Below, piece by piece: positions 1 to 64,000 of a DNA stretch of 64,000 nucleotides. This DNA comes from Paracoccaceae bacterium (lineage in GTDB: Bacteria > Pseudomonadota > Alphaproteobacteria > Rhodobacterales > Rhodobacteraceae): positions 62,001 through 126,000 of the forward strand of contig JAQWSE010000004.1 of the NCBI GenBank assembly GCA_029243395.1. Direction: 5' to 3'. The number at the start of each line of letters is the position of its first letter. The stretch's first letter is position 1. Made by a program: the position numbers and the translations under genes. The notes below the pieces were generated by a model. The model was not told where the DNA came from. It ran no database searches and saw nothing but the letters and a program-made list of their open reading frames with translations.

Positions 1-951
1 CTTTTGCTGATCAAAGTCCCCAGGGTGAGGTACAATACTATTTATTGGAAGAACATCTTCTGGGCTTGTTCCCCAAGTCACTACTGGCGCAATTTTTCCA
101 CCATTAATATGTATAGATTTATCAAAAAAAGCACCTTCATCAGAAAAAAGTTCTTTCCAGGACCGCAGCGCCATTTCCCAGTTTGATCCTTTGGGAACAT
201 GAGGCCTACCCTTTAAATAATCAAAGGTCTTTTGGTCAGGAGCTATTAGCCCTGCACGGGCACCCCCTTCTATAGCCATATTACAAACCGTCATTCTACC
301 TTCCACTGAAAGGTTCTCGATTACTGAACCCATGTATTCAATCACATGACCTGTACCTCCAGCCGTACCGGTTTCTCCAATTATAGTTAAAGTAACGTCT
401 TTCGCAGTGACTCCATTACCAAGTTTCCCAAAAACTTCTACTTTCATATTCTTCGATTTTTTCTGAATGAGTGTTTGTGTAGCCAAAACATGTTCAACCT
501 CGCTAGTGCCTATACCATGTGCAAGAGAACCAAAAGCCCCATGGGTTGCTGTATGACTATCACCACACACAATCGTCATGCCAGGCAATGTCCAACCTAG
601 TTCAGGGCCAATTATGTGTACTATTCCCTGTCTAATATCATTGACAGGATAGTATATAATTTCAAATTCTTTAGCATTCTTATCTAATGCTTCTACTTGT
701 ATTCTGCTTTCTTCGTTCTTAATCCCGTCTGTTCTATCCATCGTAGTAGGTACGTTATGATCTGGCACAGCTATGGTTTTTTCTGGAGCCCTAACTTTTC
801 TACCTGCTAGCCTTAATCCTTCAAATGCTTGAGGGCTTGTCACTTCATGCACTAAATGTCTGTCTACATATATAAGAGAAGTTCCATCAGGTTCTTCAGA
901 TATCAAATGTTCGTCCCATATTTTATCATATAGAGTTTTTTTTCCAGACAT
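1..951 (-). CDS. leuC: 3-isopropylmalate dehydratase large subunit, partial (N-terminal 317 residues)
   Basis: The gene runs off the left edge. The minus-strand reading from ATG at 951 begins [16 protein letters not shown] and contains the LeuC signatures [19 protein letters not shown], a [11 protein letters not shown] segment, [13 protein letters not shown] and, near the edge, [10 protein letters not shown]. LeuC is usually about 467 residues, so the iron-sulfur cysteine motifs of the C-terminal part lie outside the window. With LeuD it isomerises 2-isopropylmalate to 3-isopropylmalate in leucine biosynthesis, using a [4Fe-4S] cluster. An AGAGG sequence lies about ten bases before the ATG. 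It is co-directional with the upstream asparaginase gene, across a 92-base gap in which I see no attenuator. Confidence 0.96.
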
Positions 952-1043
952 CACTAATGAACCTCTAAATTTAAATCCCGCATATCAAGCAGACCAGTTA
1001 TGCAATTAACACAAAAACTGTAGAAATACACTAGATAAATGCA

Positions 1044-2087
1044 TCATAATATTAGAGGTTTTCCGCCTTTCCAAATATTTTCACTTGCTTTCAAAATACC
1101 AGTAGGATGTTTGGACCAGTTAATTACAGGTACCTCCATAATATCTCTTATTTCTGGATCTTTTGCATCTAAAAACCCTAATCTTGCAAGAATTGTTACA
1201 ATCAAACATTCTGAAGCTCTTCTTGCCCCATCACTTATCTTAAGAGCTATTCCCAAACCCTCTTCCACTAAAATGGCTGTGTAAATACCCTCCGCTCCCA
1301 CCTTAACTATAAAACGTCCAGCTGACCTTTTCATCAATTTAGTACACAGTCTATCTTCTCCAGCTATTAAATAAGGGTTCTGTAAAACGGCTTCTCGGAG
1401 TCTCTTTATTGCTAGTTTTCTTTGCTGACTAAAACCATCTGGTCGCGCAAGAATTGCCATGGATCTAGCTAAAGCTTCTACAGTGCAAGTAAAATTTGGA
1501 GCACTACAGCCATCAAGTGCAAATTTTGGGTCAGTAGAACCAGTCATTTCTTCAAAAGCCTTTTGAACCATGACTTGTACTGGATGATCGATATCAATGT
1601 AATTTAATTTTTTATGATCAATTTTGCTAAAATTTCTAGAAATAGTTAAGAAACCCAAATGCTTTCCAGAACAATTATTGTGAAGTTGTGTGGGTATTAA
1701 TCCATTGTCTTTCAAATATTTTAATTCTTTAATATCATAAGGTTTATGGGCCCCACACATTAGGTGCTTCGTTTCAAGATTTAACTTTTGCAACCAATCC
1801 TTTGCAACCTCGAGGTGAGCTTTCCCCCCACTGTGTGAAGCACATGCTAACGCCAAATGTTTTGATTCAAGTTTATAATAATCAGCTGATCCACTTTCCA
1901 AAAGAGGTAATGCTTGTATCATCTTACAAGAAGATCTTGGATAAATAATTTCTCTAGGGTTCCCCAAGGAATATTTTATATTTCCTTTATTATCGGAAAT
2001 AGCCAAATGACCATAATGTGAAGATTCTACCATATCTCCTCTAAGAATCTCGACCAATTTTTCAGCTCCAAAATTTCTGCTAACCAA
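1044..2087 (-). CDS. L-asparaginase II family protein (Rhizobium etli type)
   Basis: This 347-residue protein belongs to the asparaginase II family of rhizobial type (PF06089), unrelated to the E. coli type II enzyme. It should hydrolyse asparagine to aspartate and ammonia in the cytoplasm; no signal peptide is visible. Visible family motifs are YPRSSCKMIQALPLLESG (serine-lysine region), CASHSGG, NNCSGKHLGFL and LDGCSAPNF; the cysteines and lysine of the last two correspond to the metal-binding and catalytic residues known in R. etli ReAV. I place the start at a TTG preceded by GGAG, because no in-frame ATG gives the full conserved N-terminus (RNFGAEKLVEILRGDMVES). Substrate specificity is inferred from the family. 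Confidence 0.88.
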   Translation of the reverse strand: MVSRNFGAEKLVEILRGDMVESSHYGHLAISDNKGNIKYSLGNPREIIYPRSSCKMIQALPLLESGSADYYKLESKHLALACASHSGGKAHLEVAKDWLQKLNLETKHLMCGAHKPYDIKELKYLKDNGLIPTQLHNNCSGKHLGFLTISRNFSKIDHKKLNYIDIDHPVQVMVQKAFEEMTGSTDPKFALDGCSAPNFTCTVEALARSMAILARPDGFSQQRKLAIKRLREAVLQNPYLIAGEDRLCTKLMKRSAGRFIVKVGAEGIYTAILVEEGLGIALKISDGARRASECLIVTILARLGFLDAKDPEIRDIMEVPVINWSKHPTGILKASENIWKGGKPLIL

Positions 2088-2195
2088 AAAACATTACTCC
2101 TACCCAAAAATATTTGTACTATCAATTATGATTCTTTGCGACTATAAGTACCACTATTATATTACAGGCAATATTTTATAATAGGTAAAATCTAA

Positions 2196-2747
2196 GTGAG
2201 AAAATCTCTTTTTTCATGGTTTTTCATCTCGTTGGTCTTATCCAGCTGGAGCTTTGTAGCATTTTCAGAAGAAATCCGCTATGAATCTAGCAAAAAAAAT
2301 TGGAGCGTGTTTGTACCTAAAGATAAGAAAGAATGTTTCATCGCATCACAATCAGTAAAAGACGAAGCCTTTAGGCATGGAGAAAAATTATCCAATGTGA
2401 ATCGTGACCGCGGAGTTTTGTTTATAAAAAAGAGCCCGTCAAGTCCTGCAGGTTTTGAAGGAGCATTTAGTGCTGGTTATCCCCTTAAACTCGGAGGGAA
2501 ATTTAGCCTTACAATTGATAATGAAGCCAAGTTTGTTTTTCTTGCACACCCCAAACCTAAAAACTCCAAAGAAAAAAACTGGGCATGGACACAAAGTCAT
2601 GACGATCTTAAGCTTGTCAATAAATTAAAGATAGGAAGTAAAGCAGTTCTGAAAGCTATTTCACACCGAGGTACAATAACTAAGGATACTTTCATATTAA
2701 CGGGATTTACCAAAGCCATTGAAAGATTAATGGAGTTATGTGATTGA
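2196..2747 (+). CDS. IalB-like exported protein (invasion-associated locus B family)
   Basis: This 183-residue protein has a cleavable-looking signal peptide (MRKSLFSW, hydrophobic core, cleavage near AFSEE). The mature part has the WSVFVPKDKKECFIAS start typical of the invasion-associated locus B family (PF06776). Despite the name, the family is widespread in free-living alphaproteobacteria and its biochemical role is unclear; a periplasmic stress or envelope function is usually assumed. It begins with GTG, with a weak AGG-containing ribosome site. It sits 36 bases before rlmN in the same direction, a pairing that I recall from Rhodobacterales. An 8-bp inverted repeat (2154-2161 / 2177-2184) overlaps its ribosome-binding region but may be chance in such AT-rich DNA. 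Confidence 0.75.
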   Translation: MRKSLFSWFFISLVLSSWSFVAFSEEIRYESSKKNWSVFVPKDKKECFIASQSVKDEAFRHGEKLSNVNRDRGVLFIKKSPSSPAGFEGAFSAGYPLKLGGKFSLTIDNEAKFVFLAHPKPKNSKEKNWAWTQSHDDLKLVNKLKIGSKAVLKAISHRGTITKDTFILTGFTKAIERLMELCD

Positions 2748-2783
2748 TTTCACAAAGTAAGAACAATTTATACTCATCAGATT

Positions 2784-3953
2784 ATGAATAACTTGGAAAA
2801 TCAAAAAGCTGACAATCTCGAAAAGAGCTTAACCAAAGCCAATAAGATAAAGCTTCTGGGTCTGTCCCAAAATGCATTAGCAGAATCTTTGATAAAGCTT
2901 GGAACTCATGAGAAAAACGTAAGTATGCGTGTTAAACAAGTTTGGTCTTGGGTTTACACCCATGGCGAAATGGATTTCAGAGAGATGACAAATCTATCTA
3001 AGAATTTTCGTGTGTTTTTGCAAAAAAATTTTAGCACTGAAAGACCGGAAATCGTAAAAAAACAAATCAGCAAAGACGGAACACGAAAATATCTCCTTAA
3101 AACAAGTAATATAGGAGAATTTGAAACCGTTTTTATACCTGATGATGATAGAGGTACTGTATGCCTTTCCTCTCAAATAGGATGCACACTAAATTGCTCC
3201 TTCTGCCATACAGGAACACAAAAATTAGTCAGAAATTTAGAACCTTTTGAAATGGTGGGTCAGGTTCTTGCAATCAAAGATGATTTAATGGATTGGTGTG
3301 AAAACAGTAAACATAATAAGAGGTTAGTATCAAATATCGTCATTATGGGGATGGGAGAACCATTATATAACTTTGATCATGTTAAAAATGGACTCGACAT
3401 CATTATGCATAATGAAGGACTTTCTCTATCCAGGAAAAAGATAACTCTGTCAACCTCTGGTGTTGTTCCAAATATTCATAGAGTTGCTAACGAAATAGGT
3501 TGCCTTTTGGCTATTAGCCTCCATGCCACAACCGACGCAGTCAGAAACAGGCTAGTACCAATAAACAAAAAATGGAGCATTACTGAACTTATGCTTAGCT
3601 TGAAAAATTATCCAAAATTAAGCAACTCAGAAAGAATAACTTTTGAATATGTTATGTTAAAGGATGTAAATGATAGCTTAGATGATGCTAAAAGACTCGT
3701 AAAATTAGTTCAGGGAATTCCAGCGAAGATAAATCTTATACCCTTTAATCCCTGGCCAGGTTCTAATTTTGAACCTTCAAGTTCAGAGCAGATTAAAAAG
3801 TTTTCGAACATCCTAAGAAAGGCAGGCTATTCCTCTCCAGTTAGAAAGCCAAGAGGAAAAGACATTCTCGCGGCATGTGGACAATTGAAATCGAACTCAA
3901 TAAAACCGAAAAAAAACAGCCTTTTTCAAGACCCAAATTATATAATCAGTTAG
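2784..3953 (+). CDS. rlmN: Dual-specificity RNA methyltransferase RlmN
   Basis: RlmN is a radical-SAM enzyme that makes 2-methyladenosine at A2503 of 23S rRNA and at A37 of some tRNAs. The 389-residue protein shows the cluster motif [11 protein letters not shown] (CX3CX2C) near residue 135, the [10 protein letters not shown] motif, the [12 protein letters not shown] segment, and the C-terminal ILAACGQL segment whose cysteine acts as the transient methyl carrier. The N-terminal helical domain includes [23 protein letters not shown]. Length and motif order match the family. It lies between the IalB-like gene and an L,D-transpeptidase gene that begins 29 bases after its stop, so the three are probably cotranscribed. 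Confidence 0.97.
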
Positions 3954-3982
3954 GATTTCTATTGGCTAATATTAAAAGACGA

Positions 3983-4495
3983 ATGTTATTGAAAAAAATC
4001 TTTGGTAATTTTTTTCTTGGATATATTTTGGCAGGATCTGTCACAATGCCACGTTCTTCCTATGCAAATGAAATCAAAAAAAAGCATGTTGATCAAATAG
4101 TAATATGGAAATCCAAGAGACGTTTAACTCTTTTTAGCAAAAAGAAACCCCTTAAAATATATCGAATAAGGCTCGGATTCGATCCTGCAGGTCCCAAGAG
4201 AAGCGAAGGAGATGGGCGAACCCCAGAAGGAAATTACTGGATTACTCATAAAAATCCCAATAGCGCTTTTCACAAAAGTCTGGGAATAAGCTATCCTAAT
4301 AAGAATGACAAACTCTTAGCAGAAAAACATGGGGTAAGTCCTGGGAAAGATATATTTATTCACGGTGGACCAAAAAGCTTTTTAAAACACCTTCTATTTG
4401 ATTGGACTGAAGGTTGTATAGCAGTTACAGATACCGAAATTGATGAAATCTATGATATGGTGCTAATAAATACACCTGTATATATTACTTCTTAA
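3983..4495 (+). CDS. L,D-transpeptidase (YkuD family), exported
   Basis: The protein (170 residues from ATG 3983) starts MLLKKIFGNFFLGYILAGS, a plausible signal peptide ending near SSYAN. An upstream in-frame ATG at 3875 overlaps rlmN and would bury the signal peptide, so I reject it. The YkuD catalytic region is IFIHGGPKSF followed by WTEGCIAVTDTEI, giving the conserved histidine and catalytic cysteine. Such enzymes make 3-3 cross-links in peptidoglycan or attach lipoproteins to it, in the periplasm. The EGDGRTPEGNYWI segment is also typical. It follows rlmN closely and converges with a CAP-domain lipoprotein gene 12 bases away. Confidence 0.88.
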   Translation: MLLKKIFGNFFLGYILAGSVTMPRSSYANEIKKKHVDQIVIWKSKRRLTLFSKKKPLKIYRIRLGFDPAGPKRSEGDGRTPEGNYWITHKNPNSAFHKSLGISYPNKNDKLLAEKHGVSPGKDIFIHGGPKSFLKHLLFDWTEGCIAVTDTEIDEIYDMVLINTPVYITS

Positions 4496-4507
4496 TAAAG
4501 AAAATGA

Positions 4508-5041
4508 CTAAGGGAAGCTGGGTTCTTTTCCTAAAACTTGTACCCACCATATTTTTCCATTTTCCTCTTGAAACCATCCTAAGCCTATGTGACTCGCATT
4601 CCGATCAAATATAATACTCCTAGGAAAAGAGTTTTCCAACCAAACCTGTAACAATAAGAACTCTCCTTCAAAGGTTTCTGAAACATTTTCACCAATGACC
4701 ACTCCAATAAAACCTGCCACTTCAGCCCTTTCCTGAGGAGAAGAACCGTCTGATCCAAAATTCCAAGCCCTTTGTTGAATATAAATATCTCTTGCATGGG
4801 TAGCTGCACTTGAGTTTAAGGAATGTGAAATGACTACTTCCTTTAAACCTTTTTCTAGTCGTAAAGCATTTAAAGAATCCACATGTCTTTGGCGAATTTC
4901 AGTCGAGCTATAATATTCAATTTTACCCGATTTTTGATAGCTTTCATAAACTCCTTCTTTATTAGTTGCGCAACCCATAATTAAGGTAAGCACAATAAAT
5001 AAAACGAAAAAAGGTTTACGGATGGATTTATCTTTTAACAT
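4508..5041 (-). CDS. CAP-domain (SCP/PR-1) lipoprotein
   Basis: From ATG 5041 the 177-residue product has a short basic start, a hydrophobic stretch and a lipobox ending LIMGC, so it should be a lipid-anchored envelope protein. The body is a CAP domain: LNALRLEKGLKEVVISHSLNSSAATHARD, a GENVSE segment, and a final SHIGLGWFQEENGKIWWVQVLG strand. Bacterial CAP proteins are common secreted proteins of mostly unknown activity. It lies between two L,D-transpeptidase genes, convergent with the first and divergent from the second, so a role in the cell wall is a fair inference but not shown. An ATG at 5062 is a less likely start because it lengthens the region before the hydrophobic core. Confidence 0.82.
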   Translation of the reverse strand: MLKDKSIRKPFFVLFIVLTLIMGCATNKEGVYESYQKSGKIEYYSSTEIRQRHVDSLNALRLEKGLKEVVISHSLNSSAATHARDIYIQQRAWNFGSDGSSPQERAEVAGFIGVVIGENVSETFEGEFLLLQVWLENSFPRSIIFDRNASHIGLGWFQEENGKIWWVQVLGKEPSFP

Positions 5042-5170
5042 GCTGATTATGATATATGACAATTCAACGAATCATTCAAAAACAAAATTCACATTAATAT
5101 TACTTACTATTGAAAGAATTATCTATTCTCTGTACTAAGAATTGATCAAAAAGAATAAAGACTTCTAAGA

Positions 5171-5746
5171 ATGATTAATCGAAGAAAATTATTTGTTGGC
5201 CTATTACTGAGCTCCATTGTGCCGCTACCACTTAAATCTGCCTCTGCCCAAGAGGCCGTTAGTAAAAATGACAATGGGGAACCTCGACACAATATCTCAA
5301 GCTATCGCTATCAAAGATGGCAAGATCATTTTAAATCAATAAGGAATGGCGCTATACTTTCTGATACTGCCTCTCGTTGTTTACATTATTGGAATCAAGA
5401 AAATAATATTCATAAAATTTATCCCACCTCGGTGCCACTAACGCCTGAACTCACAAGAACTGGATATACTAAGGTAGTTCGTAAAGTGATTGGACCAGAA
5501 TGGCGTCCCACAAAGTCCATGAGAGAACGAGATCCCAAGTTACCTAAATTCATGCCTCCAGGTCCAGATAATCCTCTTGGGTCTCACGCGTTATATTTGA
5601 GTTGGCCTAATTATAGAATTCATGGCACCTCTGACACAAGAAAAATTGGGCGTCAGAGCTCTTCTGGCTGTATTGGTCTTTATAATGAACACATTGAAGA
5701 GCTTTTTTCTTTAGTAGAAATTGGTACTACTGTACGTTTGATTTAA
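5171..5746 (+). CDS. L,D-transpeptidase (ErfK/YbiS type), possible Tat substrate
   Basis: A 191-residue exported enzyme. The N-terminus INRRKLFVGLLLSS resembles a twin-arginine signal, with likely cleavage after ASAQ. The catalytic region YRIHGTSDTRKIGRQSSSGCIGL carries the YkuD histidine (HGT) and the SSGCIG cysteine. The segment GPEWRPTKSMRERDPKLPKFMPPGP with NPLGSHALYL is the usual substrate-groove region of alphaproteobacterial ErfK proteins. It would cross-link peptidoglycan or anchor proteins to it. It is the second L,D-transpeptidase within 2 kb and is divergent from the CAP lipoprotein gene. It ends one base before the convergent SDR gene, leaving no space for a terminator. Confidence 0.9.
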   Translation: MINRRKLFVGLLLSSIVPLPLKSASAQEAVSKNDNGEPRHNISSYRYQRWQDHFKSIRNGAILSDTASRCLHYWNQENNIHKIYPTSVPLTPELTRTGYTKVVRKVIGPEWRPTKSMRERDPKLPKFMPPGPDNPLGSHALYLSWPNYRIHGTSDTRKIGRQSSSGCIGLYNEHIEELFSLVEIGTTVRLI

Positions 5747-5747
5747 C

Positions 5748-6623
5748 TTATTGTGAATCATTTCTTACTTTAGCCAATATTTCTTTTAGACCAGAGAAAT
5801 AATCAGGATGAATCATTTGATAACTAAAGTCCTCTAATAGCTTTTTGTTGCTAACTTTTTTTGATTCAGAATAAAAATCTAGAGCTGTTTTGGACAAATT
5901 TAACTTTTCGATTGGAATAGCTTCAGGACACTTATACCCGAGCAAACGACAGGCCTCTTGCATGACATTTTCTGAAGATTCGGGTTTGTTATCACAAACA
6001 TTGTATACACCAGAAATGCCATTTTTTTCTAAGCTAAGGCTAATAATTTCAACTATATCATCAATATGAATTCTTGAGAACAAAAGTCCCAGTTTTCTTA
6101 CAACAGTAACTTTGCCTTTTTTTAGCTTTTCAATCGGACTCCTGCCAGAACCATAAATTCCAGCCAATCGCAAAATTATAAGAGTTAATCCTAATTCATT
6201 GGAAACTTTCTGCCATATTTTTTCGGCACTCAAGCGACAAATCCCTAAGCTTGTTTTTGGATTGAGATCGGATTTTTCATCAACCCAATTACCTCTGTGA
6301 TCTCCATAAACTCCCGTTGAAGATAGATAAACCAATTTGCTGTTTGCAGGAAGTTCAGAAAATAGCTCTGAAAAATTTTCCTTGACAGGGTCACTAAAAC
6401 CAATCGGCGGTACTGTGATTAATATGTTGTTGGCTTTTTGTATAGAGTACTGAATTCTTTTCTTCTCAGACCACTGAAATGCTACGACTCCTCTTTTTCT
6501 CAAGTCATTAATCTTTTCAGTATTTCTAGTTACAACATTTATTTTCCAACTCTTATTCCTTAAATTTAATAACACGGAATCAGCGCAATACCCAAAACCA
6601 AATATTAGTAACCGTTTATCCAC
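5748..6623 (-). CDS. NAD-dependent epimerase/dehydratase-like SDR (YeeZ-like)
   Basis: This 291-residue extended SDR has an N-terminal nucleotide-binding stretch LLIFGFGYCADSVLLNL (G-x-G-x-x-A form). It also has the LSSTGVYGDHRGNWVDE segment around the catalytic site and a typical RLAGIYGSGRSPIEKL motif. It resembles the YeeZ group, whose substrate is unknown. The start is GTG at 6623 and overlaps the end of queG by eight bases, so the two are translationally linked. The classical active-site tyrosine-x3-lysine is not clear (SLGICRLSAEKIW has arginine-leucine at that place), as in other YeeZ relatives, so it may bind nucleotide without typical SDR catalysis. Confidence 0.75.
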   Translation of the reverse strand: MDKRLLIFGFGYCADSVLLNLRNKSWKINVVTRNTEKINDLRKRGVVAFQWSEKKRIQYSIQKANNILITVPPIGFSDPVKENFSELFSELPANSKLVYLSSTGVYGDHRGNWVDEKSDLNPKTSLGICRLSAEKIWQKVSNELGLTLIILRLAGIYGSGRSPIEKLKKGKVTVVRKLGLLFSRIHIDDIVEIISLSLEKNGISGVYNVCDNKPESSENVMQEACRLLGYKCPEAIPIEKLNLSKTALDFYSESKKVSNKKLLEDFSYQMIHPDYFSGLKEILAKVRNDSQ

Positions 6624-7674
6624 TGTTCATTTCCAACTTATTCAAAGCCCAACAAGCTGCATCAGAAACCGCCTGGTCTCCATCATACATCAATTTTTTC
6701 ACTTCATCTTTATATATTGAATTACCTGAATTACCTATGGCATATAAGACGTTTCTTACAAAACGATCTCTTCCAATTCTTTTTATTGCGGATCCTGAAA
6801 ACATTGATCGGAATGCTTTTTCATCTAAGACAACTAAATCCCCAAGATCTAGATTCCCCTTTAATTGATCTGAGTATTTCATCTCTGAAGCTTTTTCTGA
6901 AAACTTATTCCAAGGACATACCGCTAAACAGTCATCACAACCAAATATTCTGTTTCCAAGAAGCGGTCTGAGTTCCAATTTTACTGGCCCTTTGTGCTCA
7001 ATAGTTAGATATGATATACAGCGTCGGGCATCTAATTGATAAGGAGCTATAAAAGCTTTAGTGGGACAAATATCTAAACAACTCCGGCAACTTCCACAGT
7101 GATTTTCAATGGGCTTATCAACTGGAAAATCAAGATTCGAAAAAATAAATCCTAAAAAAATCCAGTTTCCCAACTTTTTAGACAACAGATTTGTATGTTT
7201 ACCCTGCCAACCCAAACCGGCTCTTTGGGCCAGATGCTTTTCCATAACAGGAGCCGTATCCACAAAAACTTTGACTTCAGTTTTTCCCTTACTGATAGAA
7301 ATCAATTTAGAAGCTACACTTTTTAGTTTTTTCTTTACAATCTTATGATAATCAACCCCTCTTGCATAAACAGAAATATTCGCTTTATTTTTGAATCTAA
7401 GTCCTTTCATAGGATCAATACCTAAGTTATAATTTTCAGCCAGCACTATGATAGATTTTACATCATGCCACATCAACTTTGGATCACCTCGCCAATCCAA
7501 GTTATTTTGCAGCCAACCCATTTGGCCATGAAGACCAATATCGAGAAATTTCTTTAAATTCTCAAAAGCTCTTGATTCTACTTTTGAATCTGTGAAACGT
7601 ATTTCAGCAAATCCTTCTTTTTTCGCTTCACTAATCAACTGTTTTTTTAATTTTGTAAGTTCTTGTCTTTGCAT
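6616..7674 (-). CDS. queG: Epoxyqueuosine reductase
   Basis: QueG carries out the last step of queuosine synthesis on tRNA, reducing epoxyqueuosine to queuosine with a cobalamin and two [4Fe-4S] clusters. The 352-residue protein has the VFVDTAPVMEKHLAQRAGLG motif, which holds the catalytic aspartate, followed by WQGKHTNLLSKKLGNW. It also has two ferredoxin-like motifs, CGSCRSCLDICPTKAF and CDDCLAVCPWNKF. The C-terminal HEAT-like tail (YDGDQAVSDAACWALNKL) is present. Length is normal. It lies between a GST gene (7 bases upstream) and the SDR gene that overlaps its end. Confidence 0.96.
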   Translation of the reverse strand: MQRQELTKLKKQLISEAKKEGFAEIRFTDSKVESRAFENLKKFLDIGLHGQMGWLQNNLDWRGDPKLMWHDVKSIIVLAENYNLGIDPMKGLRFKNKANISVYARGVDYHKIVKKKLKSVASKLISISKGKTEVKVFVDTAPVMEKHLAQRAGLGWQGKHTNLLSKKLGNWIFLGFIFSNLDFPVDKPIENHCGSCRSCLDICPTKAFIAPYQLDARRCISYLTIEHKGPVKLELRPLLGNRIFGCDDCLAVCPWNKFSEKASEMKYSDQLKGNLDLGDLVVLDEKAFRSMFSGSAIKRIGRDRFVRNVLYAIGNSGNSIYKDEVKKLMYDGDQAVSDAACWALNKLEMNSG

Positions 7675-7680
7675 TACTAT

Positions 7681-8346
7681 CTAGAAATCGAGATCCCCAT
7701 AATGATCTGGGGGATTAAAACCTGTCAGCAAATCAGACAATATGGGTCTAAAAGCTGGTCTAGATTTGATTTTGGAATACCATTCCTTGACACACGGAAA
7801 ACCAGCCCAATTAACATCATTTATATAATCTAATGACGACAAATGGGCCGAAGCAGCGAAATCAGCTATAGTCATTTCGTCTCCTGCCAACCACTTTCTT
7901 TTTTCAAGAAGCCAATCCATATAATCTAGGTGATACCTTAAGTTCTTTATTCCCAATTTTATTTTTTCACTATTGGGATATCCACTTTGTGTGATTTTTT
8001 TATAAACCCTCTCGTATAGTAAATTTTGAGTCACTTCTTTATGGAATTTATCGTCAAACCAATTGCTTAACCTTCTTGATTCAGCCCTTTTCAATGGTAA
8101 ATCTGGTAACAGTGACGGTTCAGCATAGGTTTCCTCTAAGTATTCAAATATTGCTAAACTATCTGACAAAATAATTTCTTTTTCTACCAAAACTGGAACT
8201 GCACCAGCATGATTTATGTTGAGAAATTGTAATCGCCTCTCCCAGAATTTTTCTTCAATTAGCTCTGCTTCTACTCCCTTTTCTCCAAGCACCAAACGAA
8301 TTTTCCTACAAAATGGTGATAGAGAAAAATGATACAATTTTTTCAT
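7681..8346 (-). CDS. Glutathione S-transferase family protein
   Basis: A 221-residue cytosolic GST-fold protein. The N-terminal thioredoxin-like domain starts KLYHFSLSPFCRKIRLVLGEKG, where SPFC is the likely active-site loop, and includes AVPVLVEKEIILSDSLAIFEYLEE, the glutathione-binding VPVL and DSLAI region. The helical C-terminal domain carries WLAGDEMTIADFAASAHLSSLDYI, the N-capping motif of the family. The substrate is unknown. The gene is the first of a tight minus-strand set, GST - queG - SDR. The divergent uppP starts 113 bases away. Confidence 0.88.
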   Translation of the reverse strand: MKKLYHFSLSPFCRKIRLVLGEKGVEAELIEEKFWERRLQFLNINHAGAVPVLVEKEIILSDSLAIFEYLEETYAEPSLLPDLPLKRAESRRLSNWFDDKFHKEVTQNLLYERVYKKITQSGYPNSEKIKLGIKNLRYHLDYMDWLLEKRKWLAGDEMTIADFAASAHLSSLDYINDVNWAGFPCVKEWYSKIKSRPAFRPILSDLLTGFNPPDHYGDLDF

Positions 8347-8459
8347 TTGCTTCCTTTTAAAAAAGTCATTTTATGTTAGCTTAAATATACGTTTTTAAGT
8401 ACTGATTTATTATTAATAAGAAAATCTATATTTAACCAGAAAAAAATATTTGTAAGCTT

Positions 8460-9263
8460 ATGATATCTTTACATATTTTTCTTATATCAATCCTTCAGGG
8501 TTTAACTGAGTTCTTGCCTATATCTTCTTCTGCTCACCTAATTATTTTACCTACTGTTCTAGCCGTAAAAGATCAGGGGATAGTTCTTGATATTTCTGTA
8601 CATTTAGGAAGCCTTTTTGCACTATTGATATTTTTTAGGAAAGACACCGTATCCTTAATTAGAGGAAGTATTAATTTAGTCAAATTGGATTTAAGATCAA
8701 AGGAAACAAAATTGGTGATGAAGTTGATCACCGCTTCTATACCAGTTTTATTGATGGGACTCTTTTTTAAAATCAATGACATCGATGACTTATTAAGGTC
8801 TATCGAAATTATAGGATGGACAATGATTTTTTTTGGAATCTTCCTTTATTTTACAGACCGATTAGGAAAAAAAGAAAAAAAGATTTGGGATTGGACCTAC
8901 AAGGATTCTATTGCCATGGGAGTTTTTCAAGTCTTAGCCCTTATTCCTGGTGTTTCCAGATCAGGAATTACTATCTCGGGGTCAAGAATTCTTGGATACA
9001 AGAGATATGATGCAATTAGGTTATCAATGCTCATGTCTATACCCACTATAATGGCCTCTGGTGCTTTGCTTATTCCAGGTCTAATAGAAGGATCCTACGA
9101 TGTCTCTTTTTTTGAGATTTTAGTAAGTTTTGTATTGTCTTTCTTTGCAGCATTCTTGGCTTTAGTAGTATTGCTAAAATATTTATATATATTTCAATTT
9201 ACACCCTACATCATTTATAGAATTGCTCTAGGCTTTCTTTTGTTATGGTTTGTTTATAGCTAG
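8460..9263 (+). CDS. uppP: Undecaprenyl-diphosphatase
   Basis: UppP (BacA) dephosphorylates undecaprenyl diphosphate at the inner membrane, recycling the lipid carrier for peptidoglycan and other surface polymers. The 267-residue protein is almost wholly hydrophobic with about eight membrane segments. It carries the two family motifs: LQGLTEFLPISSSAHLI near the N-terminus (glutamate and serine-rich loop) and ALIPGVSRSGITISGSRILG near residue 165, with the catalytic arginine. Length is normal. It is a single gene, convergent with the NDUFA9-like gene 13 bases downstream. Confidence 0.97.
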   Translation: MISLHIFLISILQGLTEFLPISSSAHLIILPTVLAVKDQGIVLDISVHLGSLFALLIFFRKDTVSLIRGSINLVKLDLRSKETKLVMKLITASIPVLLMGLFFKINDIDDLLRSIEIIGWTMIFFGIFLYFTDRLGKKEKKIWDWTYKDSIAMGVFQVLALIPGVSRSGITISGSRILGYKRYDAIRLSMLMSIPTIMASGALLIPGLIEGSYDVSFFEILVSFVLSFFAAFLALVVLLKYLYIFQFTPYIIYRIALGFLLLWFVYS

Positions 9264-9276
9264 TAATAAATCAAAC

Positions 9277-10260
9277 CTAAAGATCAGAAAATTGTCCCTT
9301 AGGTCTATAACGGTTCAAGTAGCTAGGCAAAATTGAGTCCATTGCTCTTGGTGAAACACCTAATTGTTTAAACCCAGGCATATTTTCAGCAACAATATTG
9401 TTCTTTTCTAATTGTTTAATGTTGTCCCTTGTAATTAGTAAAGGTATAGTATTCAACGTAATTTTATTCGCCATATATACCAGTGGGCACATGATATCCG
9501 CAACCCATACAGGAATATCTAATATAATTCTTTTTCTTTTAATTTGGAGCAACATTTTTAAAATTAAATCCCTAAAGCTTAAAATTTCTGTCCCTCCTAG
9601 TTCATATATAATTCCTTTTTTGCTAGTTAAGCTAGCATTATGCAAAAGACTCACGACTGCATAAGCTATATCATCCACATAAACCGGTTGAAAAAGTGTT
9701 TGCCCCCGCACCATCGGTATCACTGGGCTAATACTGGCAATTGAAGAGAAAAGATTAAAAAATTTGTCTTCGGCCCCAAAAACAACAGATGACCTCAGTA
9801 TTATTGCTTCAGGAAAAGATTCATGTATTTTTCTTTCCCCAAGCCCTTTAGTTTTTTCATAATGACTGTCTGAGCTTTCATCTGCCCCTATCGATGAAAG
9901 ATGAATGAACTTACCCACCCCCAACTCAGACGCATATTTAGCTAATTTTTCAGGAGTTTCGATGTGTAATATTTTGAAGTTTTGATTAGCACTTTCATGT
10001 AAAACCCCAACACAATTAATTATGACATCCGAACCCTTCAGCAGTCCTCTCAAATGTTCATGATCGAGAAAATTTCCCTCAATCAGATTTATTTGCCCTA
10101 TAAGTCCTAATGGTTTAAGAAACAAACCTTGGTTGGGATTGCGGGTAATAACATCAACTATCCATCCTTGACGAACCAAACGTTGGACAATATAGCGACC
10201 TAAGAAACCCGTGCCACCAAAAATAGTAGCCTTTCGTGAATTTGAAGAGAAATCACCCAT
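9277..10260 (-). CDS. Complex I NDUFA9-like SDR
   Basis: This 327-residue atypical SDR begins KATIFGGTGFLGRYIVQRLVRQGW, a clear Rossmann motif, and contains NCVGVLHESANQNFKILHIE, FIHLSSIGADESSDSHYEKTKGLGE and VFGAEDKFFNLF. These features match alphaproteobacterial homologues of the mitochondrial complex I accessory subunit NDUFA9, which binds NADPH and has no known catalysis. A role in complex I assembly or in quinone-related chemistry is inferred from homology only. The C-terminal part (VWVADIMCPLVYMANKI) is hydrophobic and may lie against the membrane. Convergent with uppP. Confidence 0.85.
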   Translation of the reverse strand: MGDFSSNSRKATIFGGTGFLGRYIVQRLVRQGWIVDVITRNPNQGLFLKPLGLIGQINLIEGNFLDHEHLRGLLKGSDVIINCVGVLHESANQNFKILHIETPEKLAKYASELGVGKFIHLSSIGADESSDSHYEKTKGLGERKIHESFPEAIILRSSVVFGAEDKFFNLFSSIASISPVIPMVRGQTLFQPVYVDDIAYAVVSLLHNASLTSKKGIIYELGGTEILSFRDLILKMLLQIKRKRIILDIPVWVADIMCPLVYMANKITLNTIPLLITRDNIKQLEKNNIVAENMPGFKQLGVSPRAMDSILPSYLNRYRPKGQFSDL

Positions 10261-10404
10261 TATTAATACCGCGCAATAGTTAATGCTATCTTCTTATATC
10301 AATTTTACGTTTTCTTAGTATGGATTCTTTGACAAGTAACGTATACGTTTTCCTTTGTGGAACTTCAAATCAAAAAAACAGTTCTTTAAATTTAAGGGAA
10401 GAAT

Positions 10405-11016
10405 ATGAAATATTTCTTGCATGAAAATGACCTGCCAGAGTCAGTAATTATTGGTAAATCCGTAGCTATTGATACAGAAACGACTGGTTTGAATTTAACT
10501 CGAGATCGATTATGCTTAATACAAATCTGCACAGGAAACGACGAGGCTCATTTAATAAAAATAAATTCAAAGAAATCGCAAGCTCCCAATATTGTCAAAA
10601 TTCTTATGAATAAGAAAATATTGAAAATTTTTCATTTCGGTAGATTTGACATAGCAGTTTTATTAAAACATTTCGAATGCGATATCACTCCTGTTTATTG
10701 CACAAAAATCGCATCAAAGCTTACCAGGACCTCATCAGAACAACATGGCTTAAAACATTTAGTCAAAGAGTTTCTTTCTATCGATCTCTATAAATTTGAA
10801 CAGACCTCTGATTGGGGTAAAAAAGAATTGACCAAATCTCAATTAAAATATGCTGCTAGTGATGTCTTATATCTACACCAACTCAAAATGAATCTCGATG
10901 ACCTATTAATTCGAGAGGGAAGGATAAAAATCGCACAAAAGCTATTTGATTTTTTGCCTCAATTAGCCTTTCTAGATTTGGAAGGCTGGGATACCAATCA
11001 GATTTTAACACATTAG
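10405..11016 (+). CDS. rnd: Ribonuclease D-like 3'-5' exonuclease (single domain)
   Basis: The protein is a DEDDy exonuclease: SVAIDTETTGLNL (D, E), FHFGRFDIAVL (D) and LKYAASDVLYLHQL (Y and D of the last motif). At 203 residues it consists of the catalytic domain only; classical RNase D of about 380 residues also has HRDC domains. The short form is usual in several alphaproteobacteria, so I do not regard it as truncated. It would trim 3' ends of stable RNA precursors. It precedes lptC, separated by 232 bases. The sugar-phosphate isomerase gene that often lies between rnd and lptC in relatives is absent. Confidence 0.88.
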   Translation: MKYFLHENDLPESVIIGKSVAIDTETTGLNLTRDRLCLIQICTGNDEAHLIKINSKKSQAPNIVKILMNKKILKIFHFGRFDIAVLLKHFECDITPVYCTKIASKLTRTSSEQHGLKHLVKEFLSIDLYKFEQTSDWGKKELTKSQLKYAASDVLYLHQLKMNLDDLLIREGRIKIAQKLFDFLPQLAFLDLEGWDTNQILTH

Positions 11017-11248
11017 ACCAAATACCTAGATTGAAACCAAGGTGCAAAAATATCTTAATTATTAGTCTAAAGTCTAGTAATAGTACCTTTGGACTAGAAA
11101 TCAATTGAAAGTGCCCTCATGAATTCTTTCTGTCCTCAAGAAAATTAAGAGTAAAGTTGTCGTTGATATAAAGATCTTACTATGAGATAATCGCCCAATA
11201 TTTATGGATGCAAAAAATTTTTGAATTAACCTATCAAATTTGAAACAT

Positions 11249-11842
11249 ATGGGGGTGGGAATCTCTTACACTAGTATAATAAGATTTGTGAAGATCTTGT
11301 CCACCCTTGTGGCATTAGTCCTGATGACTATGATATTTATGATCTCCTCAGAGAATAATTTTGGAAAACCTGTTGAAGTTGAAACAAGGGATTTAGATTT
11401 TAGCTCTGGTTTTCAGATCGATGGAGCTCAATTAGCTGGATTGGATTCAGACGGAAACCGATTTAATTTTAGAGCCAGTAAAATCAACCCCATCAATAAT
11501 GATTTGCCTATAATTTCAGTCAATGACATTTTAGGCTCTATTACATTCACCTCAGAAATGCTTATACAAATTCAAGCAGAAGAAGCCAATATTCATACAA
11601 AGAATAATGTGATTAACCTCGAGGGTAAATTACAGCTGGAAAATGACAATTTTAGGCTAACAGGAACTTCTATTACTATAAATTTTGAAAAAAATGCCCT
11701 TCACAGTAATGAAGCGATAACCATTTTCCTACCAAACACCGAAGTACAAGCTGGTAAACTTGAAGCCTTAAAATCAGATCCCAACAATGTGCATTTTAAA
11801 TTCTTGTTGGAAAATGGTGTGAAATTTAAATATTTTCTATGA
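11249..11842 (+). CDS. lptC: LPS export system protein LptC
   Basis: LptC is the bitopic inner-membrane protein that passes lipopolysaccharide from the LptBFG transporter to LptA. The product has a single N-terminal membrane anchor (FVKILSTLVALVLMTMIFMI) and then a beta-rich periplasmic domain with the alternating pattern of the LptC/OstA fold. Sequence similarity is weak, and the call rests on fold pattern and on the following lptA and lptB. I use ATG 11249; a TTG nine bases upstream in frame is an alternative. No good ribosome site is visible for either. The last residues (LLENGVKFKYFL) may form the terminal strand that pairs with LptA. Confidence 0.82.
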   Translation: MGVGISYTSIIRFVKILSTLVALVLMTMIFMISSENNFGKPVEVETRDLDFSSGFQIDGAQLAGLDSDGNRFNFRASKINPINNDLPIISVNDILGSITFTSEMLIQIQAEEANIHTKNNVINLEGKLQLENDNFRLTGTSITINFEKNALHSNEAITIFLPNTEVQAGKLEALKSDPNNVHFKFLLENGVKFKYFL

Positions 11843-11890
11843 ATCAAAGATTTATTTGTTATTTAATTCTTTAATGTTATTATCAATCCA

Positions 11891-12409
11891 ATGATTTTCA
11901 AAAATTTTTATAGAAAAATTCTTTTTTCCTTATATGTCTTATTTTTTATTTTTGCCAAGAGTTCGATTGGAGCAGAAAATTCAATCGTCCACAATGTTGA
12001 AAAAGAAATCATAATTAGTTCTGAAAATGCCAGTTTTGATCAAAAATCTGGATTGATAATACTAAAAGAAAAAGTTCATTTGATTTTCAATAATATGACA
12101 TTTAAATCAGATGAAATGGCCTTAGTTTTTGAAAAAACAAAGGGTGCAACACCAAATAAACTATCCCAAATTAGGAAAATTTCTGCTGAAGGCAATGTAT
12201 TTTTTCAACGTGAAGATCAAATAATAACTAGTGATCTTGCTACCTTTTTCCCTAAAAAAAATAAAGTAAGCCTAACAGGGAATGTTAAAATTCTAAATGG
12301 GGAAAGAGCTGGAATAACTTCGGAGAAAATGATCATCGACCTTAACTCGGGAACTTCTAATTTCATAGGTGATGTTTCATCTAAGATATTATTGGAAATA
12401 AAGAATTGA
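11891..12409 (+). CDS. lptA: LPS transport periplasmic protein LptA
   Basis: LptA forms the periplasmic bridge that carries lipopolysaccharide between LptC and the outer-membrane LptDE complex. The 172-residue product has a signal peptide (YRKILFSLYVLFFIFAKSSIGA) and an OstA-like beta-jellyroll pattern: ISSENASFDQKSGLIILKEKVHL, then ISAEGNVFFQREDQIITSDLATFFPKKNKVSLTGNVKIL. The gene overlaps lptB by four bases (TTGA), indicating translational coupling, and follows lptC by 48 bases. Confidence 0.9.
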   Translation: MIFKNFYRKILFSLYVLFFIFAKSSIGAENSIVHNVEKEIIISSENASFDQKSGLIILKEKVHLIFNNMTFKSDEMALVFEKTKGATPNKLSQIRKISAEGNVFFQREDQIITSDLATFFPKKNKVSLTGNVKILNGERAGITSEKMIIDLNSGTSNFIGDVSSKILLEIKN

Positions 12410-13182
12410 CAGAGTTTTATTCCTTTTCTGAATCAAGAAAAAAACTCTTACATGGGGCACAACACGGTCTAGTCATTCAGGGCTTAAGAAAGAGTTACCG
12501 AAAAAGACCAATATTAAGAGACGTTAGCTTAAAATTACAAAGAGGTGAGGTCATAGCATTGCTTGGACCCAATGGAACAGGTAAAACCACATGCTTCTAT
12601 GCAATAGCAGGTTTAACCCCTCCCGATTCAGGTAAGGTGATCATTGATAATAAAGACGTTACAAACTTTCCAATGTATCGAAGAGCACAATTAGGGTTAG
12701 GTTATTTACCCCAGGAATCAAGTATTTTTAGAGGTTTAACTGTTGAACAGAATATTTTGGCTGTATTAGAAATAAGTGTTTCAAACAGACAAGAAAGGAG
12801 AAGGAAACTTGACCTACTTTTAGGTGAATTTTCTATAACCCATCTAAGGCAGGCATCTGCTGTAACTTTATCTGGTGGCGAAAGAAGGAGAGTAGAAATT
12901 GCTCGATGTTTAGCAAGTCAACCAAAATATATACTACTTGACGAACCTTTTGCAGGAGTTGATCCCATAGCAGTAGGGGAGATAAGAAAATTAGTATCAC
13001 AATTAAAAAAGCGTGGTGTTGGGGTTTTGATAACTGATCATAATGTCCGAGAAACACTCGAAATTGTAGATCGAGCCTATATATTACATGAAGGTTCAAT
13101 AATAATGAAAGGAACACCAAAGGAGGTAGTGAATAATAAGAACGTGAGAGAAGTTTACCTAGGAGATCAGTTTCGTTTCTAA
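12406..13182 (+). CDS. lptB: LPS export ABC transporter ATP-binding protein LptB
   Basis: LptB is the cytoplasmic ATPase that powers LPS extraction by LptFG. The 258-residue protein has Walker A GPNGTGKTT, the Q-loop region YLPQESSIFRGLTVEQN, the signature LSGGERRRVEIARCL, Walker B YILLDEPFAGVDP and the switch histidine in ITDHNVRET. The start is TTG, overlapping the lptA stop. About 20 extra residues precede the conserved LVIQGLRKSYRKRPILRDVSL; no ATG occurs before this motif, so the extended N-terminus seems real. In many proteobacteria rpoN follows lptB; here hpf follows directly. Confidence 0.95.
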   Translation: MTEFYSFSESRKKLLHGAQHGLVIQGLRKSYRKRPILRDVSLKLQRGEVIALLGPNGTGKTTCFYAIAGLTPPDSGKVIIDNKDVTNFPMYRRAQLGLGYLPQESSIFRGLTVEQNILAVLEISVSNRQERRRKLDLLLGEFSITHLRQASAVTLSGGERRRVEIARCLASQPKYILLDEPFAGVDPIAVGEIRKLVSQLKKRGVGVLITDHNVRETLEIVDRAYILHEGSIIMKGTPKEVVNNKNVREVYLGDQFRF

Positions 13183-13238
13183 AAATATAATTATTAAAGT
13201 TTGAGAGCAGTAGATAACTTATAGAAAAAGGGAAAATT

Positions 13239-13544
13239 ATGAATGTTCATATTAACGGAAAACAAGTAAAAATAGGAAAATCTTTAATTTTTTATGCTGA
13301 AAACCAATTAGTGCAAGTTAGCAAAAAGTACCTATTAAGACCTGTGACAGCTAATATAACTTTCACTAAAGAGAAATATGAATATAAATGTGAGGCTTTT
13401 TTGCATCTTCCTAGCGGATTAACTGCGTACTGTACTGGAAGCGCAAATCAAATTTATAAATGCTATCATCAAACCATTACTCGATTAGAAAAAATACTTC
13501 GCCGCCACAAGCGTAAGATAAGAAACCGTAGTACTAATAAATAA
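13239..13544 (+). CDS. hpf: Ribosome hibernation promoting factor, short form
   Basis: The 101-residue product has the HPF/RaiA fold pattern: MNVHINGKQVKIGKSLIFYAENQL, a second strand FTKEKYEYKCEAFLHLPSGL, and the helix AYCTGSANQIYKCYHQTITRLEKILRRHKRKI ending in a basic tail. HPF binds the decoding region of the 30S subunit in stationary phase. Most alphaproteobacterial homologues are long forms of about 190 residues with a C-terminal domain that dimerises ribosomes. That domain is missing, and the 133 bases before ptsN hold no remnant that I can read in any plus frame. GGGAAAA lies before the ATG. Confidence 0.88.
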   Translation: MNVHINGKQVKIGKSLIFYAENQLVQVSKKYLLRPVTANITFTKEKYEYKCEAFLHLPSGLTAYCTGSANQIYKCYHQTITRLEKILRRHKRKIRNRSTNK

Positions 13545-13677
13545 GATTTTTGGTGTTTAATATTTGTTATTAAATGTGAAAACATCTTGATTATTGGACT
13601 TTACATTGTGATCGGATGTGTTAGGAGTCGTGCTCTGATGTTGTTCAGTTGTGGGGAAATAAAGGACAATATTTAAG

Positions 13678-14142
13678 ATGGTTTTATCAGATATTTTGGT
13701 GCCTGAAGCAGTAGTGCCATGCATGCGAGCTTCTAGCAAAAAAAGGCTTTTGCAAGAGCTTTCAATAATTATAGCTAACATTTATCATCTGGAACAGTTG
13801 GAGTTGCTCTCAGCTTTGCAAGACCGTGAAAGCCTGGGACCTACCGGTATGGGCCATGGAGTGGCAATACCACACGCCAAGATAAATTCGATAGAATCAG
13901 TTCATGGATTATTTGCTAGACTAATAAAACCTCTTGATTTTGGAGCAATGGATAGTCAGAGTGTTGATCTTGTTTTTGTTTTAATTGCTCCTTATGAATC
14001 AGGGGCGAATCATTTAAAAGCTCTCGCCAAAGTTTCACGGCTATTGCGCAATAGGTCTACCTGTGAAAAGTTACGCTCTACAATAGATAAGTCTGCTCTT
14101 TTTTCAATTCTTACAACAGAAACTGAAATTCAAGCTGCATGA
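13678..14142 (+). CDS. ptsN: Nitrogen-regulatory PTS enzyme IIA (EIIA-Ntr)
   Basis: A 154-residue PTS EIIA-2 type domain with the phosphorylation-site motif GHGVAIPHAKI (histidine near residue 66). The region LGPTGMGHG before it, and VFVLIAPYESGANHLKALAKVSRLLRN after it, are typical. EIIA-Ntr is a phosphorylated regulator linking nitrogen and potassium state to metabolism, without transporting sugar itself. It follows hpf by 133 bases, preserving the lptB-(rpoN)-hpf-ptsN order of proteobacteria. AAAGGA precedes the start. The partners PtsP and NPr are not in this window. Confidence 0.93.
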   Translation: MVLSDILVPEAVVPCMRASSKKRLLQELSIIIANIYHLEQLELLSALQDRESLGPTGMGHGVAIPHAKINSIESVHGLFARLIKPLDFGAMDSQSVDLVFVLIAPYESGANHLKALAKVSRLLRNRSTCEKLRSTIDKSALFSILTTETEIQAA

Positions 14143-14165
14143 ATTACTTTGTTCTTAGATTTTAC

Positions 14166-14954
14166 TCAATACCTTTTAAGAATTTTCTCGATTATCCTGA
14201 CATCACTTGGATTGTTTAACTCCCAGAAATCTTTGCCTTTTAGAGAAGAGATAACACATTTAACTGAAATACCATTTTCTATAAACCTTAGTTGCTCAAG
14301 GCCTTCTTGAGCCTCAAGATAACCTGGTTGCAATTGTAGATATGATTTTAAAGCAGGAGATTTATATGCATAAACACCGATATGATGATACACTTGCTTT
14401 TGTTTTTCCTTCATATCATTTTCATGAGTATAAGGTATCACTTCTTTAGAAAAATAGAGCGCTTTGCCTTTTTTATCAAAAACTACAGTCGTAGCCCCTA
14501 CCCTACCTGATTTCCTATCTCGTAATAAATTTGTCAAACCTACTTCGTCACATTTGAAAACAGGTGTCGCTACATTGTAATCACTATTCTTAAGTTCATT
14601 AATCAATTCGTCTATAACCCAGGAAGGAGTAAGAGGTGCATCACCTTGCAGGTTTACCACAATATCATATTCATTTTGCTGCATTTTCATTGCTTCAGCT
14701 ACTCTCTCAGATCCATTTCTTAGTTTTTCAGAAGTAAGACAAACTTCAGCTCCAAAATTTTCGCAAAACTCTTTTATACGCAAATCATCAGTTGCTATTA
14801 TCTTCTTATCAATTCTCTTGATCTCCTGTGCAAGCAACCAAGTTCTTTCTATTAATGATATTTCTTTTCCATCTGAACCTCTTATAGGTACCAACGGTTT
14901 TCCCGGAAACCTAGATGATTGATATCTTGCAGGAATAACTAAAAGAGTTTTCAT
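14166..14954 (-). CDS. kdsB: 3-deoxy-manno-octulosonate cytidylyltransferase
   Basis: KdsB activates Kdo as CMP-Kdo for lipid A inner-core synthesis in the cytoplasm. The 262-residue protein begins TLLVIPARYQSSRFPGKPLVPI, the nucleotide-binding motif. It contains VVNLQGDAPLTP, the metal-binding aspartate segment, and HHIGVYAYKSPALKSYLQLQPGYLEAQEGLEQLRFIENG near the C-terminus. It is convergent with ptsN and divergent from dnaK. Together with the lpt genes it indicates an LPS-bearing outer membrane. Confidence 0.95.
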   Translation of the reverse strand: MKTLLVIPARYQSSRFPGKPLVPIRGSDGKEISLIERTWLLAQEIKRIDKKIIATDDLRIKEFCENFGAEVCLTSEKLRNGSERVAEAMKMQQNEYDIVVNLQGDAPLTPSWVIDELINELKNSDYNVATPVFKCDEVGLTNLLRDRKSGRVGATTVVFDKKGKALYFSKEVIPYTHENDMKEKQKQVYHHIGVYAYKSPALKSYLQLQPGYLEAQEGLEQLRFIENGISVKCVISSLKGKDFWELNNPSDVRIIEKILKRY

Positions 14955-15090
14955 ATCATATTTTAAATTATTAAGCCAAAATCTTAAATCTACTAACTAA
15001 AGCCACCAAATATATAATTAAAAAAGATATTTTTGGGAAAGCCAAAAGTATATTATTTTTCCAAAAATTCAATTAAAACTTCTTTAAATC

Positions 15091-15118
15091 CTTGCAGTGT
15101 GAAATAGAACTCCCATAT
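15091..15118 (+). promoter_or_regulatory. Predicted heat-shock (sigma-32/RpoH) promoter of dnaK-dnaJ-grpE
   Basis: CTTGCAG (15091-15097) and CCCATAT (15112-15118) are separated by 14 bases, matching the RpoH promoter pattern CTTG..-N13 to 15-CCCATnT. Transcription would start near 15125, leaving a leader of about 57 bases before dnaK. A ribosome site GGGAAGGA (15168-15175) lies just before the ATG. No CIRCE element (the HrcA operator) is visible here, although hrcA is nearby. Confidence 0.72.
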
Positions 15119-15181
15119 ATCAAGAGATCTCTTAAAGACTGAGTTGAGATACACTAATAAGTATAATGGGAAGGAAAAGAA

Positions 15182-17101
15182 ATGTCCAAAGTTATCGGTA
15201 TAGATTTGGGGACTACAAACTCATGTGTAGCCTTAATGGATGGAAAGGATCCAAAAGTCATAGAAAATTCTGAGGGTGCTAGAACCACTCCATCAGTAGT
15301 TGGTTTCACCGATGACGAAAGGCTTGCTGGACAAGCTGCAAAAAGGCAAGCTGTAACAAACCCGGAAAACACCCTATTTGCAGTAAAAAGATTAATCGGT
15401 AGAAGAATTGATGACCCCATGGTCGAAAAAGATAAAGACATGGTACCTTATTCTATTGTCGATGAAGGAAATGGTGATGCATGGTTAGAGGTGAATAAAC
15501 AAAAGTATTCTCCAAGCCAAATCTCTGCTTTTATTTTACAAAAAATGAAAGAAACTGCTGAAGATTATCTTGGTGATCCTGTTACGCAAGCAGTGATAAC
15601 TGTTCCTGCCTATTTTAATGACGCACAAAGACAAGCCACTAAAGATGCTGGAAAGATAGCTGGTTTAGAGGTTTTAAGAATCATTAATGAACCTACTGCT
15701 GCAGCTTTAGCCTATGGACTTGATAAAGAGGGAGGGAAAACTATTGCTGTTTTTGATCTAGGTGGTGGTACTTTTGATATTTCAATTCTAGAAATTGATG
15801 ATGGCCTTTTCGAAGTTAAATCAACCAATGGCGACACCTTTTTAGGCGGTGAAGATTTTGATATGCGAGTCGTAGATTATTTAGCTGGCGAATTTAAAAA
15901 AGAAAGTGGCGTTGATCTAAAATCTGATAAAATGGCCCTCCAGAGACTAAAAGAGGCCGCAGAAAAAGCTAAAATTGAGCTTTCATCTCAATCACAAACA
16001 GAAATAAATCAACCATTTATTTCAATGGATCCAAAAACTAGCCAGCCTTTGCACCTAGTTATAAAGCTAACTAGAGCAAAGCTTGAGAGTTTAGTGTCAG
16101 ATTTAATTAATAAATCCTTGAAACCATGCCAAGCGGCTTTAAAAGATGCTGGTTTAACAAAAACAGAAATTGATGAAGTGGTATTGGTAGGGGGCATGAC
16201 ACGTATGCCAAAAGTGATAGAAGAGGTCACAAAATTCTTTGGTAAAGACCCACATAAAGGGGTAAATCCGGATGAAGTGGTTGCAATGGGTGCGGCAATT
16301 CAGGCTGGAGTGCTTCAAGGTGACGTAAAAGATGTAGTATTGCTAGATGTTACTCCCCTATCTTTGGGTATTGAGACGCTTGGTGGCGTATTCACGCGTC
16401 TTATTGATAGAAATACAACAATACCAACAAAGAAAAGCCAAGTTTTTTCTACTGCAGAAGACAACCAAAGTGCTGTAACCATTAGGGTTTTTCAGGGAGA
16501 AAGAGAAATTGCCACAGATAATAAAGTCTTGGGACAATTTAATTTGGAAGATATACCATCTGCACCAAGAGGTGTTCCGCAGATTGAAGTAACATTTGAT
16601 ATAGACGCTAATGGAATTGTGTCAGTTTCTGCTAAAGATAAAGGGACAGGTAAGGAACAAAAAATAACTATTCAAGCATCTGGCGGTCTTTCAGACGAAG
16701 ATATAGAAAAAATGGTTAAAGATGCCGAAGAAAATGCCGAAGCCGATAAAGAAAAGAAAGAGCTTATAGAAGCCAGAAATCAAGCTGAGGGTTTGATTCA
16801 CAGTACTGAAAAATCGCTCGAAGAACATTCTGATAAAATTGATCCCTCTACTATCGAAGCCATTGAGCTTTCGATTAAGGCTCTAAAAGAAACTCTCGAA
16901 AAAGAAGAGGAATCCGCCGATAAAATCCGTGCAAGGGCTCAAGATCTTACAGAATCTGCAATGAAATTAGGTGAGGCCATCTACAAAGCAGAATCTGAAT
17001 CAAGTCAAACTAATGAAGAAAATGATGGATCTACTACTAACTCTGATGCTGACGATATCGTTGATGCTGATTTTGAGGATTTAAACAAACCTGACAAATG
17101 A
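15182..17101 (+). CDS. dnaK: Molecular chaperone DnaK (Hsp70)
   Basis: DnaK binds unfolded proteins in an ATP-dependent cycle stimulated by DnaJ and reset by GrpE. The 639-residue protein starts [20 protein letters not shown]. It contains the ATPase motifs [15 protein letters not shown] and [13 protein letters not shown], the linker [19 protein letters not shown], the substrate-binding domain and an acidic C-terminal tail ending [13 protein letters not shown]. All expected parts are present. It leads an operon with dnaJ (62 bases on) and grpE, behind a sigma-32 like promoter. Confidence 0.98.
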
Positions 17102-17106
17102 TTATA

Positions 17107-17142
17107 ATATTAGATCCTATTTTATCTCTGGTCTTCTAATAT
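17107..17142 (+). repeat. Inverted repeat (mRNA hairpin) between dnaK and dnaJ
   Basis: ATATTAGA (17107-17114) and TCTAATAT (17135-17142) form a perfect 8-bp stem with a 20-base loop in the dnaK-dnaJ gap. No T-run follows, so it is not an intrinsic terminator. It could stabilise or partially uncouple the dnaK message, but AT-rich stems of this size can arise by chance. Confidence 0.4.
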
Positions 17143-17163
17143 CGAATCCAAAGGATAAAGAAA

Positions 17164-18309
17164 ATGTCCAAAAGTGATTATTACGATCTCTTAGGTTGCT
17201 CAAAATCTGCATCTGAAGCGGAAATTAAGAAAGCCTTCAGAACAAAAGCTAAAGAGCTTCATCCAGACAGAAATTCTGGAAATGAGTCGGCTACAGAAAA
17301 ATTCAAACAAGTAAATGAAGCTTACGAAATTCTTGGTGATCCTAATAAAAGAGCAGCATATGATCGTTATGGACATGCCGCTTTTGAAGGTAATATGGGC
17401 GGGGGTTTCAATTCTGGGCAAGCAGGAGGAGGTGATTTTTCCTCAGCATTTTCGGATGTTTTTGAAGATCTATTTGGTGACTTCATGGGAAACTCCGGAG
17501 GTCGAACTAATACAACACAAAGAGCTAATCGAGGTGCTGATTTAAGATACAATATGCGTGTAGATCTTGAAGAAGCCTATTTAGGTAAGAAAACCAATAT
17601 AGACATCCCAACTTCAGTGTCCTGTGAAAGCTGTAGTGGGACAGGGGCCCAAAGTGGTGCTAGCCCCACATCATGCCCTACTTGCTCAGGAGTTGGAAAA
17701 GTAAGAGCACAACAAGGTTTTTTCACAGTAGAAAGAACTTGTCCAACATGTTCCGGGAGAGGTCAAATAATTAAAAATCCCTGCCGTTTATGTAATGGCC
17801 AAGGAAGAGTAGAAAAGTCAAAAAAGCTTAGCGTGAGCATACCTGCTGGAGTTGAAACTGGAACTAGAATTCGTTTAACTGGAGAAGGAGAAGCCGGAAT
17901 ACGTGGTGGTCATTCTGGAGATTTATATATATTTATAGAGGTACAAAAACACTCGTTATTTGAAAGGGAAGGTCAAGATCTTTATTGCCGTATACCTATC
18001 GCTATGACCACTGCAACTCTAGGTGGAGACTTAGAAGCACCAACACTTGATGGTGGAAAAACCAGAGTCAAAATACCAGAAGGTGCACAAAATAATAAAC
18101 AACTTCGGCTTAGAGGAAAGGGTATGCCAGCCATAAGAGGAGGAACTAAAGGTGATTTATATATAGAAATAATCGTTGAAACACCTGTAAACTTAAATTC
18201 AGAACAAATAGATTTACTAAAGAAATTCGAAAAGTCATGTGAAAATAATAGCCCTGCTAACCAGGATTTTTTTGGTAGGGTCAAGAAATTTTGGAGTGCT
18301 AATAGCTAG
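17164..18309 (+). CDS. dnaJ: Chaperone protein DnaJ
   Basis: DnaJ delivers substrates to DnaK and stimulates its ATPase. The 381-residue protein has an N-terminal J domain with the HPD motif ([11 protein letters not shown]) and a glycine/phenylalanine-rich linker ([19 protein letters not shown]). Four zinc repeats follow ([32 protein letters not shown]), and then the two C-terminal beta domains. This is a complete type I DnaJ. It lies 62 bases after dnaK and 10 bases before grpE. Confidence 0.98.
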
Positions 18310-18318
18310 AGTTAGATT

Positions 18319-18951
18319 ATGGTAAACACAGAAGAAAAAGATGAATCCCTTAAAGATGCTTTACTTGATGAAGCTTTGGTCGAGGAAGAAGTTGACTTAG
18401 AAAATGACATCCCAAAAGAACTAGATTCTGATAATTCAGAAGAGGGTACAGGTTCAGAAATTGAGAAAATTACTCTTGAAAAGGATGAAATTAAAGATCA
18501 ATTAATACGCTCTTACGCAGAAAATGAAAATATCCGTAAAAGGGCTGAGAAGGAAAAAAAAGAAGCCGAAATATATGGCATTACCAAGATGTCAAGAGAT
18601 ATATTAACTGTTTATGACAACTTACAAAGAGCTTTAGATCTTGCTGACGATATTTTGGATGAAAAATCTTTACCTATGATAGAAGGACTTGAACTAACCA
18701 AAAAGGATCTTCTTGAAACGTTCAAAAGGAACAAGATTGACAAGATTGAACCCGAATTGGGAGAAAAATTTAATCCAAAATTACATCAGGCTATGTTTGA
18801 AGGCCCATCAAGTGAAATAGAAAAAGGCTCGATAATGCAAGTTTTGTCTATTGGTTTCTCTATTAGTGATAGGCTTTTGAGAGCCGCACATGTTGCAGTT
18901 TCGTCAGGAAAAATTAAAAATATTGATAAACTAGAACCTGAAGAAAATTAG
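18319..18951 (+). CDS. grpE: Nucleotide exchange factor GrpE
   Basis: GrpE releases ADP from DnaK. The 210-residue protein has a long acidic N-terminus, a central coiled-coil helix (LIRSYAENENIRKRAEKEKKEAE), and the C-terminal beta domain with EPELGEKFNPKLHQAMFEGPSSEIEKGSIMQVLSIGFSISDRLLRAAHVAVSSG. Its position ten bases after dnaJ is notable: in many alphaproteobacteria grpE is cotranscribed with hrcA instead. Here hrcA is a separate minus-strand gene about 3 kb away. The arrangement places all three DnaK-system genes behind one heat-shock promoter. Confidence 0.96.
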   Translation: MVNTEEKDESLKDALLDEALVEEEVDLENDIPKELDSDNSEEGTGSEIEKITLEKDEIKDQLIRSYAENENIRKRAEKEKKEAEIYGITKMSRDILTVYDNLQRALDLADDILDEKSLPMIEGLELTKKDLLETFKRNKIDKIEPELGEKFNPKLHQAMFEGPSSEIEKGSIMQVLSIGFSISDRLLRAAHVAVSSGKIKNIDKLEPEEN

Positions 18952-18986
18952 CAAACACGTTAATTTAAAGATGTTCTGATTTCCAA

Positions 18987-21659
18987 TTAATGCTTTAATT
19001 CTCTCTGTATTTTGTAAAGAAAATGTAAAGCCTCCTTGGGAGAAAGATCGTCGACATTTAAAGATTGCAATAAGTGATTGATTTGTCTTTGATCTATTGT
19101 GTTTTGAGGCATTTTGTCTTGTGCTTGGGATATGTCTCGTAAAACCCCTTTTTTATTCCTGTTCAATTCGGAATTATTTTCTAACCCATTTAAAATGTCT
19201 AAAGCTCTATCGGTTACTTTCTCTGGTATGCCTGCTAGCTTTGCTACCTTAATACCAAAAGAATGGTTCGAAAAACCATCGACAATTTTATGTAAAAAAA
19301 TTAACTCACCTTCGTATTCCTTTATTTTGACTGTAAGGTTTGACAATAGCGGCAGTTCTTTATCTAAAACTGTCAACTCATGATAATGGGTTGCGAAAAG
19401 TGTTCTACAGCGGTTCTGATTGTGCAAGTGTTCAAGCGTTGACCAAGCTATGGACAAACCATCAAAGGTTGACGTACCCCTTCCTATTTCATCTAAGATT
19501 ACAAATGAATTTTCTGTAGCCTGGTTAAGAATAGTCGCAGTTTCAAGCATTTCTACCATAAATGTTGAATGACCTTGGGATAGATCATCTGAAGCACCTA
19601 TGCGAGAAAAAACTCTATCAGTTAATCCTATTTTTGCTTTATTTGCAGGAACAAAGCTCCCCATTTGGGCCAGTATAACTATTAGTGCATTCTGTTTGAG
19701 AAAAGTTGATTTACCAGCCATATTAGGCCCAGTGATTAAATTTGTTGTAGTTTTTTCATTTAATTTGCAATCATTTGGTATAAAAGAATAGTCGCTTTTT
19801 TCTTTAACATTTTTTTCTACTACTGGATGCCTTCCATCCCAAATTTCTAATATTTTTTTGTCTGAGATCTCTGGTTTAATCCAGTTTTCCTCTCTTGATA
19901 TTAAACCCAAAGTTGAGAAAAAATCTAATTCACCAAGTGCTCCAACAGAACCTCTTATCTCAGACCTTAGATCTAAGAGTGCTTTCTGGATATCTTTATA
20001 AACTCTTTTTTCTAACTCTTCCATTTTTGAGGTAGCCGAATTTATTTGGCTTTCTAAAGAAATCAACTCATTGGTGGTAAAACGTACGGTATTAGCAGTG
20101 GTTTGACGGTGTATAAAATTTTCATTTACACCAGATTCAGACAAAGCTTCAGCATTTTTAGATGTTAATTCTATGAAGTAACCAAGGACATTATTCTGCT
20201 TGATTTTCAAACTTGAAATACTTGTATTTAAAATTAAATCTTCTTCTAATTTCTTAACAAGAGTTTCGCTTTGATTAAGTAAACTTCTTAAATTATCTAA
20301 CTCAGAATCATAGCCTGAATTTACGAAGCTTGTCTTATTAAATATTTCTAAAGGGATTTCTGAAAGAGCTCGATTAAGAAGTATCAATACATCTTTAAAA
20401 TTAAAGATGTTATCTAACATCGAATCTAATTTTTTAGGTAGAGTTTCTTGCGCACTCATATTAGTGAAAAGTTTCTTCACTTTACTAGCTATCACAATAC
20501 CCTTTTTAACAATTATAAGATCTTGGAAGCTGCTTTTATGAAAAGTAAGTCTCGAAAGAGCTCTTTCAAAGTCGGGACAACCTATCAAAACCTGTCTTAG
20601 AGATTCAGAAAATTCTGGGTTTGTAGAAAAAAATTGTGTGACCGATAACCTTTCTAAAATTGATTTTTTCTCTGATAAAGGTGCATTTGCTCTAATTGAT
20701 AAAAGCCTGGAACCAAAACTTGTAACAGTTCTGTCCAAGATACCAATTAAAGATCCTTTTTTTTCACCTGCTAAGGAAATGTTAATTTCTAAGTTTTTTC
20801 TAGTATGCTCATCTATTTCTAGAATTAACTCCCTCTTTTCTAGAACAGGTCTCATCAATTGAATTTTGGTGCCACTTTGGGTAACAAGAATATAATCTAA
20901 TATGGCTCCAAGCGCTCCTATCATTGAATAAGAGAAATTTCCAAAGCTTTTGATGCTTTTAACACCATAATGATTCAATAACCTTTCGTGAGAATTAGTA
21001 GTGTTGAAGCTGGACCCTGATACGACTGTTACTTTGTAGTTTTTTTCCTTTAAACCTAACAAATTTTTTTCTGCATAATTATTGGAAATTAATATTTCAC
21101 TAGGTTTTATTCTTGCCATAGAGGATTCGATTTCTCCTTGAGAAATTCCTCTAACAAAAAAGTTTCCAGTAGAAATATCGGTCCATGCTATAGATAAATC
21201 TCCTCGGATGTCATTAATCGATAACAGAAAATTACTTTTTTTCCCTTCAAGAAAATTATCTTCTACTACGGTTCCTGGTGTAATAATTCTAATTACATCC
21301 CTATTTACTATCGCTTTGTAACCTCTCTTCTTAGCTTCGTCTGGAGTTTCTGTTTGTTCACAAATAGCTATATGCAGACCCCTTTTTATTAAAGTCTCTA
21401 TGTAACGATCTGATGCATGATGTGGAACTCCGCACATCGGTATATCTTTTCCATTTAATTTCCCTCTTTTGGTCAGCGTAATATTTAAGATGTCACTAGC
21501 TAAATACGCATCATCAAAAAAAAGTTCGTAAAAATCTCCCATCCTAAAAAATAGTAGTGCTCCTGGGTGACTTCTCTTGATTTCCAAATACTGTTCCATC
21601 AAAGGAGTAATATTACTTTGATCCTTAACCTTTGGAGTGCTTTTTGTATTTGAATTCAT
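18987..21659 (-). CDS. mutS: DNA mismatch repair protein MutS
   Basis: MutS recognises mismatches and starts mismatch repair with MutL. The 890-residue protein has the mismatch-binding motif MGDFYELFFDDA (the F-x-E phenylalanine and glutamate), the connector and lever domains, and the ATPase with Walker A GPNMAGKSTFLKQ, Walker B VILDEIGRGTSTFDG and the signature histidine in LFATHYHEL. The C-terminal dimerisation tail ends FLYKIQREL. Length is normal. It converges with grpE and lies 125 bases downstream of hrcA on the same strand. Confidence 0.98.
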   Translation of the reverse strand: MNSNTKSTPKVKDQSNITPLMEQYLEIKRSHPGALLFFRMGDFYELFFDDAYLASDILNITLTKRGKLNGKDIPMCGVPHHASDRYIETLIKRGLHIAICEQTETPDEAKKRGYKAIVNRDVIRIITPGTVVEDNFLEGKKSNFLLSINDIRGDLSIAWTDISTGNFFVRGISQGEIESSMARIKPSEILISNNYAEKNLLGLKEKNYKVTVVSGSSFNTTNSHERLLNHYGVKSIKSFGNFSYSMIGALGAILDYILVTQSGTKIQLMRPVLEKRELILEIDEHTRKNLEINISLAGEKKGSLIGILDRTVTSFGSRLLSIRANAPLSEKKSILERLSVTQFFSTNPEFSESLRQVLIGCPDFERALSRLTFHKSSFQDLIIVKKGIVIASKVKKLFTNMSAQETLPKKLDSMLDNIFNFKDVLILLNRALSEIPLEIFNKTSFVNSGYDSELDNLRSLLNQSETLVKKLEEDLILNTSISSLKIKQNNVLGYFIELTSKNAEALSESGVNENFIHRQTTANTVRFTTNELISLESQINSATSKMEELEKRVYKDIQKALLDLRSEIRGSVGALGELDFFSTLGLISREENWIKPEISDKKILEIWDGRHPVVEKNVKEKSDYSFIPNDCKLNEKTTTNLITGPNMAGKSTFLKQNALIVILAQMGSFVPANKAKIGLTDRVFSRIGASDDLSQGHSTFMVEMLETATILNQATENSFVILDEIGRGTSTFDGLSIAWSTLEHLHNQNRCRTLFATHYHELTVLDKELPLLSNLTVKIKEYEGELIFLHKIVDGFSNHSFGIKVAKLAGIPEKVTDRALDILNGLENNSELNRNKKGVLRDISQAQDKMPQNTIDQRQINHLLQSLNVDDLSPKEALHFLYKIQRELKH

Positions 21660-21784
21660 TGGATTAATCCTTCTCCCCCTCTATAAAACTAATAACATCA
21701 CGACAAGATCTGCGCAATTTGATACACAACAACTAGCCTTTATCAAAATTAAGCTCCTTTTTTTACCCTGTTCAAATATGGTGT

Positions 21785-22861
21785 TTAGCGATTTCTTTTT
21801 GAAATCATTTTACCAACTAATTGAGCTGTATAATCAACTATTGGCACTATCCTCCCATAGTTGAGCCTAGTAGGCCCTATTACCCCCACGGCTCCTATAA
21901 TCTTGCTTTCGCTATTCATGTATGGAGAAAAAACGAGTGATGAACCAGACAAAGAAAATAGTTTGTTCTCTGAACCAATGAAAACTCTAACTCCATCCCC
22001 TTCCTCTGTGAGATCCAGTAATTGCTCTAAATCCCTTTTTCTTTCCAAATCATCAAATAATATCCTTATCCTTTCAATCTTATCCTGGTCTTCTAGATCA
22101 CCTATCAGGTTAGATCGCCCCCTGATGATTAGCCTGTCACGACCAGACAAAACGTCTGGTGCCCAAGAAGCCACTCCAGAATTAATTAGTTTATGAGTAA
22201 TCTTATCTAAATGGTTTTGATTTTGCTCAATTTCTTGGACAATTATTTTACGAACCTCTGATAGAGTATGACCAGCCAGGATTGAATTAAGAAAATTACC
22301 AGCTTCTCGCATCGCGCTAGGTGTTAAACCCAAAGGTGGTTTAAAAATTCTATTTTCCACCTGCCCATCTGATGTCACTAATACTACAAGTGCCCTATCA
22401 ACTGATAATGAGACAAATTCTATTTGTTTTATGGCGGATTCTAATTTCGGAGCCAAAACAAGACTTGCTCCTGCAGTTAATTCAGAAAGTATAGAACCTA
22501 CTCGATCCAGAATTGGATGAATTTCTTTTTCATCACCGCTAATGGACTTTTCTAGCTCTTCTCTTGTCTCTTTTCCCATGTCAGATATTTCCAACAAACC
22601 GTCTACAAACAGCCTTAATCCTTTTTGAGTCGGAAACCGGCCGGAAGAACTATGAAAACTGCCAAGTAAACCTGTTTCCTCTAAATCCTGCATGATATTT
22701 CTGACTGTGGATGAAGAAAGGTTTTCATTTAAACTCTTCGACAAAGTTCTGGAACCAACAGGTTCACCAGTATTGATATATGTTTCAACCAGACATCTGA
22801 ATACTTCTCTACTTCTTTCAGTTAATTTATCTATTTGCGTCTTACCGATCATTTTTTCCAT
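21785..22861 (-). CDS. hrcA: Heat-inducible transcription repressor HrcA
   Basis: HrcA represses groESL and sometimes dnaK operons by binding CIRCE elements. The protein has the N-terminal winged helix (LTERSREVFRCLVETYINTGEPVGSRTLSKSLNENLSSSTVRNIMQDLEETGLL), the SSGRFPTQKGLRLFVDGLL hinge, and the C-terminal segment IIGAVGVIGPTRLNYGRIVPIVDYTAQLV. I start at ATG 22861; TTG 22873 and ATG 22852 are possible. No CIRCE inverted repeat was found in this window, so its target (probably groESL) lies elsewhere. It is divergent from rph, an arrangement shared with relatives, but without grpE downstream. Confidence 0.95.
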   Translation of the reverse strand: MEKMIGKTQIDKLTERSREVFRCLVETYINTGEPVGSRTLSKSLNENLSSSTVRNIMQDLEETGLLGSFHSSSGRFPTQKGLRLFVDGLLEISDMGKETREELEKSISGDEKEIHPILDRVGSILSELTAGASLVLAPKLESAIKQIEFVSLSVDRALVVLVTSDGQVENRIFKPPLGLTPSAMREAGNFLNSILAGHTLSEVRKIIVQEIEQNQNHLDKITHKLINSGVASWAPDVLSGRDRLIIRGRSNLIGDLEDQDKIERIRILFDDLERKRDLEQLLDLTEEGDGVRVFIGSENKLFSLSGSSLVFSPYMNSESKIIGAVGVIGPTRLNYGRIVPIVDYTAQLVGKMISKRNR

Positions 22862-22943
22862 ATTTCTTTTCAATACTATTTACTAGGAACGAATTTATCT
22901 CTAGAAAATTGACAACATTAACATTAAACAGAATGAAAAAATT

Positions 22944-23660
22944 ATGAGACTATCAAAGAGAAATTTCAACCAAATACGTCAAACCACTATAAAAACTAAC
23001 GTCAACAAAAATGCTGAGGGTTCTTGCCTCATAAAATGTGGTGAAACACACATAATATGTACCGCGTCCGTCGAGGAATCAGTTCCTCAATTCATGAGAA
23101 AAACTGGATTGGGTTGGATCACAGCTGAATATGCCATGCTTCCAAGGTCTACCAATAGCAGAATGAAAAGAGAAGCATCAAGAGGAAAACAAGGGGGAAG
23201 GACCCTTGAAATCCAAAGGCTGATAGGTAGATCATTGAGAGCTTGCATAGATAGAGTTTTACTTGGTGAAAGACAAATTATAGTTGACTGCGATGTTATC
23301 CAAGCTGATGGTGGGACAAGATGTGCTGCAATAACAGGTGGATGGATAGCTTTAAAACAGGCTACGGATTTATTAATAAGAAATGGATCTATCAAAGAAA
23401 CACCTATTATTTCCCATGTAGCAGCAATTTCTTGTGGTATGTTGGGAGAACAAGCTATTTTAGATTTAGACTATGAAGAGGACTCAAATATTAGCACTGA
23501 TGCCAACTTCGTGATGAATGAACACGGAGCCATTATGGAAGTCCAAGCTTCTGCAGAAAAAAAACCTTTCTCTCGGAATGAATTTGAGAAATTATTTAAC
23601 TTAGCAGAATTAGGAATCAAAGAATTAATAGAAGTCCAAAAATACTCTCTAAATCTATGA
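22944..23660 (+). CDS. rph: Ribonuclease PH
   Basis: RNase PH is a phosphate-dependent 3'-5' exonuclease that trims tRNA 3' ends. The 238-residue protein has the expected RTTIKTNVNKNAEGSCLIKCGETHI start, GLGWITAEYAMLPRSTNSRMKREASRGKQGGRTLEIQRLIGRSLRA, and the DCDVIQADGGTRCAAITGG phosphorolytic motif. It overlaps rdgB by four bases (ATGA). A TTGACA hexamer (22909-22914) could be a -35 element, but I see no clear -10. Confidence 0.97.
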   Translation: MRLSKRNFNQIRQTTIKTNVNKNAEGSCLIKCGETHIICTASVEESVPQFMRKTGLGWITAEYAMLPRSTNSRMKREASRGKQGGRTLEIQRLIGRSLRACIDRVLLGERQIIVDCDVIQADGGTRCAAITGGWIALKQATDLLIRNGSIKETPIISHVAAISCGMLGEQAILDLDYEEDSNISTDANFVMNEHGAIMEVQASAEKKPFSRNEFEKLFNLAELGIKELIEVQKYSLNL

Positions 23661-24283
23661 GTTCTTTTTCTGAAAAAAAACTTCTTATAGCGACCCATAA
23701 TCAAGGTAAGTTTGAAGAGTTCAAGTCAATCTTAGGTGATTTGGATCTGAAAATCATGTTCGCTAAGGATCTTAATTTGTCCGAACCAAAGGAAACAAAA
23801 AACACCTTTTTGGGTAATGCTAGAATAAAAGCTAGATCATCTTGTCAAGCAAGTAAATTACCTAGTCTAGCTGATGATAGCGGTATAGAAGTCCATGCCC
23901 TTAATAATCAACCTGGCGTACATACTGCTGATTGGGCAGAAACAAAAACCGGAAGAGACTTCAAAAAAGCCATGAATCTTTTGTGGAATAAATTGACTTT
24001 GACAAAAAAACAAAAGCCTTATAGCGCAGAATTTTGTTGCACTCTTGTTTTAGCTTTTCCAAACGGCGGCGAAAAAATATTTGAAGGAAGAGTCGCTGGT
24101 GAAATAGTATGGCCCATGAGGGGTCCCGAAGGTCACGGATACGATCCAATCTTTTTACCAAAAGGCTATTCCAAGACTTTTGGTGAGATGAAAGAACATC
24201 AAAAAAATAGAATTAGCCATAGATATAAGGCTTTAAGAAAGTTTATTAATTTTTATCAAGAAATTTCACCAAACATTGATTGA
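23657..24283 (+). CDS. rdgB: Non-canonical purine NTP pyrophosphatase (RdgB/HAM1)
   Basis: The enzyme hydrolyses dITP, XTP and similar deaminated purine nucleotides to keep them out of DNA. The 208-residue protein has the start LLIATHNQGKFEEFKSIL, the LADDSGIEVHAL catalytic segment, GRVAGEIVWPMRGPEGHGYDPIFLPKGYSKTFGEM, and the final NRISHRYKALRKF. It overlaps rph upstream by four bases and hemW downstream by a few bases, so the three form one translationally coupled operon. Confidence 0.96.
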   Translation: MSSFSEKKLLIATHNQGKFEEFKSILGDLDLKIMFAKDLNLSEPKETKNTFLGNARIKARSSCQASKLPSLADDSGIEVHALNNQPGVHTADWAETKTGRDFKKAMNLLWNKLTLTKKQKPYSAEFCCTLVLAFPNGGEKIFEGRVAGEIVWPMRGPEGHGYDPIFLPKGYSKTFGEMKEHQKNRISHRYKALRKFINFYQEISPNID

Positions 24284-25424
24284 CGTGAATAATATTTCAA
24301 TTTATTTACACTGGCCGTTTTGTGAATCAAAATGCCCTTACTGTGATTTCAACAGCCATGTGAGAGAAAAAGTTGTACAAGAGGATTGGTTGCAGGGTTA
24401 CCTAAAGAATATCCGGTTATGGGTTTCTATTTTTCAAAACCCGAAAATTAAAACTATTTATTTTGGTGGTGGAACACCCAGTTTGATGGAGCCAAATATA
24501 GTTTCAGATCTCTTAGAAGGTCTTTATAAGTATTATTCAATTTCAAATAATATAGAAATATCTCTTGAAGCTAATCCTAGTTCTGTTGAAATAAAAAAAT
24601 TTAGGGATTACGCTTCTGCCGGAATAAATAGAATTTCTATAGGTGTCCAATCATTTGTGGATAAGGATCTCAGATTACTAGGTAGGCGCCATAATTCTAA
24701 AGAGGCTCTGTCTGCTGTTGAAATTGGTAAAAACATTTTTGAAAATTTAAGCTTTGATTTAATTTATGGTAGACAATTTCAAAGCCTACTGGATTGGGAA
24801 AAAGAATTACAATTTGCTATTTCTTTACGGAGTCAGCACTTGTCCCTGTACCAACTAACAGTCGAAAACAATACCGCCTTTGGTAAGTTGTTTGATAAAG
24901 GAAAATTAAAAGGTTTACCTTGTGACGAATTATCCAGAAAGCTTTTTATGACCACTAATGATATATGCTATTCCCACGGATATAAACCTTATGAAATCTC
25001 AAATTTTGCATTAGATAAACAAGAGTGTAAGCATAATGTGAATTACTGGAAGTGCGGTAATTTTCTTGGAATAGGACCTGGGGCGCATGGTCGATACCAA
25101 TTTAATCAAAAGCGTTTCTCATATGAGAACATAAAGAATCCTGAGACCTGGCTTAATAAATCATTTAATGAGGATCTTGCTATAAATATTAAAAAAAGAA
25201 TGTCTGATTTGGATCATTTTGAAGAATTCGTTATTATGGGGTTAAGACTTAGTGAGGGTCTGAGTTTATCAAAAATGCATAAAAATTTCGGCAAGAGATT
25301 TGACGAAAAGATACTTCAAGAATTAATCCGTTTGGGTTTTATAGAAATTGCTAGTAATCAACTTAAAGTCTTACAAAAAGGAAAAGTCTTATTAAATTAT
25401 ATAACTAAACAGTTGTTAACATAA
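24276..25424 (+). CDS. hemW: Radical SAM heme chaperone HemW (HemN-like)
   Basis: The protein (up to 382 residues) begins ISIYLHWPFCESKCPYCDFNSH, whose CX3CX2C binds the radical-SAM cluster. It continues with TIYFGGGTPSLM, ISIGVQSFVDKDLRLLGRRHNS and CKHNVNYWKCGNFLGIGPGAHG. HemW proteins bind and deliver heme; they were long annotated as oxygen-independent coproporphyrinogen oxidases, but lack its full activity. The short N-terminus before the cysteines and the rph-rdgB context support HemW rather than HemN. The start may be TTG 24276 or GTG 24285. It converges with parB three bases away. Confidence 0.93.
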   Translation: MIDVNNISIYLHWPFCESKCPYCDFNSHVREKVVQEDWLQGYLKNIRLWVSIFQNPKIKTIYFGGGTPSLMEPNIVSDLLEGLYKYYSISNNIEISLEANPSSVEIKKFRDYASAGINRISIGVQSFVDKDLRLLGRRHNSKEALSAVEIGKNIFENLSFDLIYGRQFQSLLDWEKELQFAISLRSQHLSLYQLTVENNTAFGKLFDKGKLKGLPCDELSRKLFMTTNDICYSHGYKPYEISNFALDKQECKHNVNYWKCGNFLGIGPGAHGRYQFNQKRFSYENIKNPETWLNKSFNEDLAINIKKRMSDLDHFEEFVIMGLRLSEGLSLSKMHKNFGKRFDEKILQELIRLGFIEIASNQLKVLQKGKVLLNYITKQLLT

Positions 25425-25427
25425 GCT

Positions 25428-26324
25428 TCATTTTTTTGTTCTTAAAATGTCACATATGGCATCTAGTTCTTCTAAATTCTTATATGAAATGTAAACCTTT
25501 CCTGAATTTTTCTTTTTATCATGAGATATTCTCGTTGGAAAATTTATTTGAGCAGTAAGAGATCTTTCCAAATCTACAGTATCAGGATCTTTTTCCGAAG
25601 AAGATCCGACTTTTATTTCTTTTTCATCATAATCTATTTTTTGTCTCTTAGCAAAAAGCTCTGTTTGCCTAACAGACAAACCCTTTTTAATTACTAACCT
25701 AGCCAAAAAAAGAGGATCTTGGAAATTTAATATCGCCCTCGCATGACCTGCACTAAGTTCTCCATTTTTCACATACCCCATTACTTCCTGGGGCAATGAT
25801 AGAAGTCTTATTGAATTAGAAATATAAGGCCTTGATTTTCCTACTATTTCAGCTATTTTATCGTGTTTATATTTGAATTCCTCGGCTAATTTTAAGTAAC
25901 CTTCTGCTTCCTCTACTGAGCTTAGTTCAGTTCGTTGTACATTTTCTATGATAGCAATTTCTAAGATTTCTTTAGAAGTTAATTCCTTAACTATTACCGG
26001 AAGTTCATGTAAACGGGCCATCTGAGCTGCTCGCCAGCGTCTTTCACCAGCCACTATCATATATTCTGATTTACCTTCCTTAACCACGATCAAAGGCTGT
26101 AAAATACCTTTGTCCTTAATAGTTTCTGATAACTTTCTTAACTCATCAGGATTGAAGTTCTTTCTTGGTTGATCCGGGTTAGGCCTAAGTTTTTCTATCG
26201 GTATCACTAACGCTCCCGATTTCCTCAGGTTAGTTTCTATCTGATTTTCATTGAGATTTATATCCTCAACATTATCAGATAAAAATGAGGATAATCCTCG
26301 TCCTAATGCTTTCTTTTTGTTCAA
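25428..26324 (-). CDS. parB: Chromosome partitioning protein ParB
   Basis: ParB binds parS and, as a CTP-dependent clamp, spreads along DNA to form the partition complex near the origin. The 298-residue protein begins KKALGRGLSSFL. It has the LRPNPDQPRKNF segment, the CTP-binding motifs VAGERRWRAAQMA and IENVQRTELSSVEEAEGY, a helix-turn-helix (HDKIAEIVGKSRPYISNSIRLLSLP) and a C-terminal dimer domain ending LEELDAICDILRTK. It lies 17 bases after parA. Two parS palindromes are in the upstream genes of the same cluster. Confidence 0.97.
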   Translation of the reverse strand: MNKKKALGRGLSSFLSDNVEDINLNENQIETNLRKSGALVIPIEKLRPNPDQPRKNFNPDELRKLSETIKDKGILQPLIVVKEGKSEYMIVAGERRWRAAQMARLHELPVIVKELTSKEILEIAIIENVQRTELSSVEEAEGYLKLAEEFKYKHDKIAEIVGKSRPYISNSIRLLSLPQEVMGYVKNGELSAGHARAILNFQDPLFLARLVIKKGLSVRQTELFAKRQKIDYDEKEIKVGSSSEKDPDTVDLERSLTAQINFPTRISHDKKKNSGKVYISYKNLEELDAICDILRTKK

Positions 26325-26341
26325 TGCTCATTCCTCTTTTT

Positions 26342-27169
26342 TTATCCTGTGGATGACAATGTATTTCTTTCCCGCTTTAGAAATTCCGCGGCTAGTTTTT
26401 GATAGGCTATAGAACCAAGACACTTTCTGTCATATATAACACCAGGCAAAGAATAAGAGGGAGCCTCACTTAATTTAACATTTCTAGGAATCATTGTATT
26501 AAAAACAAGATCACTTAATGTGGACCTGACATCCTCTTCTATTTGGATTGAAAGATTGTTTCGTTTGTCAAACATAGTAAGTAAAACACCCAATATCTTT
26601 AATTCCTTGTTAAAAGTATTCCGTATTTCTTTAATCGTTACCATAAGTTGGGACAAACCCTCTAGTGCAAAGAATTCTGTCTGCAAAGGAATAATAACCA
26701 TCTTTGCAGTCACCAATGAATTAACAGTAAGTAAATTTAAAGCAGGCGGACAATCCATGAAAACATAATCAAATTCCCTTGTTTCTGATAATCCTTTTAT
26801 GAGACATCGCCTCAATCTCAATGCTTTTTGTTCAGTGTTACCTAAATCCATATCCACTGATGCAAGATCTGAGTTTGCTGGAACGATGAATAAATTAGGT
26901 ACTTTTGTTCCTTTTAAGATATTTGATAGCTTTTCTTCAGTTATAATTAAGTCATAGGAGCTCAGTTTACGGTCCTCTGGCAAAACACCCAAACCTGTCG
27001 AAGCATTGCCCTGAGAATCTAAATCAATAATTAAAACTTTTTTTCCTGTAGCTGCCAGGCATGTCGCCAGATTAAGGACAGTAGTTGTTTTGCCTACACC
27101 ACCTTTTTGATTCACCACAGTGATAAGGTTCGTCTGAACTCCACCTTCTTCTTCTACCTTATTGAGCAA
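26342..27169 (-). CDS. parA: Chromosome partitioning ATPase ParA
   Basis: ParA is the deviant Walker ATPase that forms a DNA-bound gradient pulling the ParB-parS complex. Visible motifs are NQKGGVGKTTTVLNLA (residues about 20-35, with the signature lysine), IDLDSQGNASTGLG and YVFMDCPPALNLLTVNSL. The start seems to be TTG 27169, with AAGGA about ten bases upstream, overlapping the rsmG 3' end by eleven bases. The order rsmG-parA-parB is conserved near bacterial origins. Confidence 0.97.
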   Translation of the reverse strand: MLNKVEEEGGVQTNLITVVNQKGGVGKTTTVLNLATCLAATGKKVLIIDLDSQGNASTGLGVLPEDRKLSSYDLIITEEKLSNILKGTKVPNLFIVPANSDLASVDMDLGNTEQKALRLRRCLIKGLSETREFDYVFMDCPPALNLLTVNSLVTAKMVIIPLQTEFFALEGLSQLMVTIKEIRNTFNKELKILGVLLTMFDKRNNLSIQIEEDVRSTLSDLVFNTMIPRNVKLSEAPSYSLPGVIYDRKCLGSIAYQKLAAEFLKRERNTLSSTG

Positions 27170-27824
27170 CTTTTATGTTCCTTATTTCCAATATTGAAGA
27201 ATCTAATGACAATAAATTACTAATCTGCCTCATCTCAAATTCCCAATAAACTAATGATTCTTTAATTTCTAATGAAAATGTTTTTCCTTTTGGAAAGAGA
27301 CTAATAGTTTTATCGTTTTTATGCATGTACGCTATCTCAATCAAGCGCCTTAAAGCCCCAAATGCCCTAGCAGAAATAACATCAGCTTTCTGAGGCTTTA
27401 CATCTTCTACCTTACTGCAAAAAAGACAAACGTTCAAAGAAAGTTTTAGAGAAACCTGTTCCAGAAAGAATGCTTTTTTTTTATTTTTTTCCACTAATAT
27501 TACTTTTAGTTGTGGATTCAATTCCTGAGCTATAATGCTAATTACCAAACCAGGAAATCCTCCTCCAGAACCAAAATCTAACCATGTTTTTGCATTCTGA
27601 GGTGCATAGAGCCATAACTGAGAACTGTCGAGAAAATGTCTTTGCCAAGAAGATTCTATGGATTTTCTTGATACTAAATTAACTTTTGTGTTCCATTCAG
27701 AAAGGATGCAGTAATAGTAATGAAGTTTTTCACATGTTTCACGTGAAACACCTAATTTATCTAAAAGGAAGGTATCTTTACAGTGATGACTTTGCACCAT
27801 AGGAGCGTTGTTCATGATTACCAT
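27159..27824 (-). CDS. rsmG: 16S rRNA (guanine527-N7)-methyltransferase
   Basis: RsmG (GidB) methylates G527 in the 530 loop of 16S rRNA. The protein contains [45 protein letters not shown] and the SAM-binding motif [19 protein letters not shown] start at ATG 27824, which has AGAGAG five bases upstream and overlaps mnmG by 47 bases; GTG 27842 and ATG 27815 are alternatives. The codons for GVSRET make up a perfect parS site (27735-27750), so protein and partition site share the same bases. Confidence 0.94.
27735..27750. promoter_or_regulatory. parS centromere site 1 (perfect palindrome)
   Basis: TGTTTCACGTGAAACA is an exact 16-bp palindrome identical to the widely conserved chromosomal parS sequence. 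It lies within the 5' part of rsmG, encoding GVSRET. It should be a loading site for the ParB encoded 1.4 kb away. Confidence 0.95.
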
Positions 27825-29697
27825 TATCTCTCTTTGCACCACTATACTTTTTTATCCATAAATGTACTAGGGTCAAAGCAGCCGGGGTCATACCTTCTAT
27901 CCTAGAAGCCTGAAGTAAATCAATAGGGCGAATTAGTTCCAACTTTGACTGAATTTCGTTAGAAAGACCATTGATTAACCTGTAATCAAAGTTTTCTGGT
28001 ATTTTTGCTCTAGAATTCTTTTTGGTTTCTTCTATTTCTACTTTCTGTCTTCTGATATAAATATCATATCTGACATCATGTGCTACTTGTAATAAAATAC
28101 TTTTTTCAATGCACTTAAGTTCTGGCCAAATAGACTGGATTTTTTTGAGTGGCACCTTTGAATCACTTATGAAATTCAAAGCACATCTAATCTTACCATC
28201 CTGTTTCACCGTTAGACCTAATTTAATTGCTTTCGAAGGGGTTATTTTACATTCTTTAAGCACGGACTTAGCTTTTTTGATCTTACTAATTTTATTAAGA
28301 AAAGCGTTATTTCTATTTGAGTTTATGGTGCCCAAATCTGAACCTAACTGGGTAAATCTTTGATCGGCATTGTCGGCACGTAATGTCAGTCTGTACTCTG
28401 CCCTGGATGTAAACATTCTATAAGGCTCCTTAACGCCCCTGGTGACCAAATCATCAATTAGAACACCTATATAACCTTGATCTCTTCGAATTATGACAGG
28501 TCCATTAGAACGAACAAACATCACCGAATTTATACCAGCGATAAGACCTTGGGAAGCTGCTTCCTCATAGCCAGTAGTGCCATTTATCTGTCCTGCTAAG
28601 AAAATACCTTGTAGGGCTTTCATTTCTAAGGATGGCTTCAATGATCTTGGATCAATATAATCATATTCTATAGCATAACCGGATTTTAATATGTTAACAC
28701 TTTCTAATGCTTTTATTGACCTAACATATTTTTCTTGGATATCCTCAGGCAAAGAAGTTGAGATGCCATTTGGATAAATAACGTCACTGTTCAATCCCTC
28801 AGGCTCCAAAAATATTTGGTGGCTTTCTTTTTCAGAAAACTTAATTACTTTATCCTCAATAGATGGACAATATCTAGGGCCTGTCGACAGGATTTTACCA
28901 CTATATATAGCTGATTTTTTGATGTTTTTTTCAATAATTTCATGTGTTTTCTTGTTTGTATAAGTTATATGGCAAGCTATCTGTTTTAACCTGGTTTTTT
29001 TTGTTAAAAATGAGAAATAGTGCGGTTTGCTATCAGCATATTGTTTTTCAAGAATAGACCAGTTGATTGTCTTACTATCAAGTCTTGGTGGCGTCCCTGT
29101 CTTAAGTCGACCCATCGGTAAATTCATTTCCCTAAGTCTATCAGCCAATCTTATTGAAGCCAATTCTCCGCTTCTACCACCTGAGAATGACTTATCTCCT
29201 ATATGTATTTTGCCATTCAAGAATGTTCCTGTAGTCAAGATGACAGACTTACTATAAATTATTTCAGAATTTCCTAAAATGACACCACTCACCGAATAAT
29301 CCTTCACCACTAAATCTGTGACTTCTGCCTCTATTATTGTTAACAAAGCAATATTATTGAGTCTTTTTTGGATTATCTTCTTGTATTCCTGTCTGTCTAT
29401 CTGAGTTCTAGGTCCTTGAACCGCTGGACCCTTGCTTTTGTTCAACAGTCTAAACTGTATTCCTGAAGCATCAGCCACTACACCCATTATACCACCCAAG
29501 GCATCAACTTCCCTTACCAGATGTCCCTTTCCAAGACCTCCTATGGCAGGATTACAAGACATTTCACCTATTTTTGTAATACTGTTAGTAATCAAAAGAG
29601 TTCGCATACCCATCTTACTACTAATATAAGCTGCCTCAGTACCTGCATGGCCGCCACCAACAACTAAAATTTCATAAAAAGGTTTCACGTGAAACAC
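27778..29697 (-). CDS. mnmG: tRNA U34 carboxymethylaminomethyl modification protein MnmG
   Basis: MnmG (GidA) is the FAD-dependent partner of MnmE that installs cmnm5 at U34 of certain tRNAs. The 639-residue protein has the dinucleotide fold [22 protein letters not shown], the motif [24 protein letters not shown], the [11 protein letters not shown] loop, [20 protein letters not shown] and the C-terminal helical domain ending [21 protein letters not shown]. The N-terminal residues MFHVKP are dictated by a parS site that covers the start codon. It overlaps rsmG downstream and follows mnmE by 16 bases. Confidence 0.98.
29681..29696. promoter_or_regulatory. parS centromere site 2 (one mismatch), over the mnmG start
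   Basis: On the minus strand this reads TGTTTCACGTGAAACC, one base from the perfect parS palindrome. It begins at the second base of the mnmG start codon and encodes FHVKP. It lies 1.9 kb from site 1 and about 4 kb from the candidate origin. The mismatch is at an outer position, so ParB binding is likely kept. Confidence 0.88.
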
Positions 29698-29713
29698 CCG
29701 TAGTTACATTTGT

Positions 29714-31030
29714 TTATTTACCAATACAAAAACTATTGAAGATCTCTCCTAAAATTTCTTCTGTATTAACTCCCCCCAAAAGTCCATCAAATTTTCTTAG
29801 TATGGTTCGCAATTCTTCTGCTATTATTTCATCTTCATAGTTTTTTTCTTCTATGTAAACCTGGATAGTTCTTAAATGATCAAGACAGAATGTTATCTTT
29901 TCTAAATGCCTTGTTCTTGTAATATTACTAGCTTTTCTAACTTTATCCGCAAATATTTTTTTTAGAGTTTCCAGTAAGTCCTCAAAACCCTTACCTGTTT
30001 TACCAGAAATGCTAGGCTCTGAACCAGGCAAATCACCTTTCGGTCTTAAGACAATATCTGATTTCACGTATTTAACTCCAAAACTCCTTATTTCCTCTTT
30101 ATCATTTGTTAAAAAAACACGAACATCAGAATTGTTTACCCTATCGATGGAATTACTAACACCTATTTTCTCAATCTCATCATCAGTATGGCGAACTCCT
30201 GCTGTGTCTAAGAATGTTACAGGCAAACCATCTAAATTATACCTAAGTTCGATTATATCCCTAGTTGTACCAGTAATCTCAGAAGTGATAGCCAGCTTTC
30301 TCTTAGCCAGTCCATTCAAAAGAGTTGACTTACCTACGTTTGGTTTACCAACAAGAGCTACTTCAAAACCACCTCTGATAGATTCAGCCGATTTAAAGCC
30401 CTCCTTTTCCTCCATTAACTCAGTCTCCAAAATCTTCAAATCATGGACCACACCATTAACCAAACTATCACTGTTTACTTCATCAGAAAAATCTATAGAC
30501 GCTTCAACGGAAGAAAGTATTTTAGTGGTTCTTTCTTTCCAACCATTAACTTTTTTTGATAAAGAACCTGAATATATGTTTAACGCTTGTTCTTGCTGAG
30601 CTTCAGTTTCTGCCACAAGTAGATCAGAAAGTCCTTCAACCTCAAAAATACTTAACTTGTTGTTTTCTAAGGCTTGTTTAGTAAATTCACCTGGCCTTGC
30701 TAATCTAACATAGCCTAAACTACTCAAGGATTCTAATACTGTTCTCACAACTATATGACTTCCATGTAACTGTAGTTCTGACATATCTTCACCAGTGAAA
30801 CTCCTTCCTTTTTCAAAAAAAATTACTAGCCCTTCATCCAATAACCTACCTTCAATAGAAAATATTTTCCTCAAATGAACTTTCCTGATCTGAGAAAATA
30901 TAGGTTTAAAAGGTTTTTTTAAACCCAGCAACCTACCTACTGCCCTAAAACTATCAGGACCAGATATTCTAATAATGGAGACCGCGGAGATCCCTGGCGG
31001 AGTTGACAACGCAAAAATGGTAGCGGACAT
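29714..31030 (-). CDS. mnmE: tRNA modification GTPase MnmE
   Basis: MnmE (TrmE) is the GTPase and folate-binding partner of MnmG. The 438-residue protein has the N-terminal folate-binding domain starting TIFALSTPPGISAVSIIRISGP and RLARPGEFTKQALENNKLSIFEVEGLSDLL. The inserted G domain follows, with P-loop VGKPNVGKSTLLNGL, TTRDI and DTAGVRHTDDEIEKIG. The terminal FCIGK motif holds the essential cysteine. It lies six bases after rho on the same strand and is followed by mnmG. Confidence 0.97.
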   Translation of the reverse strand: MSATIFALSTPPGISAVSIIRISGPDSFRAVGRLLGLKKPFKPIFSQIRKVHLRKIFSIEGRLLDEGLVIFFEKGRSFTGEDMSELQLHGSHIVVRTVLESLSSLGYVRLARPGEFTKQALENNKLSIFEVEGLSDLLVAETEAQQEQALNIYSGSLSKKVNGWKERTTKILSSVEASIDFSDEVNSDSLVNGVVHDLKILETELMEEKEGFKSAESIRGGFEVALVGKPNVGKSTLLNGLAKRKLAITSEITGTTRDIIELRYNLDGLPVTFLDTAGVRHTDDEIEKIGVSNSIDRVNNSDVRVFLTNDKEEIRSFGVKYVKSDIVLRPKGDLPGSEPSISGKTGKGFEDLLETLKKIFADKVRKASNITRTRHLEKITFCLDHLRTIQVYIEEKNYEDEIIAEELRTILRKFDGLLGGVNTEEILGEIFNSFCIGK

Positions 31031-31036
31031 TTGTTA

Positions 31037-32335
31037 TCAGTTATTCATCGAATCAAAAAATTCTGAGTTGGTTTTGGTTTGTTTTAATTTACTTAACAAA
31101 AACTCTATTGCGTCAGTTGTACCCATAGGATTTAAAATCCTGCGAAGAACAAAAACTTTTGTCAATTCATTCTTTTCAACTAGTAGCTCTTCTTTCCTCG
31201 TACCTGATTTAAGCAAGTCTATTGCAGGAAAAACTCTTTTGTCTGCCACTTTTCTATCCAAAACCAGCTCAGAATTTCCAGTTCCTTTAAACTCTTCAAA
31301 AATTACTTCATCCATCCGGCTACCTGTATCAATTAATGCAGTAGCTATTATAGTAAGTGAACCCCCCTCTTCTATATTTCTAGCAGCCCCAAAAAACCTC
31401 TTAGGCTTTTGCAAAGCATTTGCATCGACTCCTCCTGTAAGAACTTTCCCTGAGGAGGGTACTACAGTGTTATAAGCTCTTCCCAAACGGGTTATTGAAT
31501 CTAATAAAATCACCACGTCTCTTTTATGTTCGACTAGCCTTTTAGCTTTCTCTATCACCATTTCAGCTACCGCCACATGCCGAGTTGCTGGTTCATCAAA
31601 AGTAGAAGCTATTACTTCTCCTTTAACGGATCTTTGCATATCTGTTACTTCTTCAGGTCTTTCATCCACCAGAAGGACTATAAGATAGCTATTCGGTTGA
31701 TTCTTTTCTATAGAATGAGCAATATTTTGTAATATTACGGTTTTACCTGTTCTAGGTGGAGCCACAATCAGAGATCTTTGACCTTTTCCTATTGGAGCTA
31801 CTAAGTCTATAACTCTTGCAGACTGGTCTTTTATAGTTGGATCCTCTATCTCCAATTTAAATCGTTCATCAGGGTAAAGGGGTGTCAGATTGTCAAAGTG
31901 TATTTTGTGTTTAGCTTTCTCAGGCTCTGCAAAATTTATAGCCCTCACTTTAACTAATCCGAAATACCTTTCACTATCTTTTGGGGCACAAATTACGCCC
32001 TCCAAAGTGTCACCGGTTCGTAAAGAGTACTTTTTAATTTGAGAAGGACTAACATAAATATCATCAGGGCCCGGTAAATAATTTGCATCACTAGAACGTA
32101 AGAAACCAAAGCCGTCTTGAACAACATCCAGTACTCCATCTCCGTAAATTTCTACACCCTCTTCAGCCATCTCTTTGAGAATAGCAAACATCATATCACC
32201 TTTTCTCATGGTAGAAGCGTTATCAATTTCTATTTTCTCGGCTAGCTTCAACAAATTAGCAGGTGATTGTGCTTTTAGTTCTGCCAAAGACAATTCTTCA
32301 ATCGTCTTCAGATCAACCTGGTTTAAATCCACCAT
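31037..32335 (-). CDS. rho: Transcription termination factor Rho
   Basis: Rho is the hexameric RNA helicase that ends transcription at untranslated C-rich RNA. The 432-residue protein has an N-terminal helical domain ([19 protein letters not shown]), the cold-shock-like RNA-binding domain ([27 protein letters not shown]), Walker [14 protein letters not shown], the arginine-finger and R-loop region, and [31 protein letters not shown]. It is complete. Intrinsic terminators are scarce in this window, which fits a general reliance on Rho. In relatives a heme gene often lies between rho and hemE; none is here. Confidence 0.98.
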
Positions 32336-32432
32336 TTCTAAACTCGCTCAATATAGTTAGGATAACAGAACAGAGAACCTGCCCTTTATCAACGCTAGTA
32401 TGATAAACAAACCCTAAAGTCAAATTTATTCT

Positions 32433-33467
32433 TTATCTATGTAAAGTGTCTATTAAGATTTCCACATTTTTTATTTCAGCATTAGGTGTTATCCCGTGCC
32501 CAAGATTGAAAATGTGCCCACCATTTGAAAACATTTTTTTTATGTTTTGTATTTCTTCTATCATCATTTTACCACCAGAAACGAGAAAGGAAGGATCGAG
32601 ATTACCTTGTACAACAACGTTCTTTTGAACATTTTCTTTTGCCCAGCGTAAAGGTAAATTAGAATCTAACGCCACACAATCAAATGCTTTTATTTGAGAA
32701 AATTTTTTGTAGTGGGGACCTACGCCTCTTGGAAACACTATTATTTGGACCGATGGAAATATGTCCTTTAACCTTTCGGCTATTTCCTTCATTGGTTTTA
32801 AAGAATACTTTTCGACTAAAGAACCTGGTAAAGAACCCGCCCAACTATCAAAAAGTTTAACTACATCAGCTCCAGCTTCTATCTGTTTAGATAAATAATC
32901 AATAGTCGCATCTGTAATTTTTGATATTAAAATGTCAAAACTTTCTGGGTGTTGAGCTAGGAACTTCTTTGTTTTTTGATGATCCTTTGATCCCCTTCCT
33001 TCTATCATATAGGTAGAAACAGTCCAAGGTGATCCAGCAAACCCTATTAACGTGATGTTTTTATCTAGTTTTGATTTTATTAAACTAACAGCATCATAAA
33101 CAGGGTTTAAAGTATTATGGATAGTGTTTGTTTTTAAAAGGTTTAGAACATCGTTATGATTATTTATTGTTTCTAAAATAGGTCCTTCACCTTCTTTAAA
33201 TTCCAAATTTAAACCAAGCGCATTTGGTATAAGTAAGATATCCGCAAATAATATAGCACCATCCAAATCAAAACGTTTTAATGGTTGTAGAGTAACTTCA
33301 GCAGCTAATTTAGGATTGTAACAAAGGTCTAAAAAACCACCTGCTATTAAACGCGTTTTTTTATATTCAGGTAAATAACGTCCCGCTTGTCTCATAAGCC
33401 AAACGGGTGGTACGTCATATCTTTCACCTTTTAAAACCGAAAGTAATTTTTTGGAAGTACTTATCAT
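32433..33467 (-). CDS. hemE: Uroporphyrinogen decarboxylase
   Basis: HemE decarboxylates uroporphyrinogen III to coproporphyrinogen III. The 344-residue protein shows RYDVPPVWLMRQAGRYLPEYKKTR, ILFADILLIPNALG, GFAGSPWTVSTYMIEGRGSKDH, IIVFPRGVGPHY and VVQGNLDPSFL, with conserved active-site arginines and aspartate. It is the last minus-strand gene before the AT-rich hemE-aroE gap, the position bordering oriC in Caulobacter. hemC and hemD lie 22 kb to the right in the same window. Confidence 0.97.
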   Translation of the reverse strand: MISTSKKLLSVLKGERYDVPPVWLMRQAGRYLPEYKKTRLIAGGFLDLCYNPKLAAEVTLQPLKRFDLDGAILFADILLIPNALGLNLEFKEGEGPILETINNHNDVLNLLKTNTIHNTLNPVYDAVSLIKSKLDKNITLIGFAGSPWTVSTYMIEGRGSKDHQKTKKFLAQHPESFDILISKITDATIDYLSKQIEAGADVVKLFDSWAGSLPGSLVEKYSLKPMKEIAERLKDIFPSVQIIVFPRGVGPHYKKFSQIKAFDCVALDSNLPLRWAKENVQKNVVVQGNLDPSFLVSGGKMMIEEIQNIKKMFSNGGHIFNLGHGITPNAEIKNVEILIDTLHR

Positions 33468-33745
33468 AATTAAAAAAATATATTATTATATTAGTTGTAG
33501 TATGTAGTATCACTGTATTTTGTGGAAAAATAGTATTAAATAATATTTATATAAGAAAAACATAATATGTGTTTGATAAATAAATAAATTTTTAATTATA
33601 CACATTAATGTATAAAGATATTCACAAACAAGAGATGTTAAGTTTATGTGAATAAATTTTTATAACATGTATAAAATAAACACTATAAATAACTTACCTA
33701 AGTTTTGTGGAAAACTGAACGGAAAAAAGCAATGATTGTGGATAA
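33468..33745. other. oriC: Candidate chromosomal replication origin (oriC)
   Basis: This very AT-rich divergent gap between hemE and aroE holds three perfect DnaA boxes (TTATNCACA): 33596-33604 (plus), 33647-33655 (minus, TGTGAATAA) and 33737-33745 (minus, TGTGGATAA, inside the first aroE codons). Three boxes have one mismatch: 33521-33529 and 33706-33714 (TGTGGAAAA) and 33618-33626 (ATATTCACA). The gap lies where Caulobacter has its origin, next to hemE and the aroE-coaE-dnaQ side. Gene direction switches here from minus to plus, and two parS sites lie 4-6 kb away. TAG triplets at 33492-33507 and long A/T runs could serve as the unwinding region. Confidence 0.8.
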
Positions 33746-34583
33746 AAATGAGATAAGTCTGTCAGGAGTTATAGGTGATCCTATAGCACATAGTAAGTCT
33801 CCTCTAATTCAGAATTTTTGGATAAAAAAAAATAACTTAGAAGGTTATTATATACCTATAAAAATCCCAAAAGGAGAGATCAAAAAGAAAATTAGTTGTG
33901 TAAAGGAACTTGGTTTTAAGGGGTTAAATGTGACTGTTCCACATAAAGTTGATGCTTTTTACCTAGCTGACAAGCTCACTATAGAAGCCCAAAAAGTAGG
34001 TGCAGTAAACACCCTTTATTTTGAAGATGGTCTAATAATAGGGGATAATACTGACACATTTGGATTTAAGAACTGCATATTACGTAATTTTCCATTCTAT
34101 AATTTCAAAAAAGAAAAGGTTCTTGTATACGGAGCTGGTGGTGCCGCTAGAGCAGTATTAGCAGTTTTTTTAAATGAAAGAACGTCAGAGATCAGATTGA
34201 TTAACAGAACTAAAGAAAGAGCTATAGAGTTAAAAGAAGTGTTTTCTGATTCTATAAAAGTATTTGATTGGAAAAACAACAACGAAGCATTAGATGGTGT
34301 TACAACTGTTGTGAACACCACTAGCTTAGGTAATTTAGGGCATGATTCGTTTCCTCATACGTTAAAGGGTGTTAAAAAAAACGGTGTTGGCGTAGACCTC
34401 GTTTATAACCCTTTGGAAACATCATTTATGAAGAAAGCAAAGCAGGAGGAAATAAATTGTATTAATGGTTTGGATATGCTCGTCTACCAGGCAATGCCGG
34501 GTTTTAAGAGATGGTTTAAGAAGAAACCAGTTTATTCAAAAGAATTAAGAAAGTTATTAGAAATTTCTTTGTTGAGAAGGTAA
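33732..34583 (+). CDS. aroE: Shikimate dehydrogenase
   Basis: AroE reduces 3-dehydroshikimate to shikimate with NADPH in aromatic amino acid synthesis. From ATG 33732 the product begins MIVDKNEISLSGVIGDPIAHSKSPLIQNFW, the shikimate-binding motif. It contains GLNVTVPHKVDAF with the catalytic lysine, GDNTDTFGF with the catalytic aspartate, the NADP motif VYGAGGAARAVLAVFL and NRTKERA, and C-terminal NGLDMLVYQAMPGFKRWF. ATG 33732 fits the conserved start; the in-frame region before it lies within the origin gap. A DnaA box overlaps codons 2-5. The maf and PPDK-regulator (RP001) genes that lie here in Caulobacter are absent. Confidence 0.96.
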   Translation: MIVDKNEISLSGVIGDPIAHSKSPLIQNFWIKKNNLEGYYIPIKIPKGEIKKKISCVKELGFKGLNVTVPHKVDAFYLADKLTIEAQKVGAVNTLYFEDGLIIGDNTDTFGFKNCILRNFPFYNFKKEKVLVYGAGGAARAVLAVFLNERTSEIRLINRTKERAIELKEVFSDSIKVFDWKNNNEALDGVTTVVNTTSLGNLGHDSFPHTLKGVKKNGVGVDLVYNPLETSFMKKAKQEEINCINGLDMLVYQAMPGFKRWFKKKPVYSKELRKLLEISLLRR

Positions 34584-34584
34584 T

Positions 34585-35202
34585 TTGTCTTTTAAACTAG
34601 GTATAACAGGTTTTATTGGGATGGGAAAAACAACAGTCTCATCTTATTTTGTGGAACAAAATATACCTTTATGGGATGCTGACAAAAATGTGCACAGAAT
34701 ATACGAAAAGAATGGGTTGGGTTACAATGCTTTAATAGCAAAGTTTCCTAATTTAATTAATGATGTGGCTATTGACAGGAATCAATTATCCCAGATGATT
34801 CAAAAAAAAGAAACAACACTGGATGTCGTAGAATCAATAATTCATCCGGTATTATCATTGGAAAGGAATAAATTCATTGCTAAGCATCACCATCATTCTC
34901 TTTTAGTATTTGACTTACCTCTTCTTTTCGAAACAAAAGCTGATTCATGGTTGGACGCTGTATTATTAGTAACCTGTTCCAGGAAAACCCAAAAGAAAAG
35001 GCTTTTAAAAAGGAAAAATTTGAATAGTGAAAAAATAAAAATGTTAATTACAAGACAGAATAGATATGTGGGGCGACGAGACAAATGTGATTTCATTATA
35101 AATTCTGATAAAGTTTTGGATGATATGAAGAAGGATGTGTTATCAGTTATAAAAACGATTAAGGATAATTGTAATGACAAGAGAAGTGGTTCTGGACACT
35201 GA
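34585..35202 (+). CDS. coaE: Dephospho-CoA kinase
   Basis: CoaE phosphorylates dephospho-CoA in the last step of coenzyme A synthesis. The 205-residue protein has the P-loop GITGFIGMGKTTVSSYF, the WDADKNVHRIYEKNG segment with the conserved aspartate, and VFDLPLLFETKADSWLDAVLLVTC. It starts with TTG one base after the aroE stop and overlaps dnaQ by 29 bases, so aroE-coaE-dnaQ are one transcript. Confidence 0.95.
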   Translation: MSFKLGITGFIGMGKTTVSSYFVEQNIPLWDADKNVHRIYEKNGLGYNALIAKFPNLINDVAIDRNQLSQMIQKKETTLDVVESIIHPVLSLERNKFIAKHHHHSLLVFDLPLLFETKADSWLDAVLLVTCSRKTQKKRLLKRKNLNSEKIKMLITRQNRYVGRRDKCDFIINSDKVLDDMKKDVLSVIKTIKDNCNDKRSGSGH

Positions 35203-35896
35203 AACCACAGGTTTGAATCCTGCAAAAGGTGATAGAATTATAGAAATAGGTGCATTGGAATTATTCGATCATGTGCCTACAGGAAAAGTTTTTCATGTCT
35301 ACTTGAATCCTGAAAGAAAAATACCAGAAGATTCTATTAGAATACACAAGATCACAGATAATTTTGTTGTAGACAAACCTCTTTTTGCGGATGTGGTTAA
35401 AGATTTTATTTCCTTTTTGGAAAGCAGTTCATTAGTAATACACAATGCTGAATTTGACATTAAGTTTTTACAACATGAACTCCAGAATATTAATTTCCCA
35501 ATGTTAGATTTACCAGTCATAGACACTCTTGTTTTAGCCAGAGAAAGATATCCCGGATCGTCAGTTTCTTTGGATGCTTTATGTAAGAGGTTCAATGTTG
35601 ACACTACTAATAGAAAAGAAAGAGGGCATGGAGCTTTGACTGACAGCATACTGTTGTCCGAAGTCTATTTAGAGATATTGGGAGGAAAGCAACCAAATCT
35701 AGGTCTTGATAGAAAGAAAAGTTTTGAAATGGAAGACGAGAATGAGTTATATAGTAAGGGTATAAAACTAATAAGACCTAAACCCCTAACTAAAAGAATT
35801 TCTCAATTTGACATAAAAAAACACCAAGAATTTTTGAAGACTATAGGGTGCGATAAAGCTTGGAAAAATTTAAAACTGCATCAAGTTTTGTCTTGA
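35174..35896 (+). CDS. dnaQ: DNA polymerase III epsilon subunit (proofreading exonuclease)
   Basis: DnaQ is the 3'-5' proofreading exonuclease of the replicative polymerase. The 240-residue protein has the DEDDh motifs: EVVLDTETTGLNPAKGDRIIEIGA (D and E), VIHNAEFDIKFL (D), and RGHGALTDSILLSEVY (H and D). The C-terminal extension ending KAWKNLKLHQVL should contact the polymerase alpha subunit. It overlaps coaE upstream by 29 bases and the convergent secB by 16 bases. Confidence 0.96.
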   Translation: MTREVVLDTETTGLNPAKGDRIIEIGALELFDHVPTGKVFHVYLNPERKIPEDSIRIHKITDNFVVDKPLFADVVKDFISFLESSSLVIHNAEFDIKFLQHELQNINFPMLDLPVIDTLVLARERYPGSSVSLDALCKRFNVDTTNRKERGHGALTDSILLSEVYLEILGGKQPNLGLDRKKSFEMEDENELYSKGIKLIRPKPLTKRISQFDIKKHQEFLKTIGCDKAWKNLKLHQVLS

Positions 35897-36300
35897 AAGG
35901 AAGAAAAATCCATAGGTTTAATATTAAGAGGAGAACCCCCCCCCTCCTTGGTTATGTCATAAGCAAGTCTTCTTAGAAAAGGAAACAATAAATTTGGGCA
36001 ATCAACCATTAAAATTCTTCTTCTTTCTTTTTTTTCTAGACAGCTAATTTTAAAGCTTCCACCATATTGGATTTCCAATATGTAAATATTGCCTATCTCA
36101 TCACTGGCCTCGCAAAAGAGGTGTAAAACAACATTAGATATAACATCGTCCGCTTTTTCAACATTCACATTAATATTGAGTTTGTAATTTATTTCCTTTA
36201 AAGTTTTTTCTCTTGTTCTAAAATTTTCAAAGGACATATCTTTTATAAACTGTGATATTACTAGCACTTCCAAGGTTTTATCATTTTTTAGCTTAATCAT
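35881..36300 (-). CDS. secB: Protein-export chaperone SecB
   Basis: SecB keeps preproteins unfolded and hands them to SecA. The 139-residue protein has VISQFIKDMSFENF, LEIQYGGSFKIS, and DCPNLLFPFLRRLAYDITKEGG followed by PLNIKPMDF, in the positions of the conserved C-terminal motif. A run of nine G on its own strand (35936-35944) encodes the EGGG of that motif, in a gene otherwise poor in G and C. The gene overlaps the end of dnaQ by 16 bases. In relatives an fxsA gene lies between secB and timA; it is missing here. Confidence 0.93.
   Translation of the reverse strand: MIKLKNDKTLEVLVISQFIKDMSFENFRTREKTLKEINYKLNINVNVEKADDVISNVVLHLFCEASDEIGNIYILEIQYGGSFKISCLEKKERRRILMVDCPNLLFPFLRRLAYDITKEGGGSPLNIKPMDFSSFQDKT
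35936..35944. repeat. Nine-base C/G homopolymer in the secB 3' end
   Basis: Nine consecutive C on the plus strand (G on the secB strand) lie at the codons for E119-G122 of SecB. A one-base slip would change only the last 17 or so residues. Tracts of this length are prone to replication slippage and to sequencing error. Confidence 0.95.
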
Positions 36301-36489
36301 TACGGTATATTGTTTATTTAAGAGGAAAAAGTTTTACTATTATTAAATTATCTTAATATTACCACGTTATTGTTACTATTTTTATTGTACTAAAAACATT
36401 TTATCAATTTGGGGATTGATGTTAACCAAATAGTATTTACATCAGCTTGTAAAGGGTGGTTTATTATACCACTGAAAGGCACATTTATT

Positions 36490-37152
36490 ATGGTTCAAAT
36501 TCTAGTACTAGCAGCAGTAGCAATTTTTCTTTTTTGGCGTTTGAGATCAGTTTTGGGTTCAAGAGAAGGATTCGAAAAAACAAATATAACTCCGGAAAAA
36601 AACAAAGAAAAAAGACAAGCTAAAAATGAGGATTCAAATGTTATAGAGCTTAAGGCTAATGAAATTGATGAAGAAATAGCAGATTATGTTGAGTTAGATA
36701 GTCCGGCATTTAAAGCACTGTCAGAAATGAAAAAATTGGAAAAGGGATGGTTAGTTTCTCATTTCGTTTCTGGTGCCAAAATGGCTTATGAGGATATCTT
36801 AATGGCCTTTGAAAAAGGTGATTTATCCACAATAAGAAAAATGACTTCAAAAGAGGTTTGTCAATCCTTCAAAACAGTAATTGATGAGAGAGCAAATAAA
36901 GGTCTACGAGTAGAAGCAGAGTTTGGAGGCGTTAGAGACATAAGAATAAAAGAAGTCGATTTTGATACAAAAACCATGAACGCAAAAATAACGATGGTTT
37001 TCAAATGTGAGCTGTCTTTTAGTGTGAAAGATAAAGATGGTAATATTGTGGAAGGAGGTCCTGACAAAATAAAAAAACAAAGAGATATTTGGACTTTTTC
37101 TCGTAAAATGAATACTGATGTACCAAATTGGTATCTAGTAAAGACCGAATAA
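36490..37152 (+). CDS. Tim44-like protein TimA
   Basis: From ATG 36490 the 220-residue product has one N-terminal membrane anchor (MVQILVLAAVAIFLFWRLRSVLGSREGFE), a charged linker, and a C-terminal Tim44 domain (GAKMAYEDILMAFEKGDLSTIRKMTSKEVCQSFKTVIDER, then RDIWTFSRKMNTDVPNWYLVKTE). Alphaproteobacterial TimA is the homologue of the mitochondrial import protein Tim44, and sits facing the cytoplasm on the inner membrane with no settled function. An upstream in-frame start at 36409 would put a long tail before the anchor and is unlikely. The dnaQ-secB-timA-smr order matches relatives, except that fxsA and mltA are missing. Confidence 0.9.
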   Translation: MVQILVLAAVAIFLFWRLRSVLGSREGFEKTNITPEKNKEKRQAKNEDSNVIELKANEIDEEIADYVELDSPAFKALSEMKKLEKGWLVSHFVSGAKMAYEDILMAFEKGDLSTIRKMTSKEVCQSFKTVIDERANKGLRVEAEFGGVRDIRIKEVDFDTKTMNAKITMVFKCELSFSVKDKDGNIVEGGPDKIKKQRDIWTFSRKMNTDVPNWYLVKTE

Positions 37153-37182
37153 TATTAAAAATATGAATGTGAGACATAATTA

Positions 37183-37785
37183 TTGAAAAGTAACAGGCAC
37201 AGAAATTTGTCAAAGGAGGACTTAGTTCTCTGGGATCAGGTGAAAAAAACCTTTGATCAAACATTGCGACAGGAAGAAAACAGCTGCTTTAATCAAAATC
37301 ATGAGAATAATGAACTTGGTTCGGACACTGTTCTAAGACAAGAAAAAGTAGTCTTAGTAAATGAAAGATTGGCTTCCTTTAAGAAGCAGAATGTGGGTTT
37401 AGAAAAGCCTTCTAATATTTTTGTAAATCATGATCTTGATAAAAAGAAACAAACCTTATTAAAAAAAGGTAGAATTCAGCCAGAAAAAACCTTAGATTTG
37501 CATGGTTTGAATTCGAAACAAGCAGAGAAAAAAGTAGTAGATTTCTTACAAAAAAGTTATATTCATGGGGCGAGACTTGTTTTGATTATTACTGGTAAAG
37601 GAAAAGGGGCAGGAAAAAAAGCCACACCTTATTATGAAGATAGTGATACTGGTATTTTAAAGAAAGCCTTAATACCATGGATTGAGAATTCAATCATGTG
37701 GCCAAAAATTCTCAAAATTATGTTAGCACACCCAAAACATGGGGGCGGGGGAGCTTTTTATGTTTATTTGCGAAAAATCAAGTAG
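37183..37785 (+). CDS. Smr domain protein
   Basis: The 200-residue protein starts SNRHRNLSKEDLVLWDQVKKT, as in alphaproteobacterial Smr proteins, and has a C-terminal Smr domain: TLDLHGLNSKQAEKKVVDFLQKSYIHGARLVLIITGKGKGAG and LAHPKHGGGGAFYVYLRK, including the LDxHG and TGKG motifs. Smr domains are nucleases or nucleic-acid binding modules; the role of this stand-alone type is unknown. The start is TTG. It lies 30 bases after timA and converges with hslU seven bases away. In relatives a lytic transglycosylase gene (mltA) lies between the two. Confidence 0.9.
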   Translation: MKSNRHRNLSKEDLVLWDQVKKTFDQTLRQEENSCFNQNHENNELGSDTVLRQEKVVLVNERLASFKKQNVGLEKPSNIFVNHDLDKKKQTLLKKGRIQPEKTLDLHGLNSKQAEKKVVDFLQKSYIHGARLVLIITGKGKGAGKKATPYYEDSDTGILKKALIPWIENSIMWPKILKIMLAHPKHGGGGAFYVYLRKIK

Positions 37786-37792
37786 TATGGGC

Positions 37793-39100
37793 TTATAGTA
37801 CATATCTGCTCACATCTGCCGAACTGACAAATTTATCTAGGTTAGTTTTCACAAAATTGGTATCAATCTTAACAGTTTTTGTTTTTTGATCAGGTGCAGA
37901 AAAACTTAGGTTTTCAAAAACTTTTTCTAGAATAGTATATAATCGTCTAGCACCAATGTTTTCTACAGTAGCATTTATATCCGCTGCTATTTTTGCCAAA
38001 GACTTAATACCACTATCTTCAAAAGTTAATTCTATACCCTCTGTGAGCATCAATGCAGCATATTGTTTTGTCAGAGAATTTTCGGTTTCTTTAAGAATAT
38101 TGATAAAATCTTTTTCTGTTAGCGCTGATAGCTCAACTCTTACAGGAAGTCTTCCTTGAAGTTCTGGTAAAAGATCACTTGGTTTTACTACATGGAAAGC
38201 CCCTGATGCTATAAACAAAATATGGTCTGTGCGAATTGGACCATATTTTGTTGAAACAGTTGTCCCTTCTATTAGGGGTAATAAATCCCTTTGAACGCCT
38301 TCTCTACTAACGTCCGCAGACTTCATTTCAGCTCGAGCACAGATTTTATCTATCTCGTCCAAAAATACTATACCATTTTCTTCTACTGACTCTATGGCTT
38401 TTTTTGTAATCGTATCTTCATCTAGAAGTTTGTCTGCTTCCTCTTTAGTTAATAGATCATAACTATCAGCTATTCTAATTTTAATTTTTTTGGTCCTTTT
38501 TCCTAAAGCTTTACCAAAAACTTCATTAAGATTCATCATCCCCATGCTGTTGCCAGGTTGACCGGGAATTTCAAAAAGAGATAAAGGGTTTGCCGTTTCA
38601 TTCAAATCAATTTCAATTTCTTTGTCATCTAATAGACCATCCCGGAGTTTTTTCTTGAACATTTCAATTGTTTGTTCTCGGGCGTTTTCCCCAGTTAAAT
38701 AAGCCAAAACTCTTTTTTCAGCTTGAGCATGGGCTTTTGCCTCTACATCCTTGCGCATCTTTTCTCGTATCATTATCATAGCGCTATCGACCAAATCTCG
38801 AACTATTTGTTCTACGTCTCGTCCGACATAACCTACTTCGGTAAATTTGGTAGCCTCTACTTTCACAAAAGGTGCACCGGCCAATTTAGACAAGCGTCTT
38901 GATATTTCAGTTTTTCCGACTCCAGTTGGCCCAATCATCAGAATATTTTTAGGATAAATTTCTTCTTTAAGCGGGGACTCTACTTTTTTTCTTCTCCATC
39001 TGCTCCTAAGGGCAACAGCAACAGCCCTTTTTGCAGGTTCTTGCCCGATTATGAACTTGTCTAGTTCGGAAACTATTTCTCTAGGTGTTAACTCAGTCAT
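37793..39100 (-). CDS. hslU: HslUV protease ATPase subunit
   Basis: HslU unfolds substrates and feeds them to the HslV peptidase. The 435-residue AAA+ protein begins [36 protein letters not shown]. It has Walker [17 protein letters not shown], Walker [14 protein letters not shown], the I domain (about residues 110-240), sensor residues in [10 protein letters not shown], and the C-terminal tail ADVSRYVL that docks into HslV. It overlaps hslV by four bases. Confidence 0.98.
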
Positions 39101-39666
39101 TTAATTTTTGATAAGGTTTCAGAAACAACGTTATGGTTAGTATAAACACATATATCAGCAGCTATTTTCAGTGCTGTCTTACAAATTTCCTTTGAAGAAA
39201 GCTCATTATCGTAAATAGCTTTTGCTGCAGCTAGAGCATAATTGCCTCCCGATCCCACGCAAGCTATACCTCCTTCTGGTTCCAAGACATCTCCTGAACC
39301 AGAAATTATGAATAGATCTTTTCCATCAGAAACAATTAACATAGCCTCCAAATTTCTCAAATATTTGTCAGTTCTCCAATCTTTGGCTAATTCGATTGCT
39401 GATCTAGATAAATTTCCAGGGAAAGTTTCCAATTTTCTTTCAAGTCTTTCCAATAAGGTAAAAGCATCTGCAGTAGATCCAGCAAAACCTACCAATATTT
39501 CCAAGCCCCCAGGCTTTAATCTTTGGACCTTTTTTGCTGTACCTTTCATTACAGTTTGACCTAAGGTGACTTGGCCATCACCGGCAACAGTCACACAACC
39601 ATTTTTCATTACTCCTATAATTGTTGTACCGTGCCAGGTTTGGCCTTTTGAATTATTTTTCATCAT
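39097..39666 (-). CDS. hslV: HslUV protease peptidase subunit
   Basis: HslV is the proteasome-like threonine peptidase of the HslUV complex. The mature protein would begin at the threonine of [23 protein letters not shown], after a short propeptide ([12 protein letters not shown]). [14 protein letters not shown] near the C-terminus is typical. I place the start at ATG 39666, whose A is also the last base of the infB stop codon; ATG 39663 is equally possible. The order infB-hslV-hslU in one direction suggests readthrough from the rimP-nusA operon. Confidence 0.96.
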
Positions 39667-42125
39667 CAATTAAGTGTTCTAGCAATTTTTTGAACAGAAA
39701 ATATTTCGATCACATCTTTTTTTCTTATGTCTTCATAGTCTGAAAATGCCATGCCACATTCTTGTCCAGACTGAACAGATTCTACTTCATCTTTAAACCT
39801 TTTTAATGTTTTAAGAGATCCTTCGTGAATTACTACATTATCTCTTAAAAGCCTAACCTTAGCTGATCTTTGAGCATTACCTTCAGTGATCAGACAACCA
39901 GCGACCTTACCAGCATTGGTCACTTTAAAAACTTCTAATATTTCGGCATAACCTAAAATGGTTTCCTTTATTTCTGGTTTAAGTAGACCAGAGGCCGCTT
40001 TTTTGATATCATCAACTAAATCATATATTATAGAATAATAGCGTAATTCTACCTCTTTTTGATTTGCTCCGTCTCTAGCAGAGGCGTTAGCTCTTACGTT
40101 AAAACCTATTATAGGTGCTTTCGAAGCTTCGGCCAAAATTACATCACTTTCAGTAATAGCGCCAACGCCAGAATGTAAAACGGTTATTCTAACTTCTTCT
40201 GTACTTATTTTATCTAAAGCTTGCACTATTGCTTCAGTAGAGCCTTGAACATCGGCTTTAACGACCAAAGGAAGTTCCGAAACTTCTTCGTCTGCTTTGG
40301 CCTTTGCTATCATTTGATCTAATGTTTTTCCAGTACCTAAAGCATCTTTTTTGTCTTTAATAACCTGATTTCTATAATTTGCTATTTCTCTAGCTTCTGT
40401 TTCGTTTGACACCACATTTAAAATATCACCTGCCTCTGGGGTTCCATTCAAACCCAAAACCTCAACTGGAACAGACGGACCAACCTGAGACACTTTTACA
40501 TTTTGACTATCAATTAAGGCCCTCACTTTACCCCATTGATCTCCAACGACAATGATGTCCCCCTTATTAAGTGTACCTTTTTGCACCAATACTGTAGCAA
40601 CTGGTCCACGCCCAACATCCAGCTTTGCTTCAATTACTGTACCTTCTGCTTCTCTGTTTGGATTAGCTTTCAGTTCTAGTATTTCAGTTTGTAGGGTGAT
40701 ATTTTCCAGAAGAGTTTGCACTCCTTTTCCAGTAGAAGCAGAAACCTCAACATCTAAAACCTCTCCTGACATTGATTCTACAATTACTTCATGCTTCAGC
40801 AGATCAGTCCTTACTCTGTTAGGGTCAGAATTTTCTTTGTCACACTTGTTTATTGCTACTATAATTGGAACTTTTGCTGCTCTTGCGTGGTTTATAGCTT
40901 CTATAGTTTGAGGCATAACGCCATCATCAGCAGCAACAACTAAAATAATTATGTCTGTAACTTGTGCTCCCCGTGATCTCATAGAAGTAAATGCTGAATG
41001 CCCAGGGGTATCCAAGAACGTAAATAAAGAGCCTTTTTCTGTCTTTACTTGATAAGCACCGATATGCTGTGTAATACCACCAGCTTCATTGCCAGTTGTA
41101 TTTGTTTTTCTAATAGCATCCAATAAGGAAGTTTTCCCGTGGTCAACATGTCCCATGACAGTTAGTATTGGGGCTCTTGGTTTCATATTTTCAGCAGCAT
41201 CTTTTTCATCGTGTTTTAAAATAGCATCTTCTACATCTGAGGCTGAAACTCTTACAGGAATGTGATCAAACTCTTCAACTATCAAAATGGCAGTATCAGC
41301 ATCTATTGTTTGGTTTTGGGTTGCCATTATGCCATTTGTCATCAATGTTTTAACTACAGAGGCAGATCTCTCAGCCATTCTATTCGCCAGTTCTTGAACT
41401 GTAATAGAATCAGGAACTGGTACTTCCCTTTTTACCTTTTCTCTGTCTGCACTATCTGATGTTTGTCTGCGCTTTACCTTTTCTTGTCTTCTTCTCAAAG
41501 AAGCAATGGATCTTTGTCTTCCTCCTTGATCAGAGAGAGCTTGATTAATTGTTAATTTTCCAGACCTTCTTCTCTCTAAATATCCTTTGCTAGGCCGAAC
41601 CTCTTTTAATTCGTCATCTTTTTTGAACTTTTTTCCGGAAGAAGTATCGCTAGACTTACTATCAAATTTATTGTCGATTTTAGATCGAGTTTTTGGAGTT
41701 GTATCGTCAATAGGTTGAGCAACATCTAAAACTTTTTGAACTACCAAATTTTCTTTTTCAGATTTTTTACTTACTTCCACTTTCTCCAACAAAGCTTTTT
41801 CTGCAATCTGCCTATCAACCTCTTTCTTTTTGTTTTCTTCTTCCCGAGCGGCCTCTATGGCTTTTTTTCTCCTATCAATTTGTTCTTCTGAGTAATTCTT
41901 ATTGAATTGAGCTTTTGGGTCGGAATCAGTATTTTCTTTGGTAAGTGTGTTAAGATTTTGATTAGAGGACAAAATATTCTTACTCGTTTTAAGAATTTTT
42001 TTACGTTTGGTTTCTATAAGGACCGATTTGGATCTTCCACGAGCAAGATTCATTCGTACAGAATTTCCAGAGCCCCGGACACTCAATGTTTTTGAGCTAG
42101 TGCCTTTTTTCTCATTTTCATCCAT
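39666..42125 (-). CDS. infB: Translation initiation factor IF-2
   Basis: IF-2 is the GTPase that places initiator tRNA on the ribosome. The 819-residue protein has a charged N-terminal region with an alphaproteobacterial [32 protein letters not shown] motif, the IF2 N domain ([23 protein letters not shown]), and the G domain with [29 protein letters not shown] and NKCDKE. Domains II-IV end with GYEAD-like [18 protein letters not shown]. It lies 29 bases after ylxR in the rimP-nusA-ylxR-infB operon. Confidence 0.98.
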
Positions 42126-42154
42126 TATTAAATCGACCTTTTATTCTATATTCT

Positions 42155-42718
42155 TTAACATCTTCTCAGATTTCCTAGGCGAGCAGTATCAAAAATTAAC
42201 GGATTAGTAAAACTACTCTTTAAGAAGCCAACATTGGTAATAGCATCTCTTCTAAAAGGAATCCCTAGTTCCGTTCTATTCAAGCAATTAATCCTAGAAG
42301 CTTGGGATTTTGGTAATGCTAGGTTCTTTTTTCGATTTTCAGATCCATCTCTTGCTTGCAGGAGTAATTCTATCTTATTTGTTAACAAATATCTTTGGAT
42401 TTTTTCATAACCAATTATTACTTTACCAGCCTTTCTAGATAAAGCTATCAAACTAACGATTCTCTTTAATAATATGTTATCTATCCTTGAAACAAGATTT
42501 TCTTGTTGGAAATCTCTTTCATATTTTTTGCTTGCAAATTCTTTCATCTTTATCAGGATATTTTTAGAAGCAAGAACATAAAACTCTTTTCCATCAAATT
42601 CGTTAAATAAATCAAGGGTAAATACATTGGATGGAGACAAAACAAACCTAATCATAAGCTCACTTGGATGCATTTTTTTTGTAATATAACACATCTTTTT
42701 TTCGCATAAGTCTTTCAT
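42155..42718 (-). CDS. YlxR/RnpM-like RNA-binding protein fused to an L7Ae-like domain
   Basis: This 187-residue protein has an N-terminal YlxR (DUF448) domain with CYITKKMHPSELMIRFVLSP, and a C-terminal L7Ae-like domain with LIALSRKAGKVIIGYEKIQRYLLTNKIELLLQARDGSENR and NRTELGIPFRRDAITNVGFLKS. The fusion is normal in alphaproteobacteria. YlxR in Bacillus (RnpM) modulates RNase P; the function here is uncertain. The usual GRGAYV motif is replaced by GKEFYVL. Its position between nusA and infB is conserved in bacteria. Confidence 0.9.
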   Translation of the reverse strand: MKDLCEKKMCYITKKMHPSELMIRFVLSPSNVFTLDLFNEFDGKEFYVLASKNILIKMKEFASKKYERDFQQENLVSRIDNILLKRIVSLIALSRKAGKVIIGYEKIQRYLLTNKIELLLQARDGSENRKKNLALPKSQASRINCLNRTELGIPFRRDAITNVGFLKSSFTNPLIFDTARLGNLRRC

Positions 42719-42744
42719 GATTATTTTAATTACCGTCCTATTAA

Positions 42745-44337
42745 TTAAGAAACCTGATCTTCATTTGTTATTTCTTTGTCATAATCCTCAGCTGTAATCC
42801 AGCCCATTTTGAGTCTAGCATTCATAACCAAAATCCTTGCCTCTTTTAAACTAATATCAAACTTTTCAAGAATACCGTCATCTTTAACTCTCTTTCCTTC
42901 AACTGTAGTATAACCCCCTGCAATTTCCCAATCAGCACATTTGGCAAATTCCTCAAGATTCTTAATGTTTTCTTCAGCAAGCACCTGTATCATTTCAGGA
43001 TTTAAACCTTCGAAATTTATCAAACTTTCCTCAACACCCAACTCTTTAGCTTTTTTCAATGCTTTATTATTATTTTCTTCTATACATTCCTGTGCTCTAG
43101 CTTGAAGCTCTTCAGAAGTGGATTCATCGAAACCTTCGATATTTTCAATCTCACTTTTTTCAACATATGCTACTTCTTCAAGCGTGGAAAAGCCCTCTGA
43201 AACGAGTAGTTGGGCTACCATTTCATCCACATTAAGAGTATCCATAAAAAGTTTTGATCTCTCAGCAAATTCCGTCTGCCTTCGTTCCGATTCCTCAGCT
43301 TCGGTCATAATATCAATATCAAATTGTGTTAGCTGACTGGCTAATCTGACATTTTGGCCTCTTCTCCCAATCGCTAGAGAAAGTTGATCATCTGGAACAA
43401 CAACTTCAATTCTTTGAGAGTCCTCATCAAGGACTACTTTTGAGACCTCAGCAGGTTGTAAAGCATTTACCAAGAATGTAGGGGCATCTTCATTCCATGG
43501 AATTATATCTATCTTTTCACCTTGTAATTCATTCACCACAGCTTGGACCCGAGAACCACGCATGCCGACGCAGGCACCGACAGGATCTATTGAGCTGTCA
43601 AGTGATATCACACCTATTTTTGCTCTACTTCCAGGGTCTCTGGCAACAGTTTTAATCTCAATGATTCCATCATATATTTCGGGTACTTCCATTTTAAAAA
43701 GCTCAGACAAAAACTCCGGAGCTGTTCGCGAAAGAAAAATTTGAGGTCCTCTAGTTTCTGTTTTTACGTCTTTGATATAAGATCTTACCCGATCCCCAGT
43801 TCGAAAAGTTTCTCGATTGATGAGCTGATCTCGTCTTAAAATTGCTTCACCCCTACCCACATCTACAATGACATTGCCATATTCAATTCTCTTTACTTGA
43901 CCATTAATAATTTGACCAACTCGATCTTTGAATTCTTCATATTGTCTTGCCCTTTCAGCTTCACGAACTTTTTGTACTATGGTTTGTTTTGCAGATTGAG
44001 CGGCAATTCTTCCAAAATCCATAGGAGGCAATGGATCCTTGACAATATCACCAATTTTAGCTTCAGGAAGTAGGTCAATAACTTCATCAATTGTTATTTC
44101 TGTAAAGTGGTTTTCAACTTCTTCCACAACCAATCTACATCGATTCATTGTTAACTCACCAGATTTCGTATCAATTTTTGCTCTAATATCATATTCTGCC
44201 CCATACTTGGATCTTGCTGCTTTTGCCAAACTTTCTTCCATAGCCTCTATTACGAGTTCCGGTTCAATTAATTTTTCTCTTGCGACAGCATCAGCAATCT
44301 GAAGTAATTCAATTTTACTAGGGTTGTGTTCGGCCAT
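42745..44337 (-). CDS. nusA: Transcription termination/antitermination protein NusA
   Basis: NusA binds RNA polymerase and controls pausing, termination and antitermination. The 530-residue protein has the N-terminal polymerase-binding domain (VAREKLIEPELVIEAMEESLAKAARSKYG), an S1 domain (GQIINGQVKRIEYGNVIVDVGRGEAILRRDQLI), two KH domains (GACVGMRGSRVQAVVNELQGEKIDIIPW and LAIGRRGQNVRLASQLTQFDIDIMTE), and two C-terminal helix-hairpin acidic repeats. All domains are present. It follows rimP by 19 bases. Confidence 0.98.
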   Translation of the reverse strand: MAEHNPSKIELLQIADAVAREKLIEPELVIEAMEESLAKAARSKYGAEYDIRAKIDTKSGELTMNRCRLVVEEVENHFTEITIDEVIDLLPEAKIGDIVKDPLPPMDFGRIAAQSAKQTIVQKVREAERARQYEEFKDRVGQIINGQVKRIEYGNVIVDVGRGEAILRRDQLINRETFRTGDRVRSYIKDVKTETRGPQIFLSRTAPEFLSELFKMEVPEIYDGIIEIKTVARDPGSRAKIGVISLDSSIDPVGACVGMRGSRVQAVVNELQGEKIDIIPWNEDAPTFLVNALQPAEVSKVVLDEDSQRIEVVVPDDQLSLAIGRRGQNVRLASQLTQFDIDIMTEAEESERRQTEFAERSKLFMDTLNVDEMVAQLLVSEGFSTLEEVAYVEKSEIENIEGFDESTSEELQARAQECIEENNNKALKKAKELGVEESLINFEGLNPEMIQVLAEENIKNLEEFAKCADWEIAGGYTTVEGKRVKDDGILEKFDISLKEARILVMNARLKMGWITAEDYDKEITNEDQVS

Positions 44338-44356
44338 TATTTTTCCTATTCGTTTT

Positions 44357-44824
44357 TTAAGCCAATAATTTGGCCTCTTCTATGTTAGATACCTTAATAT
44401 GGTGAATTTTATCAATTTGGAGTACATGCAGTTCTGAATTCACCACACCAATCAATGTTCCCTCCAATTTACTAATTCCTAAATCTTTAATTTTTTGTTT
44501 TATTATAGCTTTATGTCCTTTCCATTCGTCAAAATCTTTAAGTCGAGTGAGAGGTCTATTCAAGCCTGGAGAAGATACCTCTAGGTGATATTCTTCCTGA
44601 AAAGAGTCTTTCGTGTCTAGTTCGTTAGAAATACTATGGGACATTTTTGCACAATCATCTATAGTTAGTGACCTAAGTTTATTATCTATCATAATTTGTA
44701 AAGTTAAATCGGATTCATTAAATATTCTAATTCTCACCAATTCAAAACCACCATTCTCAACAATTGGTAGGATATTCTTGTATAAGGATTTTTCTTCATT
44801 AGAACGGGCTATTAAATTTTCCAT
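44357..44824 (-). CDS. rimP: Ribosome maturation factor RimP
   Basis: RimP is needed for maturation of the 30S subunit. The 155-residue protein has ILPIVENGGFELVRIRIF, LQIMIDN, the SLTIDDCAKMSHSISNELDTKDSFQEEYHLEVSSPGLNRPLTRLKDFDEWKG motif that defines the family, and a C-terminal SH3-like domain. It is the first gene of the rimP-nusA-ylxR-infB operon, just downstream of an intrinsic terminator that separates it from the DUF1674 gene. Confidence 0.95.
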   Translation of the reverse strand: MENLIARSNEEKSLYKNILPIVENGGFELVRIRIFNESDLTLQIMIDNKLRSLTIDDCAKMSHSISNELDTKDSFQEEYHLEVSSPGLNRPLTRLKDFDEWKGHKAIIKQKIKDLGISKLEGTLIGVVNSELHVLQIDKIHHIKVSNIEEAKLLA

Positions 44825-44840
44825 GTTATCCGTCTAGCAC

Positions 44841-44863
44841 AAAAAAACGGGCCTAAAGCCCGT
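44841..44863 (-). terminator. Intrinsic terminator between the DUF1674 gene and rimP
   Basis: Read on the minus strand, ACGGGC - TTTAG - GCCCGT is a perfect 6-bp GC-rich stem followed at once by a run of T. It would end transcription coming from the DUF1674 gene (44920-45147) before the rimP operon. It is the only strong intrinsic terminator that I noticed in the window. Confidence 0.85.
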
Positions 44864-44919
44864 CACAAACATTGTGTGGCACAATAGCACCTAAAATTAA
44901 ATTTTCAAGTCTTTAAATA

Positions 44920-45147
44920 TTAAAAGTCACTAATAATACCCCGCCTTTCCCAGTCTCCATACCTAGTTGGTTCAAGATCTGATGGGCCATTTATTTCTTT
45001 TGGATTTTCTATCAAGGGTAATTTCCGATTTCTTATTTCTGCTTCCAACAATGCTTTTTCTGCTGTTTCTTTGGAAGGCTTCCTTATATAGTTATTATAT
45101 TTCATCTTGGAACTATCTTTAAAATTAATTTTTTCAAATAGATCCAT
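44920..45147 (-). CDS. DUF1674 protein (succinate dehydrogenase assembly factor 4-like)
   Basis: This small protein (75 residues from ATG 45147) ends with the DUF1674 signature LEPTRYGDWERRGIISDF, preceded by a GP dipeptide and a charged helical stretch (KPSKETAEKALLEAEIRNRKLPL). Eukaryotic homologues (SDHAF4/Sdh8) help assemble the flavin subunit of succinate dehydrogenase; the same role is plausible but unproven in bacteria. A TTG at 45177 gives a longer N-terminus without conserved residues. It is divergent from rsmB, as in relatives, and is followed by the intrinsic terminator. Confidence 0.88.
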   Translation of the reverse strand: MDLFEKINFKDSSKMKYNNYIRKPSKETAEKALLEAEIRNRKLPLIENPKEINGPSDLEPTRYGDWERRGIISDF

Positions 45148-45183
45148 AACATTAAATGATACTTGGTTGAGTAGCAAGGACTG

Positions 45184-46488
45184 GTGGATCGACTGTTGAA
45201 ACTGAATGATAGTTTAAAGGCAAGATATCTCTGCTTACAGATTTTGATAGGGGTTTTTAAGAAAAAGAAAACTGTTTCACAGACGCTAGAAGAGCAATAC
45301 CTTTGTATGCATTCTTATGAAGAAAGTGACATTGCAAGAGCAAAAAGAATTTCAGACTTTATTTTTGTTTATCTTCAGGGATTGGATAACTGTATAAATC
45401 TTTATTCTGAAAAGAAGCTTAAATTAGAAGTAAGAAATATTCTCCGTATTGTAGTTGCCGAGTCATTTTTTGATGAAGCACCAGATCATGCAATTGTTCA
45501 TTCAGCTGTTCAATTATCCAAACTAAGTAAATCAACAAAGTATTACTCAGGGTTGGTCAATGCTATTTCAAGGAGGATATTGGTGTATGTCCAGGGAGAT
45601 AATTTGATATTAGTGTCAGTTTTAGAGGAGAAATTAAGGACTTATTTAAGTAATTATTATCCGAATGAAGTAATTAAGAGAATCGAAAAACTAATGACTA
45701 AAAAGGCGCCATTAGATATTAATATTAAGAATTTTGAGGAAATAAATTGCTGGAAAGAAAAATTAAATGCAAAAAAACTACCTAGTGGGATTCTTAGATT
45801 ACAAAACCCTAAAGGCCTTTCTTCATTGCCAGGCTTCAAGGAAGGTAAGTGGTGGGTCCAAGGTGCTTCGTCTTCAATACCTATTAAGATATTAGGTAAA
45901 ATATCTGGAGTCGAAGTGTTAGACCTTTTTTCTGCTCCTGGAGGAAAAGCAATGCAATTGATTTCAGCAGGGGCTAAAGTGACATGTTTGGATTTTTCCC
46001 TAAAGAGATTAGAACTTTTGAAAAAAAATCTTATTAGGATGAACATGAAAGCTAAGATCATTAATTCCGATATTAGGAAATTTGAGTCAAGAATAAAATA
46101 TGACATAATCACAATTGATGCACCATGTTCTTCTTCTGGTACTATAATTAAAAACAAAGATTTACCTCATCTTTTACCAGTAGAGAGAATTCTTAATTTA
46201 ACAACAATACAAGATGAATCTCTAGATTTGGCGAGAAAATACGTTAAAGAAGATGGAGTAATTTTATATTGTACTTGTTCTCTTTTTCCTGTCGAGGGTG
46301 AAGAACGAGTATCAGAATTCCTGGTAAAGAACCAAGATTGGATGCAAAAAGCGATTTGTCCAAAAGAACATGGATTAGAGGCAGAGTGGGTGGATTCAAA
46401 AGGTGGTCTCAGGTTGAGGCCAGACCATTTGTTTGATTTAGGTGGAATGGATGGTTTTTACGCTGCAATCTTGGTAAAGAATAATTGA
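45184..46488 (+). CDS. rsmB: RsmB-like 16S rRNA (cytosine-C5) methyltransferase
   Basis: The 434-residue protein has an N-terminal NusB-like helical domain (ISDFIFVYLQGLDNCINLY, DEAPDHAIVHSAVQLSK, YYSGLVNAISRRIL) and a C-terminal SAM-dependent methyltransferase domain. That domain carries LDLFSAPGGKAMQLISAGAKVTCLD, IDAPCSSSGTI and YCTCSLFPVEGEERV, which hold the two catalytic cysteines. RsmB methylates C967 of 16S rRNA. The start is GTG. The heparinase-like gene and purH follow in the same direction. Confidence 0.93.
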   Translation: MDRLLKLNDSLKARYLCLQILIGVFKKKKTVSQTLEEQYLCMHSYEESDIARAKRISDFIFVYLQGLDNCINLYSEKKLKLEVRNILRIVVAESFFDEAPDHAIVHSAVQLSKLSKSTKYYSGLVNAISRRILVYVQGDNLILVSVLEEKLRTYLSNYYPNEVIKRIEKLMTKKAPLDINIKNFEEINCWKEKLNAKKLPSGILRLQNPKGLSSLPGFKEGKWWVQGASSSIPIKILGKISGVEVLDLFSAPGGKAMQLISAGAKVTCLDFSLKRLELLKKNLIRMNMKAKIINSDIRKFESRIKYDIITIDAPCSSSGTIIKNKDLPHLLPVERILNLTTIQDESLDLARKYVKEDGVILYCTCSLFPVEGEERVSEFLVKNQDWMQKAICPKEHGLEAEWVDSKGGLRLRPDHLFDLGGMDGFYAAILVKNN

Positions 46489-46540
46489 TATTGTGCCTTC
46501 TGGTAATTTGGAAATTTTTTGATGATAGGGAAATTGTGGT

Positions 46541-48226
46541 TTGCTCAGATTAAGAATAAGGCTTATTAATAATTTTAGAGATATATTCTTTCACATATTT
46601 TTTCTGATTTCTCTATCATTGAATAGACTTTTTAAATTACCTAGCGATCTTGAGCAAGCTCCTTTAAATTTGTTTTCGGGACAATTGGTTTTAGGAAAAC
46701 TATTTATCAATGGATATTTTAATAGGTTTTCAAAGCCAATGAGAACCTCAAAAGTGATTGAAAAAAATGATCTTGTTCCTAAAAAATTATTAGAAGGCTT
46801 AAAACCAGAAACGTTTTGTTGGTTATACTTGATATCCGGAATTAATGATCAAGAATCCAGAGATTTTACCAAAGCTTTGGTGAATGAATTAGGGGTTTTT
46901 AATAGAAAATTTTCTTACAAGATTTGGTGTTTAGAAGCAACAGCTTTTAGACTTTGTTCTGTCTGTTTGAATATTCGATTTTTAGAATTAGCCAAAGTTT
47001 TTAACAATAAACCTAAGATGCTGTCTTTTATACATTTTCATGTTCTTTATCTTTCACTTTGCAAGACTTTTGTACCTAAAGGGTTAATCAGTTTAAGGAT
47101 GAATTCGGGAATATTTTTTGCTAGCCTAATTTTAGGAGAAACAATCTCAAAAAAAGAGGTTTTACTTGCAAAAATTGTTAAGGATATTGATTTCTTAATG
47201 AAGAAAAATGGGGAGCTTAGTATTGATACCCCCGGAGAACTTTTGGAGATTTTCTTTTTAGTTAACAGACTCACAAGGTTTTCTTCTACTTCAGACCTTT
47301 CAAAAGGAAAAAAAGATTTAAAATTAAGAGGTTTTCAAAATCAAATAGCGCCTATTTTAAGGGGATTACGATTAGGAGGGGGACAGCTAGTGAGGACCAA
47401 TAATTTTGGAGGAGAGATGATCCTTTGGGATTTAGACAAAGAATTATCCGATGCCAAGTTAAATAATTTCTCAATTAGAAAAAAAAACATGGGGTTCTAC
47501 AGAATTAATTCGGGTCGCCTTACATTAATTTTTGATGGAAAATCAAGAAAGATAGAAAAAAAAGCCAAAAGCTTTTGCTGTCCAGCCTTTTCCTTTGAAC
47601 TAAGCTCTGGGCAGCGAACAATATTTCAGAACAATTCTCCTTTCAATTTTTTTTTAGGTCATAGCGACAGAATACTGAAAGTTGAGCAGGATTATAATTC
47701 TGTGAACTTTTTGAAAAAGTTTGGATCAATTGATCCATCCCAATGGGTAAGCAAAATTATGGAGGTTAAGAACTATAAAGATTATAAAAACAATTATATC
47801 GAAGGCAAAAAAAAGATCTGTATAGATCAGTCAGATATCTATCATTCCAGAAAATTAAGCATACCATTTTCAGGAACTGAAATAAGGGGTAGTGAGTTTA
47901 TTTATTCAGAGAATAAAGATTTGAGTAATTTTGACTACATCAACGTTCAGTTTTTTCTGCATCCAGAAGTTCATGTTTGGAAATCTGAAGGATCAAATTA
48001 TTTTCTATTACAGCTTAATAATAATGAGGTTTGGAATTTTGAAACTGATGAGAATAATGGTGACTTGCATACATATAATTACTTAGATCCTAAAGACTTA
48101 CAAATAAAAAGAGCTTTTAGAATAGTCTTACGAAGAAGGTCGAGCAGTCAAAACCTATTTGTTACATGGAGGTTTTTCCTGCAAAGCCATAGTTCTAGAA
48201 TAACGAGAGAAAAAATTGTTTCCTAA
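46541..48226 (+). CDS. Heparinase II/III family protein
   Basis: This 561-residue protein is diverged but matches heparinase II/III family proteins found between rsmB and purH in Rhodobacterales. It has an N-terminal alpha-helical half with LNLFSGQLVLGKLFINGYF and SLRMNSGIFFASLIL, and a beta-rich C-terminal half with FYRINSGRLTLIFDG, SFELSSGQRTIFQNN and LHPEVHVWKSEGSNYFLLQL. Typical members are polysaccharide lyases, but the substrate here is unknown and the active site cannot be confirmed by eye. The TTG start is uncertain. It could take part in surface polysaccharide turnover. Confidence 0.78.
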   Translation: MLRLRIRLINNFRDIFFHIFFLISLSLNRLFKLPSDLEQAPLNLFSGQLVLGKLFINGYFNRFSKPMRTSKVIEKNDLVPKKLLEGLKPETFCWLYLISGINDQESRDFTKALVNELGVFNRKFSYKIWCLEATAFRLCSVCLNIRFLELAKVFNNKPKMLSFIHFHVLYLSLCKTFVPKGLISLRMNSGIFFASLILGETISKKEVLLAKIVKDIDFLMKKNGELSIDTPGELLEIFFLVNRLTRFSSTSDLSKGKKDLKLRGFQNQIAPILRGLRLGGGQLVRTNNFGGEMILWDLDKELSDAKLNNFSIRKKNMGFYRINSGRLTLIFDGKSRKIEKKAKSFCCPAFSFELSSGQRTIFQNNSPFNFFLGHSDRILKVEQDYNSVNFLKKFGSIDPSQWVSKIMEVKNYKDYKNNYIEGKKKICIDQSDIYHSRKLSIPFSGTEIRGSEFIYSENKDLSNFDYINVQFFLHPEVHVWKSEGSNYFLLQLNNNEVWNFETDENNGDLHTYNYLDPKDLQIKRAFRIVLRRRSSSQNLFVTWRFFLQSHSSRITREKIVS

Positions 48227-48248
48227 AAGGAGGTTGAGTTAAAAAATA

Positions 48249-49844
48249 ATGAAAAAAGGTTTTGTAAAGATTAAGAGAGCTATTATTTCGGTTTCTAACA
48301 AAGAAGGTATAGAAGAATTTGTATTAAGACTTAGGTCTTGGAACATTGAAGTAATTGCTAGTGGTGGAACAGCTAGTACATTAAGGAAAAATGGAATCGA
48401 AGTAATTGATGTGGAGGATATAACAGGTTTTCCACCACTGCTGATGGGAAGGGTCAAAACTTTACATCCGAGCATTCATGGAGGTATACTTGCGTTAAGA
48501 GACAAACCTCAACATATTTCAGATTTGAAGCAAAATAATATAGAACCTATAGATTTGGTGGTTTGTGATCTTTATCCATTTGAGGAAATGGCAAGACAGA
48601 AAAGAGATTATAGTTCTTGCATTGAAAATATCGATATTGGCGGTATTACTTTGCTAAGAGCGGCCGCAAAGAATTATGATTATGTTACCGTTATTTCAGA
48701 CAACTCTGGATTCCTGGATTTTTTGAATCATCTTGATTCAAATGATGGAGGTACAAGTCACGAGTTTCGCCGGTTAAATGCTATCAAGGCATTTTCATGT
48801 TCTTCGAACTATGATGGGCAAGTTTATAAATGGTTTTTGAGTGATGATCTTAACAAATTTCCAAAAGAAAAATTTATTAAATCAACGCTGAAAAAAAACT
48901 TACCCTATGGGGAAAATATTCATCAGCGTGCAGCTTTATATCAAACAGAAGATTATGATCAAAGTTGGGCTAATTACACTCAACATCAGGGAAAAGATTT
49001 GTCATATAATAATCTTTTGGATTTTGATTCTAGCATAGGTCTTATTGATGGTTTCAGGGATGATTTAAGGCCGTTAGTAGGAATAATAAAACATACAAAT
49101 CCATGTGGTGTGGCAACAGGGAAGACTGTTTTGGAGGCCTTTGAGAGAGCTTTTCTTTGTGATCCCATATCTGCATTTGGGGGGATTATAATTAGTAACT
49201 CTAGGATTTCAGTGGGAGTAACAGAAAAAATTATGCAGACCTTTTTTGAAATGGTAGTAGCCCCTTCATTTGATGATGAATCACTGGAGTTATTATCAAA
49301 AAGAAAAAATATGAGAGTTCTTTCTATTGGGAAGAACTGGAAATCAAAAGTTGCTAACGATTGTGAATACCGGTCAATTTATCAGGGTATTCTTTTTCAA
49401 GAAAGAGATCAAAATGAAATTAGTGCTAAAGATTTGAAATTAGTAACCAATCTTAATCCAAATAATAAAGAATTGGAGGACCTTCTTTTTGCATGGAAAG
49501 TGGTAAAGCAAGTAAAATCAAATGGTATTGTATTTGCTAAAAATGGCGCCACAGTAGGCATTGGCTCTGGTCAACCGAGTCGAATAGACAGTACAATTAC
49601 TGCTATTGAGAAATCTGAAAAACTTAAGGAGAAACTGGGGATGGTTTCATCACCTTTGGAGGGAGCAGTCATGGCTTCGGATGCATTTTTTCCCTTTTCT
49701 GATAGCTTAGAAAAAGCTATATCGAAGGGCATAAAATCAGTTATTCAGCCAGGTGGATCTATACGAGACAATGAGGTAATAGATTTTGCAAATGAAAAGG
49801 GTATCAGCATGCTATTAACTGGAATTAGGGCATTTAAGCATTAA
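48249..49844 (+). CDS. purH: Bifunctional AICAR formyltransferase / IMP cyclohydrolase
   Basis: PurH carries out the last two steps of purine synthesis. The 531-residue protein has the cyclohydrolase domain (KRAIISVSNKEGIEEFV, GGTASTLRKNGIEVIDVEDITGFPPLLMGRVKTLHPSIHGGIL) and the formyltransferase domain (LPYGENIHQRAALY, KHTNPCGVATG, AFGGIIISN, VGIGSGQPSRIDS, ASDAFFPFSDSLEKA). An AAAGGAGG site lies 15 bases before the ATG. It is convergent with the Trm112-like gene, overlapping it by four bases. Confidence 0.97.
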   Translation: MKKGFVKIKRAIISVSNKEGIEEFVLRLRSWNIEVIASGGTASTLRKNGIEVIDVEDITGFPPLLMGRVKTLHPSIHGGILALRDKPQHISDLKQNNIEPIDLVVCDLYPFEEMARQKRDYSSCIENIDIGGITLLRAAAKNYDYVTVISDNSGFLDFLNHLDSNDGGTSHEFRRLNAIKAFSCSSNYDGQVYKWFLSDDLNKFPKEKFIKSTLKKNLPYGENIHQRAALYQTEDYDQSWANYTQHQGKDLSYNNLLDFDSSIGLIDGFRDDLRPLVGIIKHTNPCGVATGKTVLEAFERAFLCDPISAFGGIIISNSRISVGVTEKIMQTFFEMVVAPSFDDESLELLSKRKNMRVLSIGKNWKSKVANDCEYRSIYQGILFQERDQNEISAKDLKLVTNLNPNNKELEDLLFAWKVVKQVKSNGIVFAKNGATVGIGSGQPSRIDSTITAIEKSEKLKEKLGMVSSPLEGAVMASDAFFPFSDSLEKAISKGIKSVIQPGGSIRDNEVIDFANEKGISMLLTGIRAFKH

Positions 49845-50026
49845 AAATTATCTTGAACTTCTCTGGCTTGATCTATTATCAGGATTGGGACTCCATCTCT
49901 AATAGGGTAAGCTAAGCCGGCAGTTTTAGATATTAATTCATGGTTTTGTTTATCCAATACCAAATGAGTATGGGTTCTGGGGCAGACGACAATATTTAGC
50001 AAGCTTTCATCAAATCCTGTTTTCAT
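49841..50026 (-). CDS. Trm112/YcaR family protein
   Basis: From ATG 50026 this 61-residue protein starts MKTGFDESLLNIVVCPRTHTHLVLD and continues ELISKTAGLAYPIRDGVPILIIDQAREV. The pattern of a CP motif, a helical turn and AYPIRDGVPILL is that of the Trm112/YcaR family. In this protein only one of the usual zinc cysteines is visible, as is common in proteobacterial members. In eukaryotes Trm112 activates methyltransferases; the bacterial role is unclear. It overlaps purH by four bases and follows the LON-domain gene by ten. Confidence 0.85.
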   Translation of the reverse strand: MKTGFDESLLNIVVCPRTHTHLVLDKQNHELISKTAGLAYPIRDGVPILIIDQAREVQDNF

Positions 50027-50036
50027 GGCTTTAGTC

Positions 50037-50678
50037 TCATTGCAGGGGACCAAAACTTTTTTCTGCTTTTAAGGTCATTTCCATAAGCGTTTGTAAAATG
50101 CTGGCACGTTCTTTTATCGTTTTTGCTTCTAATAATGCTTGTTTCTCGTATTGGTCAAAGGGACAAAGCATAGACAAAGAATTTATAAGCAACTCATCCT
50201 CTGCCATTTTTAGACTCTCCCAGTCCATTTGTAAATTGGTTAGTTTAAAATATTTTGAAAGTATATCAAGAAAAACACTCCGCTCAAAATCTGCATTCAT
50301 TTTTTCTTTTTTTCTATCACTTCTAAATGAATTCCAATCAACCTTTCCTTTCAGGTAGGGATCATTTTCTTCTATTTTTTCGACAAAATTGAATCTGCTT
50401 ATACCTGCTAGAGTAATCAAATATCTTGAATCCTCTGTTTCGGTAAAACTAACTACTCTTCCAGCACAACCTACTTTGTTAAGTTTGAAATTGTGGGGGT
50501 TCCCCTCCTCTATTGATAGTGGTTGTATCATGCCTATTAGGCGATTTTTTTTTCCTAAAACATCTTCTAACATTTTAAGATATTTGGGTTCAAAAATATT
50601 TAATGGCAAACGGGCTTTGGGTAGTAAGAGTGCACCAGCTAATGGGAATATAGGAATGCTTTTAGGAAGATTATTCAT
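50037..50678 (-). CDS. LON substrate-binding domain protein
   Basis: The 213-residue protein consists of a LON N-terminal (substrate-binding) domain without protease or ATPase parts: IPIFPLAGALLLPKARLPLNIFEPKYLKMLEDVL, RLIGMIQP, VGCAGRVVSFTETEDSRYLITLAGISRF, and a helical tail. Such stand-alone proteins are common in alphaproteobacteria, usually beside the thioredoxin-TPR and Trm112 genes as here. Its function is not known. It lies 34 bases after the thioredoxin-like gene. Confidence 0.9.
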   Translation of the reverse strand: MNNLPKSIPIFPLAGALLLPKARLPLNIFEPKYLKMLEDVLGKKNRLIGMIQPLSIEEGNPHNFKLNKVGCAGRVVSFTETEDSRYLITLAGISRFNFVEKIEENDPYLKGKVDWNSFRSDRKKEKMNADFERSVFLDILSKYFKLTNLQMDWESLKMAEDELLINSLSMLCPFDQYEKQALLEAKTIKERASILQTLMEMTLKAEKSFGPLQ

Positions 50679-50712
50679 ATCACTAAAGTAAGTAATTCAT
50701 AGTATAACCAAT

Positions 50713-51603
50713 TTAACAATATATAATAGATGACAATTTTCTACGGCCTTTCAAAACCAATGGATCATCATGTCCTAAAGATTCAAATAGTTGTAATAGC
50801 TGATCTTTTGCTTTGCCATTTTCCCAAGCAGGATTTTCTTTGAAAATTCTTAAAAGATCTGTTATCGCATTCTCATATTCTTGAGAGGAAATTTGAGATA
50901 GAGCCAATTCGAATAGATAATGTAGATTATTTGGATCTTTTAGAATATCAGAACGAATAATGTCTGCGTTTCTAGTATCTGAAGTTTTTTTGGACAACTC
51001 GATTTCAGCTCTTAGTTTTTCAAATTCTTTGTTATTTTGAATATCTGTTGGAACAGAATCTAGTTCTTCCCCAGCTTCCAAGAAGTTTCCAGCTAAAATT
51101 TTAGATTTTATTAAGCCGGAATATGCTTCAATATTATTCTCATCGATCTCGATTATCTTTTTATATCTTTTTTCAGCTTCGAGATAATGGCCATCATTGA
51201 TTTTTTGTTCGGCTTCTTCAATTAGATTACTAAGATCATTACTTAAATCACCACCGCTTTTTGTAATTACACCGGCTATAAATTCTTTTATTTTAGCTTC
51301 AGGTTGGGCCCCCATAAATCCGTCAAGGGGTTTTCCACCAAAAAATGCATAAACAGCAGGTATGGATTGAATTCTAAGTTGCCCAGCAATTGCCTGATTT
51401 TCATCAATGTTGATTTTTACTAGCTTAACCTTTCCTTTAAAATCTAAAACGTTCTTTTCCAGAATTGGAGTAAGGGTTTTACATGGACCACACCAAGGTG
51501 CCCAAAAATCAACTATAACCGGAATATCCTTACTTGATTCAATGACGTCACTTACAAAACTAGCATCATCAGTATCTTTTATTGTGTTTTCTATAGAATT
51601 CAA
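50713..51603 (-). CDS. Thioredoxin-TPR protein (CnoX/YbbN-like)
   Basis: The 296-residue protein has an N-terminal thioredoxin domain with VIVDFWAPWCGPCKTLTPIL (active site WCGPC) and IPAVYAFFGGKPLDGFMGAQPEAKI. A C-terminal TPR-like part follows (YLEAEKRYKKIIEIDENNIEAYSGLIKSKILAG). It matches CnoX (YbbN), a holdase that works with GroEL and DnaK under oxidative stress. E. coli CnoX lacks the CXXC pair, whereas this one keeps both cysteines, as in Caulobacter, where it acts also as a reductase. Confidence 0.9.
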   Translation of the reverse strand: MNSIENTIKDTDDASFVSDVIESSKDIPVIVDFWAPWCGPCKTLTPILEKNVLDFKGKVKLVKINIDENQAIAGQLRIQSIPAVYAFFGGKPLDGFMGAQPEAKIKEFIAGVITKSGGDLSNDLSNLIEEAEQKINDGHYLEAEKRYKKIIEIDENNIEAYSGLIKSKILAGNFLEAGEELDSVPTDIQNNKEFEKLRAEIELSKKTSDTRNADIIRSDILKDPNNLHYLFELALSQISSQEYENAITDLLRIFKENPAWENGKAKDQLLQLFESLGHDDPLVLKGRRKLSSIIYC

Positions 51604-51635
51604 CTTTGCACCTATATTTTGTCATATGTAGAAAC

Positions 51636-52214
51636 TCAACGCAAACTACAGTATACATCTAAAAACTCTTGTCTTGATTTTAAAGGATCTTTTGAAATTA
51701 TTTTCACAGAGTTAGTTATTATTGCGTTTGGCTGGAGGAATATTTTGTTTGCTTCAAGTTCAGTGAACCCTGCTATTTGGGTAGCTTCAAGCCAGGCAGC
51801 TTTTTTATCTGCTTTCTTAATACTATCTTTCATCCGTTTAGGAGTTTTTGCAGGTAGCCCAAATCTTATATGTATGGCTTCTAACAAGCTTTGCTCTAAC
51901 TTGGTATATTCGTCGCCTAAGAATGCTTTCACTGGAGAAATCATGTCTCCAATAACATATTCTGCTGAATCATGCAAAAGTGCTACAAGATACCAGGTGT
52001 TTTTAAGATTTGGATTTTCAATTTGAAAAATTTTTTGTACCAAAATGGAGTGATTAGCTACCGAAAAAGTAAAATCTCCCGAGGTTTGACCATTCCATCT
52101 TGCCTGAAAAGCCAAGCCATGTGCTATATCTTCGATTTCTATGTCTAAAGGCGATGGGTTTATAAGATCTAACCTTCTCCCAGACAGCATTTTTTGCCAA
52201 GCTCTATGTGTCAA
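51636..52214 (-). CDS. HD-domain phosphohydrolase (YfbR-like)
   Basis: The 192-residue protein starts RAWQKMLSGRRLDLINPSPLDIEIEDIAHGLAFQARWNGQT and has the HD motif set: FSVANHSILV (first histidine), ALLHDSAEYVIGDMISPVK (HD) and a downstream aspartate (SIKKADKKAAWLEA). The family includes YfbR 5'-nucleotidases acting on deoxynucleoside monophosphates; the substrate here is unconfirmed. The TTG start at 52214 keeps the conserved RAWQKMLSG start. It is divergent from ahcY, with a 122-base gap holding two interleaved inverted repeats. Confidence 0.88.
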   Translation of the reverse strand: MTHRAWQKMLSGRRLDLINPSPLDIEIEDIAHGLAFQARWNGQTSGDFTFSVANHSILVQKIFQIENPNLKNTWYLVALLHDSAEYVIGDMISPVKAFLGDEYTKLEQSLLEAIHIRFGLPAKTPKRMKDSIKKADKKAAWLEATQIAGFTELEANKIFLQPNAIITNSVKIISKDPLKSRQEFLDVYCSLR

Positions 52215-52241
52215 TTTAAGTAAAAATCCTTTTTAATAGCT

Positions 52242-52284
52242 CCAATTGATAAAACTTGAAAATAATTGGTTACTATGTTTTATC
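52242..52284 (+). repeat. Two interleaved inverted repeats in the ahcY leader
   Basis: CCAATT (52242-52247) pairs with AATTGG (52264-52269), and GATAAAAC (52248-52255) pairs with GTTTTATC (52277-52284). The pairs interleave, so in RNA they would form a pseudoknot or two alternative hairpins; in DNA they could be an operator for the HD gene/ahcY divergent promoter. The sequence does not match the SAH, SAM-II or SAM/SAH riboswitch patterns that I know. Confidence 0.45.
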
Positions 52285-52336
52285 TCTCCAAAAGAATATT
52301 AATGAAATTTTCGTGTTTGTGAACTGGAGATTGAAA

Positions 52337-53731
52337 ATGAGCAGGGATTACGTAGTGAAAGACTTAGGTCAGGCAGAATTTGGAAGAAAAGAGATTGTAA
52401 TAGCAGAAACCGAGATGCCGGGTTTGATTTCATTGAGAGAGGAGTTTGGAAAAACTAGACCATTAACTGGGGCTAGGATTGCAGGTTGTCTCCATATGAC
52501 GATACAAACGGCTGTTTTGATTGAGACATTAGTTGCGTTGGGTGCCGATGTAAGGTGGGCTAGTTGCAATATTTTTTCTACCCAGGATCATGCTGCCGCA
52601 GCAATTGCTTCCCAGGGAATACCAGTCTATGCAGTAAAAGGTGAATCCTTAGAAGACTATTGGAATTATGTGGATAAAATCTTTCATTTTAACGATAATC
52701 AAGCCAATTTAATATTGGATGATGGTGGTGATGCTACCATGTACATTATTTTAGGAGCAAAGGCAGAGTCTGGAGACACTAGTTTCTTAGAAAAACCTTC
52801 GTCGGATGAAGAAGAATACCTTTATTCTACGATCAAAATGCGACTGAAAAAATCGCCTGGATGGTTTACAGAGCAAAAAGCCGCTATTAAAGGGGTTTCT
52901 GAAGAAACTACCACAGGCGTACTTAGGCTCTACCAAATGATGGATTCGCAGCAGTTACCTTTTCCTGCGATAAACGTCAACGATAGTGTAACTAAATCAA
53001 AATTTGACAACAAGTACGGGTGCAGAGAATCTCTTGTTGATGGCATCCGCAGAGCTACTGATACTATGATAAGTGGTAAGACAGCAGTAGTTTGTGGTTA
53101 TGGAGATGTTGGCAAAGGATCTGCCGCGTCTTTGAAGGGAGCAGGGGCAAAGGTTTTAGTGACCGAAGTTGATCCGATCTGCGCCCTACAGGCTTCAATG
53201 GATGGTTTTGACGTAGTTACTTTAGATCAAGTAGTAGATAGTGCTGATATTTTTATAACTGCCACAGGGAATAAGGATGTTATTAAAATTGATGATATGA
53301 GGAAGATGAAGAACATGGCAATAGTAGGTAATATTGGTCATTTTGATAATGAAATTCAGGTATCGGCATTACGAAATCACAAATGGGATAATCTTAAAGA
53401 TCAGGTTGATTTAGTTGAAATGGTTGATGGCAAGAAAATCATTTTACTTTCTGAGGGACGTCTTTTGAATCTTGGAAATGCTACTGGTCACCCATCTTTT
53501 GTTATGTCAGCAAGCTTTACGAATCAGGTTCTAGCTCAAAAAGAACTTTGGCAAAACAATGAAAATTACAAGAATGAAGTTTATGTATTGCCAAAACATT
53601 TAGATGAAAAAGTTGCCATGTTGCATTTGAAAAGAGTGGGTGCAACTCTGACCAAATTGGATAAGGATCAGGCAGATTACATAGGAGTGAGTAGTGAAGG
53701 TCCCTTCAAACCAGCACATTATCGTTACTGA
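52337..53731 (+). CDS. ahcY: Adenosylhomocysteinase
   Basis: AhcY splits S-adenosylhomocysteine to adenosine and homocysteine, regenerating the methyl cycle. From ATG 52337 (after a GGAGA site) the 464-residue protein shows [46 protein letters not shown], the NAD motif [39 protein letters not shown] and the C-terminal PFKPAHYRY that completes the cofactor site of the neighbouring subunit. An in-frame TTG further upstream is not needed. It converges with gpsA without a gap. Confidence 0.98.
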
Positions 53732-54709
53732 TTATTCTATCTCTGTTCCAAGAGGCCTGGAAAGCAAGTAATTTATAGCATTATCTATGCTGATTTTTCC
53801 TTTAATTGTGGAATTGACTGATTTCATTATGGGAACATCAACTCCGAATTTATCAGCTAATAGACATGCAGCGGTAGCAGTGTACTTGCCCTCTATGGTC
53901 TGTTCCTTTGTGTGAAATTTTTTGTAAACCAGCTGTTTACCATAGTTGAAGTTTCTGGATTGTGTAGAATTGCAAGTTAATGTTAGATCACCCAGTCCAG
54001 ATAAACCCATTAGCGTTTCAAGTTCACATCCTAGTGCCAAACCTATTTTTTTTATTTCCGTGAATCCACGTGTCATTACAGCTATTCTGGCGCTGTCTCC
54101 TAGGCCTTTTGCTTCGGTTATTCCACATGCTATGGCTATAACGTTTTTAAGGGATCCTCCAATCTGAGCTCCAACTATGTCCGATGATAGGTAAGGCCTG
54201 ATGGAAGATGTTGATATCAGATTTTGTATTTTATTACCAATTTTTTTATCCTGACATGCTAAAGTCAGAGCGACAGGCTTTTCGGCCATTATGTCTGCAG
54301 CAAAGCCAGGCCCTGTTAAAACAGCAAGATGATTTTTATTAAGGAACTTCTCTCCAATTTCGGTTTGAAAAAGCAATCTTTCTGAATCAATACCCTTTGA
54401 GCAAAAGACAACAGTCTTTGAAATAAGATAAGAAGAATACTTCTTGAGGAATTGGTAAACAGATTGAGCTTTAATACACAGTAAGATTACATTTGAATCA
54501 TAAACGACTTCTTCTATTGAATTTGTTGTCTCAAGAAAATTAATGCATTTTGTAGGAGATGGTTTTTGATTAGGGTAAAACTTGTATTCAAGAATCTCTT
54601 CAGTAGTTTTTATTGTTCTGTTCCAAACAGTCACTTTTTTTTGGTTTGAAGCATAATTTAAAGCTAACGCTGATCCTAAAGCTCCTCCACCAATAATAGA
54701 AATTTTCAC
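53732..54709 (-). CDS. gpsA: Glycerol-3-phosphate dehydrogenase [NAD(P)+]
   Basis: GpsA makes sn-glycerol 3-phosphate from dihydroxyacetone phosphate for phospholipids. The 325-residue protein has the NAD motif ISIIGGGALGSALALNYA, LTGPGFAADIMAEKPVALTLA, the catalytic lysine in GAQIGGSLKNVIAIACGITEAKGLGDSARIAVMTRGFTEI, and LMGLSGLGDLTLTCNSTQSRNFNYG. It overlaps tsaD upstream by four bases (ATGA), a pairing conserved in alphaproteobacteria. Confidence 0.97.
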   Translation of the reverse strand: MKISIIGGGALGSALALNYASNQKKVTVWNRTIKTTEEILEYKFYPNQKPSPTKCINFLETTNSIEEVVYDSNVILLCIKAQSVYQFLKKYSSYLISKTVVFCSKGIDSERLLFQTEIGEKFLNKNHLAVLTGPGFAADIMAEKPVALTLACQDKKIGNKIQNLISTSSIRPYLSSDIVGAQIGGSLKNVIAIACGITEAKGLGDSARIAVMTRGFTEIKKIGLALGCELETLMGLSGLGDLTLTCNSTQSRNFNYGKQLVYKKFHTKEQTIEGKYTATAACLLADKFGVDVPIMKSVNSTIKGKISIDNAINYLLSRPLGTEIE

Positions 54710-55818
54710 GCTTTTATTCCCCTTTTACCGAAACCTAGTAAAGGTTTTGCTTTCAAATCTATAGGCCACCTAGGTTTAGGTATGAGATCCTCTGTTTTAT
54801 AATTACCAGAAACAAATTTTTGTGATCCTAAGTAAGCAATCATAGCAGCATTGTCAGTACAAAATTCTTGTGGAACTGGGAAGAAATCAAAGACATTTTT
54901 TAAAGCTGTTTTCTCTAGTGAACTTCTTATTTTTTGATTTGCTGCTACTCCTCCAACTATGGCGAAGTTACCTCTAAGCGTACCATATTTTTCTCTGAAA
55001 ATTTTCATTGCATACTCCGATTTATTTTTAAAGACATCCACCGTTGATTTTTGAAATGAAGCACAAATATCATCAATGTCCGAAGGGTATAAGCCGCCCT
55101 GTTTCACAATGAGATAATCAGCCTGTCGTATCACAGCAGTTTTCAGTCCGGAAAAAGACATATTACAATTCTTTCTATTCAGCATCGGTTTGGGAAAGGG
55201 AAATCGATTTTCGTTTCCGTTTAATGCACGTTTTTCTATATGGGGACCTCCTGGATATCCAAGACCTAGGAATGCTGCTATTTTATCATAACATTCCCCA
55301 GGAGAATCATCTATGGTACTTCCGAGACGAGTAAATGAATCTACATTTTCAACAATCAAGAATTGGCAATGACCTCCTGAAGCCAATAAAGTCAAATATG
55401 GAAAACTAATGGAATGAACCATTTTTACTGAAAGACAGTGCGCTGCCAAGTGATTAATGCCGAGTAAGGGTTTGTTTAACCCTTGAGCCAACCCCTTTGC
55501 AAACATGATGCCTGATAAAAGACCTCCAATTAACCCAGGCCCTGAAGTGACACTTATTAGATCAATTTCGTCAATCAGGATGTCTGCTTCCTGCAAAGCA
55601 TTTTTAGTGCAAGAATCTAATCTCTCACTATGAGCTCTAGCAGCTATTTCCGGTACTACGCCTCTAAAATTCTGGTGGAGATTGTTTTGGTTCAATACGA
55701 TTGAAGAAAGAATTTCTGTCTGACTATCATTTTCACCTTTTGTGTAACGTAATATTGAAGCAGCAGTATCATCGCAACTACTTTCTATCCCTAAAATTAA
55801 TGAAGCTTTTTTTTTCAT
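54706..55818 (-). CDS. tsaD: tRNA threonylcarbamoyladenosine transferase subunit TsaD
   Basis: TsaD transfers the threonylcarbamoyl group to A37 of tRNAs that read ANN codons. The 370-residue protein has ILGIESSCDDTAASILR, RGVVPEIAARAHSERLDSC, the metal-binding NHLAAHCLSV, LLASGGHCQFL, GSTIDDSPGECYDKIAAFLGLGYPGGPHIE and VGGVAANQKIRSSL. Length is normal. It is divergent from hemC (46 bases between starts) and overlaps gpsA. Confidence 0.98.
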   Translation of the reverse strand: MKKKASLILGIESSCDDTAASILRYTKGENDSQTEILSSIVLNQNNLHQNFRGVVPEIAARAHSERLDSCTKNALQEADILIDEIDLISVTSGPGLIGGLLSGIMFAKGLAQGLNKPLLGINHLAAHCLSVKMVHSISFPYLTLLASGGHCQFLIVENVDSFTRLGSTIDDSPGECYDKIAAFLGLGYPGGPHIEKRALNGNENRFPFPKPMLNRKNCNMSFSGLKTAVIRQADYLIVKQGGLYPSDIDDICASFQKSTVDVFKNKSEYAMKIFREKYGTLRGNFAIVGGVAANQKIRSSLEKTALKNVFDFFPVPQEFCTDNAAMIAYLGSQKFVSGNYKTEDLIPKPRWPIDLKAKPLLGFGKRGIKA

Positions 55819-55864
55819 AAGTGAGTTCTTGTATCTTTAATCTAATCGAGATATCACCATAGTT

Positions 55865-56806
55865 ATGGTAAGTGAATTAAAAAAAAGAGACTTTAAAATA
55901 CGAAATCTTAAAATCGGTACTAGAGGATCACCCTTAGCTTTGGCTCAAGCTTTTGAAGTTAAAAAAAAAATCTCTCTATCCAGTGACATATCGGAAGACT
56001 GTATAGAAATAATTACCATCAATACTAAAGGCGACAAGATCCAAGATAGGCCACTTACTGAGATTGGAGGAAAGGGTCTTTTTACGGAAGAAATAGAGAA
56101 CCAACTCTTGAGCCATGAAATAGATTTGGCTGTACATTCGATGAAGGACATGCCCACTATTTTTCCAGAAGGCTTAGATATAAAGACTTTTCTTAAAAGA
56201 GAGGATTTTAGAGATTCATTTATTTCCTTAAAATATAAGAATTTTGATGATTTACCTAAAGGAGCAACGGTAGGTTCTTCAAGTTTAAGAAGACGTGCTC
56301 AACTTCTTCATAGAAGGCCTGATATTAGTTTAGTGGAATTCAGAGGAAATGTACAAACTAGGTTGAAAAAATTGGAATCTGGTGTAGCCGAAGCAACATT
56401 TTTGGCATGTGCAGGTTTGTTACGTTTGGGTATGAATAAACTAGTTAGACCAATTTCACCTGAAATTATGATGCCAGCGGTGGCGCAAGGGGTCATTGGG
56501 GTCCAGCAGAGAGTTAATGACGTAGAGATGACCGCTATTCTTTTTCCTCTTAATGATAAAGAAACAGAAATTCAAGTGATGGTGGAAAGAGCTTTCCTAA
56601 AAGTTTTAGATGGTTCGTGTCGTACACCTATAGGAGCTTTTTCTAAATTGGAAGGAAGTGAAATCATTTTTAGAGGGGAAATTCTTAGAGTGAATGGATC
56701 AGAGGTGATATCCGGATCCTGGCAAGGTTCGACTTTAAATCCAATTGAATTAGGTGAAAGAGCGGGTAGAGAATTAAAAGGAAAGATTGGTGACGCTTTC
56801 TTTTAA
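55865..56806 (+). CDS. hemC: Hydroxymethylbilane synthase (porphobilinogen deaminase)
   Basis: HemC joins four porphobilinogens into hydroxymethylbilane. The 313-residue protein has KIGTRGSPLALAQAFEV, GGKGLFTEEIENQLLSHEIDLAVHSMKDMPT, VGSSSLRRRAQLLHRRPDI and FRGNVQTRLKKLESG. LDGSCRTPIGAFSKL carries the cysteine that holds the dipyrromethane cofactor. A run of ten A (55961-55970) encodes lysines early in the gene. It overlaps hemD by 20 bases and leads the hemC-hemD-mic60-hemY operon. Confidence 0.97.
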   Translation: MVSELKKRDFKIRNLKIGTRGSPLALAQAFEVKKKISLSSDISEDCIEIITINTKGDKIQDRPLTEIGGKGLFTEEIENQLLSHEIDLAVHSMKDMPTIFPEGLDIKTFLKREDFRDSFISLKYKNFDDLPKGATVGSSSLRRRAQLLHRRPDISLVEFRGNVQTRLKKLESGVAEATFLACAGLLRLGMNKLVRPISPEIMMPAVAQGVIGVQQRVNDVEMTAILFPLNDKETEIQVMVERAFLKVLDGSCRTPIGAFSKLEGSEIIFRGEILRVNGSEVISGSWQGSTLNPIELGERAGRELKGKIGDAFF

Positions 56807-57542
56807 AAAGCCAATAATTTTAACTAGGGTCAATGCAGACAATAAAGAATTTGTTCAATCATTTTCTGAGCTTTATCCCAATATAGATGTTAATCAATCT
56901 TTTAGATTTCTATCTTTGTTTGAAATAGTTCTTGAGAGAAAACTTCAAGAAAAATTAGATTTTGATTATTTAGTTTGTACTTCTAGGTACGCCATTCAAG
57001 CTATACCTAGTTCTGAAAACGTTGTAAGTAAATACATGCTTTGTGTGGGCAAACGTACCGCGCTTGCTGCAATGGAAAGGGGTTTTAATAAAGTTTTTTA
57101 CCCGAAAGTTGGAAATGCTTCAAACTTAGTAAAACTAATATCATTAAAAGTTGAAGACAAGAATTCCAATCTTCATTATTTAAGAGGTAAAGAAGTATCT
57201 TATGATCTTAAGCTAGAACTAGAAAAATTTGGCTACAAAGTTCATGAGACGATTGTTTATCGACAAAAGAAACTGAAATTGGCCGAGAAAATCAGAAACT
57301 TCCTTACTAATGAAAACGTAGGAGGAGTTATTTTTTTTTCTGCCAATGTGGCAAAAAGTTTTTGCCATTACTTTAAAAAATTTCCAGAGGACTTCTTGTT
57401 TTTTTGTATTAGTGATAGAGTGGCTCAAGAGGTTCTTAAAACTCAGGTACAACATGATTATAAAATTAGGGTAGCGTCTGAACCAACTACAAAGGAAATC
57501 ATGAAATTAGTTTATAATGAAGAAGTTGTTCGCCAGCATTAA
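56787..57542 (+). CDS. hemD: Uroporphyrinogen-III synthase
   Basis: HemD closes and inverts hydroxymethylbilane to uroporphyrinogen III. Sequence conservation is low in this family. Supporting features are PIILTRVNADNKEFVQSFSEL, DYLVCTSRYAIQAI, LCVGKRTALAAMERGFNKV, LHYLRGKEVSYDLKLELEKFGYKVHETIVYRQKK and VIFFSANVAKSFCHYF, together with the position directly after hemC. AAGGA lies five bases before TTG 56787 and eight before GTG 56790; either may be the start. At 251 residues it has normal length. Confidence 0.9.
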   Translation: MVTLSFKKPIILTRVNADNKEFVQSFSELYPNIDVNQSFRFLSLFEIVLERKLQEKLDFDYLVCTSRYAIQAIPSSENVVSKYMLCVGKRTALAAMERGFNKVFYPKVGNASNLVKLISLKVEDKNSNLHYLRGKEVSYDLKLELEKFGYKVHETIVYRQKKLKLAEKIRNFLTNENVGGVIFFSANVAKSFCHYFKKFPEDFLFFCISDRVAQEVLKTQVQHDYKIRVASEPTTKEIMKLVYNEEVVRQH

Positions 57543-57562
57543 CTATCTTTAGGAGTCAATTT

Positions 57563-58687
57563 ATGAAAGCTAATAATAAACCTGCTAATGGTAGAAGAAA
57601 GGTTCAGAAGGCAAGAGAGATTGGATCACAAAAGGGTGATGAAAATAGTGGAATATCTAAAGCACAAACTGGTAGTGATACCCCTGGAGAAAGAGAAGAT
57701 TCCGCAAATGTAGAAACTAGTAAGAACAATTTTTACAAGGAATTGAAAAGCAAAAAGAAAGACCCCTTAATTGTTTTCCTGGGCAGCTTACTAGTGATTG
57801 TTATCGTGCTTTTTTTCTCATTAAGTGTATGGTTTTATCAAATTATCTTAGAGCATGAGAATAAATTAAATGGACTGACTCAAAGGCTGGAAGACATGCC
57901 TGCACCAATAAGTGAAGGCCGATTAGGTTTGATAATTAAGAAGTCTAATAAGAAATTGGAATCCAGAATTAATGCTGATTTGATTTCAATAGAAGGCAAA
58001 ATTCTAGAAATTAAACAAGAATTGGGGAGTTTCCCTCAACCAATGAGTGAAGGAAAAGTTGGATTAATGTTAGACAGAGGGATCACACAGTTTAGGAAAG
58101 ATATAGAAGAGAAAGTCAATGGAGTCCTGAGTTCTTTTCAACAGTTAGATCAAACACAGGCTCAAAAAAATGATCTTGATCCCGAAATAAGAAGAAAACT
58201 TAAAGAATTGGAGTTATCTGTAGAAACCTTAACTGGAACTATAGGTCTAGAAATTCTTTCAAAATCTATAAGTGAAGAGATCTTAGATTTAAAGAGGTTG
58301 GTCAAAACTAGAAAGAAAACTAGTTTTACGTCAGAAACTACCTCAAGGAAATTAAGTTCAGACATTAGTCCAAAAGATTTCACGTCAATAGCGAAGAGAT
58401 TTTCTGAGTATGCTTATAATGCTATTAAACAAGATATGACATCTAAGAAAAAGGATGGATTTTTTAATTCTATTGTAAACAAATTCCAATTAGTTTTTGT
58501 ACAAAGATCTTTGACACCTCAAGAGGGAAATTCGGTCGATGCTATACTATCAAGAGCAGAAGCTGCGCTTAATATGAGAGACTATGAAAAGGTGTTAGAT
58601 GAACTAAACCAATTACCTCAAGGCGCATTAGAAGTAATGATGGAATGGAAAAAAAGTTTTGATAGTTTCTTGGAAGAAAAAAGATAG
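57563..58687 (+). CDS. Mitofilin (Mic60)-like inner-membrane protein
   Basis: The 374-residue protein has a hydrophilic N-terminal tail, one membrane span at about residues 68-92 (PLIVFLGSLLVIVIVLFFSL), a long coiled-coil periplasmic part, and a C-terminal mitofilin signature (QRSLTPQEGNSVDAILSRAEAALNMRDYEKVLDELNQLP). Alphaproteobacterial Mic60 is the ancestor of the cristae-organising protein of mitochondria, and shapes or contacts the envelope. It lies in its conserved place between hemD and hemY. Two similar MPAPISEGRLGLI and FPQPMSEGKVGLM segments indicate an internal repeat. Confidence 0.92.
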   Translation: MKANNKPANGRRKVQKAREIGSQKGDENSGISKAQTGSDTPGEREDSANVETSKNNFYKELKSKKKDPLIVFLGSLLVIVIVLFFSLSVWFYQIILEHENKLNGLTQRLEDMPAPISEGRLGLIIKKSNKKLESRINADLISIEGKILEIKQELGSFPQPMSEGKVGLMLDRGITQFRKDIEEKVNGVLSSFQQLDQTQAQKNDLDPEIRRKLKELELSVETLTGTIGLEILSKSISEEILDLKRLVKTRKKTSFTSETTSRKLSSDISPKDFTSIAKRFSEYAYNAIKQDMTSKKKDGFFNSIVNKFQLVFVQRSLTPQEGNSVDAILSRAEAALNMRDYEKVLDELNQLPQGALEVMMEWKKSFDSFLEEKR

Positions 58688-58696
58688 AGATTAAAT

Positions 58697-60163
58697 ATGG
58701 TTTTCTCTCTCATTAGAGGTGGTATTATATTGCTTCTGGCAGGGGGGCTAACCTATTTTTTTGTTTATATAGAAAATCTCCCAGGTTTTCTAATTTTCGA
58801 AATAAATGAAAAAGAATTAAAACTTTCTTTGTTGATTTCAGTGATTCTTCTCATCTTTTTTGGGTTTATTTTTTGGTTAAGTTTAAAAATTTTGGGTTTC
58901 CTTTTGGCAGTCGTAGATTTTCTTATGGGAAAAGATACAGCGCTCCAAAGGTTTTTCAAAAGGATTAGATATCGAAAAAGCCAGAAAGCTTTAAATAGTG
59001 CTATTATTGCTTTAACTGAGAAGGAAAACAAAAAAGTTCTGTTAGAAATAGCAAAGGCACGAGCTAATCCTGATTTTGAAAAAATAGTTCATTTACTTGA
59101 AGCCCAAGCTGAAGAGGCCTTGGGTCATCAAGAGAAGGCAGATAAATTATATAAGGAATTATTGTCAAACAAAGATACGAGGTTGGTTGCTATTGGGGGA
59201 TTAATTCGGTCAAGGATTGTGAGTGGTGATATGAATGTAGCATCGCAACTTGCTGAAAAAGCTGTTCTATTAAAGCCTAAGAGCCTTCAGGCTTTGAACA
59301 CACTTTTTAAGATTCAATGTGATCTCGAAAATTGGGCTGGTGCAAGAAAGACATTAGTTTCTCAGCAAAATATGGAGAAGAATACAAGAGAAATTAGATT
59401 GAGGCAGGAGGCATTAATATTATATGCTGATGCCAAACAAAAAAAATCTGAAGGAGACGTTCCCTCAGCATTGGAGAAAATAAGGGAATCAGTTAGAAAA
59501 AGTCCTAGTTTGGTGCCAGCTGTTTGTCAGGCAAGTGAACTTGAAAAAATATCTGGTAAAATCAAGAATGCTGAGAAACTGCTTAAAGCATGTTGGAGGA
59601 TTGAACCTCATCCAGATTTAGCAAAATCTTTTGCAGAACTTTTACCAGATGAAACACCACCTGATAGGTTAAAGAGATTTAAAATACTTTTTAATAATCT
59701 AAATAATGACAATATTGTAAAGGTAACGAAGGCGGAGCTTTTATTAGCAGCGGAGGATTTTCCTGCTGCGAGGAGGATACTAGTCAAGCTGATAAATGAA
59801 AAACCCGATAGTCAAACCTTTATATTAATGGCAGCAATTGAAAAAGGATCAGGTGCGTCAGAAGAAATAATTCAAGGTTGGCTGTCCAAAGCTTTTTCAG
59901 CATCAAGGCCTCCGGTTTGGTTTTGTAATTCATGCAATAATGTGAGTGATTGGAGTCCTTTTTGCTCTAAATGCCGTGGTTTTGATACTTATGTTTGGGG
60001 TTTACCTGAAACTAACAAGATTTTCTCTGAAAGTGATGCCCTCTTACCAATGATTATTGGAAAATCAGAAAAAGAACCCAGTTATTCTCCCGATGAAGAG
60101 ATTATTCCAAATGATGGAAAATTAGAAATCTCCAAAGATCAAGAAAATAAAAATGCTGTTTAA
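58697..60163 (+). CDS. hemY: HemY-type TPR membrane protein with C-terminal CxxC pairs
   Basis: The 488-residue protein has two N-terminal membrane segments (about residues 5-25 and 43-70) and a HemY_N region with ALNSAIIALTEKENKKVLLEIAKARANPDFEKIVHLLEAQAEEALG. A TPR domain follows, and near residue 413 a CNSCNNVSDWSPFCSKC motif with two CxxC pairs. Its position after hemC-hemD-mic60 is conserved in alphaproteobacteria. Despite the name, a role in heme synthesis is unproven. The layout of membrane anchor, TPRs and rubredoxin-like metal site resembles LapB of enterobacteria. Confidence 0.9.
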   Translation: MVFSLIRGGIILLLAGGLTYFFVYIENLPGFLIFEINEKELKLSLLISVILLIFFGFIFWLSLKILGFLLAVVDFLMGKDTALQRFFKRIRYRKSQKALNSAIIALTEKENKKVLLEIAKARANPDFEKIVHLLEAQAEEALGHQEKADKLYKELLSNKDTRLVAIGGLIRSRIVSGDMNVASQLAEKAVLLKPKSLQALNTLFKIQCDLENWAGARKTLVSQQNMEKNTREIRLRQEALILYADAKQKKSEGDVPSALEKIRESVRKSPSLVPAVCQASELEKISGKIKNAEKLLKACWRIEPHPDLAKSFAELLPDETPPDRLKRFKILFNNLNNDNIVKVTKAELLLAAEDFPAARRILVKLINEKPDSQTFILMAAIEKGSGASEEIIQGWLSKAFSASRPPVWFCNSCNNVSDWSPFCSKCRGFDTYVWGLPETNKIFSESDALLPMIIGKSEKEPSYSPDEEIIPNDGKLEISKDQENKNAV

Positions 60164-60183
60164 AAGAATAAATGAAAGAAAAT

Positions 60184-61005
60184 TCATTCAAATATTTCAG
60201 GACCTGTTGCAACATGTATTCCGCCATCCAGGGGTAAAATAGCTCCAGTGACATAACTACCACCTGGCCCACAGAGAAACAAAATAGAACTCTTAATATC
60301 ATTGGGATGGCCTATCCTACCGATAGGAACATTTTTCGAAACTTTACGTTCTTTTTCTCTGTTGCCCACTGCAAACTCAGTCATTCTAGATAAAAAAGGT
60401 CCCGGTGCAAGCGCATTAACGGTAATTTTTTGTCTGGCTAATTCCTTAGCAAGTATTCTGGTAATTTGATGCACTGCAGCTTTTGATGCAGAATAAGAAT
60501 AGGGACCATCAGCTAAAGCTGCTGTACCCATTACCGACCCAATATTAATTATTCTTGATGGGTAGTCTAGGCTAGCTTTTGATGCAAGCTTAGGTAACAA
60601 GCATTGAGTTAAATGGAAAAGGGCTGTCACATTTACTTTCATTACTTTGTCCCACGCATGGTACGGAAATTTTCCCAATGGAGCCCCCCAGGAGACACCT
60701 GAGTTATTGATCAAAATATCTAAGTGCTCTTCCTTCTTCTCAAAATACCTAACTAACTTTTCTATTCCCATTTCTGAACTTAAATCAGAGCAGAAATATT
60801 CAACTTTGTGTAGTGGGTTTTTAGCATTTATTTCAAGTGAAGTCTTTTGAATTGCTTCTAGTTTTCTACTTGTTATATAAACCTTTGCTCCTGAAAAAGC
60901 GAGAACTTCAGTAATTATTTTACCAATTCCACTGCCACCGCCAGTGATTATGGATATTTTATCTTCGATATTAAAAAGTTCGTTCATTATGTTCTTTTTA
61001 TCCAT
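60184..61005 (-). CDS. SDR family oxidoreductase
   Basis: The 273-residue classical SDR has the cofactor motif ISIITGGGSGIGKIITEVLAFSGAKVYITSR, ILINNSGVSWG (NNSG), the catalytic serine in IINIGSVMG, the tyrosine-x3-lysine YSYSASKAAVHQITRILAKELA, and a final VTGAILPLDGGIHVATGP. It is close to RhlG-like and fatty-acid or polyketide ketoreductases. The TSRK segment after the glycine motif suggests NADPH use. The substrate is unknown. It lies after the AEC transporter gene (19 bases), possibly cotranscribed. Confidence 0.9.
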   Translation of the reverse strand: MDKKNIMNELFNIEDKISIITGGGSGIGKIITEVLAFSGAKVYITSRKLEAIQKTSLEINAKNPLHKVEYFCSDLSSEMGIEKLVRYFEKKEEHLDILINNSGVSWGAPLGKFPYHAWDKVMKVNVTALFHLTQCLLPKLASKASLDYPSRIINIGSVMGTAALADGPYSYSASKAAVHQITRILAKELARQKITVNALAPGPFLSRMTEFAVGNREKERKVSKNVPIGRIGHPNDIKSSILFLCGPGGSYVTGAILPLDGGIHVATGPEIFE

Positions 61006-61024
61006 CTTATAACCTTACTTTCTA

Positions 61025-61960
61025 CTAAGAAATATTCAACACAAAATACAGTGCAATAGGAAGGGTGAATGTTGATAGAATTGTTGTAAGAACTATGGAA
61101 TTTGCACTTTCCCTTTTGAAGACTCCATAATATTCAGCAAGAACAAAAACATTAGCAGCAACAGGTAAAGAAGCACATAATATAGCAGTTTGAAGCCACA
61201 CAGTTTTTTCTGTTGGCCATAGGAAGAATATTAAAACTATAAGACACGGATGTAATATTAATTTACCAGCTGAAATTATGGCTAAATCAATTTTTTGGTG
61301 TGTTGGAAATCTCAAAGTTATTGAGGCACCCAATGCAATTAACGCTACTGGTGCAGCTGCACCAGCAACTGTTTCAATAAATACTTCCATCGGTGATACA
61401 ATATTGATCTTTAATTGGGAAAAGAACATGCCAAAGCAAACAGCAACCAGTAATGGCTGAGAGATGATTCTTCTCACCAGTTTATAAATCAGATCAATAA
61501 CGGATGTTTTTTTTTCTGAAATAGCGATGAAGAAAGATGAACAGGTCAATAATACTATCGTGTCTACTAACAGAATAAACGCTAATGGTAGAGCGGCTTC
61601 ATTTCCAAAAGCAACCAAAGACATTGGAATACCTATATAACCATAATTGGGATAGGAAATGTTTAAACCCATAATAGTACTTTTTGACAGGTTTTTATTG
61701 AATATTTTACCTGATAAGACGGTAATGAGTATCAGTATAATTGTTGCAGTTTCGTAGCAAAAAAGAAATTTAAAATCAAAGGAATCATTTGAGTAGGTCT
61801 TAGAAATATTGGAGAACAACATGGTGGGCATAAGGATATAAAATGCAAATCGGGATAAGAAAATTGTTTTCTGCTCATCTAAAAATTTTATAGACTTGAG
61901 TATTGTACCAAGAAATATAAGAGCAAAAAAAGGTGCTGTGATTTCAATTACTTGTTGCAT
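61025..61960 (-). CDS. AEC family transporter
   Basis: The 311-residue membrane protein has about ten hydrophobic segments and starts QQVIEITAPFFALIFLGTILKSIKFLDEQKTIFLSRFAFYILMPTMLFSNIS, which is typical of the auxin-efflux-carrier family. It contains ISYPNYGYIGIPMSLVAFG and AAAPVALIALGASITLRF, the two crossover motifs. Bacterial members export or exchange dicarboxylates such as malate; the substrate cannot be told here. It is the upstream member of a pair with the SDR gene. Confidence 0.9.
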   Translation of the reverse strand: MQQVIEITAPFFALIFLGTILKSIKFLDEQKTIFLSRFAFYILMPTMLFSNISKTYSNDSFDFKFLFCYETATIILILITVLSGKIFNKNLSKSTIMGLNISYPNYGYIGIPMSLVAFGNEAALPLAFILLVDTIVLLTCSSFFIAISEKKTSVIDLIYKLVRRIISQPLLVAVCFGMFFSQLKINIVSPMEVFIETVAGAAAPVALIALGASITLRFPTHQKIDLAIISAGKLILHPCLIVLIFFLWPTEKTVWLQTAILCASLPVAANVFVLAEYYGVFKRESANSIVLTTILSTFTLPIALYFVLNIS

Positions 61961-62094
61961 TTTTGGTTTTTTTAAAAAAAGTAATTTAAATTAAAATACT
62001 GATGAATTTAAATTTTAAGTGGAAATCTTTAGATAATAAAGCTATGCACTCCTTAACATAAAGTAAATTACAAAGTCTAAAACCGTCGAATTAA

Positions 62095-62580
62095 ATGTTT
62101 TTATATAGAAAAATTTTCATTTTAACTTTTATGGGCATCCTGATTTTTTATGATGGGTTTTCTGAATCCGTTGCAGAAGAATCACCTAAATCTTTGACAG
62201 ATTTATTTAGACCGTATTGGCCATACAAAGCTTTTTTGGCTATTCCTGGGATAGATTATTTGAAACCGCGGCTGGTTTTAAAAATAAATTCAGAAGGCAG
62301 AATTATGGGAAGGAGCAGATGTCTAGAAATAGATAACCTGGACCAAAGGAGAATTTTAGACCCTTTAGCAAAAATGACCAATGAACAACTTCACAGAGTA
62401 GTTTGCAAATCAATGAAGAAAGCCATTAAAGAGATAGATTATTTGCCGATTATTGAAATTCTCGAACCTGATGAAGAGATACTAATAAAATTTGATTTTT
62501 CTGAAGGTATAGTAAGTTCCTCAAAGAGGGTCATTGAACGGATTCAAGTAGTACCTGAAAATTCTGAAAATTCTGGATAA
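62095..62580 (+). CDS. Small exported protein, TolA/TonB C-terminal-like (tentative)
   Basis: I do not recognise this 161-residue protein with certainty. It has a signal peptide (MFLYRKIFILTFMGILIFYDGFSESVAEE). The mature part reads LVLKINSEGRIMGRSRCLEI, then a helix QLHRVVCKSMKKAIKEIDYLP, then DEEILIKFDFSEGI. A strand - helix with basic residues - LP - strand ending in a [K/R]FD pattern is reminiscent of TolA or TonB C-terminal domains, and the two cysteines could form a disulfide. No membrane anchor or proline-rich spacer is present, so it would be a free periplasmic domain. It precedes the tRNA-Thr gene. Confidence 0.6.
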   Translation: MFLYRKIFILTFMGILIFYDGFSESVAEESPKSLTDLFRPYWPYKAFLAIPGIDYLKPRLVLKINSEGRIMGRSRCLEIDNLDQRRILDPLAKMTNEQLHRVVCKSMKKAIKEIDYLPIIEILEPDEEILIKFDFSEGIVSSSKRVIERIQVVPENSENSG

Positions 62581-62610
62581 AGTATACACAAGCCTGTAAT
62601 CTGAAAAAAT

Positions 62611-62686
62611 GCCGGTGTAGCTCAGCTGGTAGAGCGCATCATTCGTAATGATGGGGTCGTAGGTTCAAGTCCTATCACCGGCACCA
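62611..62686 (+). tRNA. tRNA-Thr (anticodon CGT)
   Basis: The 76 bases fold into a complete cloverleaf. The acceptor stem is GCCGGTG/CACCGGC with encoded CCA, the D stem GCTC/GAGC, and the anticodon stem CATCA/TGATG with loop TTCGTAA (anticodon CGT, reading ACG). The T stem is GTAGG/CCTAT around TTCAAGT. The gene is intact, although an integrase gene begins 78 bases downstream. Confidence 0.97.
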
Positions 62687-62741
62687 GCTTTCTTTAAAAA
62701 GCCCAAAGAATTCTGATTGTTAACCTTTTGTGATCTAAAAG

Positions 62742-62762
62742 GGTAGGACAAACGGTAGGACA
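62742..62762 (+). repeat. Tandem 9-bp direct repeat between tRNA-Thr and the integrase
   Basis: GGTAGGACA occurs at 62742-62750 and again at 62754-62762, separated by AAC (12-base period), ending three bases before the integrase start codon. Such short repeats beside an attachment site may bind integrase or excisionase arms. The second copy also supplies the AGGA ribosome site. Confidence 0.7.
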
Positions 62763-62764
62763 TT

Positions 62765-63916
62765 TTGGGAGATTTAAGAGCTAATTATACGTTCAAGAAG
62801 AGAGGAATCTTTTACTTTGAGCGAAGAGTTCCTGCAGATTTAAGGAAGTATTACTTCAAGAATAAGATTGTGGCTTCTTTGAGGACAAAGAGACCACAGA
62901 TTGCTTTGAAGTTATCTAATCAACTCGCAGGAAAACTTGATTTATACTGGTCTTCTCTGAGAACTGAAAAGTTTGGAGAACTATTTTGTGGTCAAGACCT
63001 GAAAAAAGGTAAGGTTTCTATTTATGGAGAAACAGTAACGATCATGGATGCTCTCCATTTATATCTTGATCTAAAAGGAATTGGCAAAGGAGAAAGGTTT
63101 AGGAGATATGCTTATCGATCTATCAATTATCTGGTGAGGGTATCAGGTAATAAATTTTTACATCAGTTTAGTAGGCAAGATGCTAATCTTTTTAGAGACA
63201 CTCTTGTGAAAAGAGGACTTGTTCTTGGGAGTGTCAAAAGAAACTTTCAGACAGTCAGCGCTATTTTTAATTTAGCTTTAAGAGAAAAAGGAATAGAGAT
63301 TCTAAATCCATTTTCCAACATGATCTTTGGTAAAGTGAAGGAAGGCTCCAAGCGCTTACCTATATCCTTGGACAAAATTAGATTAATTCAGAATCAGTGT
63401 TACAAAAAAGATGATGATATAAGATGGCTTGTTGCCTTACTTAGTGACACAGGTATGAGACTTGCTGAAGCATGTGGTCTTCTTATTGAAGATTTGAGAG
63501 TTGATGCTGATATTCCACATGTAGTTGTACGAGCGCATCCTTGGCGACTGCTAAAGACTGAGGCAAGTAAAAGGAAAATACCATTAGTAGGTGCGTCTTT
63601 ATGGGCAGCTAAAAGATTAAATGATAACAAGACTAGCAATTTAGCTTTCCCAAGATATTGTTCCAGCAGTCATTGTAAGGCTGACTACGCAAGTAGTACT
63701 TTAAATAAATGGTTAAGACCTATGGTTCCAAAAGGCTGTGTGGTTCATAGCTTTAGGCATAGTTTTCGAGATAGATTGAGGCAAGTTGATTGCCAATCAG
63801 AAGTGATCGATCAACTAGGAGGTTGGACTTGCTATGGAATTGGTCAAAAGTATGGAAGTGGTTACAAACTAGAAACATTATTAAATTATTTGGTAGAATT
63901 AGAGGTGTCTGAATAA
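62765..63916 (+). CDS. int: Tyrosine-recombinase integrase
   Basis: The 383-residue protein begins with YTFKKRGIFYFERRVPADLRKYY, the N-terminal domain common in alphaproteobacterial island integrases. It has a central SAM-like core-binding domain and a C-terminal catalytic domain. Catalytic residues are the arginine of DTGMRLAEACGL (about residue 231), the HSFR histidine and arginine (about 328-331), the tryptophan of GGW and the tyrosine of GQKYGSGY (about 362). It starts with TTG; an in-frame stop at 62756 rules out a longer form. Lying 78 bases after an intact tRNA-Thr in the same direction, it should integrate its element at that tRNA. It appears complete. Confidence 0.93.
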   Translation: MGDLRANYTFKKRGIFYFERRVPADLRKYYFKNKIVASLRTKRPQIALKLSNQLAGKLDLYWSSLRTEKFGELFCGQDLKKGKVSIYGETVTIMDALHLYLDLKGIGKGERFRRYAYRSINYLVRVSGNKFLHQFSRQDANLFRDTLVKRGLVLGSVKRNFQTVSAIFNLALREKGIEILNPFSNMIFGKVKEGSKRLPISLDKIRLIQNQCYKKDDDIRWLVALLSDTGMRLAEACGLLIEDLRVDADIPHVVVRAHPWRLLKTEASKRKIPLVGASLWAAKRLNDNKTSNLAFPRYCSSSHCKADYASSTLNKWLRPMVPKGCVVHSFRHSFRDRLRQVDCQSEVIDQLGGWTCYGIGQKYGSGYKLETLLNYLVELEVSE

Positions 63917-64000
63917 AGTTTAAACCAGGCCATTCTGGCTTCATTCTTTTCTGATGTATTGTAGGCTATAGCCTTAGCTGCTTTCCTGCCTAACTCTTCT
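63886..64000 (-). CDS. Possible partial gene of unknown function at the right edge
   Basis: An open minus-strand frame enters from the right edge and ends with TAA at 63886-63888, overlapping the integrase 3' end by 31 bases. The visible 37 residues include EELGRKAAKAIAYNTSE and RMAWFKLYSDTS: charged, helical-looking and without recognisable motif. Short convergent overlaps are common in this window, so it may be real, but 37 open codons alone are weak evidence. Confidence 0.4.
   Translation of the reverse strand, partial: EELGRKAAKAIAYNTSEKNEARMAWFKLYSDTSNSTK

Follow-up and report, generated by a model that had tools for sequence, protein, structure and literature searches.

A candidate DnaA-dependent chromosomal origin between hemE and aroE in an AT-rich bacterium grouped with the Rhodobacteraceae

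Where does replication of the main chromosome begin in an AT-rich bacterium that is known from a fragmented assembly? A first-pass annotation of the window analyzed here (64,000 nucleotides; positions 62001–126000 of the 127-kb contig C3 in assembly G000, which comprises 2.487 Mb in 13 contigs and is 97.9% complete) pointed to the gap between hemE and aroE. We find that this gap and the first aroE codons (33468–33745; positions are those of the window unless C3 is named) very probably serve the main chromosome as its DnaA-dependent oriC, in an organism grouped with the Rhodobacteraceae, and put the probability at about 0.95. The reading is supported by a switch in corrected strand skew, by conservation of the flanking genes, the gap and two DnaA boxes, and by a box cluster that is unique at the stricter patterns. 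Clustered boxes and a strand-composition switch coincide with a region that is AT-rich by composition and whose unwinding is predicted.

As to the organism, HemE finds its highest-scoring titled relatives under names such as Anianabacter, Brevirhabdus, Rhodovulum and Roseicyclus, which we take to be Rhodobacterales. HemE residues 179–344 are 91% identical to a fragmentary record titled 'Rhodobacteraceae bacterium isolate NAT102'.

An AT-rich gap with clustered DnaA boxes

The gap proper (33468–33731, 264 bp) has a GC content of 18.2%, where the window as a whole has 35.0%. Of all 264-bp stretches in the 127-kb contig, the one poorest in GC (16.3%) begins at 33429, in the hemE start, and has 225 bases in common with the gap, which bears out the earlier description of the gap as extremely AT-rich. 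Transcription diverges from it, as had also been claimed. On the left lies hemE, encoding uroporphyrinogen decarboxylase (32433–33467, minus strand; Pfam PF01208, 380 bits), and beyond it mnmE and rho (29714–32335, minus strand; profile matches, in an order repeated in loci of the genus), together with gidA. On the right lies aroE, encoding shikimate dehydrogenase (33732–34583, plus strand; PF08501 and PF01488), whose ATG at 33732 is aligned across eight sequences of the genus; it is accompanied by coaE and the exonuclease gene dnaQ (34585–35896, plus strand; PF01121 and PF00929) and by secB. At the right end of the window, a frame at 62765–63916 resembles, by eye, a tyrosine recombinase.

A pattern scan with TTWTNCACA finds five boxes in 225 bp, from 33521 to 33745. 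Box 1 (TTTTCCACA, 33521–33529, minus strand) is proximal to hemE and lies beside a trio-like tract described below. Box 2 (TTATACACA, 33596–33604) is on the plus strand; box 3 (TTATTCACA, 33647–33655), box 4 (TTTTCCACA, 33706–33714) and box 5 (TTATCCACA, 33737–33745) are all on the minus strand, the last within aroE codons 2–5. Only box 5 is a perfect TTATCCACA, the other four having one mismatch each, and a further one-mismatch site (33817–33825) lies within aroE. The original count of three perfect and three one-mismatch boxes therefore needs revision, since three perfect boxes are obtained only under TTWTCCACA. Likewise, isolated perfect boxes in the window number three rather than one: besides that already reported at 52669, they occur at 24656–24664 and 36823–36831.

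Could such boxes be chance matches in AT-rich DNA? Genome-wide, TTWTNCACA is found 271 times and the reversed pattern 274 times, which would fit chance matches. Because the pattern is not enriched, it is the clustering that is special, and here the chance reading fails: dinucleotide shuffles of the box stretch contain 0.15 boxes on average and 2 at most, none of 5000 reaching five, and two of the boxes are retained in all eight genus sequences compared. By a Poisson estimate at the genome rate (271 sites), five boxes in 270 bp are expected about 3e-6 times per assembly. We give chance next to no weight. No second place with three sites in 500 bp is found among all 80 TTWTCCACA sites, or among all 76 TTATNCACA sites, of the 2.487-Mb assembly. 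This agrees with the earlier statement that there is no other cluster; uniqueness refers to these stricter patterns, the first 100 of the 271 assembly sites having been listed for TTWTNCACA. The five boxes are presumably bound by DnaA.

Strand composition, dnaA and the partition genes

Cumulative GC skew had been proposed as a check, and we applied it to contig C3, extending the window by the contig's own flanking stretches. The raw minimum lies at C3:107150 (window 45150), 11.5 kb to the right of the gap, at the end of a block of minus-strand genes (37793–44824); taken literally, the refuting condition originally set for the skew minimum would weigh against the origin reading. Since genes have a strand bias of their own, and the raw minimum is displaced from the gap, raw skew was set aside as an origin locator and skew was measured for each gene at fourfold-degenerate sites on the coding strand. 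Corrected in this way, the skew does switch between hemE and aroE. Left of the gap it is −0.314 for plus-strand genes and +0.056 for minus-strand genes; right of the gap the values are +0.080 and −0.225, respectively (medians left and right, −0.30 and 0.07 for plus genes, 0.06 and −0.20 for minus genes). A change-point fit to 116 frames places the switch in the interval between the midpoints of hemE (C3:94950) and aroE (C3:96144), with a gain of 39.9 log units over no switch; the largest gain in 2000 permutations is 17.9. The adjoining intervals on both sides are within 3 log units of the best, and the bootstrap 95% interval is 89.7–96.5 kb (300 resamples), with the origin at 95.6 kb. When all third positions are used, the best position is C3:94318, one gene to the left, the origin being 0.9 log units lower and no switch 61.9 lower.

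Among relatives, the skew signal is clear in one further genome of the genus (G007) and weak, local or contrary in two others (G001 and G002). For G007, fourfold sites give a best position of 56352, with the origin at about 51030 only 0.8 log units lower and no switch 21.3 lower; third positions give 49759, with the origin 0.4 and no switch 31.4 lower. Fourfold sites of G001 and G002 yield no usable signal. Third positions of G002 weakly favour a switch at 72638, near the origin at 71728 (no switch, 3.2 lower). For G001, a 120-kb part gives 57468 versus the origin at 60000 (no switch, 17.1 lower), and the whole 296 kb of contig G001:C2 gives 76320, which is 118 kb from the origin at 194300 (3.7 lower).

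The first-pass annotation correctly stated that no dnaA gene adjoins the gap: dnaA is located at C3:50918–52300, 43 kb to the left. In many bacteria the origin lies beside dnaA, and here the gene stands with dnaN-, recF- and gyrB-like frames (C3:46113–52300; those three identified by eye), which would suit an origin at that place. However, the full list of TTWTNCACA sites on C3 contains single boxes and no cluster near dnaA, a mere 21 bases separate the gene from the next upstream frame, and the bootstrap interval for the skew switch does not reach the locus. On these grounds we rejected an origin beside dnaA, which seems exceedingly improbable.

The hemE–aroE gap also has partition functions in its vicinity. 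Pfam matches confirm parB (PF02195 and PF17762) and parA (PF13614) at 25428–27169 on the minus strand, as had been proposed. Of the two nearby parS sites that had been claimed, the one at 27735–27750 (TGTTTCACGTGAAACA, plus strand) matches the parS consensus exactly and that at 29681–29696 (plus strand) has one mismatch; we call both parS-like.

Conservation in the genus and a putative unwinding region

To compare relatives, we sampled 12 genomes of the genus and 37 of the family, the present one included in each. The genus assemblies are incomplete (about 13 to 110 contigs; completeness 60–98%), and both sides of the gap are visible in 8 of the 12. Left out were G003, whose contig begins inside hemE; G004 and G008, in which the locus stops just past rho; and G010, in which we found no HemE and only a distant relative of Rho. 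In all eight testable genomes, own included, hemE and aroE stand head to head around an AT-rich gap. Boxes 1 and 4 are each represented by TTWTCCACA at the aligned place in every one of these gaps; box 1 reads TTTTCCACA in seven sequences and TTATCCACA in L090. (In L090, from G006:C17, hemE is split over two frames, either a break or an assembly error.) The comparison with relatives that had been suggested thus shows the flanks, the AT-rich gap and two boxes to be kept. The remaining boxes vary. Box 2 is not conserved, being missing in L063, the nearest relative with a readable gap; box 3 is common, at its aligned place, to L063 and L064 only; and box 5 is present in two of the eight sequences, L062 (this genome) and L063.

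These data bear on the relation of the boxes to the neighboring genes. Box 5 does lie inside the first codons of aroE in this genome, as originally noted, but the proposal that it ties initiation control to the aroE start was rejected, as a box kept in two of eight sequences leaves such a link unsupported. A broader proposal is that the boxes form a promoter region from which DnaA controls hemE and aroE, with replication beginning elsewhere. The divergence of the two genes from the gap and the overlap of one box with aroE codons would fit such a region. Nonetheless, the strand-skew switch is located here, the box in aroE is not conserved, and no other cluster is seen at the stricter patterns. 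We therefore consider a promoter region very unlikely, and retain the origin reading.

Within the gap, conservation is highest around box 1. Mean identity in the block 33490–33529 is 0.73, versus 0.46 for the rest of the gap minus box 4 (five lineages, three near-duplicates excluded), and one in 2000 column permutations yields an equally conserved 40-column stretch; because alignment favours matching columns, these values are only indicative. Read on the box strand, the block consists of box 1 and, 7 bases on, GTG ATA CTA followed by more CTA triplets. On the basis of its conservation and NTN triplets, we describe the part at 33490–33513 (minus strand) as a DnaA-trio-like tract. The BUS rule calls for a DnaA box, a spacer of at most 16 and three or more NTN triplets (PMC8287927, in excerpt). 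At box 1, at least three NTN triplets with a spacer of 7 occur in seven of the eight genus sequences, the exception being L067. Other leftward boxes of these AT-rich gaps satisfy the rule as well, and we rejected it as proof of an unwinding element, since it is not selective in AT-rich DNA. A count of CTA within 35 bases, restricted to leftward boxes and picked after looking at the data, gives 2–3 at box 1 in all eight sequences and 0–1 at the remaining leftward boxes, whether in the gap or in the first aroE codons; weaker TTATCCAAA sites deeper in aroE reach 1–2. Of the leftward boxes, box 1 is the best candidate for the trio-associated one, given its conservation and CTA content. Compared with the basal unwinding system (PMC8287927, in excerpt), the arrangement is alike in its box 1, 7-base spacer, NTN triplets (7/8) and richness in CTA, and unlike in that the putative triplet run is interrupted. 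By eye and uncounted, a trio-like, G-poor tract seems to trail leftward boxes in a number of further alphaproteobacterial loci.

Box orientation and base composition together suggest how the site might work. As four of the five boxes point leftward, DnaA assembly would run from the side of box 4 to box 1, from where it would continue onto one of the strands in the trio-like tract. The AT-rich DNA beside hemE (33468–33513), the putative unwinding region, would then open, and two helicases would load and move off in opposite directions. Once duplicated, the region would be segregated by ParAB through the two parS-like sites, which lie about 4 and 6 kb to its left.

Relation to known origins and control by DnaA

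In Caulobacter crescentus and Rickettsia prowazekii, the origin is bordered by hemE on one side and COG1806 on the other, while in Wolbachia COG1253 is found at the origin, indicating that a COG1806 boundary is not required (PMC1914354, in excerpt). The present site resembles the Caulobacter Cori and the Rickettsia origin of that source in being hemE-adjacent and AT-rich and in having a cluster of DnaA boxes. It differs in its 264-bp gap, in lacking TTAA-N7-TTAA and an adjacent maf, and in the failure to detect COG1806. The first-pass statement that the site matches the position of the Caulobacter origin thus holds for one border, hemE being the boundary gene in all eight testable genus genomes, and not for the other: the COG1806 family, PF03618, is found in none of the 12 genus genomes, versus 3 of 25 other family members and 11 of 24 genomes from other families (14/49 outside the genus). 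The gene maf is present in 6 of the 12, and in all five with a known origin contig it is on another contig (C5:247388 in G000). The parS-like sites are some 4 and 6 kb away, versus about 8 kb between parS and Cori in Caulobacter (PMC6399470, in excerpt), and the boxes are of the E. coli type rather than the TGATCCACA type described for Caulobacter (PMC4285127, in excerpt).

Within the family, hemE is mostly placed differently. A hemE locus was obtained from 21 of the 25 further family members (L069–L089), and in 18 of these loci hemE stands head to head beside hemC, away from rho, whereas here it flanks the origin. (A hemC-like frame is seen by eye at 55865–56806 of the window.) In G015, a family member outside the genus, hemE still adjoins rho, and the order rho-hemE/aroE is repeated in several loci of other families. 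From these placements we infer that hemE is still at its older position in the genus and that COG1806 has been lost there. By eye, rho loci elsewhere in the family show box-like sites and AT-rich stretches upstream of rho, and are like the present locus in having these between rho and the maf/aroE side. Earlier work had already assigned origins in Rhodobacteraceae from skew, DnaA boxes and parAB (PMC6699656, in excerpt), which makes the find a predictable one. Apparently, this is an origin of a known kind, situated where comparative work predicts, in a compact and CtrA-free form.

How would such an origin be regulated? CtrA, the blocker of the Caulobacter origin, scores above the curated cut-off of model NF045991 (350 bits) in 0 of the 12 genus genomes, versus 21 of 25 others; among same-family genomes sampled outside the genus the count is 9 of 11. 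All 12 have weaker response-regulator matches to the model, the best at 160 bits. ChpT (PF10090) is found in none of the 12, versus 24 of 25 others, and GcrA (PF07750, E up to 0.001) in 11 of the 12 and 20 of 25 others. A single absence proves little, but with twelve joint absences and an own genome that is 97.9% complete, genus-wide loss of CtrA and ChpT is likely. In the gap itself there is no CtrA consensus TTAA-N7-TTAA, the relaxed form occurs 6 times versus 6.04 expected, and the IHF pattern matches once versus 0.35 expected; CtrA and GANTC sites are no more frequent there than by chance, and the single IHF match is not clearly so. Taken together, the negative results for CtrA above its cut-off, for ChpT and for a CtrA consensus in the gap suggest that CtrA is probably not involved here. 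Some Rickettsiales origins likewise have no reported CtrA sites, so these are not required (PMC1914354, in excerpt). In the literature covered (titles and abstract starts, with a look into PMC12661815), we saw no account of streamlined Rhodobacteraceae having lost CtrA, which is weak evidence of novelty.

It is tempting to combine these observations, although we give the combination somewhat less than an even chance. The site may be a stripped-down origin of the Rhodobacterales type, in which CtrA and ChpT have been lost genus-wide and GcrA kept. Initiation would be timed by DnaA alone, acting on a minimal array made up of the two invariant boxes, both leftward, and a single conserved trio-like tract; the aroE side would have been shortened by the loss of COG1806, with no maf adjacent.

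The assignment places the origin, and with it the replication arms, in a genus that this analysis covers only through assemblies that are incomplete and fragmented. With the origin placed, growth-rate estimates from read-depth slopes would become possible. The locus is also a naturally occurring example of a Caulobacter-type origin locus whose lineage has no detectable CtrA or ChpT, and could help in asking what minimal control by DnaA alone looks like at such an origin.
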